This document shows, piece by piece, positions 1 through 64,000 of a stretch of 64,000 nt of DNA. Below the pieces are notes generated by a model that ran no database searches, was not told where the DNA came from, and saw only the letters and a program-made list of their open reading frames with translations. Source of the DNA: Calothrix anomala FACHB-343 (lineage in GTDB: Bacteria > Cyanobacteriota > Cyanobacteriia > Cyanobacteriales > Nostocaceae). The stretch spans positions 1 to 64,000 of the forward strand of contig NZ_JACJQG010000045.1 in the NCBI RefSeq assembly GCF_014696435.1. The letters run 5' to 3'. Both the position numbers and the translations under genes were made by a program. Positions within the stretch are counted from its first letter, which is position 1; each line of letters starts with the position of its first letter.

Positions 1-90
1 CCTTCAACAAGTTTTTCAATGAATCTGTTAATTCCATTGACACCTATGTACATTCAAAAATCGAATCATCATTGAATTTACTACAAAAAG

Positions 91-127
91 GGAAGGAAGA
101 GGTTGCCGTTGGCAACCTCTTCCTTCC
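91..127. repeat. Perfect 17-bp inverted repeat hairpin
   Basis: The arms at 91-107 and 111-127 are exact reverse complements (first arm GGAAGGAAGAGGTTGCC) around a GTT loop; one further G-C pair at 90/128 extends the stem. There is no T-run after it, so a rho-independent terminator is unlikely. It lies at the broken 5' edge of the McrB-like reading frame and is probably a small dispersed palindromic repeat. Confidence 0.8.
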
Positions 128-615
128 CCACCAGAATGATTATCATTCTTATAAGTTGTATATTTTATTCTCTGGAAGTCCCTAGACCTTCAGGATATTT
201 AGCTTACTCTGATTTTAGGGCTTGGGTGAAAACACCAGATCCTCATTCTCAAGTTGTAGAGAAAGTAAAATCTTATCTCGATCGAGCAAATCAAGTAATG
301 GAAAAAATGGGACATCCTTTTGCTCATCGTGTTTATCAAGCAATTACTCAGTATGTGGTGAACTATCCAGGAGTTGACAACACTAATTCAGCAGCTTTTA
401 AGTTTGCTATTGCAGATCAGTTTGGACAAAAACTGCTACCAAAACTACGAGGAGTGATGATTGATGAGTTTGCAGAGGAATTGGATCAATTAAAAAACAT
501 TATTGCAGAAATTAACGATCAACCGTTGATTGTAGCATTTGAAAAAGCCCGTGCAGGGCGTTACGGACAATTTCAATGGCAGGGTTTAGTGTATCAAGAT
601 GAAGCAGTAAAATGA
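103..615 (+). CDS. McrB-like AAA+ NTPase, C-terminal part (5' end broken)
   Basis: Residues from about 28 onward resemble the C-terminal lid region of McrB-type AAA+ proteins: a stretch of HPFAHRVYQAITQYV type (fold-back helix with R) followed by a QKLLPKLRG motif. Walker A and B are absent, so this is only the end of the protein. The only in-frame start is a TTG at 103 inside a perfect hairpin, and the first ~27 residues look like read-through of repeat DNA. An in-frame stop at 73-75 separates it from upstream sequence. The 3' end overlaps the next gene by 4 bp (ATGA), so it belongs to the downstream operon. Known McrB proteins are GTP-dependent motors of restriction complexes; that role is inferred here. 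The gene may be a pseudogene, or the true gene may be split by a mobile repeat. Confidence 0.55.
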   Translation: MPLATSSFPTRMIIILISCIFYSLEVPRPSGYLAYSDFRAWVKTPDPHSQVVEKVKSYLDRANQVMEKMGHPFAHRVYQAITQYVVNYPGVDNTNSAAFKFAIADQFGQKLLPKLRGVMIDEFAEELDQLKNIIAEINDQPLIVAFEKARAGRYGQFQWQGLVYQDEAVK

Positions 616-2186
616 GACTCTATCCTAGCTTATTTGCTTATTTAAATGAGTCTCCTGTACCTATAGGGACTCTATTACACCCACGCGATCGCCCAATAAT
701 TGCACTAGATCCAAAAGAGGAATTATCCGCATCATCTTTTTTAATTCCGATTGCTGATAGAGTCTATGAAATTGCTTTCCCCTATCTAAAACCAACAGAT
801 ATCAGTCAACATCCGCAGCAGTTAGAGTATGTTTTTCCTGTAAAAATTTCTGGACACATATATCATCTACATATCACTGATGAAGTTCTAGATATTGAGA
901 CTATCAAAGATACACAAGAAATTACAGAATGGGAAAATATCTTAGAACAACGTTTAGACAATACAACGTCTTTTCTCATCCGAATTTTAGTGGGAAATTT
1001 TACCAATATATTTGATAATCATCAAAGTAGACAGCCGACAATTCTCGTTAGCCAATTACAACAAAAGTTAAATCAATTTAATGTTGATGAGGCGAATATA
1101 CCTATAGTAATTAGCTTAGAACGCCGTTATCAACTCCGGCGCAAATTAGAAGCGATCGCCTCTCATCTTCGTCACCAACTCAGAAGACAAGCAGAACTCA
1201 TACCTTTGGGTAGAATTCAAGAAATGGATAGCTATTGTTTGAGAGACTATATCCGCCGTCCTGGTTCAACTCCAGCAGAAAAGGCGGGAGCCAAACAACA
1301 GTTAATGGGCATTCAAAGATATCAAGATTTTAACACGGCAGAAAATAAATTTTTGGTTTATTTTAGCCAAATTTTATATTTTAATTGTTACCAATATCAA
1401 CGGAGTGGTGCAAGTCAATATCTCGAAGAAATCCGCAAATTTAGTTTAACAATTGATTTATTCAAACAACAGCCAGTAGTTCAAGATATACAAGATAGGC
1501 GATATCAATTTACTAAACCTAACTATGTCTTACAACAAAACCCTATATATAGAAGCTTTTATCAAGCTTACTTAGAATACATTCAAAAAAAGTACGAAAA
1601 AGAGCGTTTATGGTCATTTCGTAATTATTTACTTGCTGATTCTATCTATGTTTTATTAACCGCAGCCCTATTACGTTTTCAAAACATAGGTTTCGCTGCT
1701 AACCTTAAGATTACTGGTACTAGTGTTCCTGAACAAGGGCGCTATATTGATAAACGAGAAAATCTAGCCGTTAAAGTATTTCTGAAAAATCAAGTTTACG
1801 TCTTTAGTTTGAAAAAAACATCTGAGGAATTTTCAAGTGATTTACTACTCACTGTAGACATTCATCAATTAGACTCAGCGCAATTAGAATTTCAGCAATT
1901 AGTTTTTCCAATTTGGGTATTTTGGTATCGCCCAAGTAATAACGCACTCACTCAAATCAATCAATATTTAAACAATTTAATGAATGTCCATAGTATTAAA
2001 AAAGCCTGGATATTTTATTTACAAGTACCGCCAAATCAATTTTCTCCAAACGGAATTATACAGTCATATACTAACAGCAAGCTGACAGTAGTTCAATTAC
2101 CAGATATCATCACAACACATGGGTTTTCACAAATTTTTGTGCTAATAACACATCTAATTCAAAGAGCGCTAGAGTTTCCGGTATGA
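612..2186 (+). CDS. DUF2357-like protein, putative McrC-type partner
   Basis: The 524-residue protein has a central block (about residues 170-280) with a basic LRRKLEAIASHLRHQLRRQ helix, then the PLGRI, RRPGSTPAEKAG and TAENKFLVYF motifs. This pattern recalls DUF2357 proteins, which accompany McrB-like ATPases and often carry a PD-(D/E)XK nuclease fold C-terminally. No complete PD-(D/E)XK signature is visible in the C-terminal 180 residues; an LKKT stretch near residue 405 is the nearest candidate. It starts at ATG 612 within the previous stop and its stop overlaps the next start (ATGA), so it is translationally coupled on both sides. It is likely the adaptor or effector of the AAA+ protein. 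The family call is from recall of motifs. Confidence 0.6.
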   Translation: MRLYPSLFAYLNESPVPIGTLLHPRDRPIIALDPKEELSASSFLIPIADRVYEIAFPYLKPTDISQHPQQLEYVFPVKISGHIYHLHITDEVLDIETIKDTQEITEWENILEQRLDNTTSFLIRILVGNFTNIFDNHQSRQPTILVSQLQQKLNQFNVDEANIPIVISLERRYQLRRKLEAIASHLRHQLRRQAELIPLGRIQEMDSYCLRDYIRRPGSTPAEKAGAKQQLMGIQRYQDFNTAENKFLVYFSQILYFNCYQYQRSGASQYLEEIRKFSLTIDLFKQQPVVQDIQDRRYQFTKPNYVLQQNPIYRSFYQAYLEYIQKKYEKERLWSFRNYLLADSIYVLLTAALLRFQNIGFAANLKITGTSVPEQGRYIDKRENLAVKVFLKNQVYVFSLKKTSEEFSSDLLLTVDIHQLDSAQLEFQQLVFPIWVFWYRPSNNALTQINQYLNNLMNVHSIKKAWIFYLQVPPNQFSPNGIIQSYTNSKLTVVQLPDIITTHGFSQIFVLITHLIQRALEFPV

Positions 2187-3763
2187 ATGAGCGAGAATTT
2201 TGGGGAGAATTACAGCAACTAATTTATCAATCTAATCAAACACCAGAAATTGCACAAGCACAATGGGAGAGATTAGTACAGCTACATAATTACCCCACTT
2301 TACCAACGCAATTAATTATCCAGACAATTTGTCATGGTGCGGTTTATTTAAAAGAGCGATCGCAGTTAAATTTTCCAGCGATTAACTCCAATATTCCTCT
2401 AAGTGCTAATCAAACTTTAGCCTTAGAAATGGCTTTATCAAATAGTGCGATCGCATTAATTGTTGGTTCCCCAGCTACAGGTAAAACTCGCATTGCTCAA
2501 ACTCTAGCCCATACTGCAATTAACTTTTCAAAACGAATTTTACTTTTAACTCATCACCATTCTACTCTTAACGCCTATCGCAATTTACCAGGTTATCCTT
2601 TCTGGCTAAATCAGCAGCAAGATTATCAGAGTTGGGTAATTGAACAACTATATTCTCAACATTTATCTCAGCCACAGATGGATTACTTACCATTACATCT
2701 GTTACCAGATAGAGAATTAGTAAAACTCAGAACAACAGCAAAATTAGAAAATTGGTTACCCATTATTAAAAATACTCCACAAGCACAACTGACTGAACAG
2801 TTACAGCCAGAATTTCCTGATTTAACAAATGACAGAGTTAAACTGCTAGCTTATCGCCTCAAACAATTAGAACCATTATTACAACAGCAATTAAAACTAA
2901 GTCAACTTTATGCAAATTTATCTTTACAGGGAGTTACAGAACTTGTTTCACAAATCAGTGAAAGTCCCCAGATACCAATTGTAGGTACTGTTGCTGAATT
3001 TATGCAAATTCAACATCAATCCTTATGGCACAATAACTTTGATTTAGTAATTGTGGAGGAAGCAGAATATCTAAGTAGGATAGAATTAATTTTACTATCT
3101 GGTTTAGCTAATAAACTCATTTTGTTTGGCAATATAAAAACCAAAAATCATCGTTCATCTAATGCAGGTAAATCATTTTTTAGCAGATTTACCCAAAGTT
3201 TTCACTACCTAAATCAGCACTTGCTTCCAAGCTACCGCTATCAGTTAACAGAACAATATCGAATTCATCCAGAAATATTTAAAATTGTTGAGCCAGTCAT
3301 CTGCGATCGCTGGATTCACACAAAATATTCCCGCCAATATTATCATATTCCACAATTAACAAATAGATTAATTTGGCAAGATGTTCCCAATCAAAAAGCA
3401 GGTGAGAAAATTATTCAATTTATCCAAACCTTAAATTCGCAACTCAGTTCTCAAATTGGTATCGTTACATTTTGCACTCAAGCGCGAGATTGGCTAACAG
3501 CTAACTCTCCCACAGACTTTACAGAACTATTTATTGGTACAGTAGGAGAATGGGCAGGAATAGAACGTGCGATCGTGATTATAAATTTTCCAGAAAGTCT
3601 CGAAAATTTGACTTCATCTGATATCAATATAGCTTTATCCAGAGGACAAGACTATCTAATTTTATTTGGTGATTTCGATTTCTGGAGACAACTCGGTTCA
3701 CCACTAAGAACTTTATTATCGCAACCAGAACTATACAAAGAACGCGGAGTGGTTTTATCATGA
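2183..3763 (+). CDS. Short SF1 (Upf1/DNA2-like) helicase-type ATPase
   Basis: The 526-residue protein has Walker A GSPATGKT (near residue 95), a Walker B of LVIVEEAEYL type (near 285), a QYRIHPEIF motif (near 365), a GTVGEWAGIERAIVI motif (near 455) and a C-terminal NIALSRGQDYLILFGD motif with the arginine of motif VI. This order is typical of superfamily 1B (Upf1/DNA2-like) helicases. Motif II reads EEAE rather than DEAE and motif III lacks the usual GDxxQ, so helicase activity may be altered. The protein is short for the family and has no extra nuclease domain. Four-base overlaps with both neighbours place it in one operon. It probably moves on or remodels nucleic acid for the system. Confidence 0.75.
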   Translation: MNEREFWGELQQLIYQSNQTPEIAQAQWERLVQLHNYPTLPTQLIIQTICHGAVYLKERSQLNFPAINSNIPLSANQTLALEMALSNSAIALIVGSPATGKTRIAQTLAHTAINFSKRILLLTHHHSTLNAYRNLPGYPFWLNQQQDYQSWVIEQLYSQHLSQPQMDYLPLHLLPDRELVKLRTTAKLENWLPIIKNTPQAQLTEQLQPEFPDLTNDRVKLLAYRLKQLEPLLQQQLKLSQLYANLSLQGVTELVSQISESPQIPIVGTVAEFMQIQHQSLWHNNFDLVIVEEAEYLSRIELILLSGLANKLILFGNIKTKNHRSSNAGKSFFSRFTQSFHYLNQHLLPSYRYQLTEQYRIHPEIFKIVEPVICDRWIHTKYSRQYYHIPQLTNRLIWQDVPNQKAGEKIIQFIQTLNSQLSSQIGIVTFCTQARDWLTANSPTDFTELFIGTVGEWAGIERAIVIINFPESLENLTSSDINIALSRGQDYLILFGDFDFWRQLGSPLRTLLSQPELYKERGVVLS

Positions 3764-5478
3764 AACTTCAGTACCAACTCCAAGGTGAATTTCATCGCAT
3801 TCAGTTGACTGGTACAGACTCAATTCCTGTTTCACTAGTCGATATCATCCGAGAAATACAAGCAGTAGCAACACAAAACCGCACGCGCACCCCGCAAATC
3901 TTACGTCAATCTTTTGGATTAAATTTTATTCCAGAACCTGTTTTAATTAACTTGTTAAAACAAGCGCAGGGAGTAGCAACAGAAAATCAACTATATCAAG
4001 TATCATCCTTGCAACTTCTTCACCCAATAAAATCTCAATTAGAAACACAGGTTGCAAACACATACCGTTATCAATTTATTTCCCCCATAGCCAAATTAAA
4101 TCTTACCCCAGACAATCCACAAATTCCTGTCTGGATAGGTAACAATTCAGTGCAAACAGGAATTTATACTTTTACCTTAGAAAACCCTTATTATCCAGAC
4201 TTATCTGATACTTTTATTGAAACTATTTGGCAATCTGCTGTAAATTTTTGGCATGATTTACCAGATATTAATAAAATACATTTAGCTTTACAGTCTCTAG
4301 ATTTCAATAACTTTTCTATTCTCCATCCTGAATATCCTGAGCTAAAAATATGGATTACACAAGAGGATTTATCTTTAGAGTTAAGAGAAGCAATTACATA
4401 TCTGCGATTATATGTAAGCGAATCCACGGATTTATCACAACCTGTCCAATTACTTATTCAAAATTATCAACATCAATATAATCAAGTACCAATTGTCAAC
4501 CTATCCGATGAAATTAGTCACGATCCATCTTTATCTCCAGGATTTAGATTGATAATTGGTAGAGATAATAGTCGTTCTGCGTTAAACACAATTATTTCTA
4601 CCGCCCGTCAATTCTTATTAATTTCCAGTTACATCATTGAAGATGAAAATTTAACAGAATTAATTTGCAAAAAATCACGCGAGTTACCTTTAGGAGTTTG
4701 GATTTTAACTGACTTGAGGAATGAAGTCCTTGATAGAATTGATACTGAAACATCAATTAATGTATCTGTACCAGAAATTTATCAATATTCTGATGAGCTA
4801 AAAAAGAGGTGTTTAAGAAAACTATTACGTGATAATGTTCGCATTCGTAGTGGCGCGTTTCATTTAAAAACCTATATTTCTGAACAATATGCTTATTTAG
4901 GTTCTGCAAATATCACGAGAGGAAGCTTAGATTTTAATATTGAAGCAGGTGTAGTCACTCGTAATTATGCTAATCACGAACAATTAATTAATTTATTTCG
5001 CAAATTTTGGTACAAACGTAGCCGAGATGAAGTCATACCAGATACGAGCTATGATGGTTTTCGTCTCCGTTCTATAAATCGTTATGCTGATGACAGATAT
5101 GAGCATGATCCTAATTTATTAACACCACGCCAATACCAAAAAGATTTAATACAACAACTGAGCCATTTTCAGGGAAAGGTAAAAATTTACAGTCGCAGCT
5201 TCCAACCATCTCCAGAAATAGCAGCATATCTAAATTTATTAGACACACACATATTTGTTGATTCGCAAATTCCCGTTAATCAACCAGGATTTAATGTACG
5301 CAGAACCAATAGACTTCATGCCAAAATTACTCTTTTAGGTAATCAAGTCGCTTATATTGGCGGAGTTAATTTTAATTTTAGTAGTAGGGCATTGTCACTA
5401 CATGATTTGATGTATAAGACTAATAATAAACAAGAAATTGATCAACTAATTAAAAATCTTAACTCATTAAATATTTAA
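3760..5478 (+). CDS. Phospholipase D-superfamily (HKD) protein, putative nuclease
   Basis: The 572-residue protein has two HxK motifs of the PLD superfamily: HLKTYIS followed by GSANITRG (about residues 368-390), and LHAKITLLG followed by GGVNFNFSS (about 523-545). The asparagine-containing GSxN and GGxN partners are present. The aspartate of HxKx4D is replaced by E in the first motif and G in the second. PLD enzymes use the two H/K pairs in one active site; in prokaryotic defence operons they commonly act as nucleases. The N-terminal ~270 residues are unassigned. Its start overlaps the helicase stop by 4 bp and the next gene begins 3 bp after its stop. The nuclease role is inferred from context. 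Confidence 0.7.
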   Translation: MKLQYQLQGEFHRIQLTGTDSIPVSLVDIIREIQAVATQNRTRTPQILRQSFGLNFIPEPVLINLLKQAQGVATENQLYQVSSLQLLHPIKSQLETQVANTYRYQFISPIAKLNLTPDNPQIPVWIGNNSVQTGIYTFTLENPYYPDLSDTFIETIWQSAVNFWHDLPDINKIHLALQSLDFNNFSILHPEYPELKIWITQEDLSLELREAITYLRLYVSESTDLSQPVQLLIQNYQHQYNQVPIVNLSDEISHDPSLSPGFRLIIGRDNSRSALNTIISTARQFLLISSYIIEDENLTELICKKSRELPLGVWILTDLRNEVLDRIDTETSINVSVPEIYQYSDELKKRCLRKLLRDNVRIRSGAFHLKTYISEQYAYLGSANITRGSLDFNIEAGVVTRNYANHEQLINLFRKFWYKRSRDEVIPDTSYDGFRLRSINRYADDRYEHDPNLLTPRQYQKDLIQQLSHFQGKVKIYSRSFQPSPEIAAYLNLLDTHIFVDSQIPVNQPGFNVRRTNRLHAKITLLGNQVAYIGGVNFNFSSRALSLHDLMYKTNNKQEIDQLIKNLNSLNI

Positions 5479-5481
5479 TTT

Positions 5482-7866
5482 ATGACTAGATTATTAAATT
5501 TAGAATCTTACATTGAATGTTGCCAATATTCTCAACTATTTGATGAGCCACTTCAGCCATTAGTTCCCTCACCTGAAGATTTACCCAGAGAATACAAAAA
5601 ATTATTACAAAAATATTTCAATCATCCCTATATTCAAGAAGAAATAATCAATGCAAATTATCCCCAAGAGTTGACAATCAACCGCAATAACATAGATTAC
5701 TTCTTGGTAGGTACAGAACTAACTCAAGCAGAAAAACAGCGCTTATTCATTATCCGAGATACAGTGGATTTGATGACGCTGAGTATGAGTAATTTTTTAG
5801 AACATCGAGACGGTTATTTATACAGTAGCGCTTATCATTACTGGAATTATTATTCTCAAATTAGCCATCAGCAAATAAATAAATCTTTAATTTTTGTTGA
5901 GCTAGATAATTTTGGTATCCTTAAACTAATTCCCGTTGATTTATTTTGTCCCGATAATAGCCCTTATCAAGTTCCAATTCTTCAAACTCAAAACGCCATA
6001 ATTCTTGATTCAGCCTACAATGGTCAAGAAACATATCAAAGCATTTGTATAAGTTTAGCAGTAAAAATTCTAAAAGATAACTTTCCTGTATTAGCTGATA
6101 ATATTGATACGGTTAATCACCTAAATAATTATTTACAGAAAATTTCTATTTTTAAGATTATCCAGCTTTATATAAATGAAAAAACTATAAATTTTGTTAC
6201 AGAGATTTTATATAATCAACATATTTTTTATAAAAATGTAACTTTATCAATAGGTGCGATCGCAAATATTGTATCCAATACAATCAATATTCAATATCTC
6301 AGACAACTTGCTAGTCAGCATCCGCAATATCAATTTGCATTAGTCACACAATACAATATTTTTGCACATATCCAGCAACTACTACCAGAATTTATCTGTC
6401 TTAACCCCCTATCTCTACAGTTTCATCAAATATGGGAAGAAAAAATTCAGTATAATTTCCCGCTTTTTGGGATTTATCTCGATCAAATAGAATTCGCCAT
6501 CGGTATTCCAGATGATCAAGGGAGAGTATCAAGACAATGGATTCAATTATCTAATCCAGAAGATGCTATTTCTTATGAAGGCGATCGCAAAGTTTTAATC
6601 GGTAATATTCCCAGTTTAGATCAGAATTTTTTCCGCATCAAAAATAAAATAGCTAATTTACCTATTAAGGTAAATGGTGAGGATTACTGTAAATATAGGA
6701 TACCACAAGACTATAAAATTGAAATTAAAGACTATGAAGGTACTGAGGATGTCCGCATAGGTATAGAGTTTCATCTGCAACCTGGTTCTTTTCCTGAACT
6801 TAAAGTTACAGATATAGATGGTAAATATAATAATATCAATACTTTTCTGGCAGATAGAATACAAACATCCTATAGCTATATTCCACTTGCAAAAATCACT
6901 AGCACTCGTCAGCAAGAATCTTTAAATCAAATTGATAGATTACAAAAATATCAAGATTTTATAGAATTTAAAATGGCTTTACTAAATCTCTCAAAAGAGT
7001 TAGATACTCTTTCAAGAGTACGCTTTGAGAGAGCAAGTTTTATAAATTTAAATGATCTACTTAGCAAAGCATCTAGAATAATTAATAAGAATAGTGCTGG
7101 ATTATATGCACTGCAATTAATTAATACTGTATCCAATCAGTCAGTTGTTAGTGAACTGAAAGAAGATATAAAAAATACTAAACTTCATAGAATAGTTGAT
7201 TTAATAATTGAATTGATAAATTTGTCCAATTATACACAATTGAATACCATACAAAAAAATTGTCTAAATACAGCAGTTATTTTCATCGGTAAATTTTATT
7301 ATTTCTCAGAAAATATTTTAAAAGAAAATTTATTTGATATAAAAATCTTTAATAATATTAATAAAATTCAATATCTTACTTCAGGCAATGAATATTTGCA
7401 ATTGCTTGCTAAAGTGGCAATAAATTTAAGACAGCAAAATGAGTATTTTAATTGGTTTCATTCTTTTTATAAACTAGAAAAAAATAAATACTTATGGGGG
7501 TATAGTCGTATTTTACTTTGGTATTATAAGTTTGATTTTTCAGTTAATTCTCTGAATTATCAAGAACATTTTAGCTTAATTATGGAATATTTACTTAGTA
7601 AACCACATACAGGTTTTGATTATACTTATAAACAAAATGCATTTTTGTCTTTGTTGTATTTATTATCATTCCGTGAGCATGATAAAATATTTTGCCAAGA
7701 TGGTTCAATAGAGAATTTAACAGCTAAAAGAGTTATTGAACATTTCAAACAGGATAGAATTATCCTTAAACAAGTAAGCACTGAAAAACCACTCAATCAA
7801 TATTTCTATGAAATGATACAGGGAACTGCAACTGAAGATGATTTAAATAATATTGTGCAAGCTTAA
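5482..7866 (+). CDS. Unrecognised 794-residue protein, last gene of the McrB/PLD operon
   Basis: I do not recognise this family. The protein is rich in I, N, Y, Q and K and appears soluble. Around residues 410-455 it has a beta-rich stretch containing LQPGSFPELKVTDIDGKYN, somewhat like the substrate-domain edge of Hsp70-like or actin-like proteins; this is weak. The last ~330 residues look all-helical with alternating hydrophobics. No Walker, nuclease, methyltransferase or helix-turn-helix motif was seen. It starts 3 bp after the PLD gene with no promoter space, so it is almost surely co-transcribed. Codon use is more AT-rich than elsewhere in the window, as is common in accessory genes. It could be a sensor, chaperone-like or scaffold subunit. 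Confidence 0.6.
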   Translation: MTRLLNLESYIECCQYSQLFDEPLQPLVPSPEDLPREYKKLLQKYFNHPYIQEEIINANYPQELTINRNNIDYFLVGTELTQAEKQRLFIIRDTVDLMTLSMSNFLEHRDGYLYSSAYHYWNYYSQISHQQINKSLIFVELDNFGILKLIPVDLFCPDNSPYQVPILQTQNAIILDSAYNGQETYQSICISLAVKILKDNFPVLADNIDTVNHLNNYLQKISIFKIIQLYINEKTINFVTEILYNQHIFYKNVTLSIGAIANIVSNTINIQYLRQLASQHPQYQFALVTQYNIFAHIQQLLPEFICLNPLSLQFHQIWEEKIQYNFPLFGIYLDQIEFAIGIPDDQGRVSRQWIQLSNPEDAISYEGDRKVLIGNIPSLDQNFFRIKNKIANLPIKVNGEDYCKYRIPQDYKIEIKDYEGTEDVRIGIEFHLQPGSFPELKVTDIDGKYNNINTFLADRIQTSYSYIPLAKITSTRQQESLNQIDRLQKYQDFIEFKMALLNLSKELDTLSRVRFERASFINLNDLLSKASRIINKNSAGLYALQLINTVSNQSVVSELKEDIKNTKLHRIVDLIIELINLSNYTQLNTIQKNCLNTAVIFIGKFYYFSENILKENLFDIKIFNNINKIQYLTSGNEYLQLLAKVAINLRQQNEYFNWFHSFYKLEKNKYLWGYSRILLWYYKFDFSVNSLNYQEHFSLIMEYLLSKPHTGFDYTYKQNAFLSLLYLLSFREHDKIFCQDGSIENLTAKRVIEHFKQDRIILKQVSTEKPLNQYFYEMIQGTATEDDLNNIVQA

Positions 7867-8055
7867 ATTTTGCATGAATAAGTAGGTCGCTGGCTGTCAT
7901 TTTACATAAGTTATAGTTGATTTATTTAATTTATAGTTCTCTGATAACCTACTTTTTTAAGAAGTTGGGTATCTCTTAGAAATAATTGAAAATTACAAAA
8001 TCAGTTAGTAACTTCCAAAGAAAAACAATATCCCAATCATTAACTTACTAAACCT

Positions 8056-8180
8056 GGGGACATACAATTTTTTAAATACCGAATAAATTTGTAGTGCGAG
8101 CATCTTGCTCGCTTTTGAACACCAGCGAGCAAGATGCTCGCACTGCGAAATATGGATAATTTATTTTTTGTAAGTCCCCT
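8056..8180. repeat. Miniature element B with a 19-bp perfect hairpin
   Basis: The ends GGGGACATACAA and its near reverse complement TTGTAAGTCCCC bound about 125 bp. Inside, 8094-8112 and 8125-8143 form a perfect 19-bp stem (GTGCGAGCATCTTGCTCGC and its complement). It interrupts element A between its TTACTAAACC and GCAACTC segments, which are contiguous in other copies. Confidence 0.7.
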
Positions 8181-8205
8181 GCAACTCATAGGGGCGGTAT
8201 CACCC

Positions 8206-8387
8206 ACCTGTGTTAACTTACGCTCAAAACCTTTATCTATCTCGTTTCCAGCCGGAGGCTGGAAATGCATATTGTGAGACTCTGCCTCGAAAGCTGATAA
8301 ATTGAGGCAGAGCCTCACGATTTTCGCTCCCACGCAGAGCATGGGAGCTAGATGAAATGGGGATTTCACGCTAAGTTGACACCAATG
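8206..8387. repeat. Miniature element C with target duplication
   Basis: The sequence GGTATCACCC at 8196-8205 is repeated at 8388-8397, directly flanking about 182 bp. The right terminus is TAAGTTGACACCAATG and the left is a degenerate complement. It contains two small hairpins (GCCGGAGGC and GAGGCAGAG/CTCTGCCTC). A sister copy of almost the same length sits at 35264-35444. Confidence 0.75.
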
Positions 8388-8466
8388 GGTATCACCCCGC
8401 CCCTACAATTTGGGATAATTTATTTTTTGAAATTTCCTTAACTAAGTAAAAAAGAGGAAATTTTAT

Positions 8467-9372
8467 CTATATTTCTGTTTCAGTCTCTGCTTCTAAGTCT
8501 ATATCTGAAACTGTAGCAAAATAACTATTAATTTTATTCAACAAAGGCACTAATAAAACCAACATACAAGCAGAATATAAATCACCACCCCAACTATCAT
8601 GTAACCATTTAAAAGCGGCTTCTTGACCTGTACCATGAAAAAATGTCAATGCAGTGTTGCGAATAATATTGGCACTAATACTAATCACAACAGCAATGAT
8701 TAAAAACCACTGGGTTGTGCGGCGTGAAGATAAAGCACCTGTCCAATAAAGCAACATTAAGCTGACATATAGAGTAGTAAATAACATTTTTAGCCCTGCA
8801 CAATAAGGTGCAACTTCTACAATTCTTCCTCCTACAAATAAATTTATGCCTTCAACATTTACTTCCATACCAAACTGATTGAGTATAAACCCAGCCGTAC
8901 CAGCTATGAAACTTTGCAATGGTAAAGTGTAAGGCGCAATCAGATAAGGTAATGACGTTGGGGTTGCTAAAAATATTAGTAATAGCGGAAATCTTTGCAA
9001 TTTTAAACCTGGGATACCTTTGAACCATAAACACAATCCGGCTAAAATAGCGGGTAAGGAAAGGTTAACCCACTCAGTTACACCGCTTAAATAAAATACT
9101 CCCCCAATTAATAGTAAAACAGCGCCAAGAGGATGAATGATATTTGGTAGCCTTTGCCATTGTTTGCGTTGTAGCCATACTAGATAACTAGCGAAAGGTA
9201 GCCCGATTAAACCGTGGCTAAAATATTCGTGTTCTGTACTAATATTTTTATGCAACCAACCATCAACCCAATGTAGTAATATCGGCGCATAAAGTAAGAT
9301 TAAAACGCCTAAAATTGCTAGATTAAGTAATTGCTCTGTATTCCTAATTTTGAGATATTGTTGTATTGCCAT
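8467..9372 (-). CDS. Cyanoexosortase (exosortase/archaeosortase family)
   Basis: This is a multi-pass membrane protein of 301 residues with about eight hydrophobic segments. It carries the exosortase catalytic triad: Cys in EVAPYCAGLKML, Arg in SANIIRNTAL and His in WLHDSWGGDLYS. Exosortases are membrane transpeptidase-like enzymes that process PEP-CTERM-type sorting tails during export, usually alongside exopolysaccharide genes. The AGL after Cys and the overall sequence fit the cyanobacterial type (A or B not settled; B favoured). I chose the ATG at 9372 over a TTG at 9384. No PEP-CTERM substrate is visible nearby. The sugar aminotransferase upstream on the same strand fits a cell-surface polysaccharide context. 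Confidence 0.8.
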   Translation of the reverse strand: MAIQQYLKIRNTEQLLNLAILGVLILLYAPILLHWVDGWLHKNISTEHEYFSHGLIGLPFASYLVWLQRKQWQRLPNIIHPLGAVLLLIGGVFYLSGVTEWVNLSLPAILAGLCLWFKGIPGLKLQRFPLLLIFLATPTSLPYLIAPYTLPLQSFIAGTAGFILNQFGMEVNVEGINLFVGGRIVEVAPYCAGLKMLFTTLYVSLMLLYWTGALSSRRTTQWFLIIAVVISISANIIRNTALTFFHGTGQEAAFKWLHDSWGGDLYSACMLVLLVPLLNKINSYFATVSDIDLEAETETEI

Positions 9373-9550
9373 AATTTTCAGCAATGCAAAATTTATTGCG
9401 CTTCGCGTGTCAGTTGTTAGTAGGGGCGGGTTGATGCGAAATCATCCTTAAGCAGCGAAGATATCTGTGAACCCGCCCTTACAGTTGTTTTTGGAAGGAG
9501 TCTAATACCCGAACCCAAGAGTGGGTGGTTTTTAGGTGTCTAGGAAATAA

Positions 9551-10714
9551 TTAAAGGCATAATAATTGTTGTGAATTACTAAGTATTGATGCGATCGCAC
9601 TTACAACTTCTGTAATTTCACTACTGCTTAAACCTGGATACATGGGTAAGGATAATATTTGCTTGGCTAATGCTTCTGCTTGGGGAAAATCTCCCGGTTG
9701 ATAGCCTAAATGAGTAAATGCTGGTTGGAGATGACAGGGAATGGGGTAATGAATTCCTGTCTGAATTCCTAATTCTGCGAGTTTGTCTTGAATTTGCTGG
9801 CGTGCGAAAGTACAAGAATCATCAATTTTAATCACATAAAGATGATATACATGCCCGACATCGCTGTGATTTTCTATAGGAGTAATCCCAAAAGATGCTA
9901 AGGGTAATAATTCTCGATCGTATTGTTGAGCAATATGATTGCGATCGCAATTCCATTTGGCTAAATATGGTAGTTTCTCTAGTAATACTGCTGCTTGTAA
10001 AGTATCTAAGCGACTATTTGTCCCCACTTCAACATGAAAATACTTTTGCGCTGCGCCATAATTCCGCAAACGCACCATTTTTTGAGCTACATCTGGATCT
10101 CGCGTTAATAACATTCCCCCATCGCCAAATCCTCCTAAATTTTTGCTGGGATAAAAACTAAAAGCGGCTGCTATTCCCACCGAACCTACAAAATATCCTT
10201 CTCTTGCTGCTAAATGTGCTTGTGCTGCATCTTCAAAAATTAGTAGGTTATATGTCTGAGCAAAATCTAGCAACTTTATGGGTGATACCATTTGACCATA
10301 TAGATGTACAGGAATAATTGCTTTAGTCTTTGGTGTCACTAATTTTGCTGCTGCTGCTAAATCAATTAAAGCTGTTTGGCGATCGCAATCTACAAAAATT
10401 GGTTTAGCACCAGCTTGTAGTACGCCAATTAAGGTGGCGACAAAGGTATTAACGGGTAATAAAACCTCATCACCACTACCAATATTACAAGCCTGTAAAC
10501 CGAGTGCGATCGCATCGGTTCCTGACGCCACGCCGATACCATATTTTGCACCAGAAGCAGCTGCAAATTCTCGCTCAAAATCTGCGACTGCTTGTCCTAA
10601 AATAAAATTTCCTTGAGATACTACAGCCTGGATTGCTTGCTCTAACTGAATTTGTATCGGTTGGTGTTGCAAATTTAGATTAACAAAAGGAATTTTAATA
10701 CTGCTTTTATTCAT
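9551..10714 (-). CDS. DegT/DnrJ/EryC1/StrS-family PLP aminotransferase
   Basis: This is a sugar aminotransferase-type fold of 387 residues. It has the substrate-loop start IPFVNLN, the cofactor region GVASGTDAIALGLQA, the aspartate motif IFEDAAQAH, and the PLP-lysine segment FYPSKNLGGFGDGG. The C-terminus has HYPIPCHLQPAF, typical of the family. Such enzymes transfer an amino group to a nucleotide-linked keto-sugar for surface glycans. The start is the ATG at 10714 giving MNKSSIKIPF; a TTG eight codons upstream would add MKFPGYIV, which is less likely. It lies 178 bp upstream of the cyanoexosortase gene on the same strand, and could be co-transcribed. Confidence 0.88.
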   Translation of the reverse strand: MNKSSIKIPFVNLNLQHQPIQIQLEQAIQAVVSQGNFILGQAVADFEREFAAASGAKYGIGVASGTDAIALGLQACNIGSGDEVLLPVNTFVATLIGVLQAGAKPIFVDCDRQTALIDLAAAAKLVTPKTKAIIPVHLYGQMVSPIKLLDFAQTYNLLIFEDAAQAHLAAREGYFVGSVGIAAAFSFYPSKNLGGFGDGGMLLTRDPDVAQKMVRLRNYGAAQKYFHVEVGTNSRLDTLQAAVLLEKLPYLAKWNCDRNHIAQQYDRELLPLASFGITPIENHSDVGHVYHLYVIKIDDSCTFARQQIQDKLAELGIQTGIHYPIPCHLQPAFTHLGYQPGDFPQAEALAKQILSLPMYPGLSSSEITEVVSAIASILSNSQQLLCL

Positions 10715-11569
10715 CACTATATATCCGGGGAATTTCAATCTTTAAATCGGGAAAATCTTGCTGCTGTGGAGGAATTGTTAATTTTTACTTTTATTAATTA
10801 AAATATTTTATAAAAATATTTAATTATTTGACAAAACTACCCATTAGAGATATCAGTTATATTTGACAGCATACTAATTATGCTATTTAACTAAATATTT
10901 ATATAATGATTCTTCTAGCCAGGATATTTGTCCTCACCTTAGAAAAATACTTGTAAATATTTATTTACTTTATTCATAATCTATTGATTTTCCTTCAGTA
11001 GAAACGATGAAATAAATTAATAAATTTTTCTTATTTAAGATATGTACTGAAATGATAATTTGTTGTGCAAAATCCTTAAATCTCTAATTTTAGATAGGCT
11101 ATTGTAGAATTTTTTAGCCAAATACTATGTTTTATATGCAGAAAATCCCAGCCAAAATAAATAATTTAAAGTTTTTGGACAATTTTATCGACAATATTAT
11201 TCATATTTCCAATTATGCTCATCGGAAACTCAATAGATAACTATTTTCAGTAACGAGCGCTGAATATATACAAAGTAAAAGTCTGAATAGACATCAGCAT
11301 GGTAAACTTTATTTTCCATCCTTGCTGTTATGTTACCCAAGTGAAAACCAAAACTAACGCTGTCTAGTAGTAAAAGCTAAATTAATAGTGATTCTTTGAG
11401 TGCTTACTCGAATATTTACTGATACTCTTTACAAACTCACAGAAGAAAATAAAAAATTTTGCTCGAAGTTTGTTTATCTGAGGTGAATTTGGGGAATGCT
11501 TAAAAATAGCAAATAATAACCCACAAGAAGTGGTTATATAAACTCCTGTATCAAACAATTATCAAGGTC
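10715..11569. other. 855-bp AT-rich intergenic region without a gene
   Basis: Stops are dense in all frames and no RNA gene was recognised. It separates divergent genes, so both promoters should lie here. No clear operator palindrome or terminator stood out. Confidence 0.6.
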
Positions 11570-13132
11570 ATGGTGGCAATGGTAGAGCCTGAAAACAAAT
11601 TATCTGCTCTAAAAGATGGTTGGACTTCCCAAGAAACAAGAGAGAAACAACGCCTAGAAGCCTTATCCGAATTAGGTTTGCGGCAATCAGAAACAATTCC
11701 TGTCTTTGAAGAAGCAACTCAAACTGCAGCTCATTTTTTGGAAGCACCAATTTCCATTTTAGGATTTGTCGATCAAGAACGTCATTGGTTTAAGTCCGCA
11801 GTCGGTTTATCGAGACTGGGACTAATGAATCATTTAGCACAAAGCCGTCAATTATTACGCCGGGAATCTTTTTGTACCCAAGTAGTAGACAGCTTTCAAG
11901 TTTTAGTCATAAATGATACACATAAAATTACAGATCCCGTACTCGCCTCTAGTAAGTTAATTCAGGATTATGGCATCCGTGCTTACTTGGGAGCGCCATT
12001 AATTGATGCTTCTGGCCATTGTCTAGGTGCATTAGCGGTAATGGATTTAGTACCCCGTAATTTTACTACTCGTGATATTGAATTTTTACAAATCATCGCT
12101 CGTTGGAGCATGAGCGAATTTGAGCGGAATCGATTGCTCAAAGCTAAGTCAGAAGTCAGTGTTGGGCAAAACACCCTGAGTTTACCATTTAGCGATCGCC
12201 CTAACACGGAAATCAAAATTACTTCACCTGCTTTAGAACCAGATTCTGTTTCTACTAAACAACTCAAGCTGGAACTATTAGCACAGCTAACTCAGGAGTT
12301 ACGCACACCCTTAACTTCTGTACTAGGTATGGCTAGCGTCTTAGGGAGAGAGATATACGGGCCATTGACAACTAAGCAAAGAGAATATCTCGATATCATC
12401 CAACACAGTGGTCGATATTTACTATCCTTAGTCAATGAAATTACTGAACTAGGCGCAATGGATGATGGTTCCAACGAATTGAATATTGCTCCTGTAGATA
12501 TTGAAATGGTTTGCCAACAAGCGATCAATACTCTAGAAGAAGCAGCCAATCGTCGCGAGCAAGATATTCGTCTATCTATTGAACCAGGACACAGCCGCAT
12601 TTGTCCTTTAGATAAAGATAAAGTCAGACAAATGCTGTATCACCTAATTTTTAGCGTGATTCAACTCTCTGCTACTGGTAGTGTGGTGCGAATTCATGTT
12701 TCTTACAAAGAAAACATGCTCAATATTACAGTATGGGTTTCACATCCTTGGCTAGGAGACGGTATTACTGAGGTCGATCCTTATTTTCGTCTCAGTCCCT
12801 TGTCTTTGCTGGAATTAACCGGCGAGACAGGAAATTATAATCTCCATTTAGACAATCACGAATCTGTCAGCAATTTACCTCTAGTGGTGGAAACAGCCAA
12901 CCACTTGAGCGATTCTCACTCAGATGTCATGACGATGAATGCAGCAATGGATGTGGCGCAACCACGTAATAATTTGTCTCGCGAAAGCTTAGGTTTATTA
13001 CTTAGCTGTCAGCTAGCTGAATTACATGGTGGACAAATCGCTATTCAAGGTTCTCCAGAATCAGGATATCGTTATGTGTTGTCTTTACCATTGCAAATAG
13101 CAGCTTCTTCAGAAGTAGTTAGTGATGTTTAA
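11570..13132 (+). CDS. GAF-domain histidine-kinase-like protein lacking the phospho-acceptor His
   Basis: The 520-residue protein has an N-terminal GAF domain (about residues 20-185; ETIPVFEEATQTAAHFL to FLQIIARWSMSEFERN) and a HisKA-like helix pair from about 230. The H-box reads LTQELRTPLTSVLGM: Gln242 (CAG at 12293-12295) occupies the place of the phosphorylated histidine in SHELRTPL. The following ATPase-like region has lost clear N, G1 and G2 boxes; the position of the N box reads LIFSVIQLS. It is therefore probably not an active kinase and may act as a scaffold or ligand sensor. An 855-bp promoter region precedes it and it stands alone. A GTG-free ATG at 11570 was chosen; ATG 11579 is an alternative. 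Confidence 0.8.
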   Translation: MVAMVEPENKLSALKDGWTSQETREKQRLEALSELGLRQSETIPVFEEATQTAAHFLEAPISILGFVDQERHWFKSAVGLSRLGLMNHLAQSRQLLRRESFCTQVVDSFQVLVINDTHKITDPVLASSKLIQDYGIRAYLGAPLIDASGHCLGALAVMDLVPRNFTTRDIEFLQIIARWSMSEFERNRLLKAKSEVSVGQNTLSLPFSDRPNTEIKITSPALEPDSVSTKQLKLELLAQLTQELRTPLTSVLGMASVLGREIYGPLTTKQREYLDIIQHSGRYLLSLVNEITELGAMDDGSNELNIAPVDIEMVCQQAINTLEEAANRREQDIRLSIEPGHSRICPLDKDKVRQMLYHLIFSVIQLSATGSVVRIHVSYKENMLNITVWVSHPWLGDGITEVDPYFRLSPLSLLELTGETGNYNLHLDNHESVSNLPLVVETANHLSDSHSDVMTMNAAMDVAQPRNNLSRESLGLLLSCQLAELHGGQIAIQGSPESGYRYVLSLPLQIAASSEVVSDV

Positions 13133-13512
13133 GCAGTACATTCCAGCCTGCTAAACAGTTATCCAAAATTTTTCTTTTCACCTTCCCGTAAATCCAACTT
13201 TCACCTTTAACAAGCAGCGCAATCTGCGCAAAGTTTTGTATATCGTCCAACTCGCAGACTTGAACTCATCGCTCCGCGTCTATCAATAGACGCAAAGACG
13301 CGGAGAATATTAACTCTAAATAGTTATTCCCGCTATTTAGCTCGTTGTTGGCGAAATTTGCCATAATCGTTTAGTTTACACCATTCCCAGTGATTTTTGC
13401 TAGAGAATTGCTTCACATCTGCAAGAAAAAACAAAAGTTGTAGACACGGTGACATAGATTATGATCGAGTCCAAGTTCTTTGAGGGCTTGCTAATCAGTC
13501 ACAGCGTGTTTT
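13133..13512. other. 380-bp intergenic region with alternative hairpins
   Basis: A stem forms between 13272-13281 and 13296-13305 (CTCCGCGTCT and complement); a competing stem GCGTCTA/TAGACGC lies at 13276-13282/13287-13293. It may end the upstream transcript, but there is no T-run. No gene was found. Confidence 0.4.
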
Positions 13513-14940
13513 ATGAATTTAGTCTGGCAAAGATTTACGTTATCTTATTTCCGAGTCCAAGATTATTTTGCTACCAGCTACATCCACCGTGCTTTGGTGG
13601 GGCTGTTATCGTCTTGGCGACAAAGTAGTATCTTGCTCCAGTGGGGAGATACAATAGCGGCTGCTTTACTCAGCTTAATTTATCTTCTAGCACCGTTTGT
13701 TTCGACCACTTTATTAGGGTTGTTACTGGTAGCTTGTTTTGGATTTTGGTTGTTGCTGACTTTATCCGATGATGGCACATCAACCAATAGCTCATCTTTT
13801 ACCCCAATTCACTTGCTGGTATTAGCCTATTGGGCAATTGCTGCAATCGCTACAGCATTCTCTCCTGTAAAAAAGGCGGCGTTGAACGATTTAGTGACTT
13901 TAACGCTATATTTGCTGTTATTTGCTCTATGTGCTAGGGTGTTGAGGTCTTCCCGCTTGCGGTCTTGGCTAATAGTTCTCTATCTACATGTATCGCTCAT
14001 TGTCAGCGTGTATGGATTACGACAATGGTTTTTTGGCGCAGATGCTTTAGCCACTTGGGTTGACCCTACTTCGCCTTTGTCTAAAACTACAAGAGTTTAC
14101 AGTTATTTAGGTAATCCCAATTTATTGGCAGGGTATTTAATCCCAGCAGTTGTGTTTAGTTTAGTAGCAATTGTTGCTTGGCAAAGCTGGTATAAGAAAG
14201 CACTAGGATTAACAGCATTGATAGTTAATAGTGCCTGTCTCGTCCTTACTTTTAGTCGTGGTGGCTGGATTGGCTTAGTAGTATCAATATTAACGGTAAT
14301 GGCATTGCTCATTTATTGGTGGAGCGTGCAAATGCCTCCGTTTTGGCGTACTTGGTCGCTGCCAATTATTTTAGGAGGTTTAATTGGGGTCTTGGTGCTA
14401 GCTGTAATTTTTATTGAGCCTGTGCGATTGCGAGTTTTTAGTATTTTTGCCGATCGCCAAGACAGCAGTAATAATTTTCGCCGCAATGTTTGGGATGCGG
14501 TATTTGAGATGATTCGCGATCGCCCGATTTTAGGTATCGGGCCAGGTCACAATGCGTTTAATAAAATCTATCCCCTTTACCAGCGTCCCCGTTACAGTGC
14601 TTTAAGTGCTTATTCGATTTTGCTAGAAATTGCTGTAGAAACTGGCTTTATTGGTTTAGGCTGTTTCCTATGGCTGTTGGTTGTAACTTTTAATACTGGT
14701 TACATGCAATTACGCCGCTTGCGCCAATTGGGAAACAGAGAAGGATTATGGTTAATTGGTGCGATCGCTTCGATGGTAGGTATGTTGGCCCATGGAACTG
14801 TTGATACTGTCTGGTTTCGTCCAGAGGTAAATAGTCTCTGGTGGTTAGTAGTGGCTATAATTGCTAGTTATTGGACACCTTTAAGCCAAAACCAGAGTTT
14901 AGACCGCAGTTCAGCTAGTCCCGAAGCCGCAGCAAACTAA
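13513..14940 (+). CDS. IctB family inner-membrane protein (O-antigen ligase fold)
   Basis: This polytopic protein of 475 residues has about ten transmembrane segments. It has the central NPNLLAGYLIPAVVF segment, LTFSRGGWIGL, and the large-loop motif DRPILGIGPGHNAFNKIYPLYQRPRYSALSAYS. These are characteristic of the cyanobacterial IctB proteins, once proposed as bicarbonate transporters and belonging to the Wzy/WaaL ligase-like superfamily. The biochemical role of IctB is still uncertain; ligase-type glycan chemistry is an alternative. It starts at ATG 13513, stands alone, and is followed closely by the right end of a TnpB element on the opposite strand. Confidence 0.88.
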   Translation: MNLVWQRFTLSYFRVQDYFATSYIHRALVGLLSSWRQSSILLQWGDTIAAALLSLIYLLAPFVSTTLLGLLLVACFGFWLLLTLSDDGTSTNSSSFTPIHLLVLAYWAIAAIATAFSPVKKAALNDLVTLTLYLLLFALCARVLRSSRLRSWLIVLYLHVSLIVSVYGLRQWFFGADALATWVDPTSPLSKTTRVYSYLGNPNLLAGYLIPAVVFSLVAIVAWQSWYKKALGLTALIVNSACLVLTFSRGGWIGLVVSILTVMALLIYWWSVQMPPFWRTWSLPIILGGLIGVLVLAVIFIEPVRLRVFSIFADRQDSSNNFRRNVWDAVFEMIRDRPILGIGPGHNAFNKIYPLYQRPRYSALSAYSILLEIAVETGFIGLGCFLWLLVVTFNTGYMQLRRLRQLGNREGLWLIGAIASMVGMLAHGTVDTVWFRPEVNSLWWLVVAIIASYWTPLSQNQSLDRSSASPEAAAN

Positions 14941-15000
14941 AATTACTCAAATAGGTTAGTTTTAACACTCCACCGCCCTATAAGGGCGGGGATTCTTGGT

Positions 15001-16302
15001 TCACAGTCCAATCTTACCTTCGCAGGATTGCTCCAACGAAGCTAGAGGATCAAACTCCCCAAGCTTATAAGCTCCCGTGTGCCCCACGGTACCCTTCGGG
15101 TTCTTCACTTTGCTTATGCCGGGAAACCCGTCCACCGCAAGTGACTCACCTAATCCCTTTTGCAAGATATTGATAGCAGCATTAATGTCCCTATCCGCAA
15201 CAAATCCACAATGATTGCAAATATGAGTTCTGGTTGATAGAGACTTCTGCACTTTTTCACCACAGTTAGAACAATTTTGGCTGGTATGATGGGGAGCAAC
15301 AGCAATGGTTATCTTCCCGTATTTATAACCAAAATAATCTAGCCAAGAGCGAAACTTTGACCATCCTGCATCACTTATCGACTTAGCCAGATGTCGATTT
15401 TTAACCATGCTTTTAACATTTAAATCTTCATAGGCTACTAAGTCGTTAGACTTGATTAAGCGGAGTGCCACTCTCTTGACAAACTCTTCTCGCTGCCTAC
15501 TTACCCTTAAATGTTTACGGGCATATCGCTGCCTAGCTTTGTAATAATTTCGGGACTGTGGATTGCCTTTTTTGCACTTGTTAGATTTTTGCCGATTTAA
15601 GCGATTAAGTTGCTTTTCTCCCTTGCGGTAGAATTGTGGATTGGGTTCAGTATTGCCTTGACTGTCTGCCAAGAAATACTTGATGCCCACATCAACACCC
15701 ACCGCTTTTTGGCTAGGAGTTATTGGCTTAACCGTATCTCTGGGGTCTAATTGCACCGAGAATTGCACATAGTACCCATCGGCACGGCGTACAATTCTGA
15801 CTCGCTTGATTTGCTCTAGTTGATAAAAGTTTAAGTCTCTAGTGCCTATCAGCTTCAGAGTACCTATTCCTTTGTTGTCTGTGAAAGTAATATGCTTCCT
15901 ATTTTCTGACAGTTTCCATCCAGAGACTTTATATTCAACAGAGCGAGTATTTTTCTTGAACTTTGGATAGCCGAGCCACTGCGTTGGACGGGTTTCCCGG
16001 CTTGAAGCAAGTGGCGTTTTCTTGCCTGGAATTTGCTTCTTGCAGTTATCGTAAAAGCGGTTAACTGCTTTTAAAACTCGCTCAACAGCAGTTTGACAAG
16101 CATGAGAGTTTAAGTCCTCCACAAACTTAAATTCCTTCCTTAACAACGTGTTATATCTAAACATTTCTGTCTTCCCAACACCACGATTATCCATCCAATA
16201 ACGCAGCACTTTATTTCGGACAAACTGAGATGTCCTAATTGCTTCATCAATGGCGGTTAGTTGTTGTGATTTTGGATTGACTTTAAACTCGTAGCTCAAC
16301 AC
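15001..16302 (-). CDS. TnpB, RNA-guided endonuclease of IS605-type element
   Basis: TnpB is an RNA-guided DNA nuclease related to Cas12. All three RuvC acidic residues are present: D in GVDVGIKYFLAD, E in LVAYEDLNVKSM and D in VADRDINAAINIL. A four-cysteine zinc ribbon (CSNC...CNHC) lies between the last two. The start is set at GTG 16302, giving the usual VLSYEFKVNP N-terminus; a TTG at 16329 would add nine residues. The product is about 433 residues, longer than many TnpBs. Two segments, TPLASSRETRPTQWL and SLAVDGFPGISK, are encoded by copies of a 41-bp palindromic repeat. The omega RNA is expected to overlap the 3' end and the hairpin at 14973-14989. Confidence 0.88.
   Translation of the reverse strand: MLSYEFKVNPKSQQLTAIDEAIRTSQFVRNKVLRYWMDNRGVGKTEMFRYNTLLRKEFKFVEDLNSHACQTAVERVLKAVNRFYDNCKKQIPGKKTPLASSRETRPTQWLGYPKFKKNTRSVEYKVSGWKLSENRKHITFTDNKGIGTLKLIGTRDLNFYQLEQIKRVRIVRRADGYYVQFSVQLDPRDTVKPITPSQKAVGVDVGIKYFLADSQGNTEPNPQFYRKGEKQLNRLNRQKSNKCKKGNPQSRNYYKARQRYARKHLRVSRQREEFVKRVALRLIKSNDLVAYEDLNVKSMVKNRHLAKSISDAGWSKFRSWLDYFGYKYGKITIAVAPHHTSQNCSNCGEKVQKSLSTRTHICNHCGFVADRDINAAINILQKGLGESLAVDGFPGISKVKNPKGTVGHTGAYKLGEFDPLASLEQSCEGKIGL
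15105..15144. repeat. Degenerate copy of a 41-bp palindromic repeat inside tnpB
   Basis: It has the same core GCCGGGAAACCCGTCCA as the copy at 15975-16015, with outer arms TCAC/GTGA. It is read in frame near the TnpB C-terminus. Confidence 0.6.
15975..16015. repeat. 41-bp palindromic repeat, in frame within tnpB
   Basis: Outer arms GCCACT/AGTGGC and an inner CGGG-TTT/AAA-CCCG hairpin. It encodes TPLASSRETRPTQW in TnpB between IPGKK and LGYPKFKKNTRS, which are normally close together. It is nearly identical to 20164-20204 and is probably a small dispersed repeat. Confidence 0.75.
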
Positions 16303-16586
16303 GTTTGATACTGGAATGGCTGGTATCAAATACTATAATAACACCAAGCCGTCCTATAAGGACGGGGCTTGTATCCCATTTTTTTGGTCAAAGAAGAGGA
16401 AAAGGGGCAGGGGGCGGGGGAGAACCCCATAAAAAAATTTAGCCTTGCCTCTTTTGGTCAAATAATTTTGGATTGGTTTCCCCAAACAGATGTGTGAATT
16501 TTACCGAATCGCCAATCCAAAATCAGCATTATTAATCAAAAACTGACAACTAACTCTCGATCAACTCTCAACAAATTCTTAATTGC

Positions 16587-16868
16587 TTAGTCTCTGTAGG
16601 TTGAAGTCCCTGGGGTGCTGGGATCGCGATAACGGGTTGGTTCATCGTCACGTTTTTTACCTGTTAAACCAGCTAGACCTAACAGACCAAGTAATCCCAA
16701 CCAACCCCAATCAAAATCATTGCGATCGTCAATTGTAGTGGTGGTAGTAGTGCCGGTTCCGGGATCGGTAGTGGTAGTTTGGGCTTGTACGGGCAAAGTT
16801 AAAGATAAAACCGCCATACTCAACGAGAGAACACCAGCGCTCATCAGTTTAGTAAGTTTGCTTGTCAT
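16587..16868 (-). CDS. WGxxGxxG-type small exported protein
   Basis: The 93-residue protein has an N-terminal signal peptide (cleavage expected after LPVQAQ near residue 30), then a T/D-rich linker. It then has the motif WGWLGLLGLLGLAGLTGKKR: a Trp-Gly motif, a short hydrophobic helix and basic residues. This is a sorting or anchoring-like tail found in small cyanobacterial proteins named WGxxGxxG. An unusual RDPSTPGTSTYRD tail follows it. A GAGGA Shine-Dalgarno-like sequence lies about 9 bases before the ATG. The function is unknown; it is likely anchored at the membrane facing the periplasm. Confidence 0.8.
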   Translation of the reverse strand: MTSKLTKLMSAGVLSLSMAVLSLTLPVQAQTTTTDPGTGTTTTTTIDDRNDFDWGWLGLLGLLGLAGLTGKKRDDEPTRYRDPSTPGTSTYRD

Positions 16869-17026
16869 GGTAAAAGTTCCTCATCCCATCCAAAGTTACT
16901 CACCACTTTATCGAGTTCGAGAAAGAACAAAATCAATCTCTGGCGATAAACTCAGCTTGTACTTCACTCTGGCTGAAGATATAAAAGTAGCTTTTTACTA
17001 CTGACAATTTGGATAGTGAAGTACAG

Positions 17027-17494
17027 CTAATAATTTTTCATTGCTCGTTCCATATCTCGCTTATCCTGACGTTTTTTCAGGTCTTCGCGCTTATCGTGGA
17101 GCTTTTTACCTTTACCAAGGGCAATACTGACCTTAACTCGACCGCGCTTGAAATACATCTTTAAAGGTACTAAAGTTAAACCCTGCTGTTCCACTTTGCC
17201 AATTAGCTTGCGGATTTCCTGACGGTGTAGTAAAAGCTTCCGCGTCCGTCGTGGTTCGTGATTAAAATATTGACCGCTAGCAGTGTACGGTGAAATATGC
17301 GCGTTGATTAACCAGGCTTCGCCATTGCGAATCAAGGCGTACCCGTCTTGAAGATTGACTTTTCCAGCCCGAATTGACTTGACCTCTGTGCCTGTCAGCT
17401 GAATTCCGGCTTCGTAGGTCTCCAGGATTTCATACAAATAACGAGCTTGTCGATTGTCGCTAACTACTTTGTAACCGTCACTTTTATCGCTCAT
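17027..17494 (-). CDS. SsrA-binding protein SmpB
   Basis: This is a full-length SmpB of 155 residues. It binds tmRNA and delivers it to stalled ribosomes for trans-translation. Family motifs are ARYLYEILETYEAGIQLTGTEVKS, LINAHISPY, HEPRRTRKLLLH and the basic C-terminal tail KLHDKREDLKKRQDKRD. It starts at ATG 17494. The tmRNA gene itself is not in the window. It lies alone between the WGxxGxxG gene on the same strand and a divergent response regulator. Confidence 0.97.
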   Translation of the reverse strand: MSDKSDGYKVVSDNRQARYLYEILETYEAGIQLTGTEVKSIRAGKVNLQDGYALIRNGEAWLINAHISPYTASGQYFNHEPRRTRKLLLHRQEIRKLIGKVEQQGLTLVPLKMYFKRGRVKVSIALGKGKKLHDKREDLKKRQDKRDMERAMKNY

Positions 17495-17875
17495 GGAAAA
17501 TCGTGCGTACTGAAAATGTGTCTAAAAAATTGTTTGAGTTGGTAGAAAAATTGATTTAGTCTGTGTTAAATCAATATAAATGCTTAGTCTAGAGATAAGA
17601 CTTATCTTACTAATTTAACTTTTTCAACCTCGCAATGAAAAATTTTCCGGCAAATTTTTTCTCCACCAGACTGTTGATCTAGTAAATTTAATTTACAGTA
17701 GGGTAAAAGATTACTCTATCTTATTGGTTATTTGTTATGAAGTGCTACATTATTTATCTTTGCCCAGCAGTAGAATGGTCAGTTGCGTTAAAATTTATTA
17801 ACAATTTCTAAAGAATTAAGATTTTCTTTATAAATCAGTGCTACAGCAGTAATTAGCTGGTAATCCTGTCATAGT
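17495..17875. other. 381-bp divergent intergenic region
   Basis: It holds the promoters of smpB and the NarL-type regulator. A perfect 15-bp palindrome AGATAAGACTTATCT at 17593-17607 is a possible operator. No gene was seen. Confidence 0.4.
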
Positions 17876-18655
17876 ATGAAACATAAGAGCACATCATTCT
17901 TGCCTGTGTTCGCTCATAGTGCTCAAACAAGCCAATTTGTTAGTAAAAAAAATGCTAGGGGTGTACTTTCCATGCCCTTGACGATCCTTGTAGTGGATGA
18001 TGATTTGGGCACTCGGTTGTCGATTAGTGATTATCTTGAACTGTCTGGCTATTCAGTGATTACGGCTAATGATGGTCAAGAGGCTTTACTCATGGTTGAG
18101 GAGTACCATCCTGATTTGATTGTCACCGATATTGTCATGCCAAGAATGAATGGTTATGAGTTGGTGCGGCGAGTGCGGCAAAAAGCAGAGTTCCGGTTGT
18201 TACCTGTAATTTTATTAACAGCGCGTACCAAGACTCAGGAACGGATTCTGGGCTATCAGTCAGGCTGCGATCTCTATTTACCCAAACCTTTTGAATTAGA
18301 AGAGTTAGCAGCCGCTATTCGGAATTTACTGGAGCGATCGCAAATCATTCAATCTGAGTATCGCTTTTCTCATACAGAAAATTTGAGCAATTCCCCGCAA
18401 ATAAAAGCTGTAGATGCTCATTCTGGAGAAATTACTCAAACTCAAAAATCGGAAATGCTCTCAGCTTTAACTGCCAGAGAACAAGAAGTTCTAGAACTGT
18501 TGACGCATGGTCTTTCTAATGCCGATATGGGTCAACAGCTACACCTGAGTGCCCGTACAGTCGAAAAGTACGTCAGTAGCTTATTGAGAAAAACCGCAAC
18601 CAGTAACCGAGCCGAACTGGTTCGTTTTGCCATTAAGCATGGTTTAGTCGAATAG
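17876..18655 (+). CDS. NarL/LuxR-type response regulator
   Basis: The N-terminal receiver domain starts at about residue 32 (LTILVVDDD), with the phosphorylated Asp in LIVTDIVMPRMNG, Thr in LLTART and Lys in YLPKPFE. The C-terminal LuxR-type helix-turn-helix is at about 200-255 (LTAREQEVLELL, ARTVEKYVSSLLRK). It should act as a phosphorylation-controlled transcription factor. The first 31 residues are atypical, and ATG 17969, giving MPLTILVVDD, is a plausible alternative start. No cognate kinase is adjacent, so it may be an orphan regulator. Confidence 0.92.
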   Translation: MKHKSTSFLPVFAHSAQTSQFVSKKNARGVLSMPLTILVVDDDLGTRLSISDYLELSGYSVITANDGQEALLMVEEYHPDLIVTDIVMPRMNGYELVRRVRQKAEFRLLPVILLTARTKTQERILGYQSGCDLYLPKPFELEELAAAIRNLLERSQIIQSEYRFSHTENLSNSPQIKAVDAHSGEITQTQKSEMLSALTAREQEVLELLTHGLSNADMGQQLHLSARTVEKYVSSLLRKTATSNRAELVRFAIKHGLVE

Positions 18656-18669
18656 CCGCTTTGATAAAC

Positions 18670-19283
18670 CTACCCAAAATTACCCAAGTCTAGACTTAAC
18701 TGGACACTGGTTATTTTGGTGTTAACTTCCTGTTTCATCGTGATCTTAGGATGACTCCTAAGAGGTTTGTCCACTCCGCAGGCTATCCCGGTAGAGCTTA
18801 CCGTTTCTGACCTTTCAGGAATAAAAATATTCTCAAACCATCGGTCTATGTTTTTAGCTGCGTTTAAATCTCTGTCTTCAATGTGACCGCAGTCAGGACA
18901 GACATAAACGCGGTTTTTTAATGGCATCTTATGGCGATGCTGTCCGCAATTAGAGCAAATCTGAGAACTAGGAAACATCCGAGCAACCAGAATCAATTTA
19001 CTGGAAAATTTCTTAGTTTTGTACTCTAATTGACGCTGAAATTCATGCATACCGCAATCAGCAATTGCCAGAGCTAATTTATGGTTCTTTAAGAAAGCTA
19101 AAAGAAGCAAATCTTCTATCTTAATAACGCTGTGGTTTTTAGCTAGATAGTGAGACAATTTATGAATTGAGTCCTTACGGATGTTTGCAACTTTAGCCTG
19201 TAGTTTAGCCGGCTTCTTAACAGCTTTGGCGCGATTCTTGGAACCTTTTACTTTCTTGCTTTTTTCCGCTCGCCCATTTCCCG
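18670..19283 (-). pseudogene. tnpB fragment (C-terminal half)
   Basis: It contains the TnpB segments KLQAKVANIRKDSIHKL, VIKIEDLLLLAFLKNHKLA, the zinc ribbon CSNC...CPDC and DRDLNAAKN. The N-terminal ~180 residues with the first RuvC aspartate are missing. The reading frame is open back to a stop near 19283 without a credible start. The remaining E and D catalytic residues are intact. It is on the same strand as, and directly follows, a second decayed tnpB. It is a remnant of an IS605-type insertion. Confidence 0.8.
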
Positions 19284-19300
19284 GTTACCAAGTAAACTAC

Positions 19301-20110
19301 CTACACTGTACGCGAAGCGTCAGTGTAGGCTTTTAGTAGCCCTGAACTATCCGTACACAAAGTACAGCACAAACAGTTCGAGCCTCTGGGCGAGTTTACA
19401 AAATTCACCCCAATAGCAGCAATATTTTTTGCCCCGTTTAAATCAGCGTCACCACTCCAAGAACAAGCTTCATTAGTACATTTGAAACGCTTGTCAGAAC
19501 GCAGTCCAATGTGCAGGCATTGATGGCAAGTTTGACTTGTCCAAGCTGGAGGAACAGCAATTATCTCTACTCCAAATTGGATGGCTTTGTATTCCAAGAA
19601 AGAACGCAACTGATAAAAAGACCAAGAATTAGAACGCCTACGCTCTGTCTGATTTCTTGGTTTTTGATTAGTCCTTTCACGAATACCTGTTAAGTCCTCA
19701 ATTGCTACTGCTGCATTATTTTTTAATGCGTTCTGAATAATGGACTTGCTAATGTTGTGGTTTAGCCACTGTTGAAATCTTCTCTCCCTGCCCGACAACC
19801 GTTTCAAAATCTGCCTTGCCCTGCGGCGAGTAGACCTTGTGCCTTTCGTGGCAATATGCTGGAGAGAACTTCTTACTCTAGAAAATTTATCTCTAACATC
19901 GTTAATTTGTTTTCCATCCCACTTATCACCATTGCTAGTTACAGCAATGTCTCGCCTTCCGAAGTCAACACCAATTACATTAGTTGATTTGATTGGTTCT
20001 GGTGCTTCGTCTTTAATTTGAATGTGGATGTAGTAGTTACCATCACGATGTTTACATAACTGTGCTGACGTTATTTGTTTAAAACTCAACTGTTCCCACT
20101 CCCTCAACAA
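19301..20110 (-). pseudogene. tnpB fragment of a different subfamily (N-terminus missing)
   Basis: RuvC D in VIGVDFGRRDIAV, E in AVAIEDLTGIRERT and D in SGDADLNGAKNIAAIG are present, as is a zinc ribbon CHQC...CTNEAC. The first RuvC motif comes at about residue 48, so about 140 N-terminal residues are missing. Its C-terminus runs into a hairpin at 19299-19328 (CCTACACTG / CAGTGTAGG), likely the old right end. Sequence differs clearly from both other tnpB copies in the window. It may still be expressed, but it is unlikely to be functional without the wedge/REC region. Confidence 0.75.
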
Positions 20111-20163
20111 AGAGCGGTTGTTATTAGTCGCTTAACGTTTCGTTTTTAACCCGCAATTCCTGA

Positions 20164-20204
20164 GGCAGTGCGTTGGGCGGGTTTCCCGACTTGTAGCAAC
20201 TGCC
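20164..20204. repeat. 41-bp palindromic repeat, second clean copy
   Basis: Arms GGCAGT/ACTGCC and inner CGGG/CCCG stem around AAA match the copy in tnpB at 15975-16015, with compensating arm changes (GCCACT/AGTGGC versus GGCAGT/ACTGCC). This suggests selection for the fold. Confidence 0.75.
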
Positions 20205-20257
20205 GTCTCGACACTGACCTGAGTACAGGTTCAGTGTGAGCCTCCTTGCGGGAATAG

Positions 20258-20410
20258 GTGAAATTTGATTGGCGACGGGAGGAATATGGCGGTAATTGGT
20301 ACTATAACGCAGCTTTGGAAATGGAAGGGTGGCTTTGTCCAGCTTTATTAAAATATTTTCCAGAAGCACCACAAGAATTTTACGCTCAATGTAAAGCGAT
20401 CGCTCTTTAA
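20258..20410 (+). pseudogene. C-terminal remnant of a conserved cyanobacterial protein
   Basis: A short open frame ends at TAA 20408-20410 and reads FDWRREEYGGNWYYNAAL then EMEGWLCPALLKYFPEAP. This is rich in W, Y and G and recalls a small conserved hypothetical family (DUF6717-like, from memory). The frame is closed by TAG at 20255-20257, and tnpB debris and a palindromic repeat lie immediately upstream. The gene was therefore probably truncated by insertion. It has no usable start codon. Confidence 0.55.
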
Positions 20411-20416
20411 AAACTC

Positions 20417-20579
20417 GTGAATCAAGTATACAAGTTGTAAATTAAGTTTTCTAATTTGTAAATCAAGTATACAAGTTGTAAATCAAGTTTTCTAATTCGT
20501 AAATCAAGTATACAAGTTGTAAATCAAGTTTTCTAATTCGTAAATCAAGTATACAAGTTGTAAATCAAGTTTTCAATTC
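20417..20579. repeat. 41-bp tandem repeat, about four units
   Basis: Units start at 20417, 20458, 20499 and 20540. Each holds two related halves, GTAAATCAAGTATACAAGTT and GTAAATCAAGTTTTCTAATTC. The unit is contiguous with no spacer, so it is not a CRISPR. Degenerate half-units continue to about 20620. Confidence 0.9.
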
Positions 20580-20820
20580 GTGCATTAACTTCACAATTCG
20601 TAAATCAATGTTTTCAGTAAATAACTTGATGCTGTAAAGATTTTTCCGATATTTAGGCTAATTTTACTTGATTAATCAATGTTTTCAGCAAAATTTGCAA
20701 TGCCGCTTAACTGCAATAGGCTAGCGGCGTTACATGTTTGACAGCGCAAGAAACGGGTGGTTTTTCCGTGACTCCATCTGTAAAGTAAAAAATGCGCCAG
20801 ATTTTATAGATGCAGTCGAT

Positions 20821-21684
20821 ATGATACATCCCAATATTGTAAATGCTGAGGACAGCAAAGACTACAGCCGTATAGCTAAGGCGATCGCATTTATCCAAAA
20901 AAATCACCTCAAGCAGCCAGATTTGGCAACTGTAGCCCAGCAAATCGGTTTGAGTGAATCTCATTTTCAAAGGTTATTTAGTCAATGGGCGGGTATCAGC
21001 CCTAAACGATTTTTACAATATCTGACTGTGGAATATGCTAAGGCAAAAATTAGCGAAACTAAAAGCCTTTTAGATTTAACCTTAGATGTAGGGCTATCCA
21101 GTCCGGGAAGATTACACGATTTGTTTGTCAAATTAGAAGCCGTGTCTCCTGGTGAATTTAAAACTGGGCGAGCAGGTTTACAAATTCGTTATGGCATTCA
21201 TGAGACATTATTTGGTAAATCCCTATTAGCTACAACTCCTCGCGGGATTTGTAACCTATTTTTCTGTGATGATACAGACGAGCAAAATCCCGCAGAAATA
21301 CTGCGCACATCTTGGAAAAATGCCGAAATTATCCCCGATTCCCAAACTACTCAACCTTTACATGCACAAATTTTTCATCCTTCAACTGTGAATCTGCGTC
21401 AACCATTAACCCTATTAGTCAAGGGTACTAATTTTCAGATTCAAGTTTGGCGGGCATTATTACAAGTGCCCTTTGGGGGAATGACAACTTATCAAAATAT
21501 TGCGCAATTAATCCAGCATCCAACTGCTGTGAGAGCCGTGGGTAATGCTGTGGGGAAAAATCCCATCTCTTATATTATTCCCTGTCATCGTGTAATTCGC
21601 GAATCGGGAGAACTAGGCGGTTATCACTGGGGTTTGGCGCGGAAAGCGGCAATTTTAGGTTGGGAAGCTAGCCAGAGAATTTGA
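20821..21684 (+). CDS. Ada-like AraC-type regulator fused to O6-methylguanine methyltransferase
   Basis: An AraC-type DNA-binding domain (about residues 20-115: IAKAIAFIQKNHLKQPDLATVAQQIGLS, GISPKRFLQYLTV) is followed by an AGT methyltransferase domain with active-site IPCHRVI and the helix-turn-helix VPFGGMTTYQNIAQLI. It should repair O6-alkylguanine by transfer to the Cys. The N-terminal zinc-cysteine phosphotriester sensor of E. coli Ada is absent, so control of its own induction must differ. ATG 20821 is chosen because homology begins just after it; ATG 20734 would add 29 atypical residues. It stands alone. Confidence 0.88.
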   Translation: MIHPNIVNAEDSKDYSRIAKAIAFIQKNHLKQPDLATVAQQIGLSESHFQRLFSQWAGISPKRFLQYLTVEYAKAKISETKSLLDLTLDVGLSSPGRLHDLFVKLEAVSPGEFKTGRAGLQIRYGIHETLFGKSLLATTPRGICNLFFCDDTDEQNPAEILRTSWKNAEIIPDSQTTQPLHAQIFHPSTVNLRQPLTLLVKGTNFQIQVWRALLQVPFGGMTTYQNIAQLIQHPTAVRAVGNAVGKNPISYIIPCHRVIRESGELGGYHWGLARKAAILGWEASQRI

Positions 21685-21754
21685 GAACCATTGAGGATTT
21701 GGGAATTATAAAGCTACTATAAGTTGCCATATTCTCCCGCATCTTGCTGAAACC

Positions 21755-23983
21755 ATGCCTTTGCGCTTTCCCATGTTAACTGATCGAGTAACACTCCGCT
21801 TGATTCTTGTTGTTCCCTTTGTGCTACAAATTTTTGCGGCGGTGGGGTTAGTTGGCTATTTGTCGTTCAAAAATGGTCAAAAAGCTGTGAATGAGCTAGC
21901 AAATCAGTTGATTGATAAAGCAGGACAGCAAGTTGATGAACGGTTGAATACCTATTTAGCCTTACCAGTACAACTAAATAATATTAATATTGATGCGATC
22001 GCCAATCAAGAAATAAATCTCAACGATGCCATCAGTAGCGAGCGTTATTTTTGGCGACAAGCCAAAGAATTTAGAAATCTTAACTATATTGGCTATGCTT
22101 TAACGGATGGGAGAGAAGCCGGTGCAGGGCACTGGGTGAAAGGCATTGATTTATTATTGTATGAAAATCAGGGAAAAGGTAGAGCCTCAGACTACCTTGC
22201 AGATCGTCAAGGTAAGCGCGCGCAACTTTTACAAAGCTATGACTATAATCCCTTAACCGAGCCTTGGTATCAAGAGACAATCGCCGCCGGAAAACAAATC
22301 TGGAGTCAAATCAAAGCCGCACCCATTACTAAAGTTGCTGTGAGTGACAAGGGAAAAACTTTGAAATTGCCGGATAATCCTCTGGATGGGGGAATTGAAT
22401 ATTACATTGCGGTTTCGGCTGCGGCTCCATTTTACGACGCTAACCGGAAGTTACTGGGCGTGATGAGTATCGATCTCACATTGACGAGTATTAGCGATTT
22501 TCTCCGCCAAATCCAAGTTAGTCCTTCTGGGCAAGTATTTATTATAGAACGCAATGGTAAATTAGTCGGCAGTTCTGGTCAGCGTCCCATCTTATATAGG
22601 AAACAAGAGCAAATCGATCGCTATAGTATTTTTGATGCTCCCGATCGCCTGATTCAAATTGTCGGCAAAGATTTACAAATACAGTTTCCCACATTACAAG
22701 CAATCCAGAAAGAGCAGGATTTTAATATCTTCTTCAATAAACAAAAGCAGTTTGTGCAAATCAAACCTTGGCGAGATAAGTACGGTTTAGATTGGCTAGT
22801 GGTGGTAGTAGTACCGGAATCTGATTTTATGTCACAAATCAATGCTAACAATCACACTACTATGTTGCTGTGTATTGTGGCTTTGATGCTAGCCATTGTT
22901 TTAGGAATGTATACTTCCCAGTGGATTACCCAGCCAATTTTACGCTTGAGTCAAGCCGCTAGAGCGATCGCCAATGGTAAACTCGATCAAGCTGTCCCTG
23001 GTTCCAACGTCCAAGAATTGAATAATTTGGCGCAGACATTCAATCACATGGCGCAGCAATTGTACGAATCATTTCTGAAATTAGCTCAAACTAATGAACA
23101 ATTAGAACAACGAGTAGAAGAACGCACCGCCGAACTCAAAAATACTCTCCAAGAATTGCAGCAAACCCAAGCGCGGATGATTCAATCAGAAAAAATGTCT
23201 AGTTTGGGACAAATGGTGGCGGGAGTTGCCCATGAAATCAATAATTCGGTTAATTTTATTCATGGCAATGTGAATTTTGTCAGTGAATATACACAAGAGT
23301 TATTAGAGTTAGTGCAACTATATCAAATAGAATATCCCGATGCTACAGCCGCAATTCAAGAGAAAATTAGCGATATTGATTTAGACTTTGTCAGCGAAGA
23401 TTTGCGGAAATTACTCGCATCCATGCAAATCGGCACCGAACGCATTCGCGAAATTGTCAAATCACTGCGCAATTTCTCCCGCTTAGACGAAGCCGAAATT
23501 AAGGAAGTAGATATCCATGAAGGCATTGAGAGTACCTTGTTAATTTTGCAACATCGTCTCAACCCTACAACCGATGCTGCTGCGATCGCTATTATTCGCG
23601 AATATGGTAACTTACCCATAGTCGAGTGCTATCCCGGACAACTCAACCAAGCTTTACTGAATATTTTTGCCAACGCCATCGATGCACTAGAAGATATTCA
23701 CCATCGTTCCCGACAAATCACTATCCGCACCACAGTTATTAATACTCAGTTTGTGCAAATTGCGATCGCAGATAATGGCATAGGAATGACAGAAGACATC
23801 CGCCAACGCATTTTTGACCCTTTCTTTACCACCAAACCAGTAGGAAAAGGTACAGGTATGGGGATGTCAATCAGCTATCAAATCATCACCCAAACCCATC
23901 ACGGTAAATTAGACTGTTATTCTACCCCCAATGTCGGTACAGAATTACTGATTCAGATACCTTTGCGACAGATGGATCTGTAG
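21755..23983 (+). CDS. Membrane sensor histidine kinase (Cache-HAMP-HisKA-HATPase)
   Basis: A transmembrane helix (about residues 13-35) is followed by a double-Cache-like periplasmic sensor domain (about 40-360), a second helix (MLLCIVALMLAIVLGMY, about 367-385), a HAMP linker (about 388-440) and a coiled coil. The kinase core follows: H-box LGQMVAGVAHEINNSVN, N-box NIFANAIDAL, G1 ADNGIGM and G2 GTGMGMSIS. All catalytic residues are present. It probably senses a small extracellular ligand. Start ATG 21755; ATG 21773 is possible. No response regulator is directly adjacent on this strand. A heptad repeat follows the stop. Confidence 0.93.
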   Translation: MPLRFPMLTDRVTLRLILVVPFVLQIFAAVGLVGYLSFKNGQKAVNELANQLIDKAGQQVDERLNTYLALPVQLNNINIDAIANQEINLNDAISSERYFWRQAKEFRNLNYIGYALTDGREAGAGHWVKGIDLLLYENQGKGRASDYLADRQGKRAQLLQSYDYNPLTEPWYQETIAAGKQIWSQIKAAPITKVAVSDKGKTLKLPDNPLDGGIEYYIAVSAAAPFYDANRKLLGVMSIDLTLTSISDFLRQIQVSPSGQVFIIERNGKLVGSSGQRPILYRKQEQIDRYSIFDAPDRLIQIVGKDLQIQFPTLQAIQKEQDFNIFFNKQKQFVQIKPWRDKYGLDWLVVVVVPESDFMSQINANNHTTMLLCIVALMLAIVLGMYTSQWITQPILRLSQAARAIANGKLDQAVPGSNVQELNNLAQTFNHMAQQLYESFLKLAQTNEQLEQRVEERTAELKNTLQELQQTQARMIQSEKMSSLGQMVAGVAHEINNSVNFIHGNVNFVSEYTQELLELVQLYQIEYPDATAAIQEKISDIDLDFVSEDLRKLLASMQIGTERIREIVKSLRNFSRLDEAEIKEVDIHEGIESTLLILQHRLNPTTDAAAIAIIREYGNLPIVECYPGQLNQALLNIFANAIDALEDIHHRSRQITIRTTVINTQFVQIAIADNGIGMTEDIRQRIFDPFFTTKPVGKGTGMGMSISYQIITQTHHGKLDCYSTPNVGTELLIQIPLRQMDL

Positions 23984-23991
23984 ATATAGCT

Positions 23992-24069
23992 GTTGACGGT
24001 TGACGGTTGACGGTTGACTGTTGACTGTTGACGGTTGACTGTTGACGGTTGACGGTTGACTGTTGACCG
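23992..24069. repeat. Heptad repeat (TTGACGG/TTGACTG), about 11 units
   Basis: Tandem 7-bp units alternate between two variants. It lies between convergent kinase genes. It is of the STRR type known from heterocystous cyanobacteria. Confidence 0.95.
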
Positions 24070-24084
24070 ACTCATCGCCAAATA

Positions 24085-24113
24085 AAATCCCTCAGAGGAG
24101 GACTGAGGGATTT
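24085..24113. terminator. Hairpin between convergent genes
   Basis: AAATCCCTCAG and CTGAGGGATTT pair around AGGAGGA. The position between convergent genes and the flanking A/T fit a bidirectional terminator, although the T-tract is only three bases. Confidence 0.5.
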
Positions 24114-24262
24114 ACCAGGAACGCGTATTGAGATCAATATACAATACAATTGTACTATACACGGGGAATTTTATTTAAGGACTGCCAGAAAATAAATTAT
24201 CCAATTTCCGAGAGAAGATATTCTTATTTTTTCCCCCTGCTCCCTGCCCCCTGCCCCTCTGC

Positions 24263-25411
24263 CTACACAGTGGAGGCTGAGTTAGAGGTAAAAATTCTTT
24301 GTGCGGGGATGATGACGGTAAAAGTTGTACCGACGCCCACAGTACTATTAACGGAAATTTGTCCGCCATGTGCATCAACACATTTTTTGGTGATTGATAA
24401 CCCTAATCCCGTTCCAGGAATTTTGTTGACGTTGACTCCGCGATGAAAGGGAGTAAATAATTTAGCTTGATCTTGCTCTGTCAGTCCAATACCTTGATCG
24501 TGAATCTGGAATTCAATACAATCTGGCTCACAGTGTAACGTAAAGGTGACTTTGCTGGCTTCTGGAGAATATTTCAGGGCATTTTCTAACAAATTTGTCA
24601 GGATATGCTGCAATAAGCTGGCATCAAGCTCATAAAAAAGATTGGCTGTGGTGTCGCATCCAGAAACGGTAAACACTAATCTCTCTTGGGTTGGAGAACG
24701 AGATTGTAAATCTTCTACCAAGTAGGAGCAAAAATGATAAATATTCAGTGGTGTTGGTTGACAGTGAAATTGTTCTTGTTCTACTTGTCCGAGAACTAAC
24801 ACATCTGTAATCAGTTGCGCCATGTGCTTAATGGTTATTTTTCCCCGTTCGATATGTGCTTGTCGCTTTTCGGGGGTGAGTATATCTGGTTGTTCCAAGA
24901 GTTCCAATGTGAGGAGGAGAGAACTTAAGGGATTGCGGAATTCATGGGAAACGATGGAAACAAATTGAGATTTTAGCTCGTTAAGCTGTTTTTCTTTCTT
25001 TAATGCTTGTCTAGTAGCTTGTTCGGCGAGATGATTAGCTAAGGCTACTTGAATTGCAATAATTAAATCTTGTTCTTCAAAGGGTTTAACAATGTAACCA
25101 TAGGGATGGGTGGCGATCGCTTGTGTTAATGTAGCTTCATCAGCATGGGCAGTCAAAAAAATCACGGGTATGTGAAACTGTTGGCGAATTTGATCTGCTG
25201 CTTCAATACCGCTTTTATCGCCTTGCAGGTAAATATCCATCAACACTAAATTGGGTTTTGTGGTTGCAACCAGTTCTAAAGCTTGGGCGGCAGAATTAGC
25301 AGTACCACAAACGCTATAGCCTAACTTGTGAAGATGTTGTTTGATATCTAAAGCAATCACCCACTCATCTTCGACAATCAAAATAGTTGGCAAAGAAGAA
25401 ACTTGCGCCAT
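24263..25411 (-). CDS. REC-histidine kinase (receiver domain at N-terminus)
   Basis: The receiver domain (about residues 8-125) has phospho-Asp in LVLMDIYLQG and Lys in YIVKPFE. A coiled coil and HisKA follow (SIVSHEFRNPLSS), then HATPase with N-box NLLENALKYS, G1 DQGIGL and G2 GTGLGLSIT. It has no membrane segment, so it is cytoplasmic and probably takes phosphoryl groups from an upstream kinase. The gene begins 6 bp after the stop of the large REC-PAS-GAF kinase, so the two are co-transcribed and probably form one relay. Confidence 0.93.
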   Translation of the reverse strand: MAQVSSLPTILIVEDEWVIALDIKQHLHKLGYSVCGTANSAAQALELVATTKPNLVLMDIYLQGDKSGIEAADQIRQQFHIPVIFLTAHADEATLTQAIATHPYGYIVKPFEEQDLIIAIQVALANHLAEQATRQALKKEKQLNELKSQFVSIVSHEFRNPLSSLLLTLELLEQPDILTPEKRQAHIERGKITIKHMAQLITDVLVLGQVEQEQFHCQPTPLNIYHFCSYLVEDLQSRSPTQERLVFTVSGCDTTANLFYELDASLLQHILTNLLENALKYSPEASKVTFTLHCEPDCIEFQIHDQGIGLTEQDQAKLFTPFHRGVNVNKIPGTGLGLSITKKCVDAHGGQISVNSTVGVGTTFTVIIPAQRIFTSNSASTV

Positions 25412-25417
25412 GATACC

Positions 25418-28400
25418 TTAAACCCTTTTGTGCAAGATAATTTTAAACTGACTACCTCCTTGTCTATCTAGTTGTACTTTACCTCCTAGCTGTTCTGTTA
25501 ACCCATATATAAGTTGCATTCCTAGCGAAGTTGTACTTGCTGGATCGATATGCGCAGGTACTCCAATTCCATTATCTTTGACAACTAGACAATAATACTC
25601 AGGATCGGTGAGCCAAAATTGCAAAGTGATTTCGCCGGCTTGTTGGGGAAAGGCATATTTCAAGGCGTTAGATACTAACTCATTGATGATTAAGCCGCAG
25701 GTAACAGCTGTATCTAGGTCAAGTTCCACATCGGCTACATCTAGGAAAATACGGATAGATGATTTACTATAAGTATAAGAACGAACTATATCTTGAACGA
25801 GTTTTTCCACATAGGAAGCGAAGTTAAGCCGGGCTAGGTTTTCCGAACGATAGAGCCGTTCGTGAATTAGTGCCATTGTTTTGACTCGCCGTTGGCTTTC
25901 AGTTAATAATTTGAGGACGGTAGGATCGTCAATGGTACTGGCTTGCAGGTTTAACAAACTAGAAACCATTTGCATATTGTTTTTTACCCGGTGATACACC
26001 TCGCGCAATAAAACTTCCTTTTCTTTGAGAGATGCGCGGATTTGTTCTTCTATTTGCTGACGTTCTTGGAGTTCAATTTGTAGTTGTTGATACAGCCCCG
26101 ATTGCTGGATGGCGATCGCTAATTGGTTGGCTATATGTTGCAATAGTTCCATCTCCCAAGGTAGCCAATGGCGGGGCGCGGAATTTTGATAAACTGCTAA
26201 CAAACCCCAAAGATCGTCTCCCGAAAAAATCGGCGCGATCGCGTAAGCTCTGGCTTGAAACTGTTCTAAAAGGGCTATATGACAATCTTGATGCCCAATT
26301 GTATAAATATCTGCCACCGCAAAGCTTTCGTGATTTTTATACCGTCCTCCTTGAGTTTCTTGCAGATAAGTATCTACCCAGACTTTTTGGACATTGGGTT
26401 GCACTAGTTCCAGCCAACCGGGGGTAACTGATTCAACGATAAAATGTCCACTCCAATCGGGATTAAATTTATAAACCGCTACCCTGTCAGCTTGTAATGT
26501 CTGCCTAACTTCTGTAACTGCGGTGGTGAGGATAGCATCTAAATTTAAAGATTGGCGGATTTCTTGGGTAATCAGCCTTAGTACCTGCTCTTGTCTGGCT
26601 TGGTGGCGGAAGATTTCTTCTGAGCGTTTGCGATTAGTGATATCCATCGCAACTCCCACTAAGCGGATCGCTTTTCCCTCGGCGTTGAGAACACAAGCAC
26701 CTCTGGCGTATAACCAACAGCCTGCTCGCCGTAGCAGTCGATATTCTACTTCAAAGGTCGCACCTTGTTGAATCGCTTGCTGGGTTTTTTGTACTACATA
26801 GTCGCGATCGTCGGGATGGACGCAACTTAAAAACAACTCAAAGTTAGGATAAGGACTGATTTCGCTACCATTTTCATCAAGAACCCGTCCTTGAGCATCG
26901 CTTTTAAAGCCAAATAGCTCATATTCTTCCGGCGACCAACGGACGACTTTTGTTTGTGGGTTTAATTCCCAAGTGCCCATTTTGGCGGCTGAGAGAGCCA
27001 TTTGCAATTGGGAACTGCGTTCTTGTACGCGCTGTTCTAGTTCTTGGTTGAGTTGTTGTAAAGCTGCATCAGCGCGTTGGCGATCGCGTAGTTCTTGCTG
27101 TGCTTGTTGATAAAGTTGTGCTTGCTGAATAGCGATCGCTAATTGATCGGCTACTTTAGTTGCTAATTCTATCTCTTCCTGCTTCCAAGGAGCTTCCGCA
27201 ATGGCTTTTGACAGCGATAAGCTACCCCAAATTGTTCCGTTAACAACGATAGGTGTTAACAACCAAGCCGGGGGAAGAGACTGGGAAATTTTCTGGTTAA
27301 TTGGATCTGTAATGCTCTCAACAGTATTTACCTGCACTACCTGGAGTTGTTTGAGTTGTGCAGCATAGGGATTCCCAATATCGGGAATTTCTAAACCTGT
27401 CGTATCTACAAGGGATGTATCTTGGCGGTGAGTCGCCAGAACTTGCCAACATTCACGTTCTGGAAAGTACTGGACAATTGTAGTCCGATTCAGTCCCAAT
27501 AATTCGGTGACTTCCGCGATGGTCGTGGAAAAGATTGTAGTTAAATCTAGAGAACTGCGAATACTTTGGACTACGCGATTTAAAGTTTGCGCTTGCTGTG
27601 CTTTTTGCTGTAAGGCAATTTGAGCGGCTTTGCGTTCCGTAACATCCCGCGAAATACACAGTATTGACTTAATGACATTTTCGTGAGTTAGCTCCGGCGC
27701 GATCGCCATTTCAAAATAACGTATGCCATTAAGTGTGGGCGTTGCAAATTCAATTATCTGCTTTTGCCCTGTGGTTAATAATATGTGTACAGCAGCTTCC
27801 CAGGTATTAACCATTGTTTCTGGCATTCCAATTTCGCGACAGGTGCGACCTAAAAACACTTCTGCAGGAATGCCGGTGATTTTTGTCAAGGCTGGACTAG
27901 TATAAAGATGCCGCAATTGCGTATCGAAGCGTTCAATAATATCCGGGGAATTTTCCACCAAGGTTTGATAAAGCTGTTGCGATTCTTGCAGCGCAGTTTC
28001 CGCAGCTTTGCGTGCCGAAATATCTGTGACAAAACCTTCTAAATATAGCAGTTCACCACGGTCAGAAAATATACCTCTTCCCCGTTCCCAAACCCATTTT
28101 TCCGTTCCCGATTTGGTGATAATGCGGAACTCAAATTCATAGGGTTGCTGTCGGGCGACGGCTTTTTGAACCGATTTCCAGACGCGATCGCGGTCATCGG
28201 GGTGAATTTCTCGACCACAGTAAATTGTGCGTTCAATTAAGTATTCTTCCCAGGAATAACCAGTAACTTTCACTACTCCTTCGCTGATGAATTCTGGGGT
28301 ATAATTGCGATCGTTGGCTACCCGGTAAACATAACCAGGAAGATTGCTAATTAAAGTAGATAAACGCCGTTCGCTTTTTTTTAAAGCTTGAGCGGTTTGA

Positions 28401-28798
28401 TAATGAGTTGGCGTAGTTTGCCAAACAGTAATAACAGCTTGCACTAATTTATTCAGATTTGCGGGTGACTTGATGACATAATCATCTAACCCTGCTTTCA
28501 TCGCCGTCACAGCAATTTCTTCACTACCGGAATTTGTGAACATAATCACCGGACAATCGCTCATCTGAGCTTTGAGAGTCCGCAAAATATCCAGTCCGGT
28601 TGTCCAAGGTAATTGATAATCGGTAATTACTAAATCAAAGTTAGCAGATGCGATCGCCTGAGCTAACTCATCACCATTGACAATTTCTGCAATATCAACT
28701 TCTGGGAAGGCGTGAGTCAGTGCTTGGATGGTGAGAGCGCGATCGACAGAGTTAACATCAATTAGCAGAATTTTTTGTAACAACTGCTCTCGGCGCAT
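25418..28798 (-). CDS. REC-PAS-PAS-GAF-PAS-GAF(cyanobacteriochrome)-HisKA_2 kinase
   Basis: The order in 1126 residues is: receiver (about 8-125, Asp in LVITDYQLP), PAS (145-265), PAS (275-395), GAF (400-560), coiled coil, PAS (605-730), GAF (745-900) and a HisKA_2 kinase with YHRVKNNMQMVSSLL followed by HATPase (NELVSNALKYAF, DNGIGVP). The last GAF has the hallmarks of red/green cyanobacteriochromes: NPDWSGHF, DTYLQETQGGRY, Cys839-His840 in HQDCHIALLEQF, and WGLLAVYQNS. It therefore probably binds a bilin at Cys839 and acts as a photosensor. It is the first gene of a two-gene operon with a REC-kinase. The kinase type (HRVKNN) differs from its neighbours. Confidence 0.92.
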   Translation of the reverse strand: MRREQLLQKILLIDVNSVDRALTIQALTHAFPEVDIAEIVNGDELAQAIASANFDLVITDYQLPWTTGLDILRTLKAQMSDCPVIMFTNSGSEEIAVTAMKAGLDDYVIKSPANLNKLVQAVITVWQTTPTHYQTAQALKKSERRLSTLISNLPGYVYRVANDRNYTPEFISEGVVKVTGYSWEEYLIERTIYCGREIHPDDRDRVWKSVQKAVARQQPYEFEFRIITKSGTEKWVWERGRGIFSDRGELLYLEGFVTDISARKAAETALQESQQLYQTLVENSPDIIERFDTQLRHLYTSPALTKITGIPAEVFLGRTCREIGMPETMVNTWEAAVHILLTTGQKQIIEFATPTLNGIRYFEMAIAPELTHENVIKSILCISRDVTERKAAQIALQQKAQQAQTLNRVVQSIRSSLDLTTIFSTTIAEVTELLGLNRTTIVQYFPERECWQVLATHRQDTSLVDTTGLEIPDIGNPYAAQLKQLQVVQVNTVESITDPINQKISQSLPPAWLLTPIVVNGTIWGSLSLSKAIAEAPWKQEEIELATKVADQLAIAIQQAQLYQQAQQELRDRQRADAALQQLNQELEQRVQERSSQLQMALSAAKMGTWELNPQTKVVRWSPEEYELFGFKSDAQGRVLDENGSEISPYPNFELFLSCVHPDDRDYVVQKTQQAIQQGATFEVEYRLLRRAGCWLYARGACVLNAEGKAIRLVGVAMDITNRKRSEEIFRHQARQEQVLRLITQEIRQSLNLDAILTTAVTEVRQTLQADRVAVYKFNPDWSGHFIVESVTPGWLELVQPNVQKVWVDTYLQETQGGRYKNHESFAVADIYTIGHQDCHIALLEQFQARAYAIAPIFSGDDLWGLLAVYQNSAPRHWLPWEMELLQHIANQLAIAIQQSGLYQQLQIELQERQQIEEQIRASLKEKEVLLREVYHRVKNNMQMVSSLLNLQASTIDDPTVLKLLTESQRRVKTMALIHERLYRSENLARLNFASYVEKLVQDIVRSYTYSKSSIRIFLDVADVELDLDTAVTCGLIINELVSNALKYAFPQQAGEITLQFWLTDPEYYCLVVKDNGIGVPAHIDPASTTSLGMQLIYGLTEQLGGKVQLDRQGGSQFKIILHKRV

Positions 28799-28946
28799 GA
28801 ACTTCCGCTTCCACTGGGTTGAACGAATAAATATGTTTTGATGTTAGGGACTTCTAACCAAAAAATATACTATCACTGCCCAATGCCCCAAGCGGCGGGG
28901 CGGCTGTCTCTCTCTACCTATGAGGGGATGAAATTTTCCGCCGCTT

Positions 28947-29125
28947 TCAATGAACGACAACCCCAATTCAATAAACGACAACCCTAATTCAATAAACGCC
29001 TACCCTAATTCAATAAACGCCTACCCTAATTCAATGAACGACAACCCTAATTCAATAAACGACAACCCTAATTCAATAAACGCCTACCCTAATTCAATGA
29101 ACGACTACCCCAATTCAATGAACGA
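28947..29125. repeat. 21-bp tandem repeat, eight units plus a partial
   Basis: Units TCAATRAACGMCWACCCYAAT start every 21 bp from 28947. It can be read as heptapeptide repeats NDNPNSI/NAYPNSI after an ATG, but lacks a ribosome-binding site and any non-repeat part. It abuts the miniature element at 29125. Confidence 0.92.
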
Positions 29126-29234
29126 ACTCCAAAAAATAAATTATGCCAAATTGTAGGGGCGGGGTAACCCCGCCCCTACGAGTTGCGGGTTTAGTAAGTT
29201 AACGATCGCAATATTTTTTTATTTGGAAATCCCT
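29125..29234. repeat. Miniature element A, uninterrupted copy
   Basis: Its ends are AACTCCAAAAAATAAATTATG and TTTTTTATTTGGAAATCCCT. An inner perfect palindrome, TAGGGGCGGGG-TAA-CCCCGCCCCTA, lies near 29152-29180. It is about 110 bp long and non-coding. Confidence 0.8.
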
Positions 29235-29258
29235 AAACTGGAAGCGATCGCGCAGCAA

Positions 29259-30434
29259 TTACAACTCCAGCAATGGTAAAATCACCGTAAAGGTTGTACC
29301 TACTCCCACTTGGCTATTGACGAATATTTCACCGCCATGTGCGTCAACACATTTTTTCACAATTGCTAAACCTAAACCTGTACCAGGAATAGAACCAACA
29401 TTTTCTGCACGCTGAAATGGTTGAAATAAGCGCTGTTGGTCTGCTGCGGGTATACCTATGCCTTCATCTGCAATCCGAAATGCGATCGCTTGTTCTTGAC
29501 CAATAAGTTCAAATTTAACTGTACCACCTGGTTGTGAATATTTAATGGCATTTGTGAGCAAATTGCCTAAAATATGCCGCAGTAAACTTTCATCCCACAG
29601 AGCATTTCTAAATTCTCCGACACTGGTAAACACCAAATTGATTTGCTTATCTTTGAGATTCAGTTGTGCTTCATCAATAAGTTGTCGGCAAAAGCTCTGT
29701 AAATCTAGGGAGATGAGTTCGCATTGCAATTTACCTGAATCTGCTTGACCGATTAACGACACTTCATCCAATAGCTGTGCCATGTTTTTAATTGCCGAGC
29801 GAATCATTTGAAAATGAGAGCTTTTTTTCTCTTTGGTTAATTTATCACCGCTATCTTGAAGTAACCCAGCCGCTAGGAGAATTGTATTTAAAGGATTGCG
29901 GATATCATGGGAAATCATGGAAACAAATTCTGATTTGAACTGGTTAATTTCTTTAGCTTTCACCAGTTCAGCCGTGCGTTCTTCAACGCGAGTTTCTAAA
30001 GTTTTATTAGTTGTCCGTAATGATTCTAAAACTTGCTTGCGGGCGATCGCATAATGTAGAGAGCGCACCAACACATCAACATTTACCTGTCGTTTCACTA
30101 AGTAATCTTGTGCCCCTTGTCTTACTGCTTCAATTGCCAGGGCTTCGTCATTGGTGTTAGTTAAGACAACAATCGGTACACTAGGGGCAGAATCAATTAA
30201 CTTAGGTAAAGATGATAATCCTTCGCTATCCGGGAGAGTTAAATCTAACAAAATGGCATTATAGGAGTATAATCCGTGGTCTTGAGTTAATTCCTGGAGC
30301 GCATTCTGTAAGCGTTGTACGTGAACTACAATAAAGTCTTGAGATTGAGCTTGCTTCAGAAACTCTTGTAACAATCTCGCTTCTGCTAAGTTATCTTCAA
30401 TTAACAAGATTTTTACTGAGTCTGTCGCCATCAT
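29259..30434 (-). CDS. REC-histidine kinase
   Basis: The 391-residue protein has an N-terminal receiver (about 6-130; Asp in AILLDLTLPDSEGL, Lys in YLVKRQ). A coiled coil ending in TRVEERTAELVKAKEI leads to HisKA (SMISHDIRNPLNTILL) and HATPase (NLLTNAIKYS, DEGIGIP, GTGLGLAIV). It is cytoplasmic. Its architecture matches the REC-kinase at 24263-25411, and the two are probable paralogues. It lies downstream of the phytochrome and its regulator on the same strand, about 200 bp away across a heptad repeat. It may thus be part of the light-signalling cluster. ATG 30434 or the next ATG 30431 is the start. Confidence 0.92.
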   Translation of the reverse strand: MMATDSVKILLIEDNLAEARLLQEFLKQAQSQDFIVVHVQRLQNALQELTQDHGLYSYNAILLDLTLPDSEGLSSLPKLIDSAPSVPIVVLTNTNDEALAIEAVRQGAQDYLVKRQVNVDVLVRSLHYAIARKQVLESLRTTNKTLETRVEERTAELVKAKEINQFKSEFVSMISHDIRNPLNTILLAAGLLQDSGDKLTKEKKSSHFQMIRSAIKNMAQLLDEVSLIGQADSGKLQCELISLDLQSFCRQLIDEAQLNLKDKQINLVFTSVGEFRNALWDESLLRHILGNLLTNAIKYSQPGGTVKFELIGQEQAIAFRIADEGIGIPAADQQRLFQPFQRAENVGSIPGTGLGLAIVKKCVDAHGGEIFVNSQVGVGTTFTVILPLLEL

Positions 30435-30461
30435 TTTCTGGTTCTACCTCCTCTTTGAAAA

Positions 30462-30544
30462 TGGGCATTGGGCATTGGGCATGGGGCATTGGGCATGGGG
30501 CATTGGGCATGGGGCATGGGGCATTGGGCATGGGGCATTGGGCA
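30462..30544. repeat. Heptad repeat TGGGCAT/GGGGCAT, about 12 units
   Basis: Perfect tandem heptads lie in the gap between the response regulator and the REC-kinase. The same heptads occur at 57909-57942, 60370-60430 and 63745-63790. Confidence 0.95.
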
Positions 30545-30545
30545 A

Positions 30546-30565
30546 AGACGCGATGAATCGCGTCT
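30546..30565. repeat. 20-bp palindrome AGACGCGAT-GA-ATCGCGTCT
   Basis: An identical or near-identical palindrome occurs at 36988-37007, 41150-41169 and 63725-63744. It is usually next to a heptad repeat and flanked by TCTACAA. Confidence 0.9.
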
Positions 30566-30632
30566 CTACAATTGTCCTCCTTGTCCTCCTTGTCCTCCTT
30601 GTCCCCCTGCTCCCTGCTCCCCTGCCTCACGC

Positions 30633-31079
30633 TTACTCCGTCGGCAATGTGGCAGTAGAGAGCCAAAACTCTTCAATACCTTTGACGATTTGAAATAGCT
30701 GGCTCAGGTTACGAGATTTAGTGATGTAGCAATTTACATGCAAATCGTAACTATGAAAGATATCATCCTCGTTGTGGGATGTCGTCAGCACGACTACTGG
30801 TATCCGTTTGAGTATGGGATCGGTTTTGATTTCTGCTAGTACCTCCCGTCCGTCTTTTTTGGGTAGGTTTAAATCCAAGAGAATCAAGTCAGGTCTGGGA
30901 GCATCAGCATATTCACCTTCTTGGCGTAAATAAGCCATTGCGTCCATACCATCCCTGACGGTTACCACTTGGTGTGGTACGGTGCTATTTTTTAGCGCTT
31001 CTTGGATTAAGCGGATATCGGCTTTATTATCCTCGACCAAAAAGATTGTTTTGTGTTTTTCTTCCGTTTCTACGCTCAC
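30633..31079 (-). CDS. rcpA: Rcp1-type phytochrome response regulator
   Basis: This is a stand-alone receiver domain of about 148 residues: VEDNKADIRLIQEAL, phospho-Asp in LILLDLNLPKKDG, Thr in VVLTTSHNEDD and Lys in CYITKSRN. This is the Rcp1 pattern, in which the phytochrome passes phosphate to a small regulator without a DNA-binding output. I set the start at GTG 31079 because GGAGG lies exactly 8 bases upstream. An earlier start at 31127 would give a 16-residue tail. The gene overlaps the 3' end of the phytochrome by 53 bp, so it is translationally coupled. Confidence 0.9.
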   Translation of the reverse strand: MSVETEEKHKTIFLVEDNKADIRLIQEALKNSTVPHQVVTVRDGMDAMAYLRQEGEYADAPRPDLILLDLNLPKKDGREVLAEIKTDPILKRIPVVVLTTSHNEDDIFHSYDLHVNCYITKSRNLSQLFQIVKGIEEFWLSTATLPTE

Positions 31080-33330
31080 GCTCGCGGCCTCCGACTGGAA
31101 TCGTAAAGTAGAAGCTTGCACCCGCACCTAGCTGCGACTCTACCCAGATTCGTCCCCGATGACATTCTATAATTTTCTTACAGATTGCTAGGCCCATGCC
31201 TGTACCGGGATATTCTTCTCTGGTGTGTAGGCGTTGAAAGATGACGAAAATGCGATCGCTAAATCTGGGATCGATACCAATACCGTTATCCCGCACAGAG
31301 AACAACCACTCATCATCTAAACGTTCTGCGCCGATGTGGATTTGTGGTGTGTTGTTGCTGCGGAATTTGATGGCGTTACCGATGAGGTTTTGAAATAGCT
31401 GCATTAGTTGTGTACTATCAGCCATCACTGTTGGTAAAGGATCGTGTTTAATTATGGCTCCAGTTTCATGGATGCGTCCACGTAAATTACTGAGGGCACG
31501 ATTTAGGGGGGTTTCTACCTCAGTTAGCCCAAATGCGATCGCTTGCATGTCTACTTTGGAGTACGCTAATACATCATCGATTAGCGTTTGCATTAAACTT
31601 ACGCCTTCAACGGCAAAGTTAATAAATTCCTTGGCGTCTTCGTCGAGTTCGGCTTCGTAGCGCATCTCTAATAGCTGTACATAGTTTGCTACTTGATTTA
31701 ACGGTTCTTGTAAATCATGGGAAGCAACATAGGCAAACTTTTTCAATTCCGCGTTAGAACGTTCTAAATCATGGGCTAATTGCGCTAGTTCATCGGCTTG
31801 GCGTAAAACAATATTAATAATCGCTTTGCGCAGTTCTAATGCAGCTTTGATTTCTGCAAATTGCCAAGGTAAAGAAGTTAATTGCACCGTTTCTTTCCAC
31901 AATTCAAAAGATTTGCGGGGAACTAAGCGCAAATTTCCTTCTGATTGGTTGACTGCAAAAGCTTCATTAGGGTTACCGCCCCAGTTGACAGTTTGAATGA
32001 CTTCTGGTCTAAACCACAACACATAATTGCGTTTAGAAATGGGAATAGCTAATAAACCGCTAGCTACATTTTTAAACTTTTCGGCATCTGGATAAATTTG
32101 TGGTAAGGAATCTGTATAAAATACTTCTTCCTGGACATTATTCTTGAGCCATTGGACTAAAAAACTCAAGTCTTCTTCATTGGGAGTTTCGCCAATTACT
32201 GTGCAATGCTCGCCAAAACATACAGCTGCACCTTGAGCGCTAGTTAAGTCTAAAAGATTTGGTTGATGTTTAACTAATCCATCAATAAAGTTTTCTTCTT
32301 GAGACATATATTCCATCAAAACTGATTGAATATATGCCAAACTCATGCGGTAATCGTAATCTTCTGTTTCTTCTCTTGCAGAAATTTCTGTAAATATCAC
32401 TCTTCCTAAAAATTCGCAGGCTTTGCGCAATTCATAGGAAACATATTTTGGCGATTGATGGTGACAAGCAATTAAACCCCAGAGTTTACCGTCTTTGATT
32501 AAAGAAATTGTCAAAGAAGCACCTACACCCATGTTATGTAAATACTCTAAATGACATGAGGCTGCACTTCTGAGAATCGAATTAGTTAAATCAATCGGAC
32601 GTTTACTAACTGGGTTTTCTCCCGGAATAATTTGGATAGGTTCCGAATAAGCATCAGGAATTAAGCGGATAAAATTAGAAGCAAATAATTTTCGCGCTGG
32701 TTTAGGAATATCTGACTCTGGATAATGTAACCCTAAGTAAGGTTCCATGCTGTCTAATTTTTCTTCTGCAATGACAGAGCCATGTCCGTCATCATCAAAT
32801 TTATACAGCATGACTCTGTCAAATCCCGTCACTTTCCTGACTTCTTGGACAATGATTTGACAGAAATCGTGCAGATTTGTGGTTTTTTCTAACTGGTTAA
32901 TAGAAGCTCTCGCTAAATGATAAAAACTCAAAAAAGGAATACTTTCTTGAGAAATAGCTGGTTCTAATTCTAAAATTAAAATTCCTTCGGGGTTGCGATG
33001 AAAAACTGCGTCAAATACCACATAATCATCGCCTTTTTTTCTCACCCATACTTTAGTAGGGTTGATATAATCGAGATTACCTTGTAATAGCCCTGATTTA
33101 ATTCTTTCAATTTGGAAAGGGTCGAGTAATTCTTCTAATTTTTTTTGCAGAACATCTTCAGCCGCAATGCCGAAAACGCTCCATGTATTATTACTAACTT
33201 GGATAATTTTTAACTCTGGTTCTTGCAGCACAAACAGCACCCCATGAGGCTGAATGCGGCTAGAATTATGTATTGCGGCTTCTTTCAAGCTGCTAACATT
33301 AATACCTTGAACTTCAAATTCGGCTACCAT
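31027..33330 (-). CDS. cphA: Cyanobacterial phytochrome (PAS-GAF-PHY-histidine kinase)
   Basis: This red/far-red sensor kinase has 767 residues. It has an N-terminal PAS with IQPHGVLFVL, a GAF with YPESDIPKPARKLF, and bilin-binding Cys259 in RSAASCHLEYLHNMGVGAS, the same position as Cys259 of Synechocystis Cph1. The PHY domain follows, with a WFRPE tongue motif (about 480). The HisKA H-box YVASHDLQEPLNQV and HATPase NLIGNAIKF, DNGIGI and GTGMGLAI are intact. A full-length holoprotein with phycocyanobilin is expected. The last 53 bp overlap the regulator gene; the C-terminal RERERRNGRKTQ tail is shaped by this overlap. Together they correspond to the cphA-rcpA pair described in Calothrix. Confidence 0.96.
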   Translation of the reverse strand: MVAEFEVQGINVSSLKEAAIHNSSRIQPHGVLFVLQEPELKIIQVSNNTWSVFGIAAEDVLQKKLEELLDPFQIERIKSGLLQGNLDYINPTKVWVRKKGDDYVVFDAVFHRNPEGILILELEPAISQESIPFLSFYHLARASINQLEKTTNLHDFCQIIVQEVRKVTGFDRVMLYKFDDDGHGSVIAEEKLDSMEPYLGLHYPESDIPKPARKLFASNFIRLIPDAYSEPIQIIPGENPVSKRPIDLTNSILRSAASCHLEYLHNMGVGASLTISLIKDGKLWGLIACHHQSPKYVSYELRKACEFLGRVIFTEISAREETEDYDYRMSLAYIQSVLMEYMSQEENFIDGLVKHQPNLLDLTSAQGAAVCFGEHCTVIGETPNEEDLSFLVQWLKNNVQEEVFYTDSLPQIYPDAEKFKNVASGLLAIPISKRNYVLWFRPEVIQTVNWGGNPNEAFAVNQSEGNLRLVPRKSFELWKETVQLTSLPWQFAEIKAALELRKAIINIVLRQADELAQLAHDLERSNAELKKFAYVASHDLQEPLNQVANYVQLLEMRYEAELDEDAKEFINFAVEGVSLMQTLIDDVLAYSKVDMQAIAFGLTEVETPLNRALSNLRGRIHETGAIIKHDPLPTVMADSTQLMQLFQNLIGNAIKFRSNNTPQIHIGAERLDDEWLFSVRDNGIGIDPRFSDRIFVIFQRLHTREEYPGTGMGLAICKKIIECHRGRIWVESQLGAGASFYFTIPVGGRERERRNGRKTQNNLFGRG
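31088..31092 (-). promoter_or_regulatory. Ribosome-binding site of rcpA
   Basis: GGAGG lies inside the phytochrome coding sequence, 8 bases before GTG 31079. It decides the start of the response regulator. Confidence 0.7.
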
Positions 33331-33490
33331 GAGACTTCTCCTCTATAGGGCGGGAGCATCAAAAGTAAAGTAGCAATCAGTGTAGATTACTTACTAAAAT
33401 TTCCACATTACTGATGATGTTAACAATTCATTTGCAGGGAGTGAGATAAATACCTGAGTGGAAATTTTTTCCTTAATTTTAAGATAGTTA

Positions 33491-33587
33491 ATACCAATTC
33501 GCTAAAATTCAGAAACAAACTCACAAACCCTTGTTATATATAGATTTCTTAATTTTGAATTTTGAATTTTGAATTTTGAATTGGTAT
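33491..33587. repeat. Inverted-repeat element ATACCAATTC...GAATTGGTAT with TTTTGAA heptads
   Basis: A 10-bp perfect terminal inverted repeat bounds 97 bp. The right half carries four TTTTGAA heptads. Related copies lie at 47591-47689 and 60582-60683, the latter also with heptads. Confidence 0.75.
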
Positions 33588-34252
33588 AAGTACTTGGCGG
33601 GAGTTTTCAGATAACTAGTTAGGGCTGTCATTGGTCATTTGTCAAAAGTTCCTAAAGTTGCGTCATATTGCTTGGGTTATTTTGACTTAACTTAAGGGAT
33701 GAAAGTGACAAATTTAGCAATTACGATTTATCGAGGGTTAGTTGCTAATTCTTGCCCTATTGACTGCGCTAGCTTGATGATTTCTGATGTTGAAAATTAA
33801 CAATTTTCAGTAGCAATACGCAGTATCTCCCTTTTCTGCTTGGCAATTTACAGTTTAACAGGCAGCTACATCATCGAGGGATAAGATATATCAAAACCGA
33901 GTGATTAAATCAATTGGTAAATATGTAGTTGTATTAAATTAAGTTTCCAGTTAGTAAATTAAATCAAATTTAATCAGCAACAATGTAAAGCTAATCTGGC
34001 TAATAATTGCTGAGTCCGTTGGATTAATTGCTCAACAGATAAGCGCTCAGGTAAGGGAAAAGTACATGATTTTTAACAACAGTTGTGAATTGAGCGATCG
34101 CTAACTAAATTCATGCATAATTTATGTAAAGATTTTGCGGCAAAATAAATCCGATAAATACCAATTTACCAATAAATATAGGTAGAAATACATCTAAACG
34201 CAAAAATGCCCGCCAAAACTAAGATATGGTGGGCATGTGTCACGATTATTGC

Positions 34253-34413
34253 GGGAGCATCCCAATTTTGACGCAATACCCTAGAAGGGTATTGCTATAC
34301 CAACAAAGCCTGCCTTCGCAGGCTATCAAACTTTTAGCCTGCGAAGGCAGGCTTCGTATTTCTAGCCCCACCCTTATAGGGTGAGGGCGTTTTTTCACAT
34401 TTGGGATGCTCCC
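34253..34413. mobile_element. 161-bp miniature element with 8-bp target duplication
   Basis: The termini GGGAGCATCCCAA and TTGGGATGCTCCC are perfect inverted repeats. ATTATTGC flanks both sides exactly. Inside, a 17-bp stem pairs GCCTGCCTTCGCAGGCT with AGCCTGCGAAGGCAGGC. A CACCCTTATAGGGTG hairpin resembles TnpB element ends. It is non-coding, so it would have been moved by a transposase in trans. Confidence 0.85.
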
Positions 34414-34485
34414 ATTATTGCAATTTCAAGTTCAGATATAAGGTTTTGTCACCCTAGATAAAGTCAAGCTAAGATACCAATATAT

Positions 34486-34968
34486 TTACATTTGATGCAT
34501 TTGCATACTTGCATCTAAAAGGGAAGGACTCAGCATCCCAAATATCATAGCAATATGCGCCACAATCAAAAACAAGGCGACAAATTTAGCATGAAGTTTT
34601 AATTTCCATTCTTCGCCTTTATATTTGCCAATAGCCCCAAATTCTAACAGGCTAATACCAAATAAAGGAATTACGCCCAGTAAATAAAAACCAACGGCTA
34701 TAACATCAATAATGGTTCGCCACTCTCCAGCTATGGTAATGGGAATCACAGCTTTAAAAAACAGATAGAAAAATATTCCTAAAAAATAACAACCGACAAT
34801 CACACCTGCAAATTTATTAATCTTTCTGACTCTTCCTTGTAAGTCGCGAGTAAACAAAATATAAAGTTCAGATACGGCAATTGTCTCGGCTAAAATTACA
34901 GGTAAAGCCATAAATATCAGCAGGTTCCAGGGCTGATTGGTGGCTAAAAGTTCCATATAATGTGTCAT
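34486..34968 (-). CDS. Small four-helix membrane protein, function unknown
   Basis: About 160 residues with four or five hydrophobic segments (WNLLIFMALPVILAETIAV; FAGVIVGCYFLGIFFYLFF; IIDVIAVGFYLLGVIPLFGI; FVALFLIVAHIAMIFGML). The conserved look of MTHYMELLATNQPWNLL and the Met/His-rich tail MQMHQM suggest an inner-membrane protein, perhaps with a metal or haem link (DUF6803-like, from memory). ATG 34968 is preferred over 34983 because it gives the MTHYMELL start. It stands alone between two miniature-element regions. Confidence 0.75.
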   Translation of the reverse strand: MTHYMELLATNQPWNLLIFMALPVILAETIAVSELYILFTRDLQGRVRKINKFAGVIVGCYFLGIFFYLFFKAVIPITIAGEWRTIIDVIAVGFYLLGVIPLFGISLLEFGAIGKYKGEEWKLKLHAKFVALFLIVAHIAMIFGMLSPSLLDASMQMHQM

Positions 34969-35130
34969 AAATTTACATGTCATTGGATACTACATTTTGC
35001 ACCTCAGTCTGCTTTAGTTAAGTGTTGAGGTGGATTTTGTACCAAGATAAGAGACAACTGTGAGGAACTTGTGAGCAATAGTGGAATATAAAATTCATAT
35101 TTGATTTCTAAACGCAACACAGATGTTTAT

Positions 35131-35159
35131 ATCCCCGACTTCTTCGAGAAGTCGGGGAT
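35131..35159. repeat. 29-nt hairpin ATCCCCGACTTCT-TCG-complement
   Basis: Perfect 13-bp arms around TCG form a compact hairpin of the small dispersed repeat type. There is no T-tract. Confidence 0.8.
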
Positions 35160-35190
35160 CTGTTACTACTGTGGATATGTGTTAAGTTTA

Positions 35191-35494
35191 AGGGACTTCC
35201 AAATAAAAAAATATTCCAATCATTAACTTACCAAATTCGCAACTCGTAGGGGCGGGGTAACCCCCATTGGTGCAACTTAACGTGAAACCCCGATTCCATC
35301 TAGCTCCCATGCTCTGCGTGGGAGCTATTATCGTAAGGCTCCGCCTCAATTTATCAGCTTCCGAGGCAGAGCCTCGCAATACGCATTTCCAGCCGGAGGC
35401 TGGAAACGAGATAGAGAAAGGTTTTGCTTTAAGTTGACACCAATGGGTAACCCCGCCCCTACAATTTGGCATAATTTATTTTTTGGAGTTCCCT
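35191..35494. repeat. Miniature element A, copy interrupted by element C
   Basis: Its ends are AGGGACTTCCAAATAAAAAA and TTATTTTTTGGAGTTCCCT. The central GGGGCGGGGTAACCCCGCCCC palindrome is split at 35264-35444. The right end overlaps the stop codon of the mannosyltransferase gene. Confidence 0.85.
35264..35444. repeat. Miniature element C, nested copy with target duplication
   Basis: GGGTAACCC at 35255-35263 is repeated at 35445-35453. Termini CCATTGGTGCAACTTAA and TTAAGTTGACACCAAT bound 181 bp. It is the sister of 8206-8387 and sits at the same place in the same host element. Confidence 0.85.
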
Positions 35495-36959
35495 AAATCC
35501 AAGTATTAAACCACATTCGCAATTTATAACCTTCAGAAGTGAGGGGTAAACCTAAATAAATTGGCATCCAGAAAATAAAGCCAACTAAAATCAAAAAACT
35601 TACAGTCACGCCGACAGCGCGTAATTCTCGATGATAGCTGCGCAGAGATTGATCGACAAACCAAGCGATCGCTAAAAAGACATACACGACAGCACACATA
35701 TAATGGTAAATAAATACGCACCTAGTTACTTTTACCCAAGGTAATAAGTTAGCGGCATAATTGAAGACGATAAATATAGCAATCCAAGTGTCAATGGAAA
35801 GAGTTGCAGGTACAGATAAGGGCTGATTTTTCCATAAAGGTATGACTATTTTAGATAATAGCCATCCTGCTAAAAATAACATAGCACCCATTCCCGACCA
35901 CCACAAAAACGGATTACCCATTGCATGAACATCATAAATTACCATACCATCAGCAGCAGGTAAATTCGGCCCCATTACAGGTAAAGGATCGCTAAAATGA
36001 CGAGTGGTTTGATAATAATAAGCCATTGGTCGAGTCATCAACGGCCATTTGTACCAAGCTGCACAATAAGGATGCACATCGGGGGTATTACCACCCATGT
36101 GTAGGTGAAAGTTTAAAATTTGTCGATGTACTTCGATAAAACCATAACTTGTATCTAATCGCAGGTGGGGAATCCAAATTAAGCTATAGATTAAGGCGGG
36201 AATAATTCCTAAATAAAACCCCATCTGCAAAATATTTATCTCTGTTAACTTTTCTAGGGGTGTGAGTGGTTTTGTATCTATTTTATTAATTGGTTTATTA
36301 ATTGGTTGCTTATTTAAATAAGCATGTAACAATCGCAATAACCAAGCAGTAACCCATATTAAATAAGTTCCTAACAGAAACCATAAACCATTCCATTTTG
36401 TGCCAATTGAAGCACCAAAACCAATACCGGATGCAATTAACCATAAAGCACGCTGTCGTTTTTGGTTTTCTAAAGCTAATAATAAAAACCACTGCCCTAA
36501 TAAACCAAAAATAACAATATAAATATTATTCAAAGCATAGCGAGATTCAACCAAGAATAAGCCATCACAAGCGGTAAAAAATCCTGCAAGTAAAGCAAAA
36601 CTCCGACGATGACTAATTTGATAAGCAATTGCAGCTACAACTACGGGAATAAATGAACCAGTGAGCGCATTTACCCAGCGATAATTCCAGGGCGATAATA
36701 AAGAACCTGCTAAACCATTAACTTGTTGTTGCCAAAAAGGAACATGTTTCCCTATCCAAATACCAATACCAATAATATATTGACTTAAGGGAGGATGAGC
36801 GTTAAAAAAGGGAGTATTAGTGAGATAGTTATTCCCAAATTTAGCAAAGTAAACCTCATCAAATACTAGGGTGTTGAATCGATCCAAACCCCAAAAACGC
36901 AAGGTAAATGAGAAAATAAATATAGCTAAAAGTCCAATACGAAACCAATTTTTAGTCAT
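35493..36959 (-). CDS. GT39 protein O-mannosyltransferase-like membrane enzyme
   Basis: The 488-residue polytopic protein of the PMT/GT-C fold begins LLAIFIFSFTLRFWGLDR. It has the catalytic-loop DE in TLVFDEVYFAKFGNNYL, then FFNAHPPLSQYIIG, and further NAHPP-type and YRWVNALTGS motifs. About ten hydrophobic segments follow, with a large loop containing HMGGNTPDVHPYCAAWYKWPL. Such enzymes transfer mannose from a polyprenyl-phosphate donor to exported proteins. The stop codon TAG is formed by the end of miniature element A, so the present C-terminus may be trimmed or shifted relative to relatives. Start ATG 36959. Confidence 0.9.
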   Translation of the reverse strand: MTKNWFRIGLLAIFIFSFTLRFWGLDRFNTLVFDEVYFAKFGNNYLTNTPFFNAHPPLSQYIIGIGIWIGKHVPFWQQQVNGLAGSLLSPWNYRWVNALTGSFIPVVVAAIAYQISHRRSFALLAGFFTACDGLFLVESRYALNNIYIVIFGLLGQWFLLLALENQKRQRALWLIASGIGFGASIGTKWNGLWFLLGTYLIWVTAWLLRLLHAYLNKQPINKPINKIDTKPLTPLEKLTEINILQMGFYLGIIPALIYSLIWIPHLRLDTSYGFIEVHRQILNFHLHMGGNTPDVHPYCAAWYKWPLMTRPMAYYYQTTRHFSDPLPVMGPNLPAADGMVIYDVHAMGNPFLWWSGMGAMLFLAGWLLSKIVIPLWKNQPLSVPATLSIDTWIAIFIVFNYAANLLPWVKVTRCVFIYHYMCAVVYVFLAIAWFVDQSLRSYHRELRAVGVTVSFLILVGFIFWMPIYLGLPLTSEGYKLRMWFNTWI

Positions 36960-36983
36960 TTGTTAATTGTCATTAGTCAGTTG

Positions 36984-39900
36984 TCAGAGACGCGATGAAT
37001 CGCGTCTGTACAATTTTTCGTTTTGGTGAACTAATTCGATAACTAAAGCGACGACAGCGTGAGGATCGATGGGTTTGACGATATGTCTTTGGAAACCGAC
37101 TGCGATCGCTTTTTGCTGGTTCACTTCTCCAGCATAAGCAGTTAAGGCGATCGCGGGAATAGATTTGGCTTGGGGTAGGCGGCGAATTTGTTCCATGAGC
37201 ATGTAGCCATCGATTTCTGGCATACCAATATCACTAATGATTAAGTCTGGAACTGTTTGTGCTAAAGCCTCTAGTGCGGCTTTGGCTGATGCTAAGGTGG
37301 TAACTTTTGCTTGGTGTTGTTTGAGGATAAAGGCGATTAAGTCGCGGGAGTCTTGAGCGTCATCGACGACAAAAATATGCATACCCTGAAGATTTAAGGC
37401 TGGCTCAACTGTTGGTGATAAAGTTGGTGGGGGTAACATATCCAAGCATAGGGGAATTTGTACGGTAAATGTTGCACCTTGTCCTTCACCAGGACTATCT
37501 ACTGCTACAGTACCACCATGTAATTCTACAAGTTGACGAGCGATCGCTAATCCTAAACCTAATCCCCCAAATTGACGAGTGGTTGAGCCGTCTTGTTGCT
37601 GAAAATGTTCAAAGACGAAGGGTAGAAACTCAGCACTAATACCTTTACCTGTATCTTGCACTTGAATTTGCGCCTGATTACCAACACAGGTTAAATTAAC
37701 TGTTATTTTTCCCCCGGATGGGGTAAATTTGACGGCGTTGGTTAACAGATTCCAAACTATTTGCTGTAATCGTGTGGCGTCACCGATGACGCTTACCATT
37801 GGGGTAATATGGGTGTGAATTTTTAATGACTTAGCCTCAACCGCTAATCGCACTGTCTCTAAGGCTGATAACACAACCTTACCTAAATCGAGAGGTACGG
37901 CATTTAAAACTAATTTCCCCCTGATAATCCGGGAGATATCCAGCAAATCGTCAATTAGCTGTACTTGTAACTTGGCGTTACGCTCGATGGTTGCTAATCC
38001 TTCTGCTGTTTTGCTGGGATTAAGCTTACCACTTTGTAATAATTTTGACCAACCCAAAATCGGATTGAGGGGCGAGCGTAATTCATGGGAAAGAACGGCG
38101 AGAAATTCATCTTTGATGCGGCTGGCTCGTTCTGCTGCTTCTCTGGCGGCACGTTCGCCCATGAGTAATTGTTCTCGCTCTTGTTCGGCTTGTTTAATAT
38201 CGCTAATATCTTCAGCCACGCCAGCAATGCGGTATGGTTGCCCGTTACCATCCCGAACTAAAAAACCGCGATCGCGTATCCAGCGTATAGTGCCATCAGG
38301 GCGAATAATCCGATATTCTACCGTATTATTACCTGTATCTATGCATTCTTGAGTATTATTTTTAACGATATCTTGGTCATCAGGGTGAATCGTCTCTAGC
38401 CAATTGCTAAAATCTTGATAAAGGCTATCGCAGGAACGCCCCCAAATTTGCTCGTAGGCAGGGTTAACATATAGTAGTTCTTGTAAAATTGGGTCATATA
38501 ACCAAAAAACGCTTTCAATTGTTTCCGCCATTTGCCGAAAGCGTTCCTCGCTAGCACGCAGAGATACTTCAATTTTCTGGCGATCGCGTAATGCGGCTTC
38601 TGCTTGCTGGCGTAAGCTTTGTTCCCGCACTTGTGCCGCTTGCCGCAGTTGAGCTAATTTGAGACTGGCTTCTATACGGGCGAGTAATTCTCTAGCAGAA
38701 AATGGCTTGACGACATAATCATCGGCTCCGGCTGTTAAACCTTCAATCCGCGATTCTTCCCCCGCCCTAGCTGATAATAAAATAATCGGGATATCTTGGG
38801 TTTGTGGATCGCTACGTAGCGATCGCAATAATTCAAAGCCATCCATTCCCGGCATCATTACATCAGTTAACAGCAAATCTGGGGGATTTTGTCGCGCTGT
38901 ATTTAAAGCTACATTACCATCTGCTACGGTTTCTACCTGATAAGCCGCACTCAACAATCGCTGGAGATAATCGCGCATATCAGCGTTATCATCAGCTACG
39001 AGAATCCGAGTAGTGGGAGGTAATAAATAATGACTTACAGGTGCAGATTCTTCCTCGTTTCCTGATGTTGGTAACCATCGCTGAGACTCTTCTATATAAG
39101 TATTTACACGTAAAATAATAGATTTTTCTGTATTATTTTTATTTATAGCTGCCTGTGGTAAATGCTCGTAACCTGTGGGAATGGTGACAGTAAAGCAACT
39201 GCCTGCACCAAGAACACTGCTGACGCTCACTGTACCGCTATGCAGTTTAACAAATTCTTGCACCAGCGATAAACCGATACCCGAACCTTCAAAGCTCCGC
39301 CCTTTCGCACCTTTTACCCGATGAAATCGTTGAAATAAATGGGGAATTTCTGCTGTAGGAATGCCAATACCTGTATCTTGAATAATTAACTCAACGTAAT
39401 TGGGAAAATATTGTAATTTAACTGTAATTGTGCCAGAAAATGTAAATTTAAAAGCATTAGATAACAGATTAAATATGATTTTTTCCCACATTTCCCGGTC
39501 TACATAAATTTCTGTGGGTAATGGGGGACAATCAACAATTAGCTGCATTCCCGCTTGTTCAATGGTGGAGCGAAATACGCTAGCTAGTTCAGCTGTAAAG
39601 GCAGCTAAATCTGTCGGCTCATATACTGCTTGAATGCGTCCGGCTTCAATACGCGAAAAATCTAGTAAGGTGTTGACTAATTTTAATAAGCGCAGTCCAT
39701 TGCGTTGGACAATTTCAATACGTTGGCGTTGTACTTCTGGTAGCGGGGTGACGGTATCGGTTAAGGCATCTTCTATCGGCCCTAACATTAAAGTTAACGG
39801 GGTACGAAATTCGTGAGAAACGTTACTAAAAAACTCTGTTTTGGCGCGATCTATTTCTGCAAGTGCTTCGGCGCGGAGGCGTTCGGCTTCGTAGGCGCGG

Positions 39901-40838
39901 GTATTAGCGATCGCAGTAGTAATTTGTCCGGCGACTAAATCCCAAAATCCTTGATAATCATCGTCAAACTGGCGACGGGGGCTGATACCTGCAATTAAAA
40001 ATCCGCTTTTGCTGTCTTGTGCTGGGTTGCTGAGAGGTAAGACTATAGCCGTGTTTGGCGACTCCGGCCAAGCACCACCAGGTAAATCGCCAAATTTAGC
40101 TTGTAAATCCTGGATTAACTGACTTTTCCCCTCATTTAGAACAGATGACAGCAACCAGCGATCGCAAATTGGCGATCCGATTTCAATTTCTGGGGGACTG
40201 GCTGGGGTTCCTGGGGCTAATCTGGCTGTACCCATTAGCTTTGCTTTAGTTTGGCTGTCATCTAACAAATACAGCAAGGCAAAGGGGACATCATAGGGAT
40301 TATTATCTAAAGTTTGGGCAGCGATTTCGCAAGCATCTTCAACGGTTTTCGCCTCTGCGGTATTGGCAGCTAGTTCTCGTAAAACGCGCAAACGGCGATC
40401 GCCAATTACCCGTTGTGTTTCTTCTGTTACCGCACAAAATATACCACCCCGGTGACCTTCATCATCGGGTACTGGACTGTAAGAAAATGTAAAGTAGGTT
40501 TCCTCTGGGTAGCCGTTCCGCTCCATAATTAACAGTAAATCTTCATTCCAAGAAGACTGTCCGGAATGCAAAACGGCTTCAGCTTGCGGCCCGACAACAT
40601 CCCAAACATCCGCCCAGACTTCATAAGCTGGTTTACCTAAAGCTTTTGGGTGACGCTGACCAAGGATAGGGGCGTAAGCATCGTTATAAAAATTAATCAT
40701 TTGCGGCCCCCACCAAACAAACATCGGGTAACGGGAACCTAAGATAATTTGAACCGCCGTTTTTAAGCTTTGAGGCCAAGTATCCACATCACCAATTGGG
40801 GTAGTTGACCAATCAAGCGATCGCATCAGCTGTCTCAT
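36984..40838 (-). CDS. Hybrid kinase with two complete kinase modules and two receivers
   Basis: About 1284 residues in order: PAS-like domain (WSTTPIGDVDTWPQSL), GAF (about 155-320), HisKA (SNVSHEFRTPLTLMLG), HATPase, receiver (RILVADDNADMRDYL, Asp in LLLTDVMMPGMDG), coiled coil, PAS (about 770-890), second HisKA (AVLSHELRSPLNPILGW), second HATPase (NLLTNAVKFT, DTGKGIS, GLGLGLAIA) and a final receiver (LIISDIGMPEIDG). Both kinases look catalytically complete. ATG 40838 is chosen because GGAGGTGAT ends directly before it. The C-terminal YRRDSSRL and the stop are encoded by a dispersed 20-bp palindrome. No membrane helices. Confidence 0.93.
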   Translation of the reverse strand: MRQLMRSLDWSTTPIGDVDTWPQSLKTAVQIILGSRYPMFVWWGPQMINFYNDAYAPILGQRHPKALGKPAYEVWADVWDVVGPQAEAVLHSGQSSWNEDLLLIMERNGYPEETYFTFSYSPVPDDEGHRGGIFCAVTEETQRVIGDRRLRVLRELAANTAEAKTVEDACEIAAQTLDNNPYDVPFALLYLLDDSQTKAKLMGTARLAPGTPASPPEIEIGSPICDRWLLSSVLNEGKSQLIQDLQAKFGDLPGGAWPESPNTAIVLPLSNPAQDSKSGFLIAGISPRRQFDDDYQGFWDLVAGQITTAIANTRAYEAERLRAEALAEIDRAKTEFFSNVSHEFRTPLTLMLGPIEDALTDTVTPLPEVQRQRIEIVQRNGLRLLKLVNTLLDFSRIEAGRIQAVYEPTDLAAFTAELASVFRSTIEQAGMQLIVDCPPLPTEIYVDREMWEKIIFNLLSNAFKFTFSGTITVKLQYFPNYVELIIQDTGIGIPTAEIPHLFQRFHRVKGAKGRSFEGSGIGLSLVQEFVKLHSGTVSVSSVLGAGSCFTVTIPTGYEHLPQAAINKNNTEKSIILRVNTYIEESQRWLPTSGNEEESAPVSHYLLPPTTRILVADDNADMRDYLQRLLSAAYQVETVADGNVALNTARQNPPDLLLTDVMMPGMDGFELLRSLRSDPQTQDIPIILLSARAGEESRIEGLTAGADDYVVKPFSARELLARIEASLKLAQLRQAAQVREQSLRQQAEAALRDRQKIEVSLRASEERFRQMAETIESVFWLYDPILQELLYVNPAYEQIWGRSCDSLYQDFSNWLETIHPDDQDIVKNNTQECIDTGNNTVEYRIIRPDGTIRWIRDRGFLVRDGNGQPYRIAGVAEDISDIKQAEQEREQLLMGERAAREAAERASRIKDEFLAVLSHELRSPLNPILGWSKLLQSGKLNPSKTAEGLATIERNAKLQVQLIDDLLDISRIIRGKLVLNAVPLDLGKVVLSALETVRLAVEAKSLKIHTHITPMVSVIGDATRLQQIVWNLLTNAVKFTPSGGKITVNLTCVGNQAQIQVQDTGKGISAEFLPFVFEHFQQQDGSTTRQFGGLGLGLAIARQLVELHGGTVAVDSPGEGQGATFTVQIPLCLDMLPPPTLSPTVEPALNLQGMHIFVVDDAQDSRDLIAFILKQHQAKVTTLASAKAALEALAQTVPDLIISDIGMPEIDGYMLMEQIRRLPQAKSIPAIALTAYAGEVNQQKAIAVGFQRHIVKPIDPHAVVALVIELVHQNEKLYRRDSSRL
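36988..37007. repeat. 20-bp palindrome copy forming the kinase C-terminus
   Basis: AGACGCGATGAATCGCGTCT is read on the minus strand as RRDSSRL, with TGA formed at its edge. Confidence 0.85.
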
Positions 40839-40847
40839 ATCACCTCC
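40839..40847 (-). promoter_or_regulatory. Strong ribosome-binding site of the hybrid kinase
   Basis: GGAGGTGAT is fully complementary to the 16S anti-Shine-Dalgarno and abuts ATG 40838. It argues against the GTG 15 bases upstream. Confidence 0.6.
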
Positions 40848-41201
40848 GCCCACCAGAATCTCTGCTCATCAATTTTTGCTCATTACCCGTAATCTTGACT
40901 GAACTTCCGAACAGTCAGACGATGAATCAGGGTGTTTGTTCGCGTCAATTTGCTTCATTGCAACAGGGAACTGGTTGCCAGCACATTTTCCCCCCAGGTT
41001 AATTTCGGGGAATATTAATTTTTATTTGTCATTGTGCAAATAAAATAATTTCCATAATCATATTTGCGTCAAATTACTTATTGTGTCTATATATCTCCAG
41101 AAAGAATGCAATGATTGGCTAGGGTGAAAATGGGCATGGGGCATGGGGGAGACGCGATGAATCGCGTCTCTACAAGTTGTCTTCCTTGTCTCCTTGCCTA
41201 T
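40848..41201. other. Intergenic region between ppsA and the hybrid kinase
   Basis: About 350 bp holding a short heptad run (41131-41147) followed by the palindrome AGACGCGATGAATCGCGTCT at 41150-41169. No gene was found. Confidence 0.5.
41150..41169. repeat. 20-bp palindrome AGACGCGAT-GA-ATCGCGTCT
   Basis: Same sequence as 30546-30565 and also directly after GGGCATG heptads, with CTACAA on its right. Confidence 0.85.
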
Positions 41202-43655
41202 TTAAAACTGATTATCCTCAACTTTGGCGATTTCTAACATTGTTTTGAGAACGGAATCGGGATTTAAACTAATGGAGTCGATACCCTCTTCTACTAAAAA
41301 TTGGGCGAATTCTGGGTAATCGCTGGGTGCTTGTCCACAAATACCAATTTTGCGATCGCATTTTTTCGCCGTCTGGATAGCCATTTTTACCATACGTTTA
41401 ACGCCTTGGCTGCGTTCATCAAATAATCGCGCCACCAATGCAGAATCTCTATCTAGTCCTAATGTTAACTGTGTCAGGTCATTAGAACCGATAGAAAAGC
41501 CATCAAATACTTCTGCAAATTCCTCCGCCATAATCACATTATTAGGCAATTCGCACATCACATAAACTTGTAAACCGTTCGCGCCTTGGTGTAAACCATT
41601 CTTTGCCATTTCTGCTAATACTAACCGTCCCTCATCGGGAGTACGACAGAAAGGAATCATGGGAATTACATTAGTTAAACCCATTTCTTCCCGCACTCGC
41701 TTAATCGCATGACATTCTAAAGCAAATGCTTCCCGATAACCTGGATCGTAGTAACGTCCAGCACCGCGCCAGCCTAGCATCGGGTTTTCTTCATCAGGTT
41801 CAAATTGTTTACCGCCTAAAAGATTGGCATATTCATTACTTTTGAAATCAGACATCCGCACAATCACAGGTTTGGGATAAAATGCTGCGGCAATTCTGCC
41901 GATACCTTGGGCTAATTTATCGACAAAATATTGAGGTTTATCGTCATAAAGTGCGGTGATTTCGTTAATTTTCTCTTTGACAAATTCATCTTTTAAGTCA
42001 TCATAGTGAACTAACGCCATTGGATGAATTTGAATTTGATTAGCGATAATAAATTCTGTTCTCGCCAAACCAACGCCATCATTAGGGATAGCAGATAAAC
42101 TAAATGCTTCTTGAGGATTACCCACATTCATTAAAATCTGCGTGCGGGTGCGGGGTAGATTTTCTAACAGAACTTCTTGGACTTCAAAAGGTAATAAACC
42201 GGGGTAAACTAGTCCTTCATCGCCTTCTGCACAAGAGACTGTTACCTCTTGACCAGTTGTTAAAATTTCTGTGGCTTTATTACAACCAACAATTGCCGGT
42301 ACGCCTAATTCTCTGGCAATAATCGCCGCATGACAAGTGCGTCCGCCAGAGTTAGTAATAATTGCACTCGCCCGTTTCATAATTGGTTCCCAATCGGGGT
42401 CAGTTCTATCTGTAACTAATACTTCCCCTGGTTGGAATTGGTCAATTTTATTTACATCTAAAATTAAACGAACTTTTCCCTGACTAATAGCTTCGCCAAT
42501 AGCGCGTCCAGTAACAAGAGGCTGGGGCGATTTTGCAACTTCATCTGTTTTTACAAGGCGATAATTCCGCAGTACATTTCCCCGCTTCTGCGACTGTACT
42601 GTTTCCGGTCTAGCTTGGACTATAAATAGTTGATTAGTAATCCCATCTTTTGCCCATTCAATGTCCATTGGGGTGTAATAACCATTGACTCGTGAATAAT
42701 GATCTTCAATTACACAAGCCCAATTTGCTAACTGTAATATCTCGTCATCGCTTAAAACAAATTTGCCTCTTTCTCCTTGAGGAACTAAAATATTTTTCGT
42801 AAATTTAGAGCCATCATCATAAACCATTTTTAGTTCTTTACTACCCAATTTTTTATCAATAATTGGGCGAAACCCAGCTTTTAAAGTCGGTTTAAATACA
42901 TAATATTCATCGGGATTAATATTACCTTGCACGACATTTTCACCTAAACCATAGGCGGCGGTAATTAAGGCTGCATCTTTAAAACCCGTTTCTGTTTCAA
43001 TAGAGAACATCACCCCAGCAGAGGCTAAATCAGAACGCACCATTTTTTGCACGCCCACAGCTAAAGCAACGCTAAAATGGTCAAAGCCTTTGGTATGACG
43101 GTAAGAAATAGCGCGATCGGTAAATAAAGAAGCAAAGCAACGATGACAAGCTGCTAACACCCCAGAAACGCTAACAACATTCAGGTAAGTTTCTTGTTGT
43201 CCTGCAAAACTAGCATCGGGTAAATCTTCAGCTGTAGCGCTAGAACGGACGGCGACATCTGTATCTGCATTGTAAGGTTCGCAGAGAGTTTCGTAAGCAG
43301 ATGCGATCGCCTGACGTAGTTCTGGGGGAAATGGCGTATGCATTAATAGGGCGCGTGCTTTTTTACCCCGTTCTTGTAAATTTTTCATATCCTCCACATC
43401 CAAGTCTGCAAACAGTTCTCGTAGCTCGGCGTCTAACCCTGCAGACTCGATGAAATAACGATAAGCATAAGCCGTAGTTGCAAACCCTGTAGGAACATTC
43501 ACACCTTTAGGTGTCAACTGCCGAATCATCTCACCTAGTGACGCATTTTTCCCACCAACTAAGGGAATATCCGCAATCCCCACCTCATCAAACCAAAGAA
43601 TCAGCGATCGCTCTTTGGTATCCACAGATAAAGTATTCTTCGCTACTGTTACCAT
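41202..43655 (-). CDS. ppsA: Phosphoenolpyruvate synthase
   Basis: PEP synthase makes phosphoenolpyruvate from pyruvate and ATP. The ATP-binding domain begins DIPLVGGKNASLGEM and has AVRSSATAEDLPDASFAGQQET. The swivelling phospho-His domain has SGGRTCHAAIIARELGVPA, and the C-terminal PEP domain has LARTEFII and GICGQAPSDYPEF. About 817 residues, the usual length. ATG 43655 is chosen, with GAGGT about 8 bases upstream, giving MVTVAKNTLS; longer forms run into the promoter. It stands alone. No regulatory PSRP gene is next to it. Confidence 0.96.
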   Translation of the reverse strand: MVTVAKNTLSVDTKERSLILWFDEVGIADIPLVGGKNASLGEMIRQLTPKGVNVPTGFATTAYAYRYFIESAGLDAELRELFADLDVEDMKNLQERGKKARALLMHTPFPPELRQAIASAYETLCEPYNADTDVAVRSSATAEDLPDASFAGQQETYLNVVSVSGVLAACHRCFASLFTDRAISYRHTKGFDHFSVALAVGVQKMVRSDLASAGVMFSIETETGFKDAALITAAYGLGENVVQGNINPDEYYVFKPTLKAGFRPIIDKKLGSKELKMVYDDGSKFTKNILVPQGERGKFVLSDDEILQLANWACVIEDHYSRVNGYYTPMDIEWAKDGITNQLFIVQARPETVQSQKRGNVLRNYRLVKTDEVAKSPQPLVTGRAIGEAISQGKVRLILDVNKIDQFQPGEVLVTDRTDPDWEPIMKRASAIITNSGGRTCHAAIIARELGVPAIVGCNKATEILTTGQEVTVSCAEGDEGLVYPGLLPFEVQEVLLENLPRTRTQILMNVGNPQEAFSLSAIPNDGVGLARTEFIIANQIQIHPMALVHYDDLKDEFVKEKINEITALYDDKPQYFVDKLAQGIGRIAAAFYPKPVIVRMSDFKSNEYANLLGGKQFEPDEENPMLGWRGAGRYYDPGYREAFALECHAIKRVREEMGLTNVIPMIPFCRTPDEGRLVLAEMAKNGLHQGANGLQVYVMCELPNNVIMAEEFAEVFDGFSIGSNDLTQLTLGLDRDSALVARLFDERSQGVKRMVKMAIQTAKKCDRKIGICGQAPSDYPEFAQFLVEEGIDSISLNPDSVLKTMLEIAKVEDNQF

Positions 43656-43968
43656 CAGAATTACCTCACAAGTAAATGCTCTGGTTATAAGTGCAAAATT
43701 GCTAGTACTCCTAAGCATCCGGGGATAAGAGTCAAGCACCAATCATCAGGGATCAAGGAGAACAACAAGCATCACAGAAATTCTCCTAAGTTTGTCGATA
43801 ACTTTTATTTGCGCCTTGGCGTGCTAGTTTCTTTTGCCTATGTTCAATTTTAGAGATTAAATTTGGGATTGTGTAATGAAAATACCAAGATATAGTCAAG
43901 AAAGATTAACAATAATTTGAGATAATCACCTTATTGAGACAAATTGGAAATTAAAGATATAATTGAAG
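43656..43968. other. 313-bp divergent intergenic region
   Basis: The promoters of ppsA and the small membrane protein should lie here. Nothing else was recognised. Confidence 0.4.
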
Positions 43969-44373
43969 ATGGCGCAATTAGAAAAACTCCTAAGAATGGC
44001 GGAAGACGAGCTAACAGAGTACAGTACTGACGCTCGTAAAATTGAAAAGCTGCGGCGCAAAATTGGTTTATCAGTATCTTTAGCCGAGCAACGGCAAATC
44101 AAGTCAGAATTATTAGCGATAATGCAACCCAATCAAATAGCCCAAATTGTCGAAGAACAAAGACAAGTAGTAGCCTTACCCTTTTGGGGAATTGCCGGCT
44201 TAGGTTTATTATTAGGAATTTCTCTAAATCAACCCATCGGATTATTAGCAGCCATCGCTGGTTCTGTAGCTGCTTTTAGAGTTCAAAAATGGGGTTGGCA
44301 ATTACAAGCGAAGCGTCTATTATTGCAAACATTAGAAGATATCGAAGCCCGGATTGCTCAACCGAATAAATAA
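43969..44373 (+). CDS. Small coiled-coil membrane protein, function unknown
   Basis: About 134 residues. An N-terminal charged helical region (about 1-65, likely coiled coil: LEKLLRMAEDELTEYSTDARKIEKL) is followed by a hydrophobic hairpin (FWGIAGLGLLLGISL and PIGLLAAIAGSVAAFRV) and a helical C-terminus. No known family was recognised. ATG 43969 gives MAQLEKLL; a TTG two codons upstream is less likely. A miniature element begins about 40 bp after the stop. Confidence 0.7.
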   Translation: MAQLEKLLRMAEDELTEYSTDARKIEKLRRKIGLSVSLAEQRQIKSELLAIMQPNQIAQIVEEQRQVVALPFWGIAGLGLLLGISLNQPIGLLAAIAGSVAAFRVQKWGWQLQAKRLLLQTLEDIEARIAQPNK

Positions 44374-44415
44374 TCAGAATTTACTCAAATAATGGACGTT
44401 GTACCCTTCAGAATA

Positions 44416-44510
44416 AGGGAACTCCAAAAATAAATTTTTCCAAATTGTAGGGGCGGGGTAACCCCGCCCCTACGAGTTGCCGGCTTGGTAAGTTAATAAT
44501 TTGGATATTT
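44416..44510. repeat. Miniature element A, copy with truncated right end
   Basis: It starts AGGGAACTCCAAAAATAAA and has the intact GGGGCGGGGTAACCCCGCCCC palindrome. The right end stops at GGATATTTTTC, without the usual GGAAGTCCCT, next to the stop codon of the following gene. Confidence 0.75.
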
Positions 44511-44511
44511 T

Positions 44512-45444
44512 TCATTCTCCGCCCACAATATACACAGCAGAACCAAAATTCTCATCATCAGTACCAACAACAATACCACCTTTAGCACCAGCAACAAGCT
44601 CTAAAGCTTCAATTTTGTGATAATTAGTCCGGTAAATTGGTACAAAATGAAAACTTTGCTTGAAGACTATTTTGTTATTACGATATCCCAAAGAACCTGC
44701 AACATATACAGCCGATTGAAATGGCCCATTATCACCAGGATCGCTAGCTGCGCTAATATATACAACTCCTGCTGAATCTATTTTTAAATCGGAAATATGG
44801 CGCACATTCTCAGCGGGAAAGGGTACTACTAAATTGTTATAACCTGCGGGAACAATTTGATATTTATTCAAATCTAGCAATCCCCAATAAAGAGTTGCTG
44901 GTTGTTCTGCTTCGCCGCGATGCGCCCAAACTGCAACTAATTTTTCATGTATATCTTGTAGAGCAAATGCTTCAAAATTACTACCTTTTGGATATGTCGG
45001 TAAATTAAACTCTTTAACTAAAGAAATAGTTTTCTTATCAGAATTTAATTTTAAATAATAAGCTTTTCCTAAACTAGTTAAACCTATAAAAGCAGTATTA
45101 TTTGTCCCAGGAATAGATGTTAAAGCTTCTAAATCTTCCGGTAATTTTGCGTTACTTGGCCAGTTTAACTCTAAATATTCAGGTTGCTGCTTACCTTTAA
45201 TATTAATAATTGCTAGACGACCTTGATTTGGTTTTTTATTATCATGGACAATGAGAAAACTTAGGGAATCGCTTTGTTGTTCAATCAGTGCTATTCCACT
45301 TATACCAAACGGGATACCACCGCGCACAGGTAGCCAATCTTGCGCCCAAACTCGCTGACAGAGGAATAACAGTGTTGATAAGACTACTAAACTGATGATT
45401 AACTTGAGGAACCGAGATAGATTAAATCTTGCTGACAGGCGCAT
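44512..45444 (-). CDS. Exported protein, probable beta-propeller, function unknown
   Basis: The 310-residue protein has an N-terminal signal peptide (LKLIISLVVLSTLLFL; cleavage likely after RVWAQ, about residue 35). The rest has repeated beta-strand patterns with conserved Asp/Gly turns (SFLIVHDNKK, LPEDLEALTSIPG, VYISAASDPGDNGPF, GGIVVGTDDENFGSAVYIVGG), suggesting a periplasmic beta-propeller. LPEDLEALT recalls esterase-like or phytase-like propeller proteins. It is cyanobacterial in style, but I cannot name a family. The C-terminus ends at the edge of a miniature element. Confidence 0.7.
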   Translation of the reverse strand: MRLSARFNLSRFLKLIISLVVLSTLLFLCQRVWAQDWLPVRGGIPFGISGIALIEQQSDSLSFLIVHDNKKPNQGRLAIINIKGKQQPEYLELNWPSNAKLPEDLEALTSIPGTNNTAFIGLTSLGKAYYLKLNSDKKTISLVKEFNLPTYPKGSNFEAFALQDIHEKLVAVWAHRGEAEQPATLYWGLLDLNKYQIVPAGYNNLVVPFPAENVRHISDLKIDSAGVVYISAASDPGDNGPFQSAVYVAGSLGYRNNKIVFKQSFHFVPIYRTNYHKIEALELVAGAKGGIVVGTDDENFGSAVYIVGGE

Positions 45445-45678
45445 AATTGAGCATCTATAAGAGTAGAGGTGTTAATTGATGCTCAATCATATCAAATTCA
45501 CGCGATGCCTTCGGCAACGTCTTCGACGAACGTGCCATGCTAGGGAAACGGCTTTGTATTACCCTATTCATTAAGTTCTGTAAGAAATTAGTTAAGCTTT
45601 ATAATGTAAATTATAGCTTTATTACCTATAGTTAATTGATATCTTAAACGAGAAACTATCAGCCAAGCGAGTTAATTT

Positions 45679-46860
45679 ATGACAATGAAACTCACAACAG
45701 CAAAAATTCAAAACTTTAAAAGCTTAGTAGATGTTGAATTAAACTTGAGAAATTTGACTATCATAGTAGGCTCAAATTCTAGCGGTAAATCAAATTGCCT
45801 AGAGTCACTTAATTTTATCAAAAATCTGTTAGTTTCTGATGGGTTACCAGTAGAATCTATGCAGAGATTGGTAAGATTTGGCAATCAAAATATTTATACA
45901 AATATTGCTGTAGAAGATGATGAACATAAATCTGAGTATACTGTATCCATTGCTGCCAACAAAAAAAATGTGCAGATTACTCAAGAAAGACTGTTAATTA
46001 ATGGCAATGAAGTAATTAATATTATCAATGGTGAAGGCGAAGTCTATGATGAAGATGGACAAAATATTCAAAAATATAAATCAGAACCAGAGATTATCGA
46101 AAATCTTGCATTACGTTCATCGGGTAACTTTGGGAATAAACCCTTTACTAAAAAATTAGCAAACTATATCAGAAATTGGAAATTTTACAATATAGATCCT
46201 GATGATATCAGGAAAAATGTTGTGCTTCTAGAAGTAGTCAAATTTGTGAAAACACCAGAAGAAGAAACTACACCAAGCTTGGATAATGAAGCTAGTGAGG
46301 TGCAGGAAGTTTTAAACTATTGGGCTAAATATGAAAAAGAAAAACTGGATGCAATTAGTAAAGAACTTCAAGCTAGTTTAAATATAAGTTTAACTGTAGT
46401 TGGCACGAAAGAGCCTATTGTCAAAGTACAAGAAGGCGATAGTCAAACAATGCCTTTGTCTAGTATGTCAGATGGGACTTTGAGATTAATTGCTTATTTA
46501 ATCCTACTTTATCAATCAGATTCAGATATGCCTACCTTGATTGGTATTGAAGAACCCGAACGCAATTTTCATCCAGGAATTCTTAAAGATGTTGCTTCGA
46601 TCATGAAAAGACTATCTAAAAAAACTCAAGTTGTTTTTACTACTCATAGTTCGCAACTACTTGATTGCTTTTCACCAGAGGAAATATCTGGGGATATTTC
46701 AGTCATACTTTTAAATAAAAAAGGAGATTTAGGAACTAAAGCTTGTTTATTAGATAAACTAGCTGAAAATCGAGATGATCTTTTAGATTGGATGACTGAT
46801 TTTGGACTAGGTAGCGCAATTTATCATAGTCACTTAATTGAAGAAATTTTAGCTGCTTAA
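45679..46860 (+). CDS. OLD-like/AAA_21 ABC-type ATPase, putative defence component
   Basis: The 393-residue ATPase has Walker A VGSNSSGKSN (near residue 35), the ABC signature-like LSSMSDGTLRLIAYL (about 263), Walker B TLIGIEEPERNFHP (about 285) and a switch histidine in VVFTTHSSQLL (about 318). This is the SMC/ABC-type ATPase of OLD, AriA and AbiL-like proteins. It lacks the fused TOPRIM domain of OLD. The next gene starts 1 bp after its stop and encodes a TOPRIM-like protein, so together they reconstitute an OLD-type pair. Start ATG 45679 or 45685. Such pairs often act in abortive anti-phage defence. Confidence 0.85.
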   Translation: MTMKLTTAKIQNFKSLVDVELNLRNLTIIVGSNSSGKSNCLESLNFIKNLLVSDGLPVESMQRLVRFGNQNIYTNIAVEDDEHKSEYTVSIAANKKNVQITQERLLINGNEVINIINGEGEVYDEDGQNIQKYKSEPEIIENLALRSSGNFGNKPFTKKLANYIRNWKFYNIDPDDIRKNVVLLEVVKFVKTPEEETTPSLDNEASEVQEVLNYWAKYEKEKLDAISKELQASLNISLTVVGTKEPIVKVQEGDSQTMPLSSMSDGTLRLIAYLILLYQSDSDMPTLIGIEEPERNFHPGILKDVASIMKRLSKKTQVVFTTHSSQLLDCFSPEEISGDISVILLNKKGDLGTKACLLDKLAENRDDLLDWMTDFGLGSAIYHSHLIEEILAA

Positions 46861-46861
46861 T

Positions 46862-47590
46862 ATGCCTAGTGTTCGGATTTGGACTCCAGAGTCTGACTAT
46901 GATAGAGATGCAGTCTGCTGTATTGCTAAAAAAATAGTCGAATATTATGAATGTGAATTAAAAATTGAATATGCAACCAAGCAAGGCTACAATGATGCAG
47001 CACGTAAACCCAATGGTTTGAAGAAAGCAGTTGATATTTATCTGAAAAGAGACGATTTAGTCATTTTTCTCATAGATGCTGATGGTATACAATCTCAAAC
47101 GCAAAGGTTGAAGGAAAGAAATTCTCTATTTAACAGAATTTTAGAAGTAGTTCAGTCATCTGGAGGTAGAGCTAAATTAATTCTCATCCTGCAAGAAGTC
47201 GAGGCTTGGCTTTTAGTTGATTGCCTTGGTATATGCTGCTACTTTACCAAAAATATTGAGAATAGAGCTAACCGACAATGGATAGATTTTGCTAATCGCA
47301 AACAATTGGGTAAAACTAATTTAATAGCAGAAGCTACACCAGATGGTAAAAATGCCAAAGAATATCTTGAAGAGCTGTCTAAGGAGATATTAATTAAGAA
47401 AAATCCTAACCTCAGAGATAAACCCCGAAATTTAAAAGAACTGCAATATGATGAAAAACAATCTCCAGAAATCGCTAAAGTGATAGAAATTACAAATCAA
47501 ACAATTAGGAGAAACGATTCTTTAGCAGAATTTGCCCAGTCTTTAAAGCAATTAGCTGAAGATAAATCTGTAAATGCAGATAGTAACTAA
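46862..47590 (+). CDS. TOPRIM/DUF4276-like partner of the OLD-like ATPase
   Basis: The 242-residue protein begins SVRIWTPESDYDRDAV (possible N-terminal glutamate), has LVIFLIDADGIQSQ (DxD-like TOPRIM acidic motif, about residues 68-80) and LILILQEVEAWLLVD (glutamates, about 113-125). This order resembles DUF4276-type TOPRIM proteins paired with AAA_21 ATPases. It is probably a metal-dependent nuclease or nuclease-like effector controlled by the ATPase. The C-terminal half is helical and basic. It sits 1 bp downstream of the ATPase gene, so they are coupled. Family assignment is by motif recall. Confidence 0.65.
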   Translation: MPSVRIWTPESDYDRDAVCCIAKKIVEYYECELKIEYATKQGYNDAARKPNGLKKAVDIYLKRDDLVIFLIDADGIQSQTQRLKERNSLFNRILEVVQSSGGRAKLILILQEVEAWLLVDCLGICCYFTKNIENRANRQWIDFANRKQLGKTNLIAEATPDGKNAKEYLEELSKEILIKKNPNLRDKPRNLKELQYDEKQSPEIAKVIEITNQTIRRNDSLAEFAQSLKQLAEDKSVNADSN

Positions 47591-47689
47591 TACCAATTCA
47601 AATAATCTTTGCGACACATCAAAATATTCTAGAGGGCATGGCAGTGCCAGTGCCCCTACAATCTGTCGCATTCTTTTTTCCAATTGGTA
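47591..47689. repeat. TACCAATT-ended miniature repeat
   Basis: TACCAATT at 47591-47598 and AATTGGTA at 47682-47689 bound 99 bp immediately after the TOPRIM gene stop. An inner GGCA-rich hairpin is present. Same family as 33491-33587. Confidence 0.65.
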
Positions 47690-47779
47690 TAATAAATTGA
47701 AAATTTAATCTTTTTCTCTGCGCTCTCTGCGTCTCTGTGGTTCAATTAAAAAATCAGGTGGGCATTGCCCACCCTACTA

Positions 47780-50527
47780 TTAATTGGGCGGATCGATACG
47801 ATTGACAACGGCTGCCCAAAGAATCATCGGTGAACCAACACCTAAACAGAATAACCACTGTTGCCAACTTAAAGGCGCTGTTTCAAACACGTAATTAATA
47901 AACGGCACATGGGCAAAGATAATCTGCAAAATAATCGCCCCTATAATCCCAAAAGCAATGGCAGGAATATCCACATTCTCTTGAATTGTGCCGTCCATTT
48001 TGGCAATTAAATTGGGAATTAATTGGCTAATACTCAACAGGTAAAATATTCGCCCAGCAATTAAGGAATTAATCGCCATTGTTCGCGCTAAATTTAAATC
48101 GCCTGTGGTTTGGCGGATATATTCAAATACGCCAAATATCACAATCCAGTTAAACAATGAAATTGCTAAAATCCGCTTTAACCGACTTGCCGATAATAAG
48201 GGTTCGTTGGGATGGCGCGGTGCTTGTTCCATGACGTTTTGTCCTTTGGGTTCAAAAGCTAAGGGTACTGTCATGGTGATGGAGTTGAGCATATTGAGCC
48301 AGAGTACTTGTAAGGATAAAATCGGTAAATCTCTGGCTAATAAGGTGCTAATCAAAATTGTCATTGATTCGCCACCGTTGACAGGCAAAATAAAGCAAAT
48401 CGCTTTGATCAGGTTTTTATAAACCGCCCTTCCTTCTTCTACAGCTGCTTCTATAGAAGCAAAGTTATCGTCGGTAAGCAGCATATCTGCAGCTTCTTTG
48501 GCGACTTCTGTACCTGCGCCACCCATCGCAATCCCGATATCTGCTTGTTTTAAGGCGGGTGCGTCGTTGACACCATCTCCTGTCATGGCGACGATTTCGC
48601 CTTTTGATTGTAAGGCTTCGACTAAACGCAGCTTTTGTTCGGGGGCGACACGGGCAAAGACTACGCCTTCTTCGGCTACTTGGGCGAGTTCTACTGGTTC
48701 CATCTTGGCTAATTCTGCACCTGTGAAGGCGAGAACTGAACCGTTTTTGTTAATGCCCATACGACGAGCGATCGCCCCAGCTGTGATAGCATGATCTCCG
48801 GTAATCATCTTGACTTGAATTCCGGCTGATTGACAGGCTTGAACGGCTTTAATTGCACTCTCGCGCGGCGGATCGATCATTCCCTGTAAGCCTAAGAATA
48901 TCAAGCCATCCTCAATATCTGCACGATCTACTGTATTTTGCCCATCGCTCACAGGCTTTTTCGCTAACGCCAACACCCGCAAGCCTTGTCGCGCCATAAT
49001 ATTCACTTCCCGTTCGATGGAAGTTTGTTTTAATGTCTCCACACAATCAAGGGGACGAGGTTGTCCATTTGTATTTAACATCAAGGTGCAGCGTTGTAAA
49101 ATCGCCTCGACAGAACCCTTGATATAGATGGTTTTACCTTTGGGTGTGGCGTGCAAAGTCGCCATGTATTGATAGTCTGATTCAAAGGGTATCCCATCTA
49201 ATTTAGGCATTTGCTTGATTAAAGTCGGCTGGCTAAAACCGGCTTTGTTTGCAGCTGTAATTAATGCGCCTTCGGTGGGATCTCCCATGACTACCCATCT
49301 ACCATTTTTCGTCTCTAGGTGGGAATCATTGCAGAGTAAGCCAGCGATTAAGCATTCTTGCAAACCCTTATCGCTATTCAAATCTACAGGTTTCTCATCG
49401 TTGAGAATTTCCCCGTCTGGTGCATAACCTACACCTGTAACAGTATATTGATGTCCTCCTGCATAGATGGCTTGTACTGTCATTTGGTTTTCTGTCAAAG
49501 TTCCGGTTTTATCGGAACAAATCACAGTTGCACTACCCAAGGTTTCTACCGCCGGTAATTTGCGGATAATTGCATTGCGTCGAGCCATCCGGGAAACGCC
49601 AATGGCGAGGGTAACTGTGACAACTGCTGGTAAACCTTCGGGAATGGCGCTGACTGTTAACGCTACCGCCGCTTCTAAGGCATCTTGAAAACTGCGGGAA
49701 CTTAAGCCGACGAAAAAGCACAGGGTAGCTAGCCCTAGCACCATGTACAACCAATTTTGACTGAATTTATCAAATTTTCTAGTTAAAGGCGTTGAAAGGT
49801 TGGTATGCTGCTCCATTAGCTGGGAAATGCGCCCGGTTTCCGTCTCATTCCCTGTAGCTACGACAATTCCCGTACCTTGTCCAAAGGTAACAAAACCTCC
49901 TGCGTAAGCCATGTTTTTTCGTTCGGCTAGGGCGGTGTCTGGGTTTAAGGTTGCGGTATGTTTTTCTATGGCTATTGATTCCCCAGTTAACGCAGATTCA
50001 TCAATTTGCAAATTTTTTACTTTAATTAACCGTAAATCTGCTGGGACTTTATCGCCAGAAGTGAGTAATACAATATCTCCAGGGACTAACTCGCGGGAAG
50101 GGATGCGAATTTTTTGACCGTCACGGATAATTGTGGCTTCCGTAGTAATTGCTTTGGCTAAAGCCGCGATCGCACTTTCGGCTTTTGACTCTTGAATAAA
50201 GCCAATGATGGCGTTAGTAGTCGTCACACCCCAAATCACCCCAGCGTTGACAAAACTACCTGTTACCGCCTTCACCAACCCCGCACACAACAAAATAATT
50301 AGTAGCGGTTGGTTAAATTGCAGCAGAAACTTCAACCACCAAGGTTTACCCGGCTTCGCCGCCAATTCATTTGCGCCCAATGTATTCAACAGCATAACTG
50401 CTGTTGCATCATTCAACCCATATTCAGCATCACTTTGCAACCGCGCGATCGCTTCCCCAATATCCAAGCCATGCCAAACAGTCAGCTGCTTATCTTCTGG
50501 AGCGATGGTAGATACAGCTGGAGCCAT
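47780..50527 (-). CDS. P2-type cation-transporting ATPase (PacL/calcium-pump type)
   Basis: This is a 915-residue P-type ATPase. It has the N-terminal cation-ATPase domain, the actuator motif ALTGES, the PEGLP motif of M4 ([16 protein letters not shown]), the phosphorylated Asp in [15 protein letters not shown], and the hinge [22 protein letters not shown]. Six C-terminal transmembrane segments follow. PEGLP together with M5/M6 residues NGGES and LWLNMLNSI suggests transport of calcium, manganese or Na/K; the exact ion cannot be fixed. A 21-bp palindrome 25 bp upstream of ATG 50527 may be an operator. It is divergent from the ATPase gene at 50711. Confidence 0.94.
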
Positions 50528-50551
50528 AACTCTTTATTCCCTTTTTTTAAA

Positions 50552-50572
50552 GTGTTATATTTTGTATAACAC
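50552..50572. promoter_or_regulatory. Palindrome GTGTTATA-N5-TATAACAC upstream of the P-type ATPase
   Basis: Perfect 8-bp arms with a 5-bp spacer lie 25-45 bp upstream of the start codon. The size and place fit a repressor operator overlapping the promoter. The regulator is unknown. Confidence 0.5.
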
Positions 50573-50710
50573 GAAACCTTAGTGCCAAATACTTAAGAAC
50601 ACTAAAATATTTAAATAATAATCATAGTTATTCAGCATGGAACAACCGTCAACAGTCAACCGTCAACCATCAACCTATTCCACGGTTGCCCACTACTCCC
50701 ACAACTTAGT

Positions 50711-51832
50711 ATGCTGACGTTACAGATAGGGCTGCATTCAGCAGGCGGGTATATTTTGGACTTGGCTACTCCTTTACAACTAATTGGGCGCTCGGTGGAA
50801 TTTCAGCATGTTGTCGAAGTGCTGGCGCGAGATGGTGATTTGCTAATTACGGGAGTACCGGGGAGTGGGAGGCGTACTTTAGTGCGAGGTGCAGCTCAAG
50901 AAGTAGGTGCGATCGCTTTAGAAATCGATTGTATCCGCGCTATCGATGGGCAGCGATTTGTGCAATTGTTGGCGGAGGCGATTAGCCAAAATTGGCAACT
51001 AGAAAAAATCCAAAGTTGGGTGGCTGAGAATGCTAGGGAGTTTTTTGTCTACAATTCTGAAGGAAAACTAAAAATATTACCTTCCCTTAACCAAAAACAG
51101 GTATGGCAAGCATTTGAATTATTGTTGCAATTGACACAAATTATCGCCGTAGATTTACAGCAACGAGTAGTATTAATTTTACATAGTTTTCCCCACATTC
51201 GCTCTTGGGATCGAAATAATTTGTGGGAAGCAACATTCCGCAGAGAAATTAAGGCGCAAACGGAAGTTAGTTATGTTTTAATTGCGACTATTGCCGAGAC
51301 AAATCAGCACACAGATGAGGCTAACTATCCTCTAGAAACTATACAGTTACCTCCCTTAGCTAAAGATGTTTTAGGATTGTGGGCAAGGGAGATGTTACAT
51401 ACACAAGGCTTAAAATTTGATTCTCGTTCTTGTGCTTTACAACTCTTCTTAGATGCAGTACAAGGACATATAGGCGATGCAATGGCGTTGATTCGCCGCT
51501 TGCAAACTTTGTGTCCTGCTGATGAATTAATTACAGAAGAACATGTACAACAAGCAATTGCCGGATTACTCAAAGATTTATCGATTACTTTTGAATCATT
51601 ACTGATGCTATTACCTGCAAATCAGGTACACTTGCTGGAATGTTTAGCTTTAGATCCCACAGCAAAACCGCAAAGTAAAGAGTATATTCAAAAACATGGA
51701 CTATCAAGAGGCGGCAGCCTACAAGGTGCATTGACTGGATTACAGCATAAGGGTTTAATTTACAATGCAGAGCAGGGTTATAAACTAGCTTTGCCATTAT
51801 TAGGTTTGTGGTTGCAACAACGTTTGAGCTAA
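50711..51832 (+). CDS. AAA/STAND-like ATPase with altered Walker A
   Basis: The 373-residue protein has a P-loop region LIGRSVEFQHVVEVLARDGDL then GVPGSGRRTLVRG, where Arg54 replaces the Walker A lysine. A Walker B-like VVLILHSFPHI follows (about 158). The C-terminal part (about 250-370) is helical with winged-helix-like features (SRGGSLQGALTGLQHKGLIYN). It resembles archaeal-type ATPase domains with a lid and winged helix, but nucleotide hydrolysis is doubtful. The gene ends about 27 bp before the MASE1 hybrid kinase on the same strand, so the two probably form an operon. Function unknown. Confidence 0.7.
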   Translation: MLTLQIGLHSAGGYILDLATPLQLIGRSVEFQHVVEVLARDGDLLITGVPGSGRRTLVRGAAQEVGAIALEIDCIRAIDGQRFVQLLAEAISQNWQLEKIQSWVAENAREFFVYNSEGKLKILPSLNQKQVWQAFELLLQLTQIIAVDLQQRVVLILHSFPHIRSWDRNNLWEATFRREIKAQTEVSYVLIATIAETNQHTDEANYPLETIQLPPLAKDVLGLWAREMLHTQGLKFDSRSCALQLFLDAVQGHIGDAMALIRRLQTLCPADELITEEHVQQAIAGLLKDLSITFESLLMLLPANQVHLLECLALDPTAKPQSKEYIQKHGLSRGGSLQGALTGLQHKGLIYNAEQGYKLALPLLGLWLQQRLS

Positions 51833-51859
51833 AAATTAGGAGATTTGCTGCTTAAGCCT

Positions 51860-54478
51860 ATGCGTAGAAGGCTTGTAATTACAGTTTTAGGGTTATTAGC
51901 CTTAGTTCTGGCTCATCAAATGGCTCTCATCTACCAAATTCAGCCAGGAATCTCTTTATGGTTTCCGCCATCAGGAGTAGCGATCGCGCTCACTTTTTGG
52001 TTAGGGACTGATGGTATCCTGCTGACAGGATTGGCATCGTTTTTGATGGCACCGTTTTGGGGCTTGCAAGGTTGGGAACAACTCATTGGTTTTACTGATG
52101 GTATAGAGCCTTTGATTGCTTGGTTACTCTATCGTCGTGTCAAACAAGGTTCGCTGCGATTAAATAATCTCAGAGATGCCGCAATTTTTACCTTAACCGT
52201 ACCCATAGCAGCCTCCGCTACTTTAGCTGCGATTGGTAGCTTAACTTGGGTAGCTGTGGGAAAAATGTCTTGGGCTAGCTTGACGCAAAGTATCCCTAAT
52301 TGGTGGTTAGGTAATGCTATGGGAGTGATGGCAATTACACCAACTGCTTTATTAGTATTCACGCCATTTTTTCAGTCTATGGGCTGGATAGATCGTGACG
52401 AAGGCGCAGATTCTAGCTTAAATGCTGTTAACTTTCAGCGATCGCGGCGATATATTCTGGAAATTAGCACGATTATTTTCTTGTGTATTGCGATCGCTAT
52501 TTTAACTGTTACCCAAACTCAGCAAACACATTTTCGCTTCCAACAATTATCTTTTTTAAGCTTTGTTCCCGTTTTATGGGCTGCCAGTCGCTTTGGTGTT
52601 ACCAGTGGAATGTTAATCTCTACATTCTGCGTATTAGTAACTTTATTTTGTTATCTCATTGTCTACCCTGATACTATTTCCATAGACAAGTTTACGCTTC
52701 CTGGTGAAGTTTTACACGTTCATAAACTAAGTTTATTAGTACAATGTGCTGTAAGTTTACTGGTAGGAACGGCAATTACAGAAAGAGCCAAAACCCAAGT
52801 AACATTAGCCGTAGAAAGAGTCAAACTTGGTGAATATCAAGCCCGTGCTAAACTTTCTGAAAAACTGATTTATCTGAATGATTCTTTAGTTGCTACTAAT
52901 ATTCGCCTAGAGGAATCTAACCGAGAAAAAGATGAATTACTCCAGCGCGAAAAATCTTTGCGGCAACGTCTAGCCAATATTCTTGAAAGCATGACTGATG
53001 CTTTTATCGCAGTCAATCAAGATTGGCAAATTACTTATATTAATCAACAAGCAGTGAACATTATCGGCGTAGACGCAGATAGAATATTAGGAAATAACTT
53101 TTGGGAACAATGGCCAGACAGTCATGGTACACCATTTGAGCGCGAATATCGTCACGCATTAACTGAAGGAATACCCGTACATTTTGAGGCTTTTTGCGAA
53201 CGTGATTGTAAATGGTTTGAAGCCCATGCTTACCCTGGAGAAGATGGTTTGGGTATCTTTTTTAGAAATATTACTAGACGCAAGCAAGCAGAAGTAGAAC
53301 GGGAACAATTATTGACTAGAGAGCAAGCTGCAAGGGCGGAAGCGGAAAAAGCCAACCGCCTCAAAGATGAATTTTTAGCCGTACTTTCCCATGAATTACG
53401 TACTCCCCTCAACCCGATTTTAGGTTGGGTATCATTAATTAAAATGTATAAATATGAGGGAGAAAAGTTATTTCGCGGCTTAGAAATTATCGAGCGCAAT
53501 GCTAAGTTACAAATTCAACTAATTGAAGACTTGTTAGATGTTTCTCGCATTCAACAAGGCAAAATGGTATTAAATATCCAGCCAGTGAATTTAGCGAAGA
53601 CAATTACAACAGCTTTGGAGACAATGCACTTAGCACTAGAAGCGAAAAATATTCAAATAAAAACTAGTTTAGATAGTCATATTGGCTTAGTAGCTGGTGA
53701 TATCGCTCGCTTGCAACAAATATTTTGGAATCTCCTATCTAACGCCGTAAAATTTACACCATCAGGAGGACAAATAGAAGTAAGGCTAGAACAAGTAGAT
53801 AGCCATGCTGTAATTCAAGTTAAAGATAATGGTAAAGGCATTAGCTTAGATTTTCTCCCCCATGTATTTGAATATTTCCGTCAAGCTGATGGCACAATTA
53901 CCAGAGAATTTGGTGGCTTAGGATTAGGACTAGCAATTGTGCGCCATCTCACAGAATTGCATGGCGGAACAGTGCAAGTAGAAAGCCAAGGAGAAGGTAC
54001 AGGGGCAACATTTACTGTAAATTTACCATTAATGCCCAAACAATCACAAATATCAGCCAACGAGCGGACATTAAATAATCATGAAAATTTGGCAGGTTTA
54101 CGGATTTTAGTAGTAGATGACGATCGCGATACAGGTGAATTTATCACGATTATGCTGGAAAATTTAGGCGCATCAGTCACGGCTGTCACTTCTGCTGGCG
54201 AAGCTTTAGAAATCATTGCCAAATCTCGCCCAGATTTACTGTTAAGCGATATTAGTATGCCGGGAATTGATGGCTATATGTTAATCCGTTTAATTCGCGC
54301 TATGCCACCAGAACAAGGAGGGAAAATTCCCGCGATCGCACTGACAGCTTTTGCCGGGGAAATGAACCAAAAACAAGCAATTGCAGCCGGCTTTCAAATG
54401 CACCTATCTAAGCCAGTTGAATTAGAAAAATTATTAACAGCAACCACAAAAATTTTAGAATTAAAGGATAGGAGTTAG
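51860..54478 (+). CDS. MASE1-PAS-histidine kinase-receiver hybrid
   Basis: The N-terminal MASE1 membrane sensor (about residues 1-310) has about eight helices and begins with ISLWFPPSGVAIALTFWLG. A coiled coil, PAS (about 370-480), HisKA (LAVLSHELRTPLNPILGW), HATPase (NLLSNAVKFT, DNGKGIS, GLGLGLAIV) and C-terminal receiver (RILVVDDDRDTGEF, Asp in LLLSDISMPGIDG, Lys in HLSKPVE) follow. Its kinase-receiver part closely resembles the C-terminal module of the hybrid kinase at 36984-40838, suggesting a shared origin. ATG 51860 is chosen; TTG 51845 would add five residues. Confidence 0.93.
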   Translation: MRRRLVITVLGLLALVLAHQMALIYQIQPGISLWFPPSGVAIALTFWLGTDGILLTGLASFLMAPFWGLQGWEQLIGFTDGIEPLIAWLLYRRVKQGSLRLNNLRDAAIFTLTVPIAASATLAAIGSLTWVAVGKMSWASLTQSIPNWWLGNAMGVMAITPTALLVFTPFFQSMGWIDRDEGADSSLNAVNFQRSRRYILEISTIIFLCIAIAILTVTQTQQTHFRFQQLSFLSFVPVLWAASRFGVTSGMLISTFCVLVTLFCYLIVYPDTISIDKFTLPGEVLHVHKLSLLVQCAVSLLVGTAITERAKTQVTLAVERVKLGEYQARAKLSEKLIYLNDSLVATNIRLEESNREKDELLQREKSLRQRLANILESMTDAFIAVNQDWQITYINQQAVNIIGVDADRILGNNFWEQWPDSHGTPFEREYRHALTEGIPVHFEAFCERDCKWFEAHAYPGEDGLGIFFRNITRRKQAEVEREQLLTREQAARAEAEKANRLKDEFLAVLSHELRTPLNPILGWVSLIKMYKYEGEKLFRGLEIIERNAKLQIQLIEDLLDVSRIQQGKMVLNIQPVNLAKTITTALETMHLALEAKNIQIKTSLDSHIGLVAGDIARLQQIFWNLLSNAVKFTPSGGQIEVRLEQVDSHAVIQVKDNGKGISLDFLPHVFEYFRQADGTITREFGGLGLGLAIVRHLTELHGGTVQVESQGEGTGATFTVNLPLMPKQSQISANERTLNNHENLAGLRILVVDDDRDTGEFITIMLENLGASVTAVTSAGEALEIIAKSRPDLLLSDISMPGIDGYMLIRLIRAMPPEQGGKIPAIALTAFAGEMNQKQAIAAGFQMHLSKPVELEKLLTATTKILELKDRS

Positions 54479-54489
54479 GGAAGGGGGAA

Positions 54490-54533
54490 GGGAGCAGGGA
54501 GCAGGGAGCAGGGAGCAGGGAGCAGGGAGCAGG
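54490..54533. repeat. Heptad repeat GGGAGCA, about six units
   Basis: Perfect GGGAGCA tandem immediately after the hybrid kinase stop; a short copy also occurs near 63684-63700. Confidence 0.9.
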
Positions 54534-54555
54534 GGAGAAGGATAAGGGGGACAAA

Positions 54556-54609
54556 TGACTATTGACTATTGACTATTGACTATTGACTATTGACTATTGA
54601 CCATTGACT
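54556..54609. repeat. Heptad repeat TTGACTA, about eight units, containing a start codon
   Basis: TTGACTA units run into the next gene. The last unit (54604-54610) supplies the TTG initiation codon and the first residues MT. Confidence 0.92.
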
Positions 54610-57039
54610 AATCCAGAACATTCAGCTTATAAATATCAAGTTGGCGGGAGCTTACAAATTGATGCTCCCAGTTATGTGCAGCGTCAAGCGGATCGAGATT
54701 TTTATGCGGCGCTGAAGGCTGGGGAATTTTGTTATGTGTTTAATTCGCGCCAGATGGGTAAGTCTAGTCTGCGGGTGCAAACTATGCGCAAGTTGCAAGC
54801 AGAAGATGTGGCTTGTGGTGTGATAGATATTACAGCTATCGGCAGTCAGGATATTACTCAATCTGAGTGGTATTTGGGAGTATTGCGGCGACTGGCGCGG
54901 AGTTTTATTCCTAAATTTAAAGTATTAAATTGGTGGAGCGATCGCACTGGACTTTCACCTGTAGAATGTTTGAGTGAATTTATTGAGTCGGTACTATTGG
55001 TAGAAGTTTCGCAAAATATCGTGATTTTTGTAGACGAAATCGATAGCATTCTCCAAATCAGCTTTAAAGATGACTTTTTAGCTTTGATTCGCGCTTGTTA
55101 TAACAAACGCGCCGATAATCCCGCTTACCAACGTCTGACTTTTGCTTTGTTAGGGGTAACTACTCCCTACGATTTAATTCAAGATAAACAGCGCACACCG
55201 TTTAATATTGGACGCGCAATTGAACTCAACGGGTTTCAATTTTCGGAAGCGCAACCATTAGTTAAGGGATTAGCGGGTAAATTTGCTCGTCCTGAGAGGA
55301 TTTTACAAGAAATTTTAGCTTGGACTGGCGGTCAACCTTTTTTGACGCAAAAGCTGTGTCAGTTAGCGATTGCATCTTCTGGGATGATTCCCCCAGATAA
55401 TGAAGCAGATTATGTTGCGAAACTTGTGCGATCGCAAATCATTGACAACTGGGAATCTCAAGATGAACCGCAGCATTTAAGAACAATTCGCGATCGCTTA
55501 ATTTATCGTTGCAGCGATCATAGCTTGAGAAACGAACAGCGCATTCACAAGTTACTCAAACTTTATCAGCAAATTTTACGCAGAGGACAAATCGCAGCCA
55601 ATAACAGCCTTGAGCAAATGGAATTAAGGTTATCAGGATTGGTAGTCAAGCAGCAAGGTTGTTTAAGGATTTATAACCGGATTTATGCTGCTATTTTTCA
55701 TCAAAATTGGCTGGATAAAGCTTTATTTAGTCTAGAATTAGGCGATAAACCACTGCAAACCTTATCCAGCAAGCGCCAACTGCAAACTTTGTTAATTTTA
55801 CCTGCGATTGTCACCGCTTTAGTATTAGGCGTGCGTCATCTAGGATTATTACAAGGTGCGGAATTAAAAGCTTTCGATAGAATTATGCGCTTGCGTCCTC
55901 AAGAACCGGTAGATTCTCGATTGTTAGTCATAGCGATCGCAGAAAATGATTTTAAGCTACCAGAACAGCAAGATAGAAAAGGCTCTCTATCAGATCGCGC
56001 ATTGGCTTTATTGGTGGAAAAACTCGAAAAATTGCAACCACGCGCCATTGGTTTAGATATTTACCGAGATTTCCCCGTTAATTCCCAACAAGCACCGCTA
56101 GGCGATTGGATGCGACGCAGCGATAAATTTTTTACGATTTGTCGAGCCAGTGAACCAGAAATTAACGAACCAGGTATTGCAGCAGCGCCAGAAATTCCCG
56201 TACAACGTCAAGGCTTTAGCGATTTTACCCAAGACACAGATAGTATCCTCCGCCGCCAGTTAATTGTAATACAACCGAGCAAATCATCCCCTTGTACTAC
56301 ACCCTACAGTATTAGTATGCAATTAGTATTTCGTTACTTAAAAGCTGAGGGTATATCTGCACAGTACACCAAAAATCAGGAATTGCAGATTGGTAAAGTG
56401 ATATTTCAACGTTTGCGATCGCGCATGGGTGGTTATCAGCAATTAGACGATCAAGGCTATCAAATCTTACTCAATTACCGTTCCTCTGGCTCTCCCTTAA
56501 AGGCGATAGAGCAAATTACCCTGAAAGATGCGCTTCAAGGTGCGATCGCTCCCGATAAAGTCAAAAATCGCATCATCCTTATCGGTATTACTGCTCAAAG
56601 TGCTGGCGATTATTTCCCCACACCTTACACCACACAGCAAAAGCAAGAAATTCCTGGTGTAATTATTCATGCACAAATGGCGAGTCAAATTCTCAGTGCA
56701 GTCTTAGATGGGCGCAGTTTGTTAGGGGTTTGGCCGATTTGGGGCGAAATTGTATGGATATTTTTCTGGTCTATTTTCGGCGCAATTATCGCGTTGCGTA
56801 TTCGTAATTACCTAGTTTTAGGATTAGTCGGAGTTGCTGTAATTGTCGTCATCTCAGCAACCAGCATGATTCTGCTATTAAAAGGAATTTGGATACCCCT
56901 AATTCCTGCTGCTATAAATTTTGTATTTACAGGCACTAGCGTATTAGTAGTAATGCGTAAACTAGCCGAATACGAAGACAGAAATAATTGCACAAATATA
57001 TCTCATGATGTTGATTATTTAAAAGAAAACACAGATTAA
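54604..57039 (+). CDS. AAA-like domain plus CHASE2 sensor membrane protein
   Basis: The N-terminal AAA-like domain (about residues 1-370) starts [26 protein letters not shown] and has [14 protein letters not shown] as P-loop variant and [12 protein letters not shown] as Walker B. A transmembrane helix (about 395-412), an extracytoplasmic CHASE2 domain (about 415-695) and three C-terminal helices follow. Such AAA-CHASE2 proteins are common in filamentous cyanobacteria; their function is unknown. The only possible start is TTG 54604, since TGA stands just upstream and the next Met is about residue 57. That TTG lies in a heptad repeat. A DUF928 gene follows, a frequent neighbour. Confidence 0.88.
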
Positions 57040-57106
57040 ATCTGACTCTCTTAATTAAGAATCTTGACAAATCAGCGATTCACGAGAAAATCACACAAAT
57101 CTTGCC

Positions 57107-57907
57107 ATGAAAATCTCTCTTAAGAATCAACAGTCAACAGTCAACAGTCAACAGTCAACCGTCAACGCTCTTTCCAAAACAGGTAAACTAGCTTGTGCGA
57201 TCGCTTTATTATCGCTGTGCTGCACCCTACCCGTAAACTCGCAAATCCCCGCAACAGAAATATTTAATGCACCCCCACCACCACCAGGGCTTGGCGCACC
57301 CGGTAATCGCACAGCCGGCGGAAAACGTGGTTGTTCTGTGATGACAGAACAGGGGGATACAAGTAACGAAAAGCAGCTTACAGCTTTAGTTCCGGTTTAT
57401 GGTTCTGCAAATCCCCAAGTCGTCTTTGGATTAACAACTCTTTCCCATCCTACCTTCTGGTTTTACGTTCCTTATGTCACCACAGCTAACGCAGAGTTCA
57501 GTTTGCAGAATGAAGCTGGAGAAACTGTATATAAAAAACCAGTGTCACTCTCAGGAAAACCCGGAATTATCAAGCTGTCTGTGCCATCAACAGATTTCTC
57601 CTTAGAAATTGGCAAGCGTTATCATTGGTATTTAGATGTATACTGCGATCGCCAACAACCACCTGTTTATGTTGATGGTTGGATTAAAAGAGTAGAACTC
57701 AACGCCACAGCGAAAAATCAATTAAATAAAGCCACACTTAACCAACGCGCTGCTATTTATAATACCAATGGTATTTGGTACGATTACTTAACTACTTCCG
57801 CAGAACTTCACCGCCAAGACCCTAAACAAAATAATTGGTCTAAAATTTTACAATCAATCGGCTTAAATAACATTTCTTCAGAACCGCTAGTAGATTGTTG
57901 TAAGTAA
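57107..57907 (+). CDS. DUF928 exported protein with heptad repeat in its N-terminus
   Basis: The 266-residue protein has a signal sequence whose hydrophobic core is LACAIALLSLCCTLPV (cleavage near residue 47). The mature part has an APPPPPGLGAPGNRTAGGKRGC motif, then LTALVPVY, FGLTTLSHPTFWFYVPY and HWYLDVYCD, the DUF928 signature. It is probably secreted or periplasmic; function unknown. Residues 8-20 (QQSTVNSQQSTVN) are encoded by CAACAGT heptads, which lengthen the region before the signal core. It follows the CHASE2 gene by 67 bp and is probably co-transcribed. Confidence 0.88.
   Translation: MKISLKNQQSTVNSQQSTVNALSKTGKLACAIALLSLCCTLPVNSQIPATEIFNAPPPPPGLGAPGNRTAGGKRGCSVMTEQGDTSNEKQLTALVPVYGSANPQVVFGLTTLSHPTFWFYVPYVTTANAEFSLQNEAGETVYKKPVSLSGKPGIIKLSVPSTDFSLEIGKRYHWYLDVYCDRQQPPVYVDGWIKRVELNATAKNQLNKATLNQRAAIYNTNGIWYDYLTTSAELHRQDPKQNNWSKILQSIGLNNISSEPLVDCCK
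57128..57166. repeat. Heptad repeat CAACAGT within the DUF928 coding sequence
   Basis: A 39-bp run, a multiple of three, keeps the frame and encodes QQSTVNSQQSTVN. The same heptads occur in the complementary sense at 23992-24069 and near 50643-50675. Confidence 0.9.
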
Positions 57908-58321
57908 ATGGGCATGGGGCATGGGGCATTGGGCATTGGGCATGAGGGCAGGGGGCAGGGGGCAAATAGAATTCTTAATTTTGAATTTTGAATTTTGAAT
58001 TTTGAATTGTTTAGATCCTTACCTTTCCTTACCTAACCTTACCTCAGTTTTTTAGTAGCCAAATTGAGCCATAGAAACTCCTTAAATTATCCACATTTAT
58101 CTTTTGGAATTTATAAGAGATTCTAAATAATAACAACGGCACAAAGGAGATGCGAACCACACCAGGAAGATTAATCAATAAACGTGATATTTCCAAATAG
58201 TTTATATCAAGTTTATCGACATACAAATTTAATTTAATCTTCCTTTTATCCATTATTCAACTCACCTTTGTTCAACAAGCATAGAGTCAAAAATTGTATT
58301 AAATTTTATTGAGAAACTGAC
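57908..58321. other. 414-bp repeat-rich intergenic region
   Basis: It holds GGGCAT heptads (57909-57942), a GGGGGCA run, TTTTGAA heptads (57979-58008) and ACCTTACCTT repeats near 58020. A minus-strand open frame of 69 codons at 58044-58253 has no recognisable features and is not called. Confidence 0.6.
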
Positions 58322-60322
58322 ATGGCTACTAAAAACGGCACTATTTACAACGACAACGGCACAACTCAAAACGGAATATACTACCCTATCCTCACAGGTA
58401 CTAATGGCGACGATCAAATCTATGGATTAGCAGGCAATGATATTCTAGATGGTGGCGCTGGTAATGACAGCCTTTATGGAGATAAAGGAAACGATCTGTT
58501 ACTTGGTGGAGATGGTAATGATTATTTATTCGGTGGTGATGGTAACGATACCTTAGTTGGTAATCGCGGTGCAGATAGATTCCTTGGTGGTGCTGGTAAC
58601 GATTTACTGATTTGGAATAACGGCGACGGTTCCGATAGAATCAGTGGTGAAACAGGCTATGACACAGTTCAAGTTAATGGCGCAGGTGTTGGCGATAACT
58701 TCCGCTTACAACGCAATGCCCAAGGACAAGCTGTATTTGACCGCCTTAACTTGGTACCATTTACCTTAACCGTAGACTCAGCAGAGAAATTCGAGATTAA
58801 CGGTTTAGGTGGCGATGACATCTTAGATGTCAATAGTCTGGCTGGCACTGGTGTGAATTTAGTCGAGTTCACAGGCGGCGCAGGTAACGACTGGCTAGAT
58901 GGTAGCGGTACAGAAACAACTTTGCGCGCTTATGGCAATGATGGTAACGATACCCTAACTGGTGGTTCTGCTCACGACAGCCTTTATGGCGATGCAGGGA
59001 AAGACTTATTGCAAGGCGGTGACGGTAACGATTATCTATCCGGTGGTCATGACGATGATACCTTAATCGGCAATCGCGGTGCAGATAGATTCCTTGGCGG
59101 CGCTGGCAACGATTTGCTGATTTGGAACAACGGCGACGGTTCCGATAGAATCAGTGGCGAAACAGGCTATGATACAGTTCAAGTTAATGGCGCAGGCGTT
59201 GGCGATAACTTCCGCTTGCAACGCAATTCCCAAGGACAAGCCATTTTTGACCGTCTCAACTTGGTACCATTTACCTTAACCGTAGACTCAGCAGAAAAAT
59301 TCCAGATTAATGGTTTAGGTGGCGATGACATTTTAGATGTCAATAATCTGGCTGGTACTGGTGTAGATTTAGTAGAGTTCTCAGGCGGTGAGGGTAATGA
59401 TACCCTCAATGCTAGCGATAGCAGTACGCGAATATTTGCCAAAGGTGATGCAGGTAATGACTTGCTAACTGGCAGCAGTGCCAATGATACTCTTAATGGT
59501 GGCGATGGTCATGACTTTGTTGAAGGAGAGAAAGGCAACGACACCATGATTGGTGGTGCGGGGAATGATACCCTGGCTTGGGATGATGGTGATGGAAGCG
59601 ATCGCATTAGCGGCAATCATGGTATTGATACAATTGAAGTTGAAGGCTCAGTTACTTTAGGTGACAAATTTGTTCTCGGTCAACAAGGAAATCTCGCCAT
59701 CTTCGATAGAGTTAACCTAGTACCATTTAAACTCACCGTAGATACTGCCGAGCAATTTTCTGTTTCCGGTGAAGGCGGTAATGACTCTTTAGATGTCAAC
59801 AACTTAAGCTACACAGGCGTCAACTGGGTAAGCTTCTCCGGTGGTTACGGCAATGACACCCTAGATGGTAGCGATACCAGCACTCGCCTATTAGGTAATG
59901 GTGATGCAGGTAATGACTTGCTCATTGGTGGTAGCGCTCATGACACCCTCAATGGTGGCGACGGTGATGACAAACTCTATGGCAAGGGTGGTAACGACTT
60001 GCTTTCCGGTGGCAATGGTAATGATTATATCGTGGGTGGTTACGGTGCTGACACACTTTATGGCGGTGCGGGTGCAGATAAATTTGCCTTTACCTATGTA
60101 GCTGAAGGCATTGATATCATCAAAGATTTCCAGAAAAACTGGTCGCAACCCAGCTTATCAGACAAAATTGAAATCAGCAAAGTTGGATTTGGTGCTAGTT
60201 CCCTTTCCCAGTTCCACTATGACAGTTATTCTGGTGGGTTATCCTTCCAAGGTACTCAGTTCGCCATTCTTGAGAACAAGCCAACAGGCTTCTCAACAAC
60301 AACTGACATTATCTTGGTATAA
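58322..60322 (+). CDS. RTX-type calcium-binding secreted protein
   Basis: The 666-residue protein has many GGxGxDxLx nonapeptides, which bind calcium outside the cell. It lacks an N-terminal signal peptide, so type I secretion by a C-terminal signal is expected (last ~60 residues: FQKNWSQPSLSDKIEISK to TTDIILV). Between RTX blocks lies a non-RTX module of about 110 residues (NNGDGSDRISGETGYDTV, FDRLNLVPFTLTVDSAEKF, LDVNSLAGTGV), present three times. The first two copies are a 510-bp tandem duplication, near-identical in DNA. No type I exporter gene is nearby. Function unknown. Confidence 0.92.
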   Translation: MATKNGTIYNDNGTTQNGIYYPILTGTNGDDQIYGLAGNDILDGGAGNDSLYGDKGNDLLLGGDGNDYLFGGDGNDTLVGNRGADRFLGGAGNDLLIWNNGDGSDRISGETGYDTVQVNGAGVGDNFRLQRNAQGQAVFDRLNLVPFTLTVDSAEKFEINGLGGDDILDVNSLAGTGVNLVEFTGGAGNDWLDGSGTETTLRAYGNDGNDTLTGGSAHDSLYGDAGKDLLQGGDGNDYLSGGHDDDTLIGNRGADRFLGGAGNDLLIWNNGDGSDRISGETGYDTVQVNGAGVGDNFRLQRNSQGQAIFDRLNLVPFTLTVDSAEKFQINGLGGDDILDVNNLAGTGVDLVEFSGGEGNDTLNASDSSTRIFAKGDAGNDLLTGSSANDTLNGGDGHDFVEGEKGNDTMIGGAGNDTLAWDDGDGSDRISGNHGIDTIEVEGSVTLGDKFVLGQQGNLAIFDRVNLVPFKLTVDTAEQFSVSGEGGNDSLDVNNLSYTGVNWVSFSGGYGNDTLDGSDTSTRLLGNGDAGNDLLIGGSAHDTLNGGDGDDKLYGKGGNDLLSGGNGNDYIVGGYGADTLYGGAGADKFAFTYVAEGIDIIKDFQKNWSQPSLSDKIEISKVGFGASSLSQFHYDSYSGGLSFQGTQFAILENKPTGFSTTTDIILV

Positions 60323-60369
60323 AAATCTCTTGTATTCAGAATAAACTCAGTAGGGGCATAATAGCCCCT

Positions 60370-60430
60370 ATGGGCATTGGGCATTGGGCATGGGGCATGG
60401 GGCATTGGGCATTGGGCATTGGGCATTGGG
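60370..60430. repeat. Heptad repeat TGGGCAT/GGGGCAT, about eight units
   Basis: Perfect tandem heptads 47 bp after the RTX gene stop. Confidence 0.92.
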
Positions 60431-60581
60431 TTTTAATACCAATAGGATGTACTCATACTCTACTAACTCTTGGCATTCTTGGCGTTCTTCTCTTCGAGAC
60501 GCTAACGCGAAGGCGTCTTGGCGGTTCAATCAATTAAGAATTTTAGCAATTTTCGCGTAAGTCCTGGACAATGGACAATTG

Positions 60582-60683
60582 ATACCAATTTAAAAAGACA
60601 ATCCGACAGATACACAACCCTTAACCCTTGTTCTGTCAGCATTCTTAATTTTGAATTTTGAATTTTGAATTTTGAATTGGTAT
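60582..60683. repeat. ATACCAATT-ended element with TTTTGAA heptads
   Basis: Inverted ends ATACCAATT and AATTGGTAT, with CTTGTT and four TTTTGAA units inside as in 33491-33587. It ends 6 bp before the next gene's stop. Confidence 0.75.
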
Positions 60684-60688
60684 GACTA

Positions 60689-61312
60689 TTAACTCTTCTC
60701 CCGAATCCACAACGCCAATCCACCACCACGACCGCGAGCTGCGATAAAATCTTCTGTAATTAAAAAGAAAGCAAAAAACGGTAATTTCGCAATCGGTTGA
60801 CTGTAAAAATCCCCTGATTCCACTTTACCAGAGCGAATCTTACCATTGTAAACAGTCAAATTAGCTAAGTTAATTTGCATCTGCGTAAAGTCAAACGCCA
60901 AAAGATTTTTTTTATTTAAATATTTAGCTGGCCCCGTTAACTTTAATAATACCGGGCCTACTTTTACCTGATTGCCAATTTCGCCTTTACCTAAATCTTG
61001 TTCGGAAGTTGCACTAAAAGAAATCTGCGCGGCGGCAAATTTGGGCATATATACACCCTTACCTAAAACAATTCCCCCACGCTGTCTTACCTTACGAGTT
61101 CCCGTAGCAAAGCAAAGCCGCCATTTACCTAACAGTGACTCAAAGTTATAAGCTAACCGTTGCTGCTTGGCTGCTGTTTCTGCTGCTAGCAATGCATCCA
61201 CCAGCACAGCCGGATTTGGAAGTTTACCACCTTCACCGCGATAAGTAGCCGCAGCTTGCGATAATGCGATCGCAAAATCAGGTGTAGTCTTAGATGTTAT
61301 ATCAGCACTCAT
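60689..61312 (-). CDS. Fibrillin/PAP-like cyanobacterial protein
   Basis: About 207 residues. An N-terminal helical part is followed by FESLLGKWRLCFATGTRK, a run of beta strands, and a C-terminal SQPIAKLPFFAFFLITEDF then RGRGGGLALWIR. The L-G-x-W-x-L motif and the C-terminal R-G-x-G-G stretch recall plastid lipid-associated (fibrillin) proteins, which bind lipids in thylakoid plastoglobules. The match is from recall and moderate. ATG 61312 gives MSADITS; a TTG two codons earlier is less likely. It is divergent from the AGE-family gene. Confidence 0.65.
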   Translation of the reverse strand: MSADITSKTTPDFAIALSQAAATYRGEGGKLPNPAVLVDALLAAETAAKQQRLAYNFESLLGKWRLCFATGTRKVRQRGGIVLGKGVYMPKFAAAQISFSATSEQDLGKGEIGNQVKVGPVLLKLTGPAKYLNKKNLLAFDFTQMQINLANLTVYNGKIRSGKVESGDFYSQPIAKLPFFAFFLITEDFIAARGRGGGLALWIREKS

Positions 61313-61437
61313 GTACAAACTCTAAATTTAAATAGCTCTTATTTTCCATTCTGCACTGATGCCGTAGCAAAAAGCTCGCAATTGGCTGACGCTCAGGTGA
61401 TAATTGACGCTGTTTGACACAAAATAGGGGTACATTT

Positions 61438-62613
61438 ATGAGACAGGAATTCCACAAACTCGCTCAACTCTACAAAAACGCACTGCTCAACGATGTACTC
61501 CCCTTTTGGGAACAACACTCAATAGATTGGGAGCAAGGCGGCTATTTTACTTGTCTCGACCGTGAGGGTAATGTATATGACACAGATAAATTTATCTGGT
61601 TACAAAACCGTCAAGTCTGGACTTTCTCGATGCTGTACAACCAGCTAGAAAAGCGGGAAAATTGGCTACAAATTGCCACCAATGGCGCAAATTTTCTTTC
61701 TCAGCATGGCAGAGATGCTGATGGTAACTGGTACTTCTCCCTCACCCGTGAAGGACAGCCTTTAGTCCAGCCTTACAATATCTTTTCTGATTGCTTTGCT
61801 GCAATGGCTTTTAGTCAATACGCCCTCGCCTGTGGTGAAGATTGGGCTAGGGATGTAGCCATGCAAGCTTATAATAATGTTTTACGGCGTAAAGATAACC
61901 CAAAAGGTAAATATACTAAAACTTACCCCGGTACGCGCCCGATGAAATCTCTAGCTGTACCGATGATTTTAGCCAACCTGACTCTAGAAATGGCTTGGTT
62001 ACTTCCCAACGAAACCCTAGAGCAAGTCTTGGATATGACAGTTCAGGAAGTGATGAACGATTTCCTTGACAAAAAACAGGGTTTAATGTACGAAAATATA
62101 GCTCCTGATGGTTCCCATATAGATTGTTTTGAAGGTAGAGTGATTAACCCCGGACATGGAATTGAAGCGATGTGGTTCATTATGGATATAGCCCGTCGCC
62201 GCAACGATACCCAAACCATCAACCAAGCTGTAGATGTGGTGATTAATATTCTTAATTTTGCCTGGGATAGTGAATATGGCGGATTATATTACTTTATGGA
62301 TGCTAAGGGATATCCGCCACAACAATTAGAATGGGATCAAAAATTGTGGTGGGTTCATTTAGAGACTTTAGTTGCCTTAGCAATGGGTTATCGTTTAACA
62401 GGGCGTGACATTTGCTGGGAATGGTATCAAAAAGTGCATGATTATGCTTGGTCGCATTTTGCAGATTCTCAGCATGGTGAATGGTTTGGCTATCTCAATC
62501 GGCGTGGGGAAGTGCTATTAAACCTCAAAGGCGGTAAATGGAAAGGCTGCTTCCACGTACCGCGTGCATTGTATCTCTGCTGGCAGCAATTTGAGGCTTT
62601 AGGTGCGCAGTGA
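61438..62613 (+). CDS. N-acylglucosamine 2-epimerase family protein
   Basis: This (alpha/alpha)6-barrel enzyme of about 391 residues has catalytic-type histidines in [14 protein letters not shown] and [16 protein letters not shown], and the active-site glutamate-rich [12 protein letters not shown]. The N-terminal [15 protein letters not shown] and [11 protein letters not shown] motifs also match the family. Cyanobacterial members interconvert N-acetylglucosamine and N-acetylmannosamine with ATP as activator. Cellobiose or mannose epimerase activity is an alternative. ATG 61438 gives [10 protein letters not shown]; a further TTG 24 bases upstream is unlikely. It stands alone. Confidence 0.9.
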
Positions 62614-62809
62614 AAAATTTCCCAAATCCATAATTTTTTGAACCGCCAAGACGCCAAGAACGCCAAGAGTTAGTAGAGTGTCCTTAACCGCAGAGGCACA
62701 GAGAACACAGAGAAAAAAGAATGAACATTTCCAGCACTGATTTCACCATTTACCCTCCGCGTACCTCTGCGGTTACCTTTGCGCCCCTTTGCGTTTAAAT
62801 TTCCCGCAC

Positions 62810-63652
62810 TTAACCCTTCGCAGGTGGCAAATTTAAATCCTTCGCCAAGCCAACGGTTTTTAAACACCAAATCGCCCACCAAGTAATATCAATTTCCCAC
62901 CAACGCCAACCACACCTAGCTACATGGGGATAAGCATGGTGATTATTATGCCAGCCTTCACCATAGGTGAGTAAAGCCGCCCACCAGAGATTGCGGGAAT
63001 TATCGTTAATTTCAAAGGTGCGGTAACCCCACATATGGGTGACTGAGTTAATCAACCAAGTTGTATGCCAAAGAATCACGGCTCTGACAAATACCCCATA
63101 CACCACAAACGACCAACCGCCTAAAGCATACAATAATAATGCAACAGGAATTTGCAGAAAGAGAAAGTTTGTATTTAGCCAGCGATAAAAGGGATCTCGC
63201 ACTAAATCGGGAGCATATCGCTGGTAGTCATCATAATTAAAGAACTCTGCACGGGGATAAAAAATCCACAGCATGTGACTCCACCAGAAACCTTTGCGGG
63301 CAGAGTAGGGATCTTTATTTTCGTCTTCAGTATGTGCGTGGTGCAAGCGATGTCCAGCTGCCCAAAATATCGGCCCGCCTTGTAATGATAAAGCACCCAG
63401 AATAGCGATCGCATATTCTAAAAATCGCGGTACCTTAAAACTGCGATGGCTAAGAAGTCGGTGATAGCCCAAGCAAACGCCAATGCTACCAAATAGCCAG
63501 TGCAGTAACAGCATAATCCCTACAGCCGACCAAGAAAAAAACCAAGGAGCCAATAAAGCTAATCCATGAATAGCCCCAAAAAACAGCACCGTTAGCCAAT
63601 CCAGACGCAAAGGCTCATCTTTTACCGGAAAATTTTGTAATTTCAATCTCAC
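62810..63652 (-). CDS. desC: Acyl-lipid desaturase (DesC/delta-9 type)
   Basis: The 280-residue membrane di-iron desaturase has the three histidine boxes: HRLLSHRSF, HRLHHAHTE and EGWHNNHHAYPH. Four hydrophobic segments surround them. Delta-9 desaturases put the first double bond into fatty acids bound to membrane lipids. The WAAGHRLHHAHTEDENKDPYSARKG region differs from the main cyanobacterial DesC1, so this is probably a second paralogue. The start is GTG 63652 (VRLKLQNFPVKDEP). The paralogue type cannot be settled. It lies about 140 bp downstream of hemF on the same strand, across a repeat cluster. Confidence 0.9.
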   Translation of the reverse strand: MRLKLQNFPVKDEPLRLDWLTVLFFGAIHGLALLAPWFFSWSAVGIMLLLHWLFGSIGVCLGYHRLLSHRSFKVPRFLEYAIAILGALSLQGGPIFWAAGHRLHHAHTEDENKDPYSARKGFWWSHMLWIFYPRAEFFNYDDYQRYAPDLVRDPFYRWLNTNFLFLQIPVALLLYALGGWSFVVYGVFVRAVILWHTTWLINSVTHMWGYRTFEINDNSRNLWWAALLTYGEGWHNNHHAYPHVARCGWRWWEIDITWWAIWCLKTVGLAKDLNLPPAKG

Positions 63653-63724
63653 AGATACATCCTCACAATAACAAGGGAAGGGGGCAGGGAGCAGGGAGCA
63701 GGGGGAAAGAAATTACAATTGTAG

Positions 63725-63744
63725 AGACGCGATTCATCGCGTCT
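63725..63744. repeat. 20-bp palindrome AGACGCGAT-TC-ATCGCGTCT
   Basis: Opposite-orientation copy of the palindrome at 30546, 36988 and 41150, again next to GGGCAT heptads. Confidence 0.85.
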
Positions 63745-63789
63745 GCCCAATGCCCAATGCCCCATGCCCCATGCCCCATGCCCAATGCC

Positions 63790-63790
<1 letters not shown>
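63745..63790. repeat. Heptad repeat (GCCCAAT/GCCCCAT) reaching the hemF stop codon
   Basis: About 6.5 units; the last base pairs touch the TAG of hemF at 63790-63792. Confidence 0.9.

Positions 63791-64000
<210 letters not shown>

Follow-up and report, generated by a model that had tools for sequence, protein, structure and literature searches.

Type III-C CoCoNuT, an McrBC-derived system found primarily in Cyanobacteriota, was named by Bell et al. (eLife 2024; PMC11090510). In that description, it consists of an McrB GTPase (CnuB) with an NxD motif and a coiled coil, a DUF2357 partner (CnuC) that also carries an inactivated PD-(D/E)xK domain, a UPF1-like CnuH with a helical insertion after Walker A, a CnuE with a distorted, elongated wHTH ahead of two PLD domains, and a separate Hsp70-like CnuD with NBD/SBD parts and helical repeats. 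A TMNEDE-type motif (NxD followed by E) is given there for this CoCoNuT branch, and III-C is described as having neither TerY-P genes nor HEPN RNases. RNA targeting by III-C is presented as a prediction and not as a demonstrated activity; for III-B and III-C it is drawn solely from the Hsp70-like CnuD (PMC11090510). As far as the open-licence literature shows, CoCoNuTs are known from computation alone, and we found no functional experiments on III-C CoCoNuT in that literature.

The window analysed here is a stretch of 64,000 nucleotides from Calothrix anomala FACHB-343. It begins with a tightly packed set of five genes in one orientation (genes A to E, in the order cnuB-cnuC-cnuH-cnuE-cnuD; Table 1), the last stop codon ending at 7866. 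Genes A/B, B/C and C/D overlap by a 4-base ATGA and D/E are separated by a 3-base gap, as an earlier sequence-only reading had described; the domains that it had named (AAA+/McrB-like, DUF2357, helicase and two PLD HxK) are likewise upheld by domain matches and intact HxK pairs. It had also taken the set for an undescribed, distinct system, and this claim fails, because the full set matches the Type III-C CoCoNuT as published (PMC11090510). Gene content and order, the NxD GTPase with its coiled coil, the DUF2357 partner, the UPF1-like ATPase CnuH, the two intact PLD sites of CnuE, the Hsp70-like predicted fold of CnuD and the occurrence in Cyanobacteriota are all common to both, while cnuB is split in this operon; the likeness is judged from the published description and not from its sequences. 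We are nearly certain that the operon is a Type III-C CoCoNuT, and the idea that it serves defence is compatible with this, III-C being a predicted immune system. The explanation as a whole, comprising III-C membership, the mechanism proposed below and an inactive system in this strain, is in our judgement probable. A distinct, unnamed five-gene defence system is extremely unlikely: the five-gene set has no name in PADLOC or NCBIfam models and no Pfam, PADLOC or NCBIfam sequence family was found for gene E, but all the components, among them the Hsp70-like gene, fit III-C as described, and so does the cyanobacterial range (PMC11090510).

Table 1. Features of the five-gene operon at the start of the window
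Feature	Position	Strand	Basis
Multicopy repeat opening contig C85, presumed to be one end of a mobile element that interrupts cnuB	1-184		Copies at contig ends
3' part of cnuB (gene A)	184-615	+	Last 143 codons and stop
cnuC (gene B), DUF2357 protein, 524 aa	612-2186	+	DUF2357 match
CnuC C-terminal hypervariable segment, about residues 440-524	1929-2183	+	Identity drop against relatives
cnuH (gene C), UPF1-like SF1 ATPase, 526 aa	2183-3763	+	Profile matches, Walker A
cnuE (gene D), 572 aa: N-terminal part of about 270 aa, then two PLD nuclease domains	3760-5478	+	PLD matches, HxK
cnuD (gene E), predicted Hsp70-like, C-terminal half helical, 794 aa	5482-7866	+	AlphaFold2 and Foldseek
CnuD hypervariable segment, about residues 480-680, start of the helical part	6919-7521	+	Comparison of relatives

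CnuC matches DUF2357 at 2.6e-8, above the Pfam cut-off, and III-B CnuC at 1e-20 to 8e-19. After residue 244, no [DE]xK column is common to half of 16 CnuC sequences, and a profile search of the PDB gave nothing informative. CnuH matches AAA_12 at 4.3e-7, also above the cut-off, and its profile finds ZNFX1 (1.7e-20), SMUBP-2 (8e-15), SEN1 (4e-13) and UPF1 (5e-12) in the PDB. Walker A is present in all 16 aligned CnuH sequences, followed by motif II after about 190 residues; this motif is a canonical DE in one sequence and atypical in the other 15, and active unwinding by CnuH is thus doubtful. CnuE matches PLDc_2 at 6.4e-18, and both H368xK370 and H520xK522 are intact in 17/17 aligned homologues. 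For the 794-residue CnuD, the structure prediction that the earlier reading had called for gave an AlphaFold2 model (pLDDT 85.4, pTM 0.61) whose first Foldseek match is DnaK (4b9q; E 1.1e-8, probability 1.00, TM-scores only 0.27 and 0.33). By title, 38 of the 39 matches with E <=1e-3 belong to the Hsp70 family, with the RAC entries counted as members. The predicted fold of CnuD is therefore Hsp70-like; sequence profiles of CnuD detected no similarity to proteins of the PDB, Hsp70, III-B or III-A.

In a tree of 22 GTPase domains, built without the sequences of PMC11090510, the cyanobacterial group is separate from the III-B and TerY-P groups. CnuB shares 64% identity with the copy on plasmid pSYSX of Synechocystis PCC 6803, 42-44% with Rhizobium copies assigned here to III-B, and 36-38% with copies accompanied by TerY-P genes; the window operon has no TerY-P genes, and none is present in the surroundings of the pSYSX copy, where 26 annotated features were examined. 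The two III-B operons of our own assignment (L103 and L106) have in common with the window the NxD CnuB, a homologous CnuC and a separate CnuD-sized protein after CnuC. However, their helicase gene is another one, an extra protein lies between CnuH and CnuB, a PLD protein is missing from the annotated operon, and their CnuD is without sequence similarity to that of the window. Canonical McrBC also pairs an McrB-type GTPase with a DUF2357 partner, but the type seen here has NxD instead of NxxD (15/15 GTPase domains), a coiled region in the position expected for the methylcytosine-binding domain, no conserved [DE]xK nuclease motif in the C-terminal half of CnuC, and three added genes; it is not canonical McrBC.

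Mokosh type I (MkoA helicase, MkoB PLD) resembles the operon in that a UPF1-like helicase is followed by a PLD protein. CnuH matches MkoA models at 2.4e-15 (residues 70-130) and 9.9e-14 (69-503), and CnuE matches MkoB at 0.0011; by comparison, a Mokosh pair in locus L085 scores 1.7e-202 and 2.2e-69. The window proteins do not give full-length MkoA/MkoB matches, CnuH is without the kinase domain, and the McrB, DUF2357 and Hsp70-like genes are additional; Mokosh type I was thus rejected. DISARM, a DNA-directed system, is defined by the DrmA (YprA-like) helicase and DrmB (DUF1998). Neither is matched by any of the five proteins, so that, of the likeness to DISARM seen in the sequence-only reading, the PLD domain alone stands (DrmC-like, 1.8e-9) and membership does not. 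The full CnuB of two relatives matches the PADLOC candidate PDC-M26A at 1.9e-41 and 3.9e-46, and PDC-M26 is not matched by the other four window proteins.

The same reading had proposed a search for the conserved neighbourhood. In 16 of 25 loci, obtained through gene E by scanning genome contigs with two peptide patterns, and in 16 of 20 loci of a second, overlapping set, the five genes are all present in this order; the loci were picked by gene E and by relatedness, and their counts are not independent events. The arrangement is more than a chance one, and all 25 loci of the first set are cyanobacterial. Of the incomplete loci in that set, four (L066, L071, L072 and L079) are truncated by contig ends. 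L078 has only fragments of A; in L082 and L084, close to the end of a contig, a fragment of E is all that is left; L083 retains pieces of C, D and E, and L085 pieces of A and E. In the second set, contig ends truncate L030, L040 and L041, and L039 retains just part of D and E. Extra D-like matches in L037, considered as tandem effectors, come from a stretch of about 440 nt that is repeated; it carries short frames and lies next to a transposase-like frame. Instead of an immune system, the operon might serve housekeeping or the maintenance of an element, since six upstream proteins on contig C31 have no PADLOC match. This is very unlikely, considering the patchy presence of the operon (29/291 genomes of the order, several of the 29 being fragments), the frequent broken copies among relatives, the Mokosh pair lying between operon remnants in one relative, and the plasmid location in Synechocystis. 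The pSYSX copy, at 11348-20500 of NC_005232.1, has all five genes in the same order, which places this operon in a standard laboratory cyanobacterium where its genes can be removed and tested; a literature text search for presumed older locus tags of these genes found none.

In this draft assembly, the first gene of the window copy is not intact. Five further contigs (C68, C59, C18, C15 and C101) have terminal matches of 183-184 nt to nucleotides 1-184 (98-100% identity). The ORF at 103-615 is therefore not a complete gene and its TTG at 103 is not the true start; of cnuB, the window contains no more than the final 143 codons (184-612), whose product is 71% identical to the L029 protein over residues 688-827. 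The upstream AAA+ gene that the sequence-only reading had hoped to recover was found in part: the 5' portion (569 codons) is on contig C31, which ends in a second repeat, but repeats interrupt the gene, and about 33 codons are lacking between the C31 and C85 halves. It appears from this draft assembly that a mobile element has broken cnuB in this strain, and because of the split and the missing codons the system is probably inactive. The operon is not undescribed, and its copy in the window is probably dead. The C31 half carries the TMNEDE motif found in 15/15 GTPase domains; a long coiled region precedes the GTPase motif in this half and in relatives, and coiled-coil type Pfam matches were obtained in two of three relatives.

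We propose the following working mechanism for intact systems, which as a whole seems to us not quite probable. CnuD and the C-terminal region of CnuC would recognise a nucleic acid (probably RNA) that is viral or aberrant; recognition would switch on the CnuB-CnuC GTPase assembly; CnuH, acting as an ATP-driven translocase or loader, would bring the PLD nuclease CnuE, which would then cut the target. Alternatively, III-C CoCoNuT may act on DNA: as happens in classical Type IV restriction, DNA that is modified or comes from a phage would be cut by the PLD nuclease, and CnuD would sense a protein or complex, not RNA. This is possible but rather unlikely. In its favour are the derivation of RNA targeting from CnuD only and the absence of HEPN RNases in III-C as described (PMC11090510), as well as DrmC of DISARM among the nearest PLD profile matches of CnuE; UPF1-like proteins also include the DNA-acting DNA2. 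The best PDB relatives of CnuH, however, are mostly RNA helicases (ZNFX1, SEN1 and UPF1), though this does not settle the substrate.

The recognition role in the proposed mechanism is given to CnuC and CnuD because each has a hypervariable segment, while CnuH and CnuE stay conserved (92-95% and 88-92% identity in the comparisons where these segments diverge). This is compatible with the earlier suggestion that the sensor could reside in the 794-residue gene. At the protein level, CnuC is 98% identical to that of Calothrix brevissima over residues 1-440 but 40% over about 440-524, and a similar drop is seen in L033 against three relatives; CnuD diverges sharply at about 480-680 between relatives that are nearly identical elsewhere. 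From this pattern, both may be exchangeable recognition segments. Another explanation, which we consider a substantial possibility though less than an even one, is that they are weakly constrained linkers or helical repeats that evolve fast. Indeed, the segments are also the least conserved ones family-wide (16-30% mean pairwise identity at CnuD 480-640 in 22 sequences), part of the CnuB coiled region varies likewise between relatives, and the close pairs L031/L032 and L076/L077 show no valley in CnuD. However, DNA identity falls sharply from about 97% to 50-70% at these segments within otherwise near-identical operons, and the window segments resemble the more distant L062 (45-46%) at least as much as C. 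brevissima (40%), which is not expected from even drift. The CnuC and CnuD segments also vary independently in four loci of one genus; this argues against weak constraint, and for the same reason the idea of their joint exchange was dropped.

In the relatives, CnuB usually begins with a hydrophobic, glycine-rich segment, though L065 has it only weakly and L073 not at all; it is conceivable, if on balance doubtful, that this segment tethers CnuB to a membrane. Neither this segment nor the hypervariable ones were found by a term search of the main text of PMC11090510. Extending the exchange reading, III-C CoCoNuTs might be membrane-tethered immune machines whose target range depends on two parts, the C-terminal segment of CnuC and the first portion of the CnuD helical part. 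Recombination between cyanobacteria would replace these independently, leaving CnuH, the PLD effector and the GTPase core unchanged; this full picture is speculative and, taken together, unlikely. Such segments would resemble the specificity subunits of Type I restriction, here placed in an Hsp70-like sensor. The two short segments and the possible membrane anchor offer concrete targets for testing.

The operon at the start of the window is a member of a named system, the McrBC-derived CoCoNuT of Type III-C, which in the open-licence literature is predicted rather than experimentally characterised. According to PMC11090510, Type III-C occurs mainly in Cyanobacteriota and lacks TerY-P; its components are CnuB, a CnuC whose nuclease domain is inactivated, a UPF1-like CnuH, a CnuE in which a distorted wHTH precedes two PLD domains, and an Hsp70-like CnuD encoded as a protein of its own. 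As far as tested, genes A to D (cnuB, cnuC, cnuH, cnuE) match this description. The CoCoNuT branch of McrB is marked there by an NxD variant followed by E (PMC11090510). In relatives, the full-length A protein begins with a hydrophobic segment and also has a long coiled region, Walker A GISGTGKS and TMNEDE; judged by its residues, TMNEDE, which all 15 aligned GTPase domains carry, is this variant with the following E. Motif II is canonically DE; its first residue in CnuH is E in 14/16 sequences, A in 1/16 and D in 1/16; DE occurs in L081 only.

Gene E (cnuD) has no credible match in Pfam, PADLOC or NCBIfam. By hhalign, P was 0.38-0.56 against III-B CnuD and 0.64 against Hsp70; since III-B CnuD itself reached only 0.48 against Hsp70 and lacks a Pfam match, sequence methods could not decide E. 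The AlphaFold2 model (22 sequences; mean pLDDT 85.4, pTM 0.61) was compared with the PDB by Foldseek, and DnaK came out on top (4b9q, E 1.1e-8, probability 1.00). By title, 38 of the 39 matches with E <=1e-3 are Hsp70-family proteins or complexes containing one, among which we take the RAC entries to belong; the title of the remaining match, 7sqc_Z0, names only its ciliary complex. With 0.27 by query and 0.33 by target, the TM-scores against DnaK are low; thus, the likeness is one of fold and domain order, not close superposition, and in these two respects the model points to an Hsp70-like protein. With E so read, the operon has a counterpart for every component named for Type III-C. The sequence-only reading was right about five co-oriented genes, three junctions being ATGA overlaps and the last a 3-base gap; its proposal of an undescribed, distinct system gives way to the named one. 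As the discovery of a system this is ordinary; it is useful in offering a laboratory strain, Synechocystis PCC 6803, and specific testable segments.

From gene content, gene order, motifs and predicted fold, we propose that CnuD and the CnuC C-terminus would recognise the target, the CnuB-CnuC GTPase would respond to this recognition, and CnuH would bring or drive CnuE, which would cut the target. RNA is the target favoured in PMC11090510, for III-C on the basis of CnuD; thus, DNA stays a real rival. The CnuB start may be a membrane anchor, as hydropathy suggests: of 19 open frames, 18 (all but L073) have their most hydrophobic 19-residue stretch within the first ~70 residues, and in 15 of the 19 its Kyte-Doolittle score is 1.6 or more. 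The membrane-related and glycine-zipper passages located in PMC11090510 concern groups other than III-C.

Candidate recognition segments emerge from comparison with Calothrix brevissima (L061), made on DNA in 100-nt bins of the window. Identity is 91-100% in cnuH, 86-99% in cnuE and 94-100% in cnuC up to bin 1900, then 58-73% at the cnuC end; cnuD drops to 49-74% in bins 7000-7500, with milder dips in bins 6000-6200 and 7600-7900, and the cnuB coil drops to 53-74%. Beyond the operon, the exosortase-like gene is likewise similar, at 91-98% over six bins. At the protein level, CnuC is 98% identical over residues 1-440 and 40% over 440-524, and CnuD 84% over 1-480 and 40% over 480-680; to a more distant relative (L062) the two divergent segments are 46% and 45% identical, C. 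brevissima being no closer. Four loci of one genus (including Planktothrix sp. PCC 11201) share 92-95% in CnuH and 88-92% in CnuE; CnuC from about residue 360 is 38-68% in L033 versus the rest, CnuD is 20-45% over 480-640 in L035 versus the rest and 52-72% over 320-480, and CnuB 40-120 is 40-52% in L036. We read the CnuC and CnuD divergence as exchange of putative recognition segments. The rival is fast-evolving linkers; conservation across the whole family is likewise lowest in these segments, and in the close pairs L031/L032 and L076/L077 CnuD has no identity valley.

Gene A is incomplete in the window, which starts at base 1 of its contig (C85) in a draft genome of 9.24 Mb and 144 contigs; the 5' part is a 569-codon frame on contig C31. 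Nucleotides 1-184 are a repeat with 183-184-nt copies (98-100% identity) at the ends of 5 other contigs, and the C31 frame enters a different, 104-nt repeat with 10 identical genome copies, its own included. About 33 codons are absent between the halves relative to C. brevissima, and the only other genome-wide gene A match is weak (8.9e-4) and in the coiled region. We infer that putative mobile elements broke cnuB, an assembly error being less likely. Because cnuB is split, the system of this strain is probably inactive.

Gene E is present in 29/291 genomes of the same order, several matches being short fragments, and in 17/386 genomes of a phylum sample, all 17 in that order. A scan of genome contigs for two peptide patterns picked up 403 candidate stretches; 25 loci were confirmed, and the titles of all 25 are cyanobacterial. 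Sixteen hold all five genes in order, with D broken in L065, A in L070 and B and D in L073; C is probably broken in L074. Contig ends truncate four others (L066, L071, L072, L079); L078 has gene A as fragments only, L082 and L084 an E fragment close to a contig end, L083 fragments of C, D and E, and L085 fragments of A and E. A second, overlapping set has all five genes in 16/20 loci, besides three contig-end cuts and L039 with only part of D and E. Because E served to retrieve the loci, many of them related, the counts speak for a conserved gene order and not for independent origins.

Coordinates of model parts, loci and neighbouring features
Feature	Location	Coordinates	Basis or remark
Alpha/beta part	E model	residues 1-330	AlphaFold2
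Beta-sandwich	E model	residues 336-458	AlphaFold2
Helical part	E model	residues 469-794	AlphaFold2
Exosortase-like multi-pass protein	window, directly downstream of operon	8467-9384 (-)	named by reading; same place in C. brevissima
Five-gene operon	pSYSX, Synechocystis PCC 6803, NC_005232.1	11348-20500	annotated in order AAA ATPase, DUF2357, hypothetical, phospholipase D, hypothetical
DUF87 protein, HerA-like ATPase	L102 (pSYSX), near CoCoNuT	5880-6953	PADLOC mad8 2.3e-21, DndH 4.5e-21
Full CnuB	L065	3012-5498	PADLOC candidate PDC-M26A 1.9e-41
Full CnuB	L061	2924-5119	PDC-M26A 3.9e-46
Mokosh type I pair	L085, Tolypothrix campylonemoides	3856-10231	MkoA 1.7e-202, MkoB 2.2e-69; flanked by CnuB 1-222 (N-terminal) and CnuD 718-788 (C-terminal) fragments
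Reduced operon remnant	L088	8679-9775	same remnant as L090, one genus
Reduced operon remnant	L090	7867-8927	
Repeated cnuE start (~440-nt stretch)	L037, reverse complement	6613-8900	starts at 7771, 8213, 8653; adjoins transposase-like frame (by reading)

On plasmids, tblastn with the GTPase matched 264 records. By gene content, two Rhizobium operons are assigned to Type III-B, and three with VWA, phosphatase or kinase genes (Photobacterium, Caballeronia, Phytobacter) to Types II/III-A. GTPase identity to L065 is 64% for the pSYSX copy, 42-44% for the Rhizobium III-B copies and Sinorhizobium L107, and 36-38% for the other three; all carry the NxD motif. The window CnuC matches III-B CnuC over residues 195 to 414-436 (1e-20 to 8e-19); the window E has no match in these III-B and II/III-A operons. 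As full CnuB proteins match PDC-M26A, this candidate model may be CoCoNuT CnuB. In L085, one helicase-PLD system sits at the former site of another. The L088/L090 remnant keeps the N-terminal part of CnuB, hydrophobic start included (1-180 or 6-180), residues 12-44 of CnuE and the C-terminal part of CnuD (691-794 or 678-794), and is either a decay scar or a small retained module.
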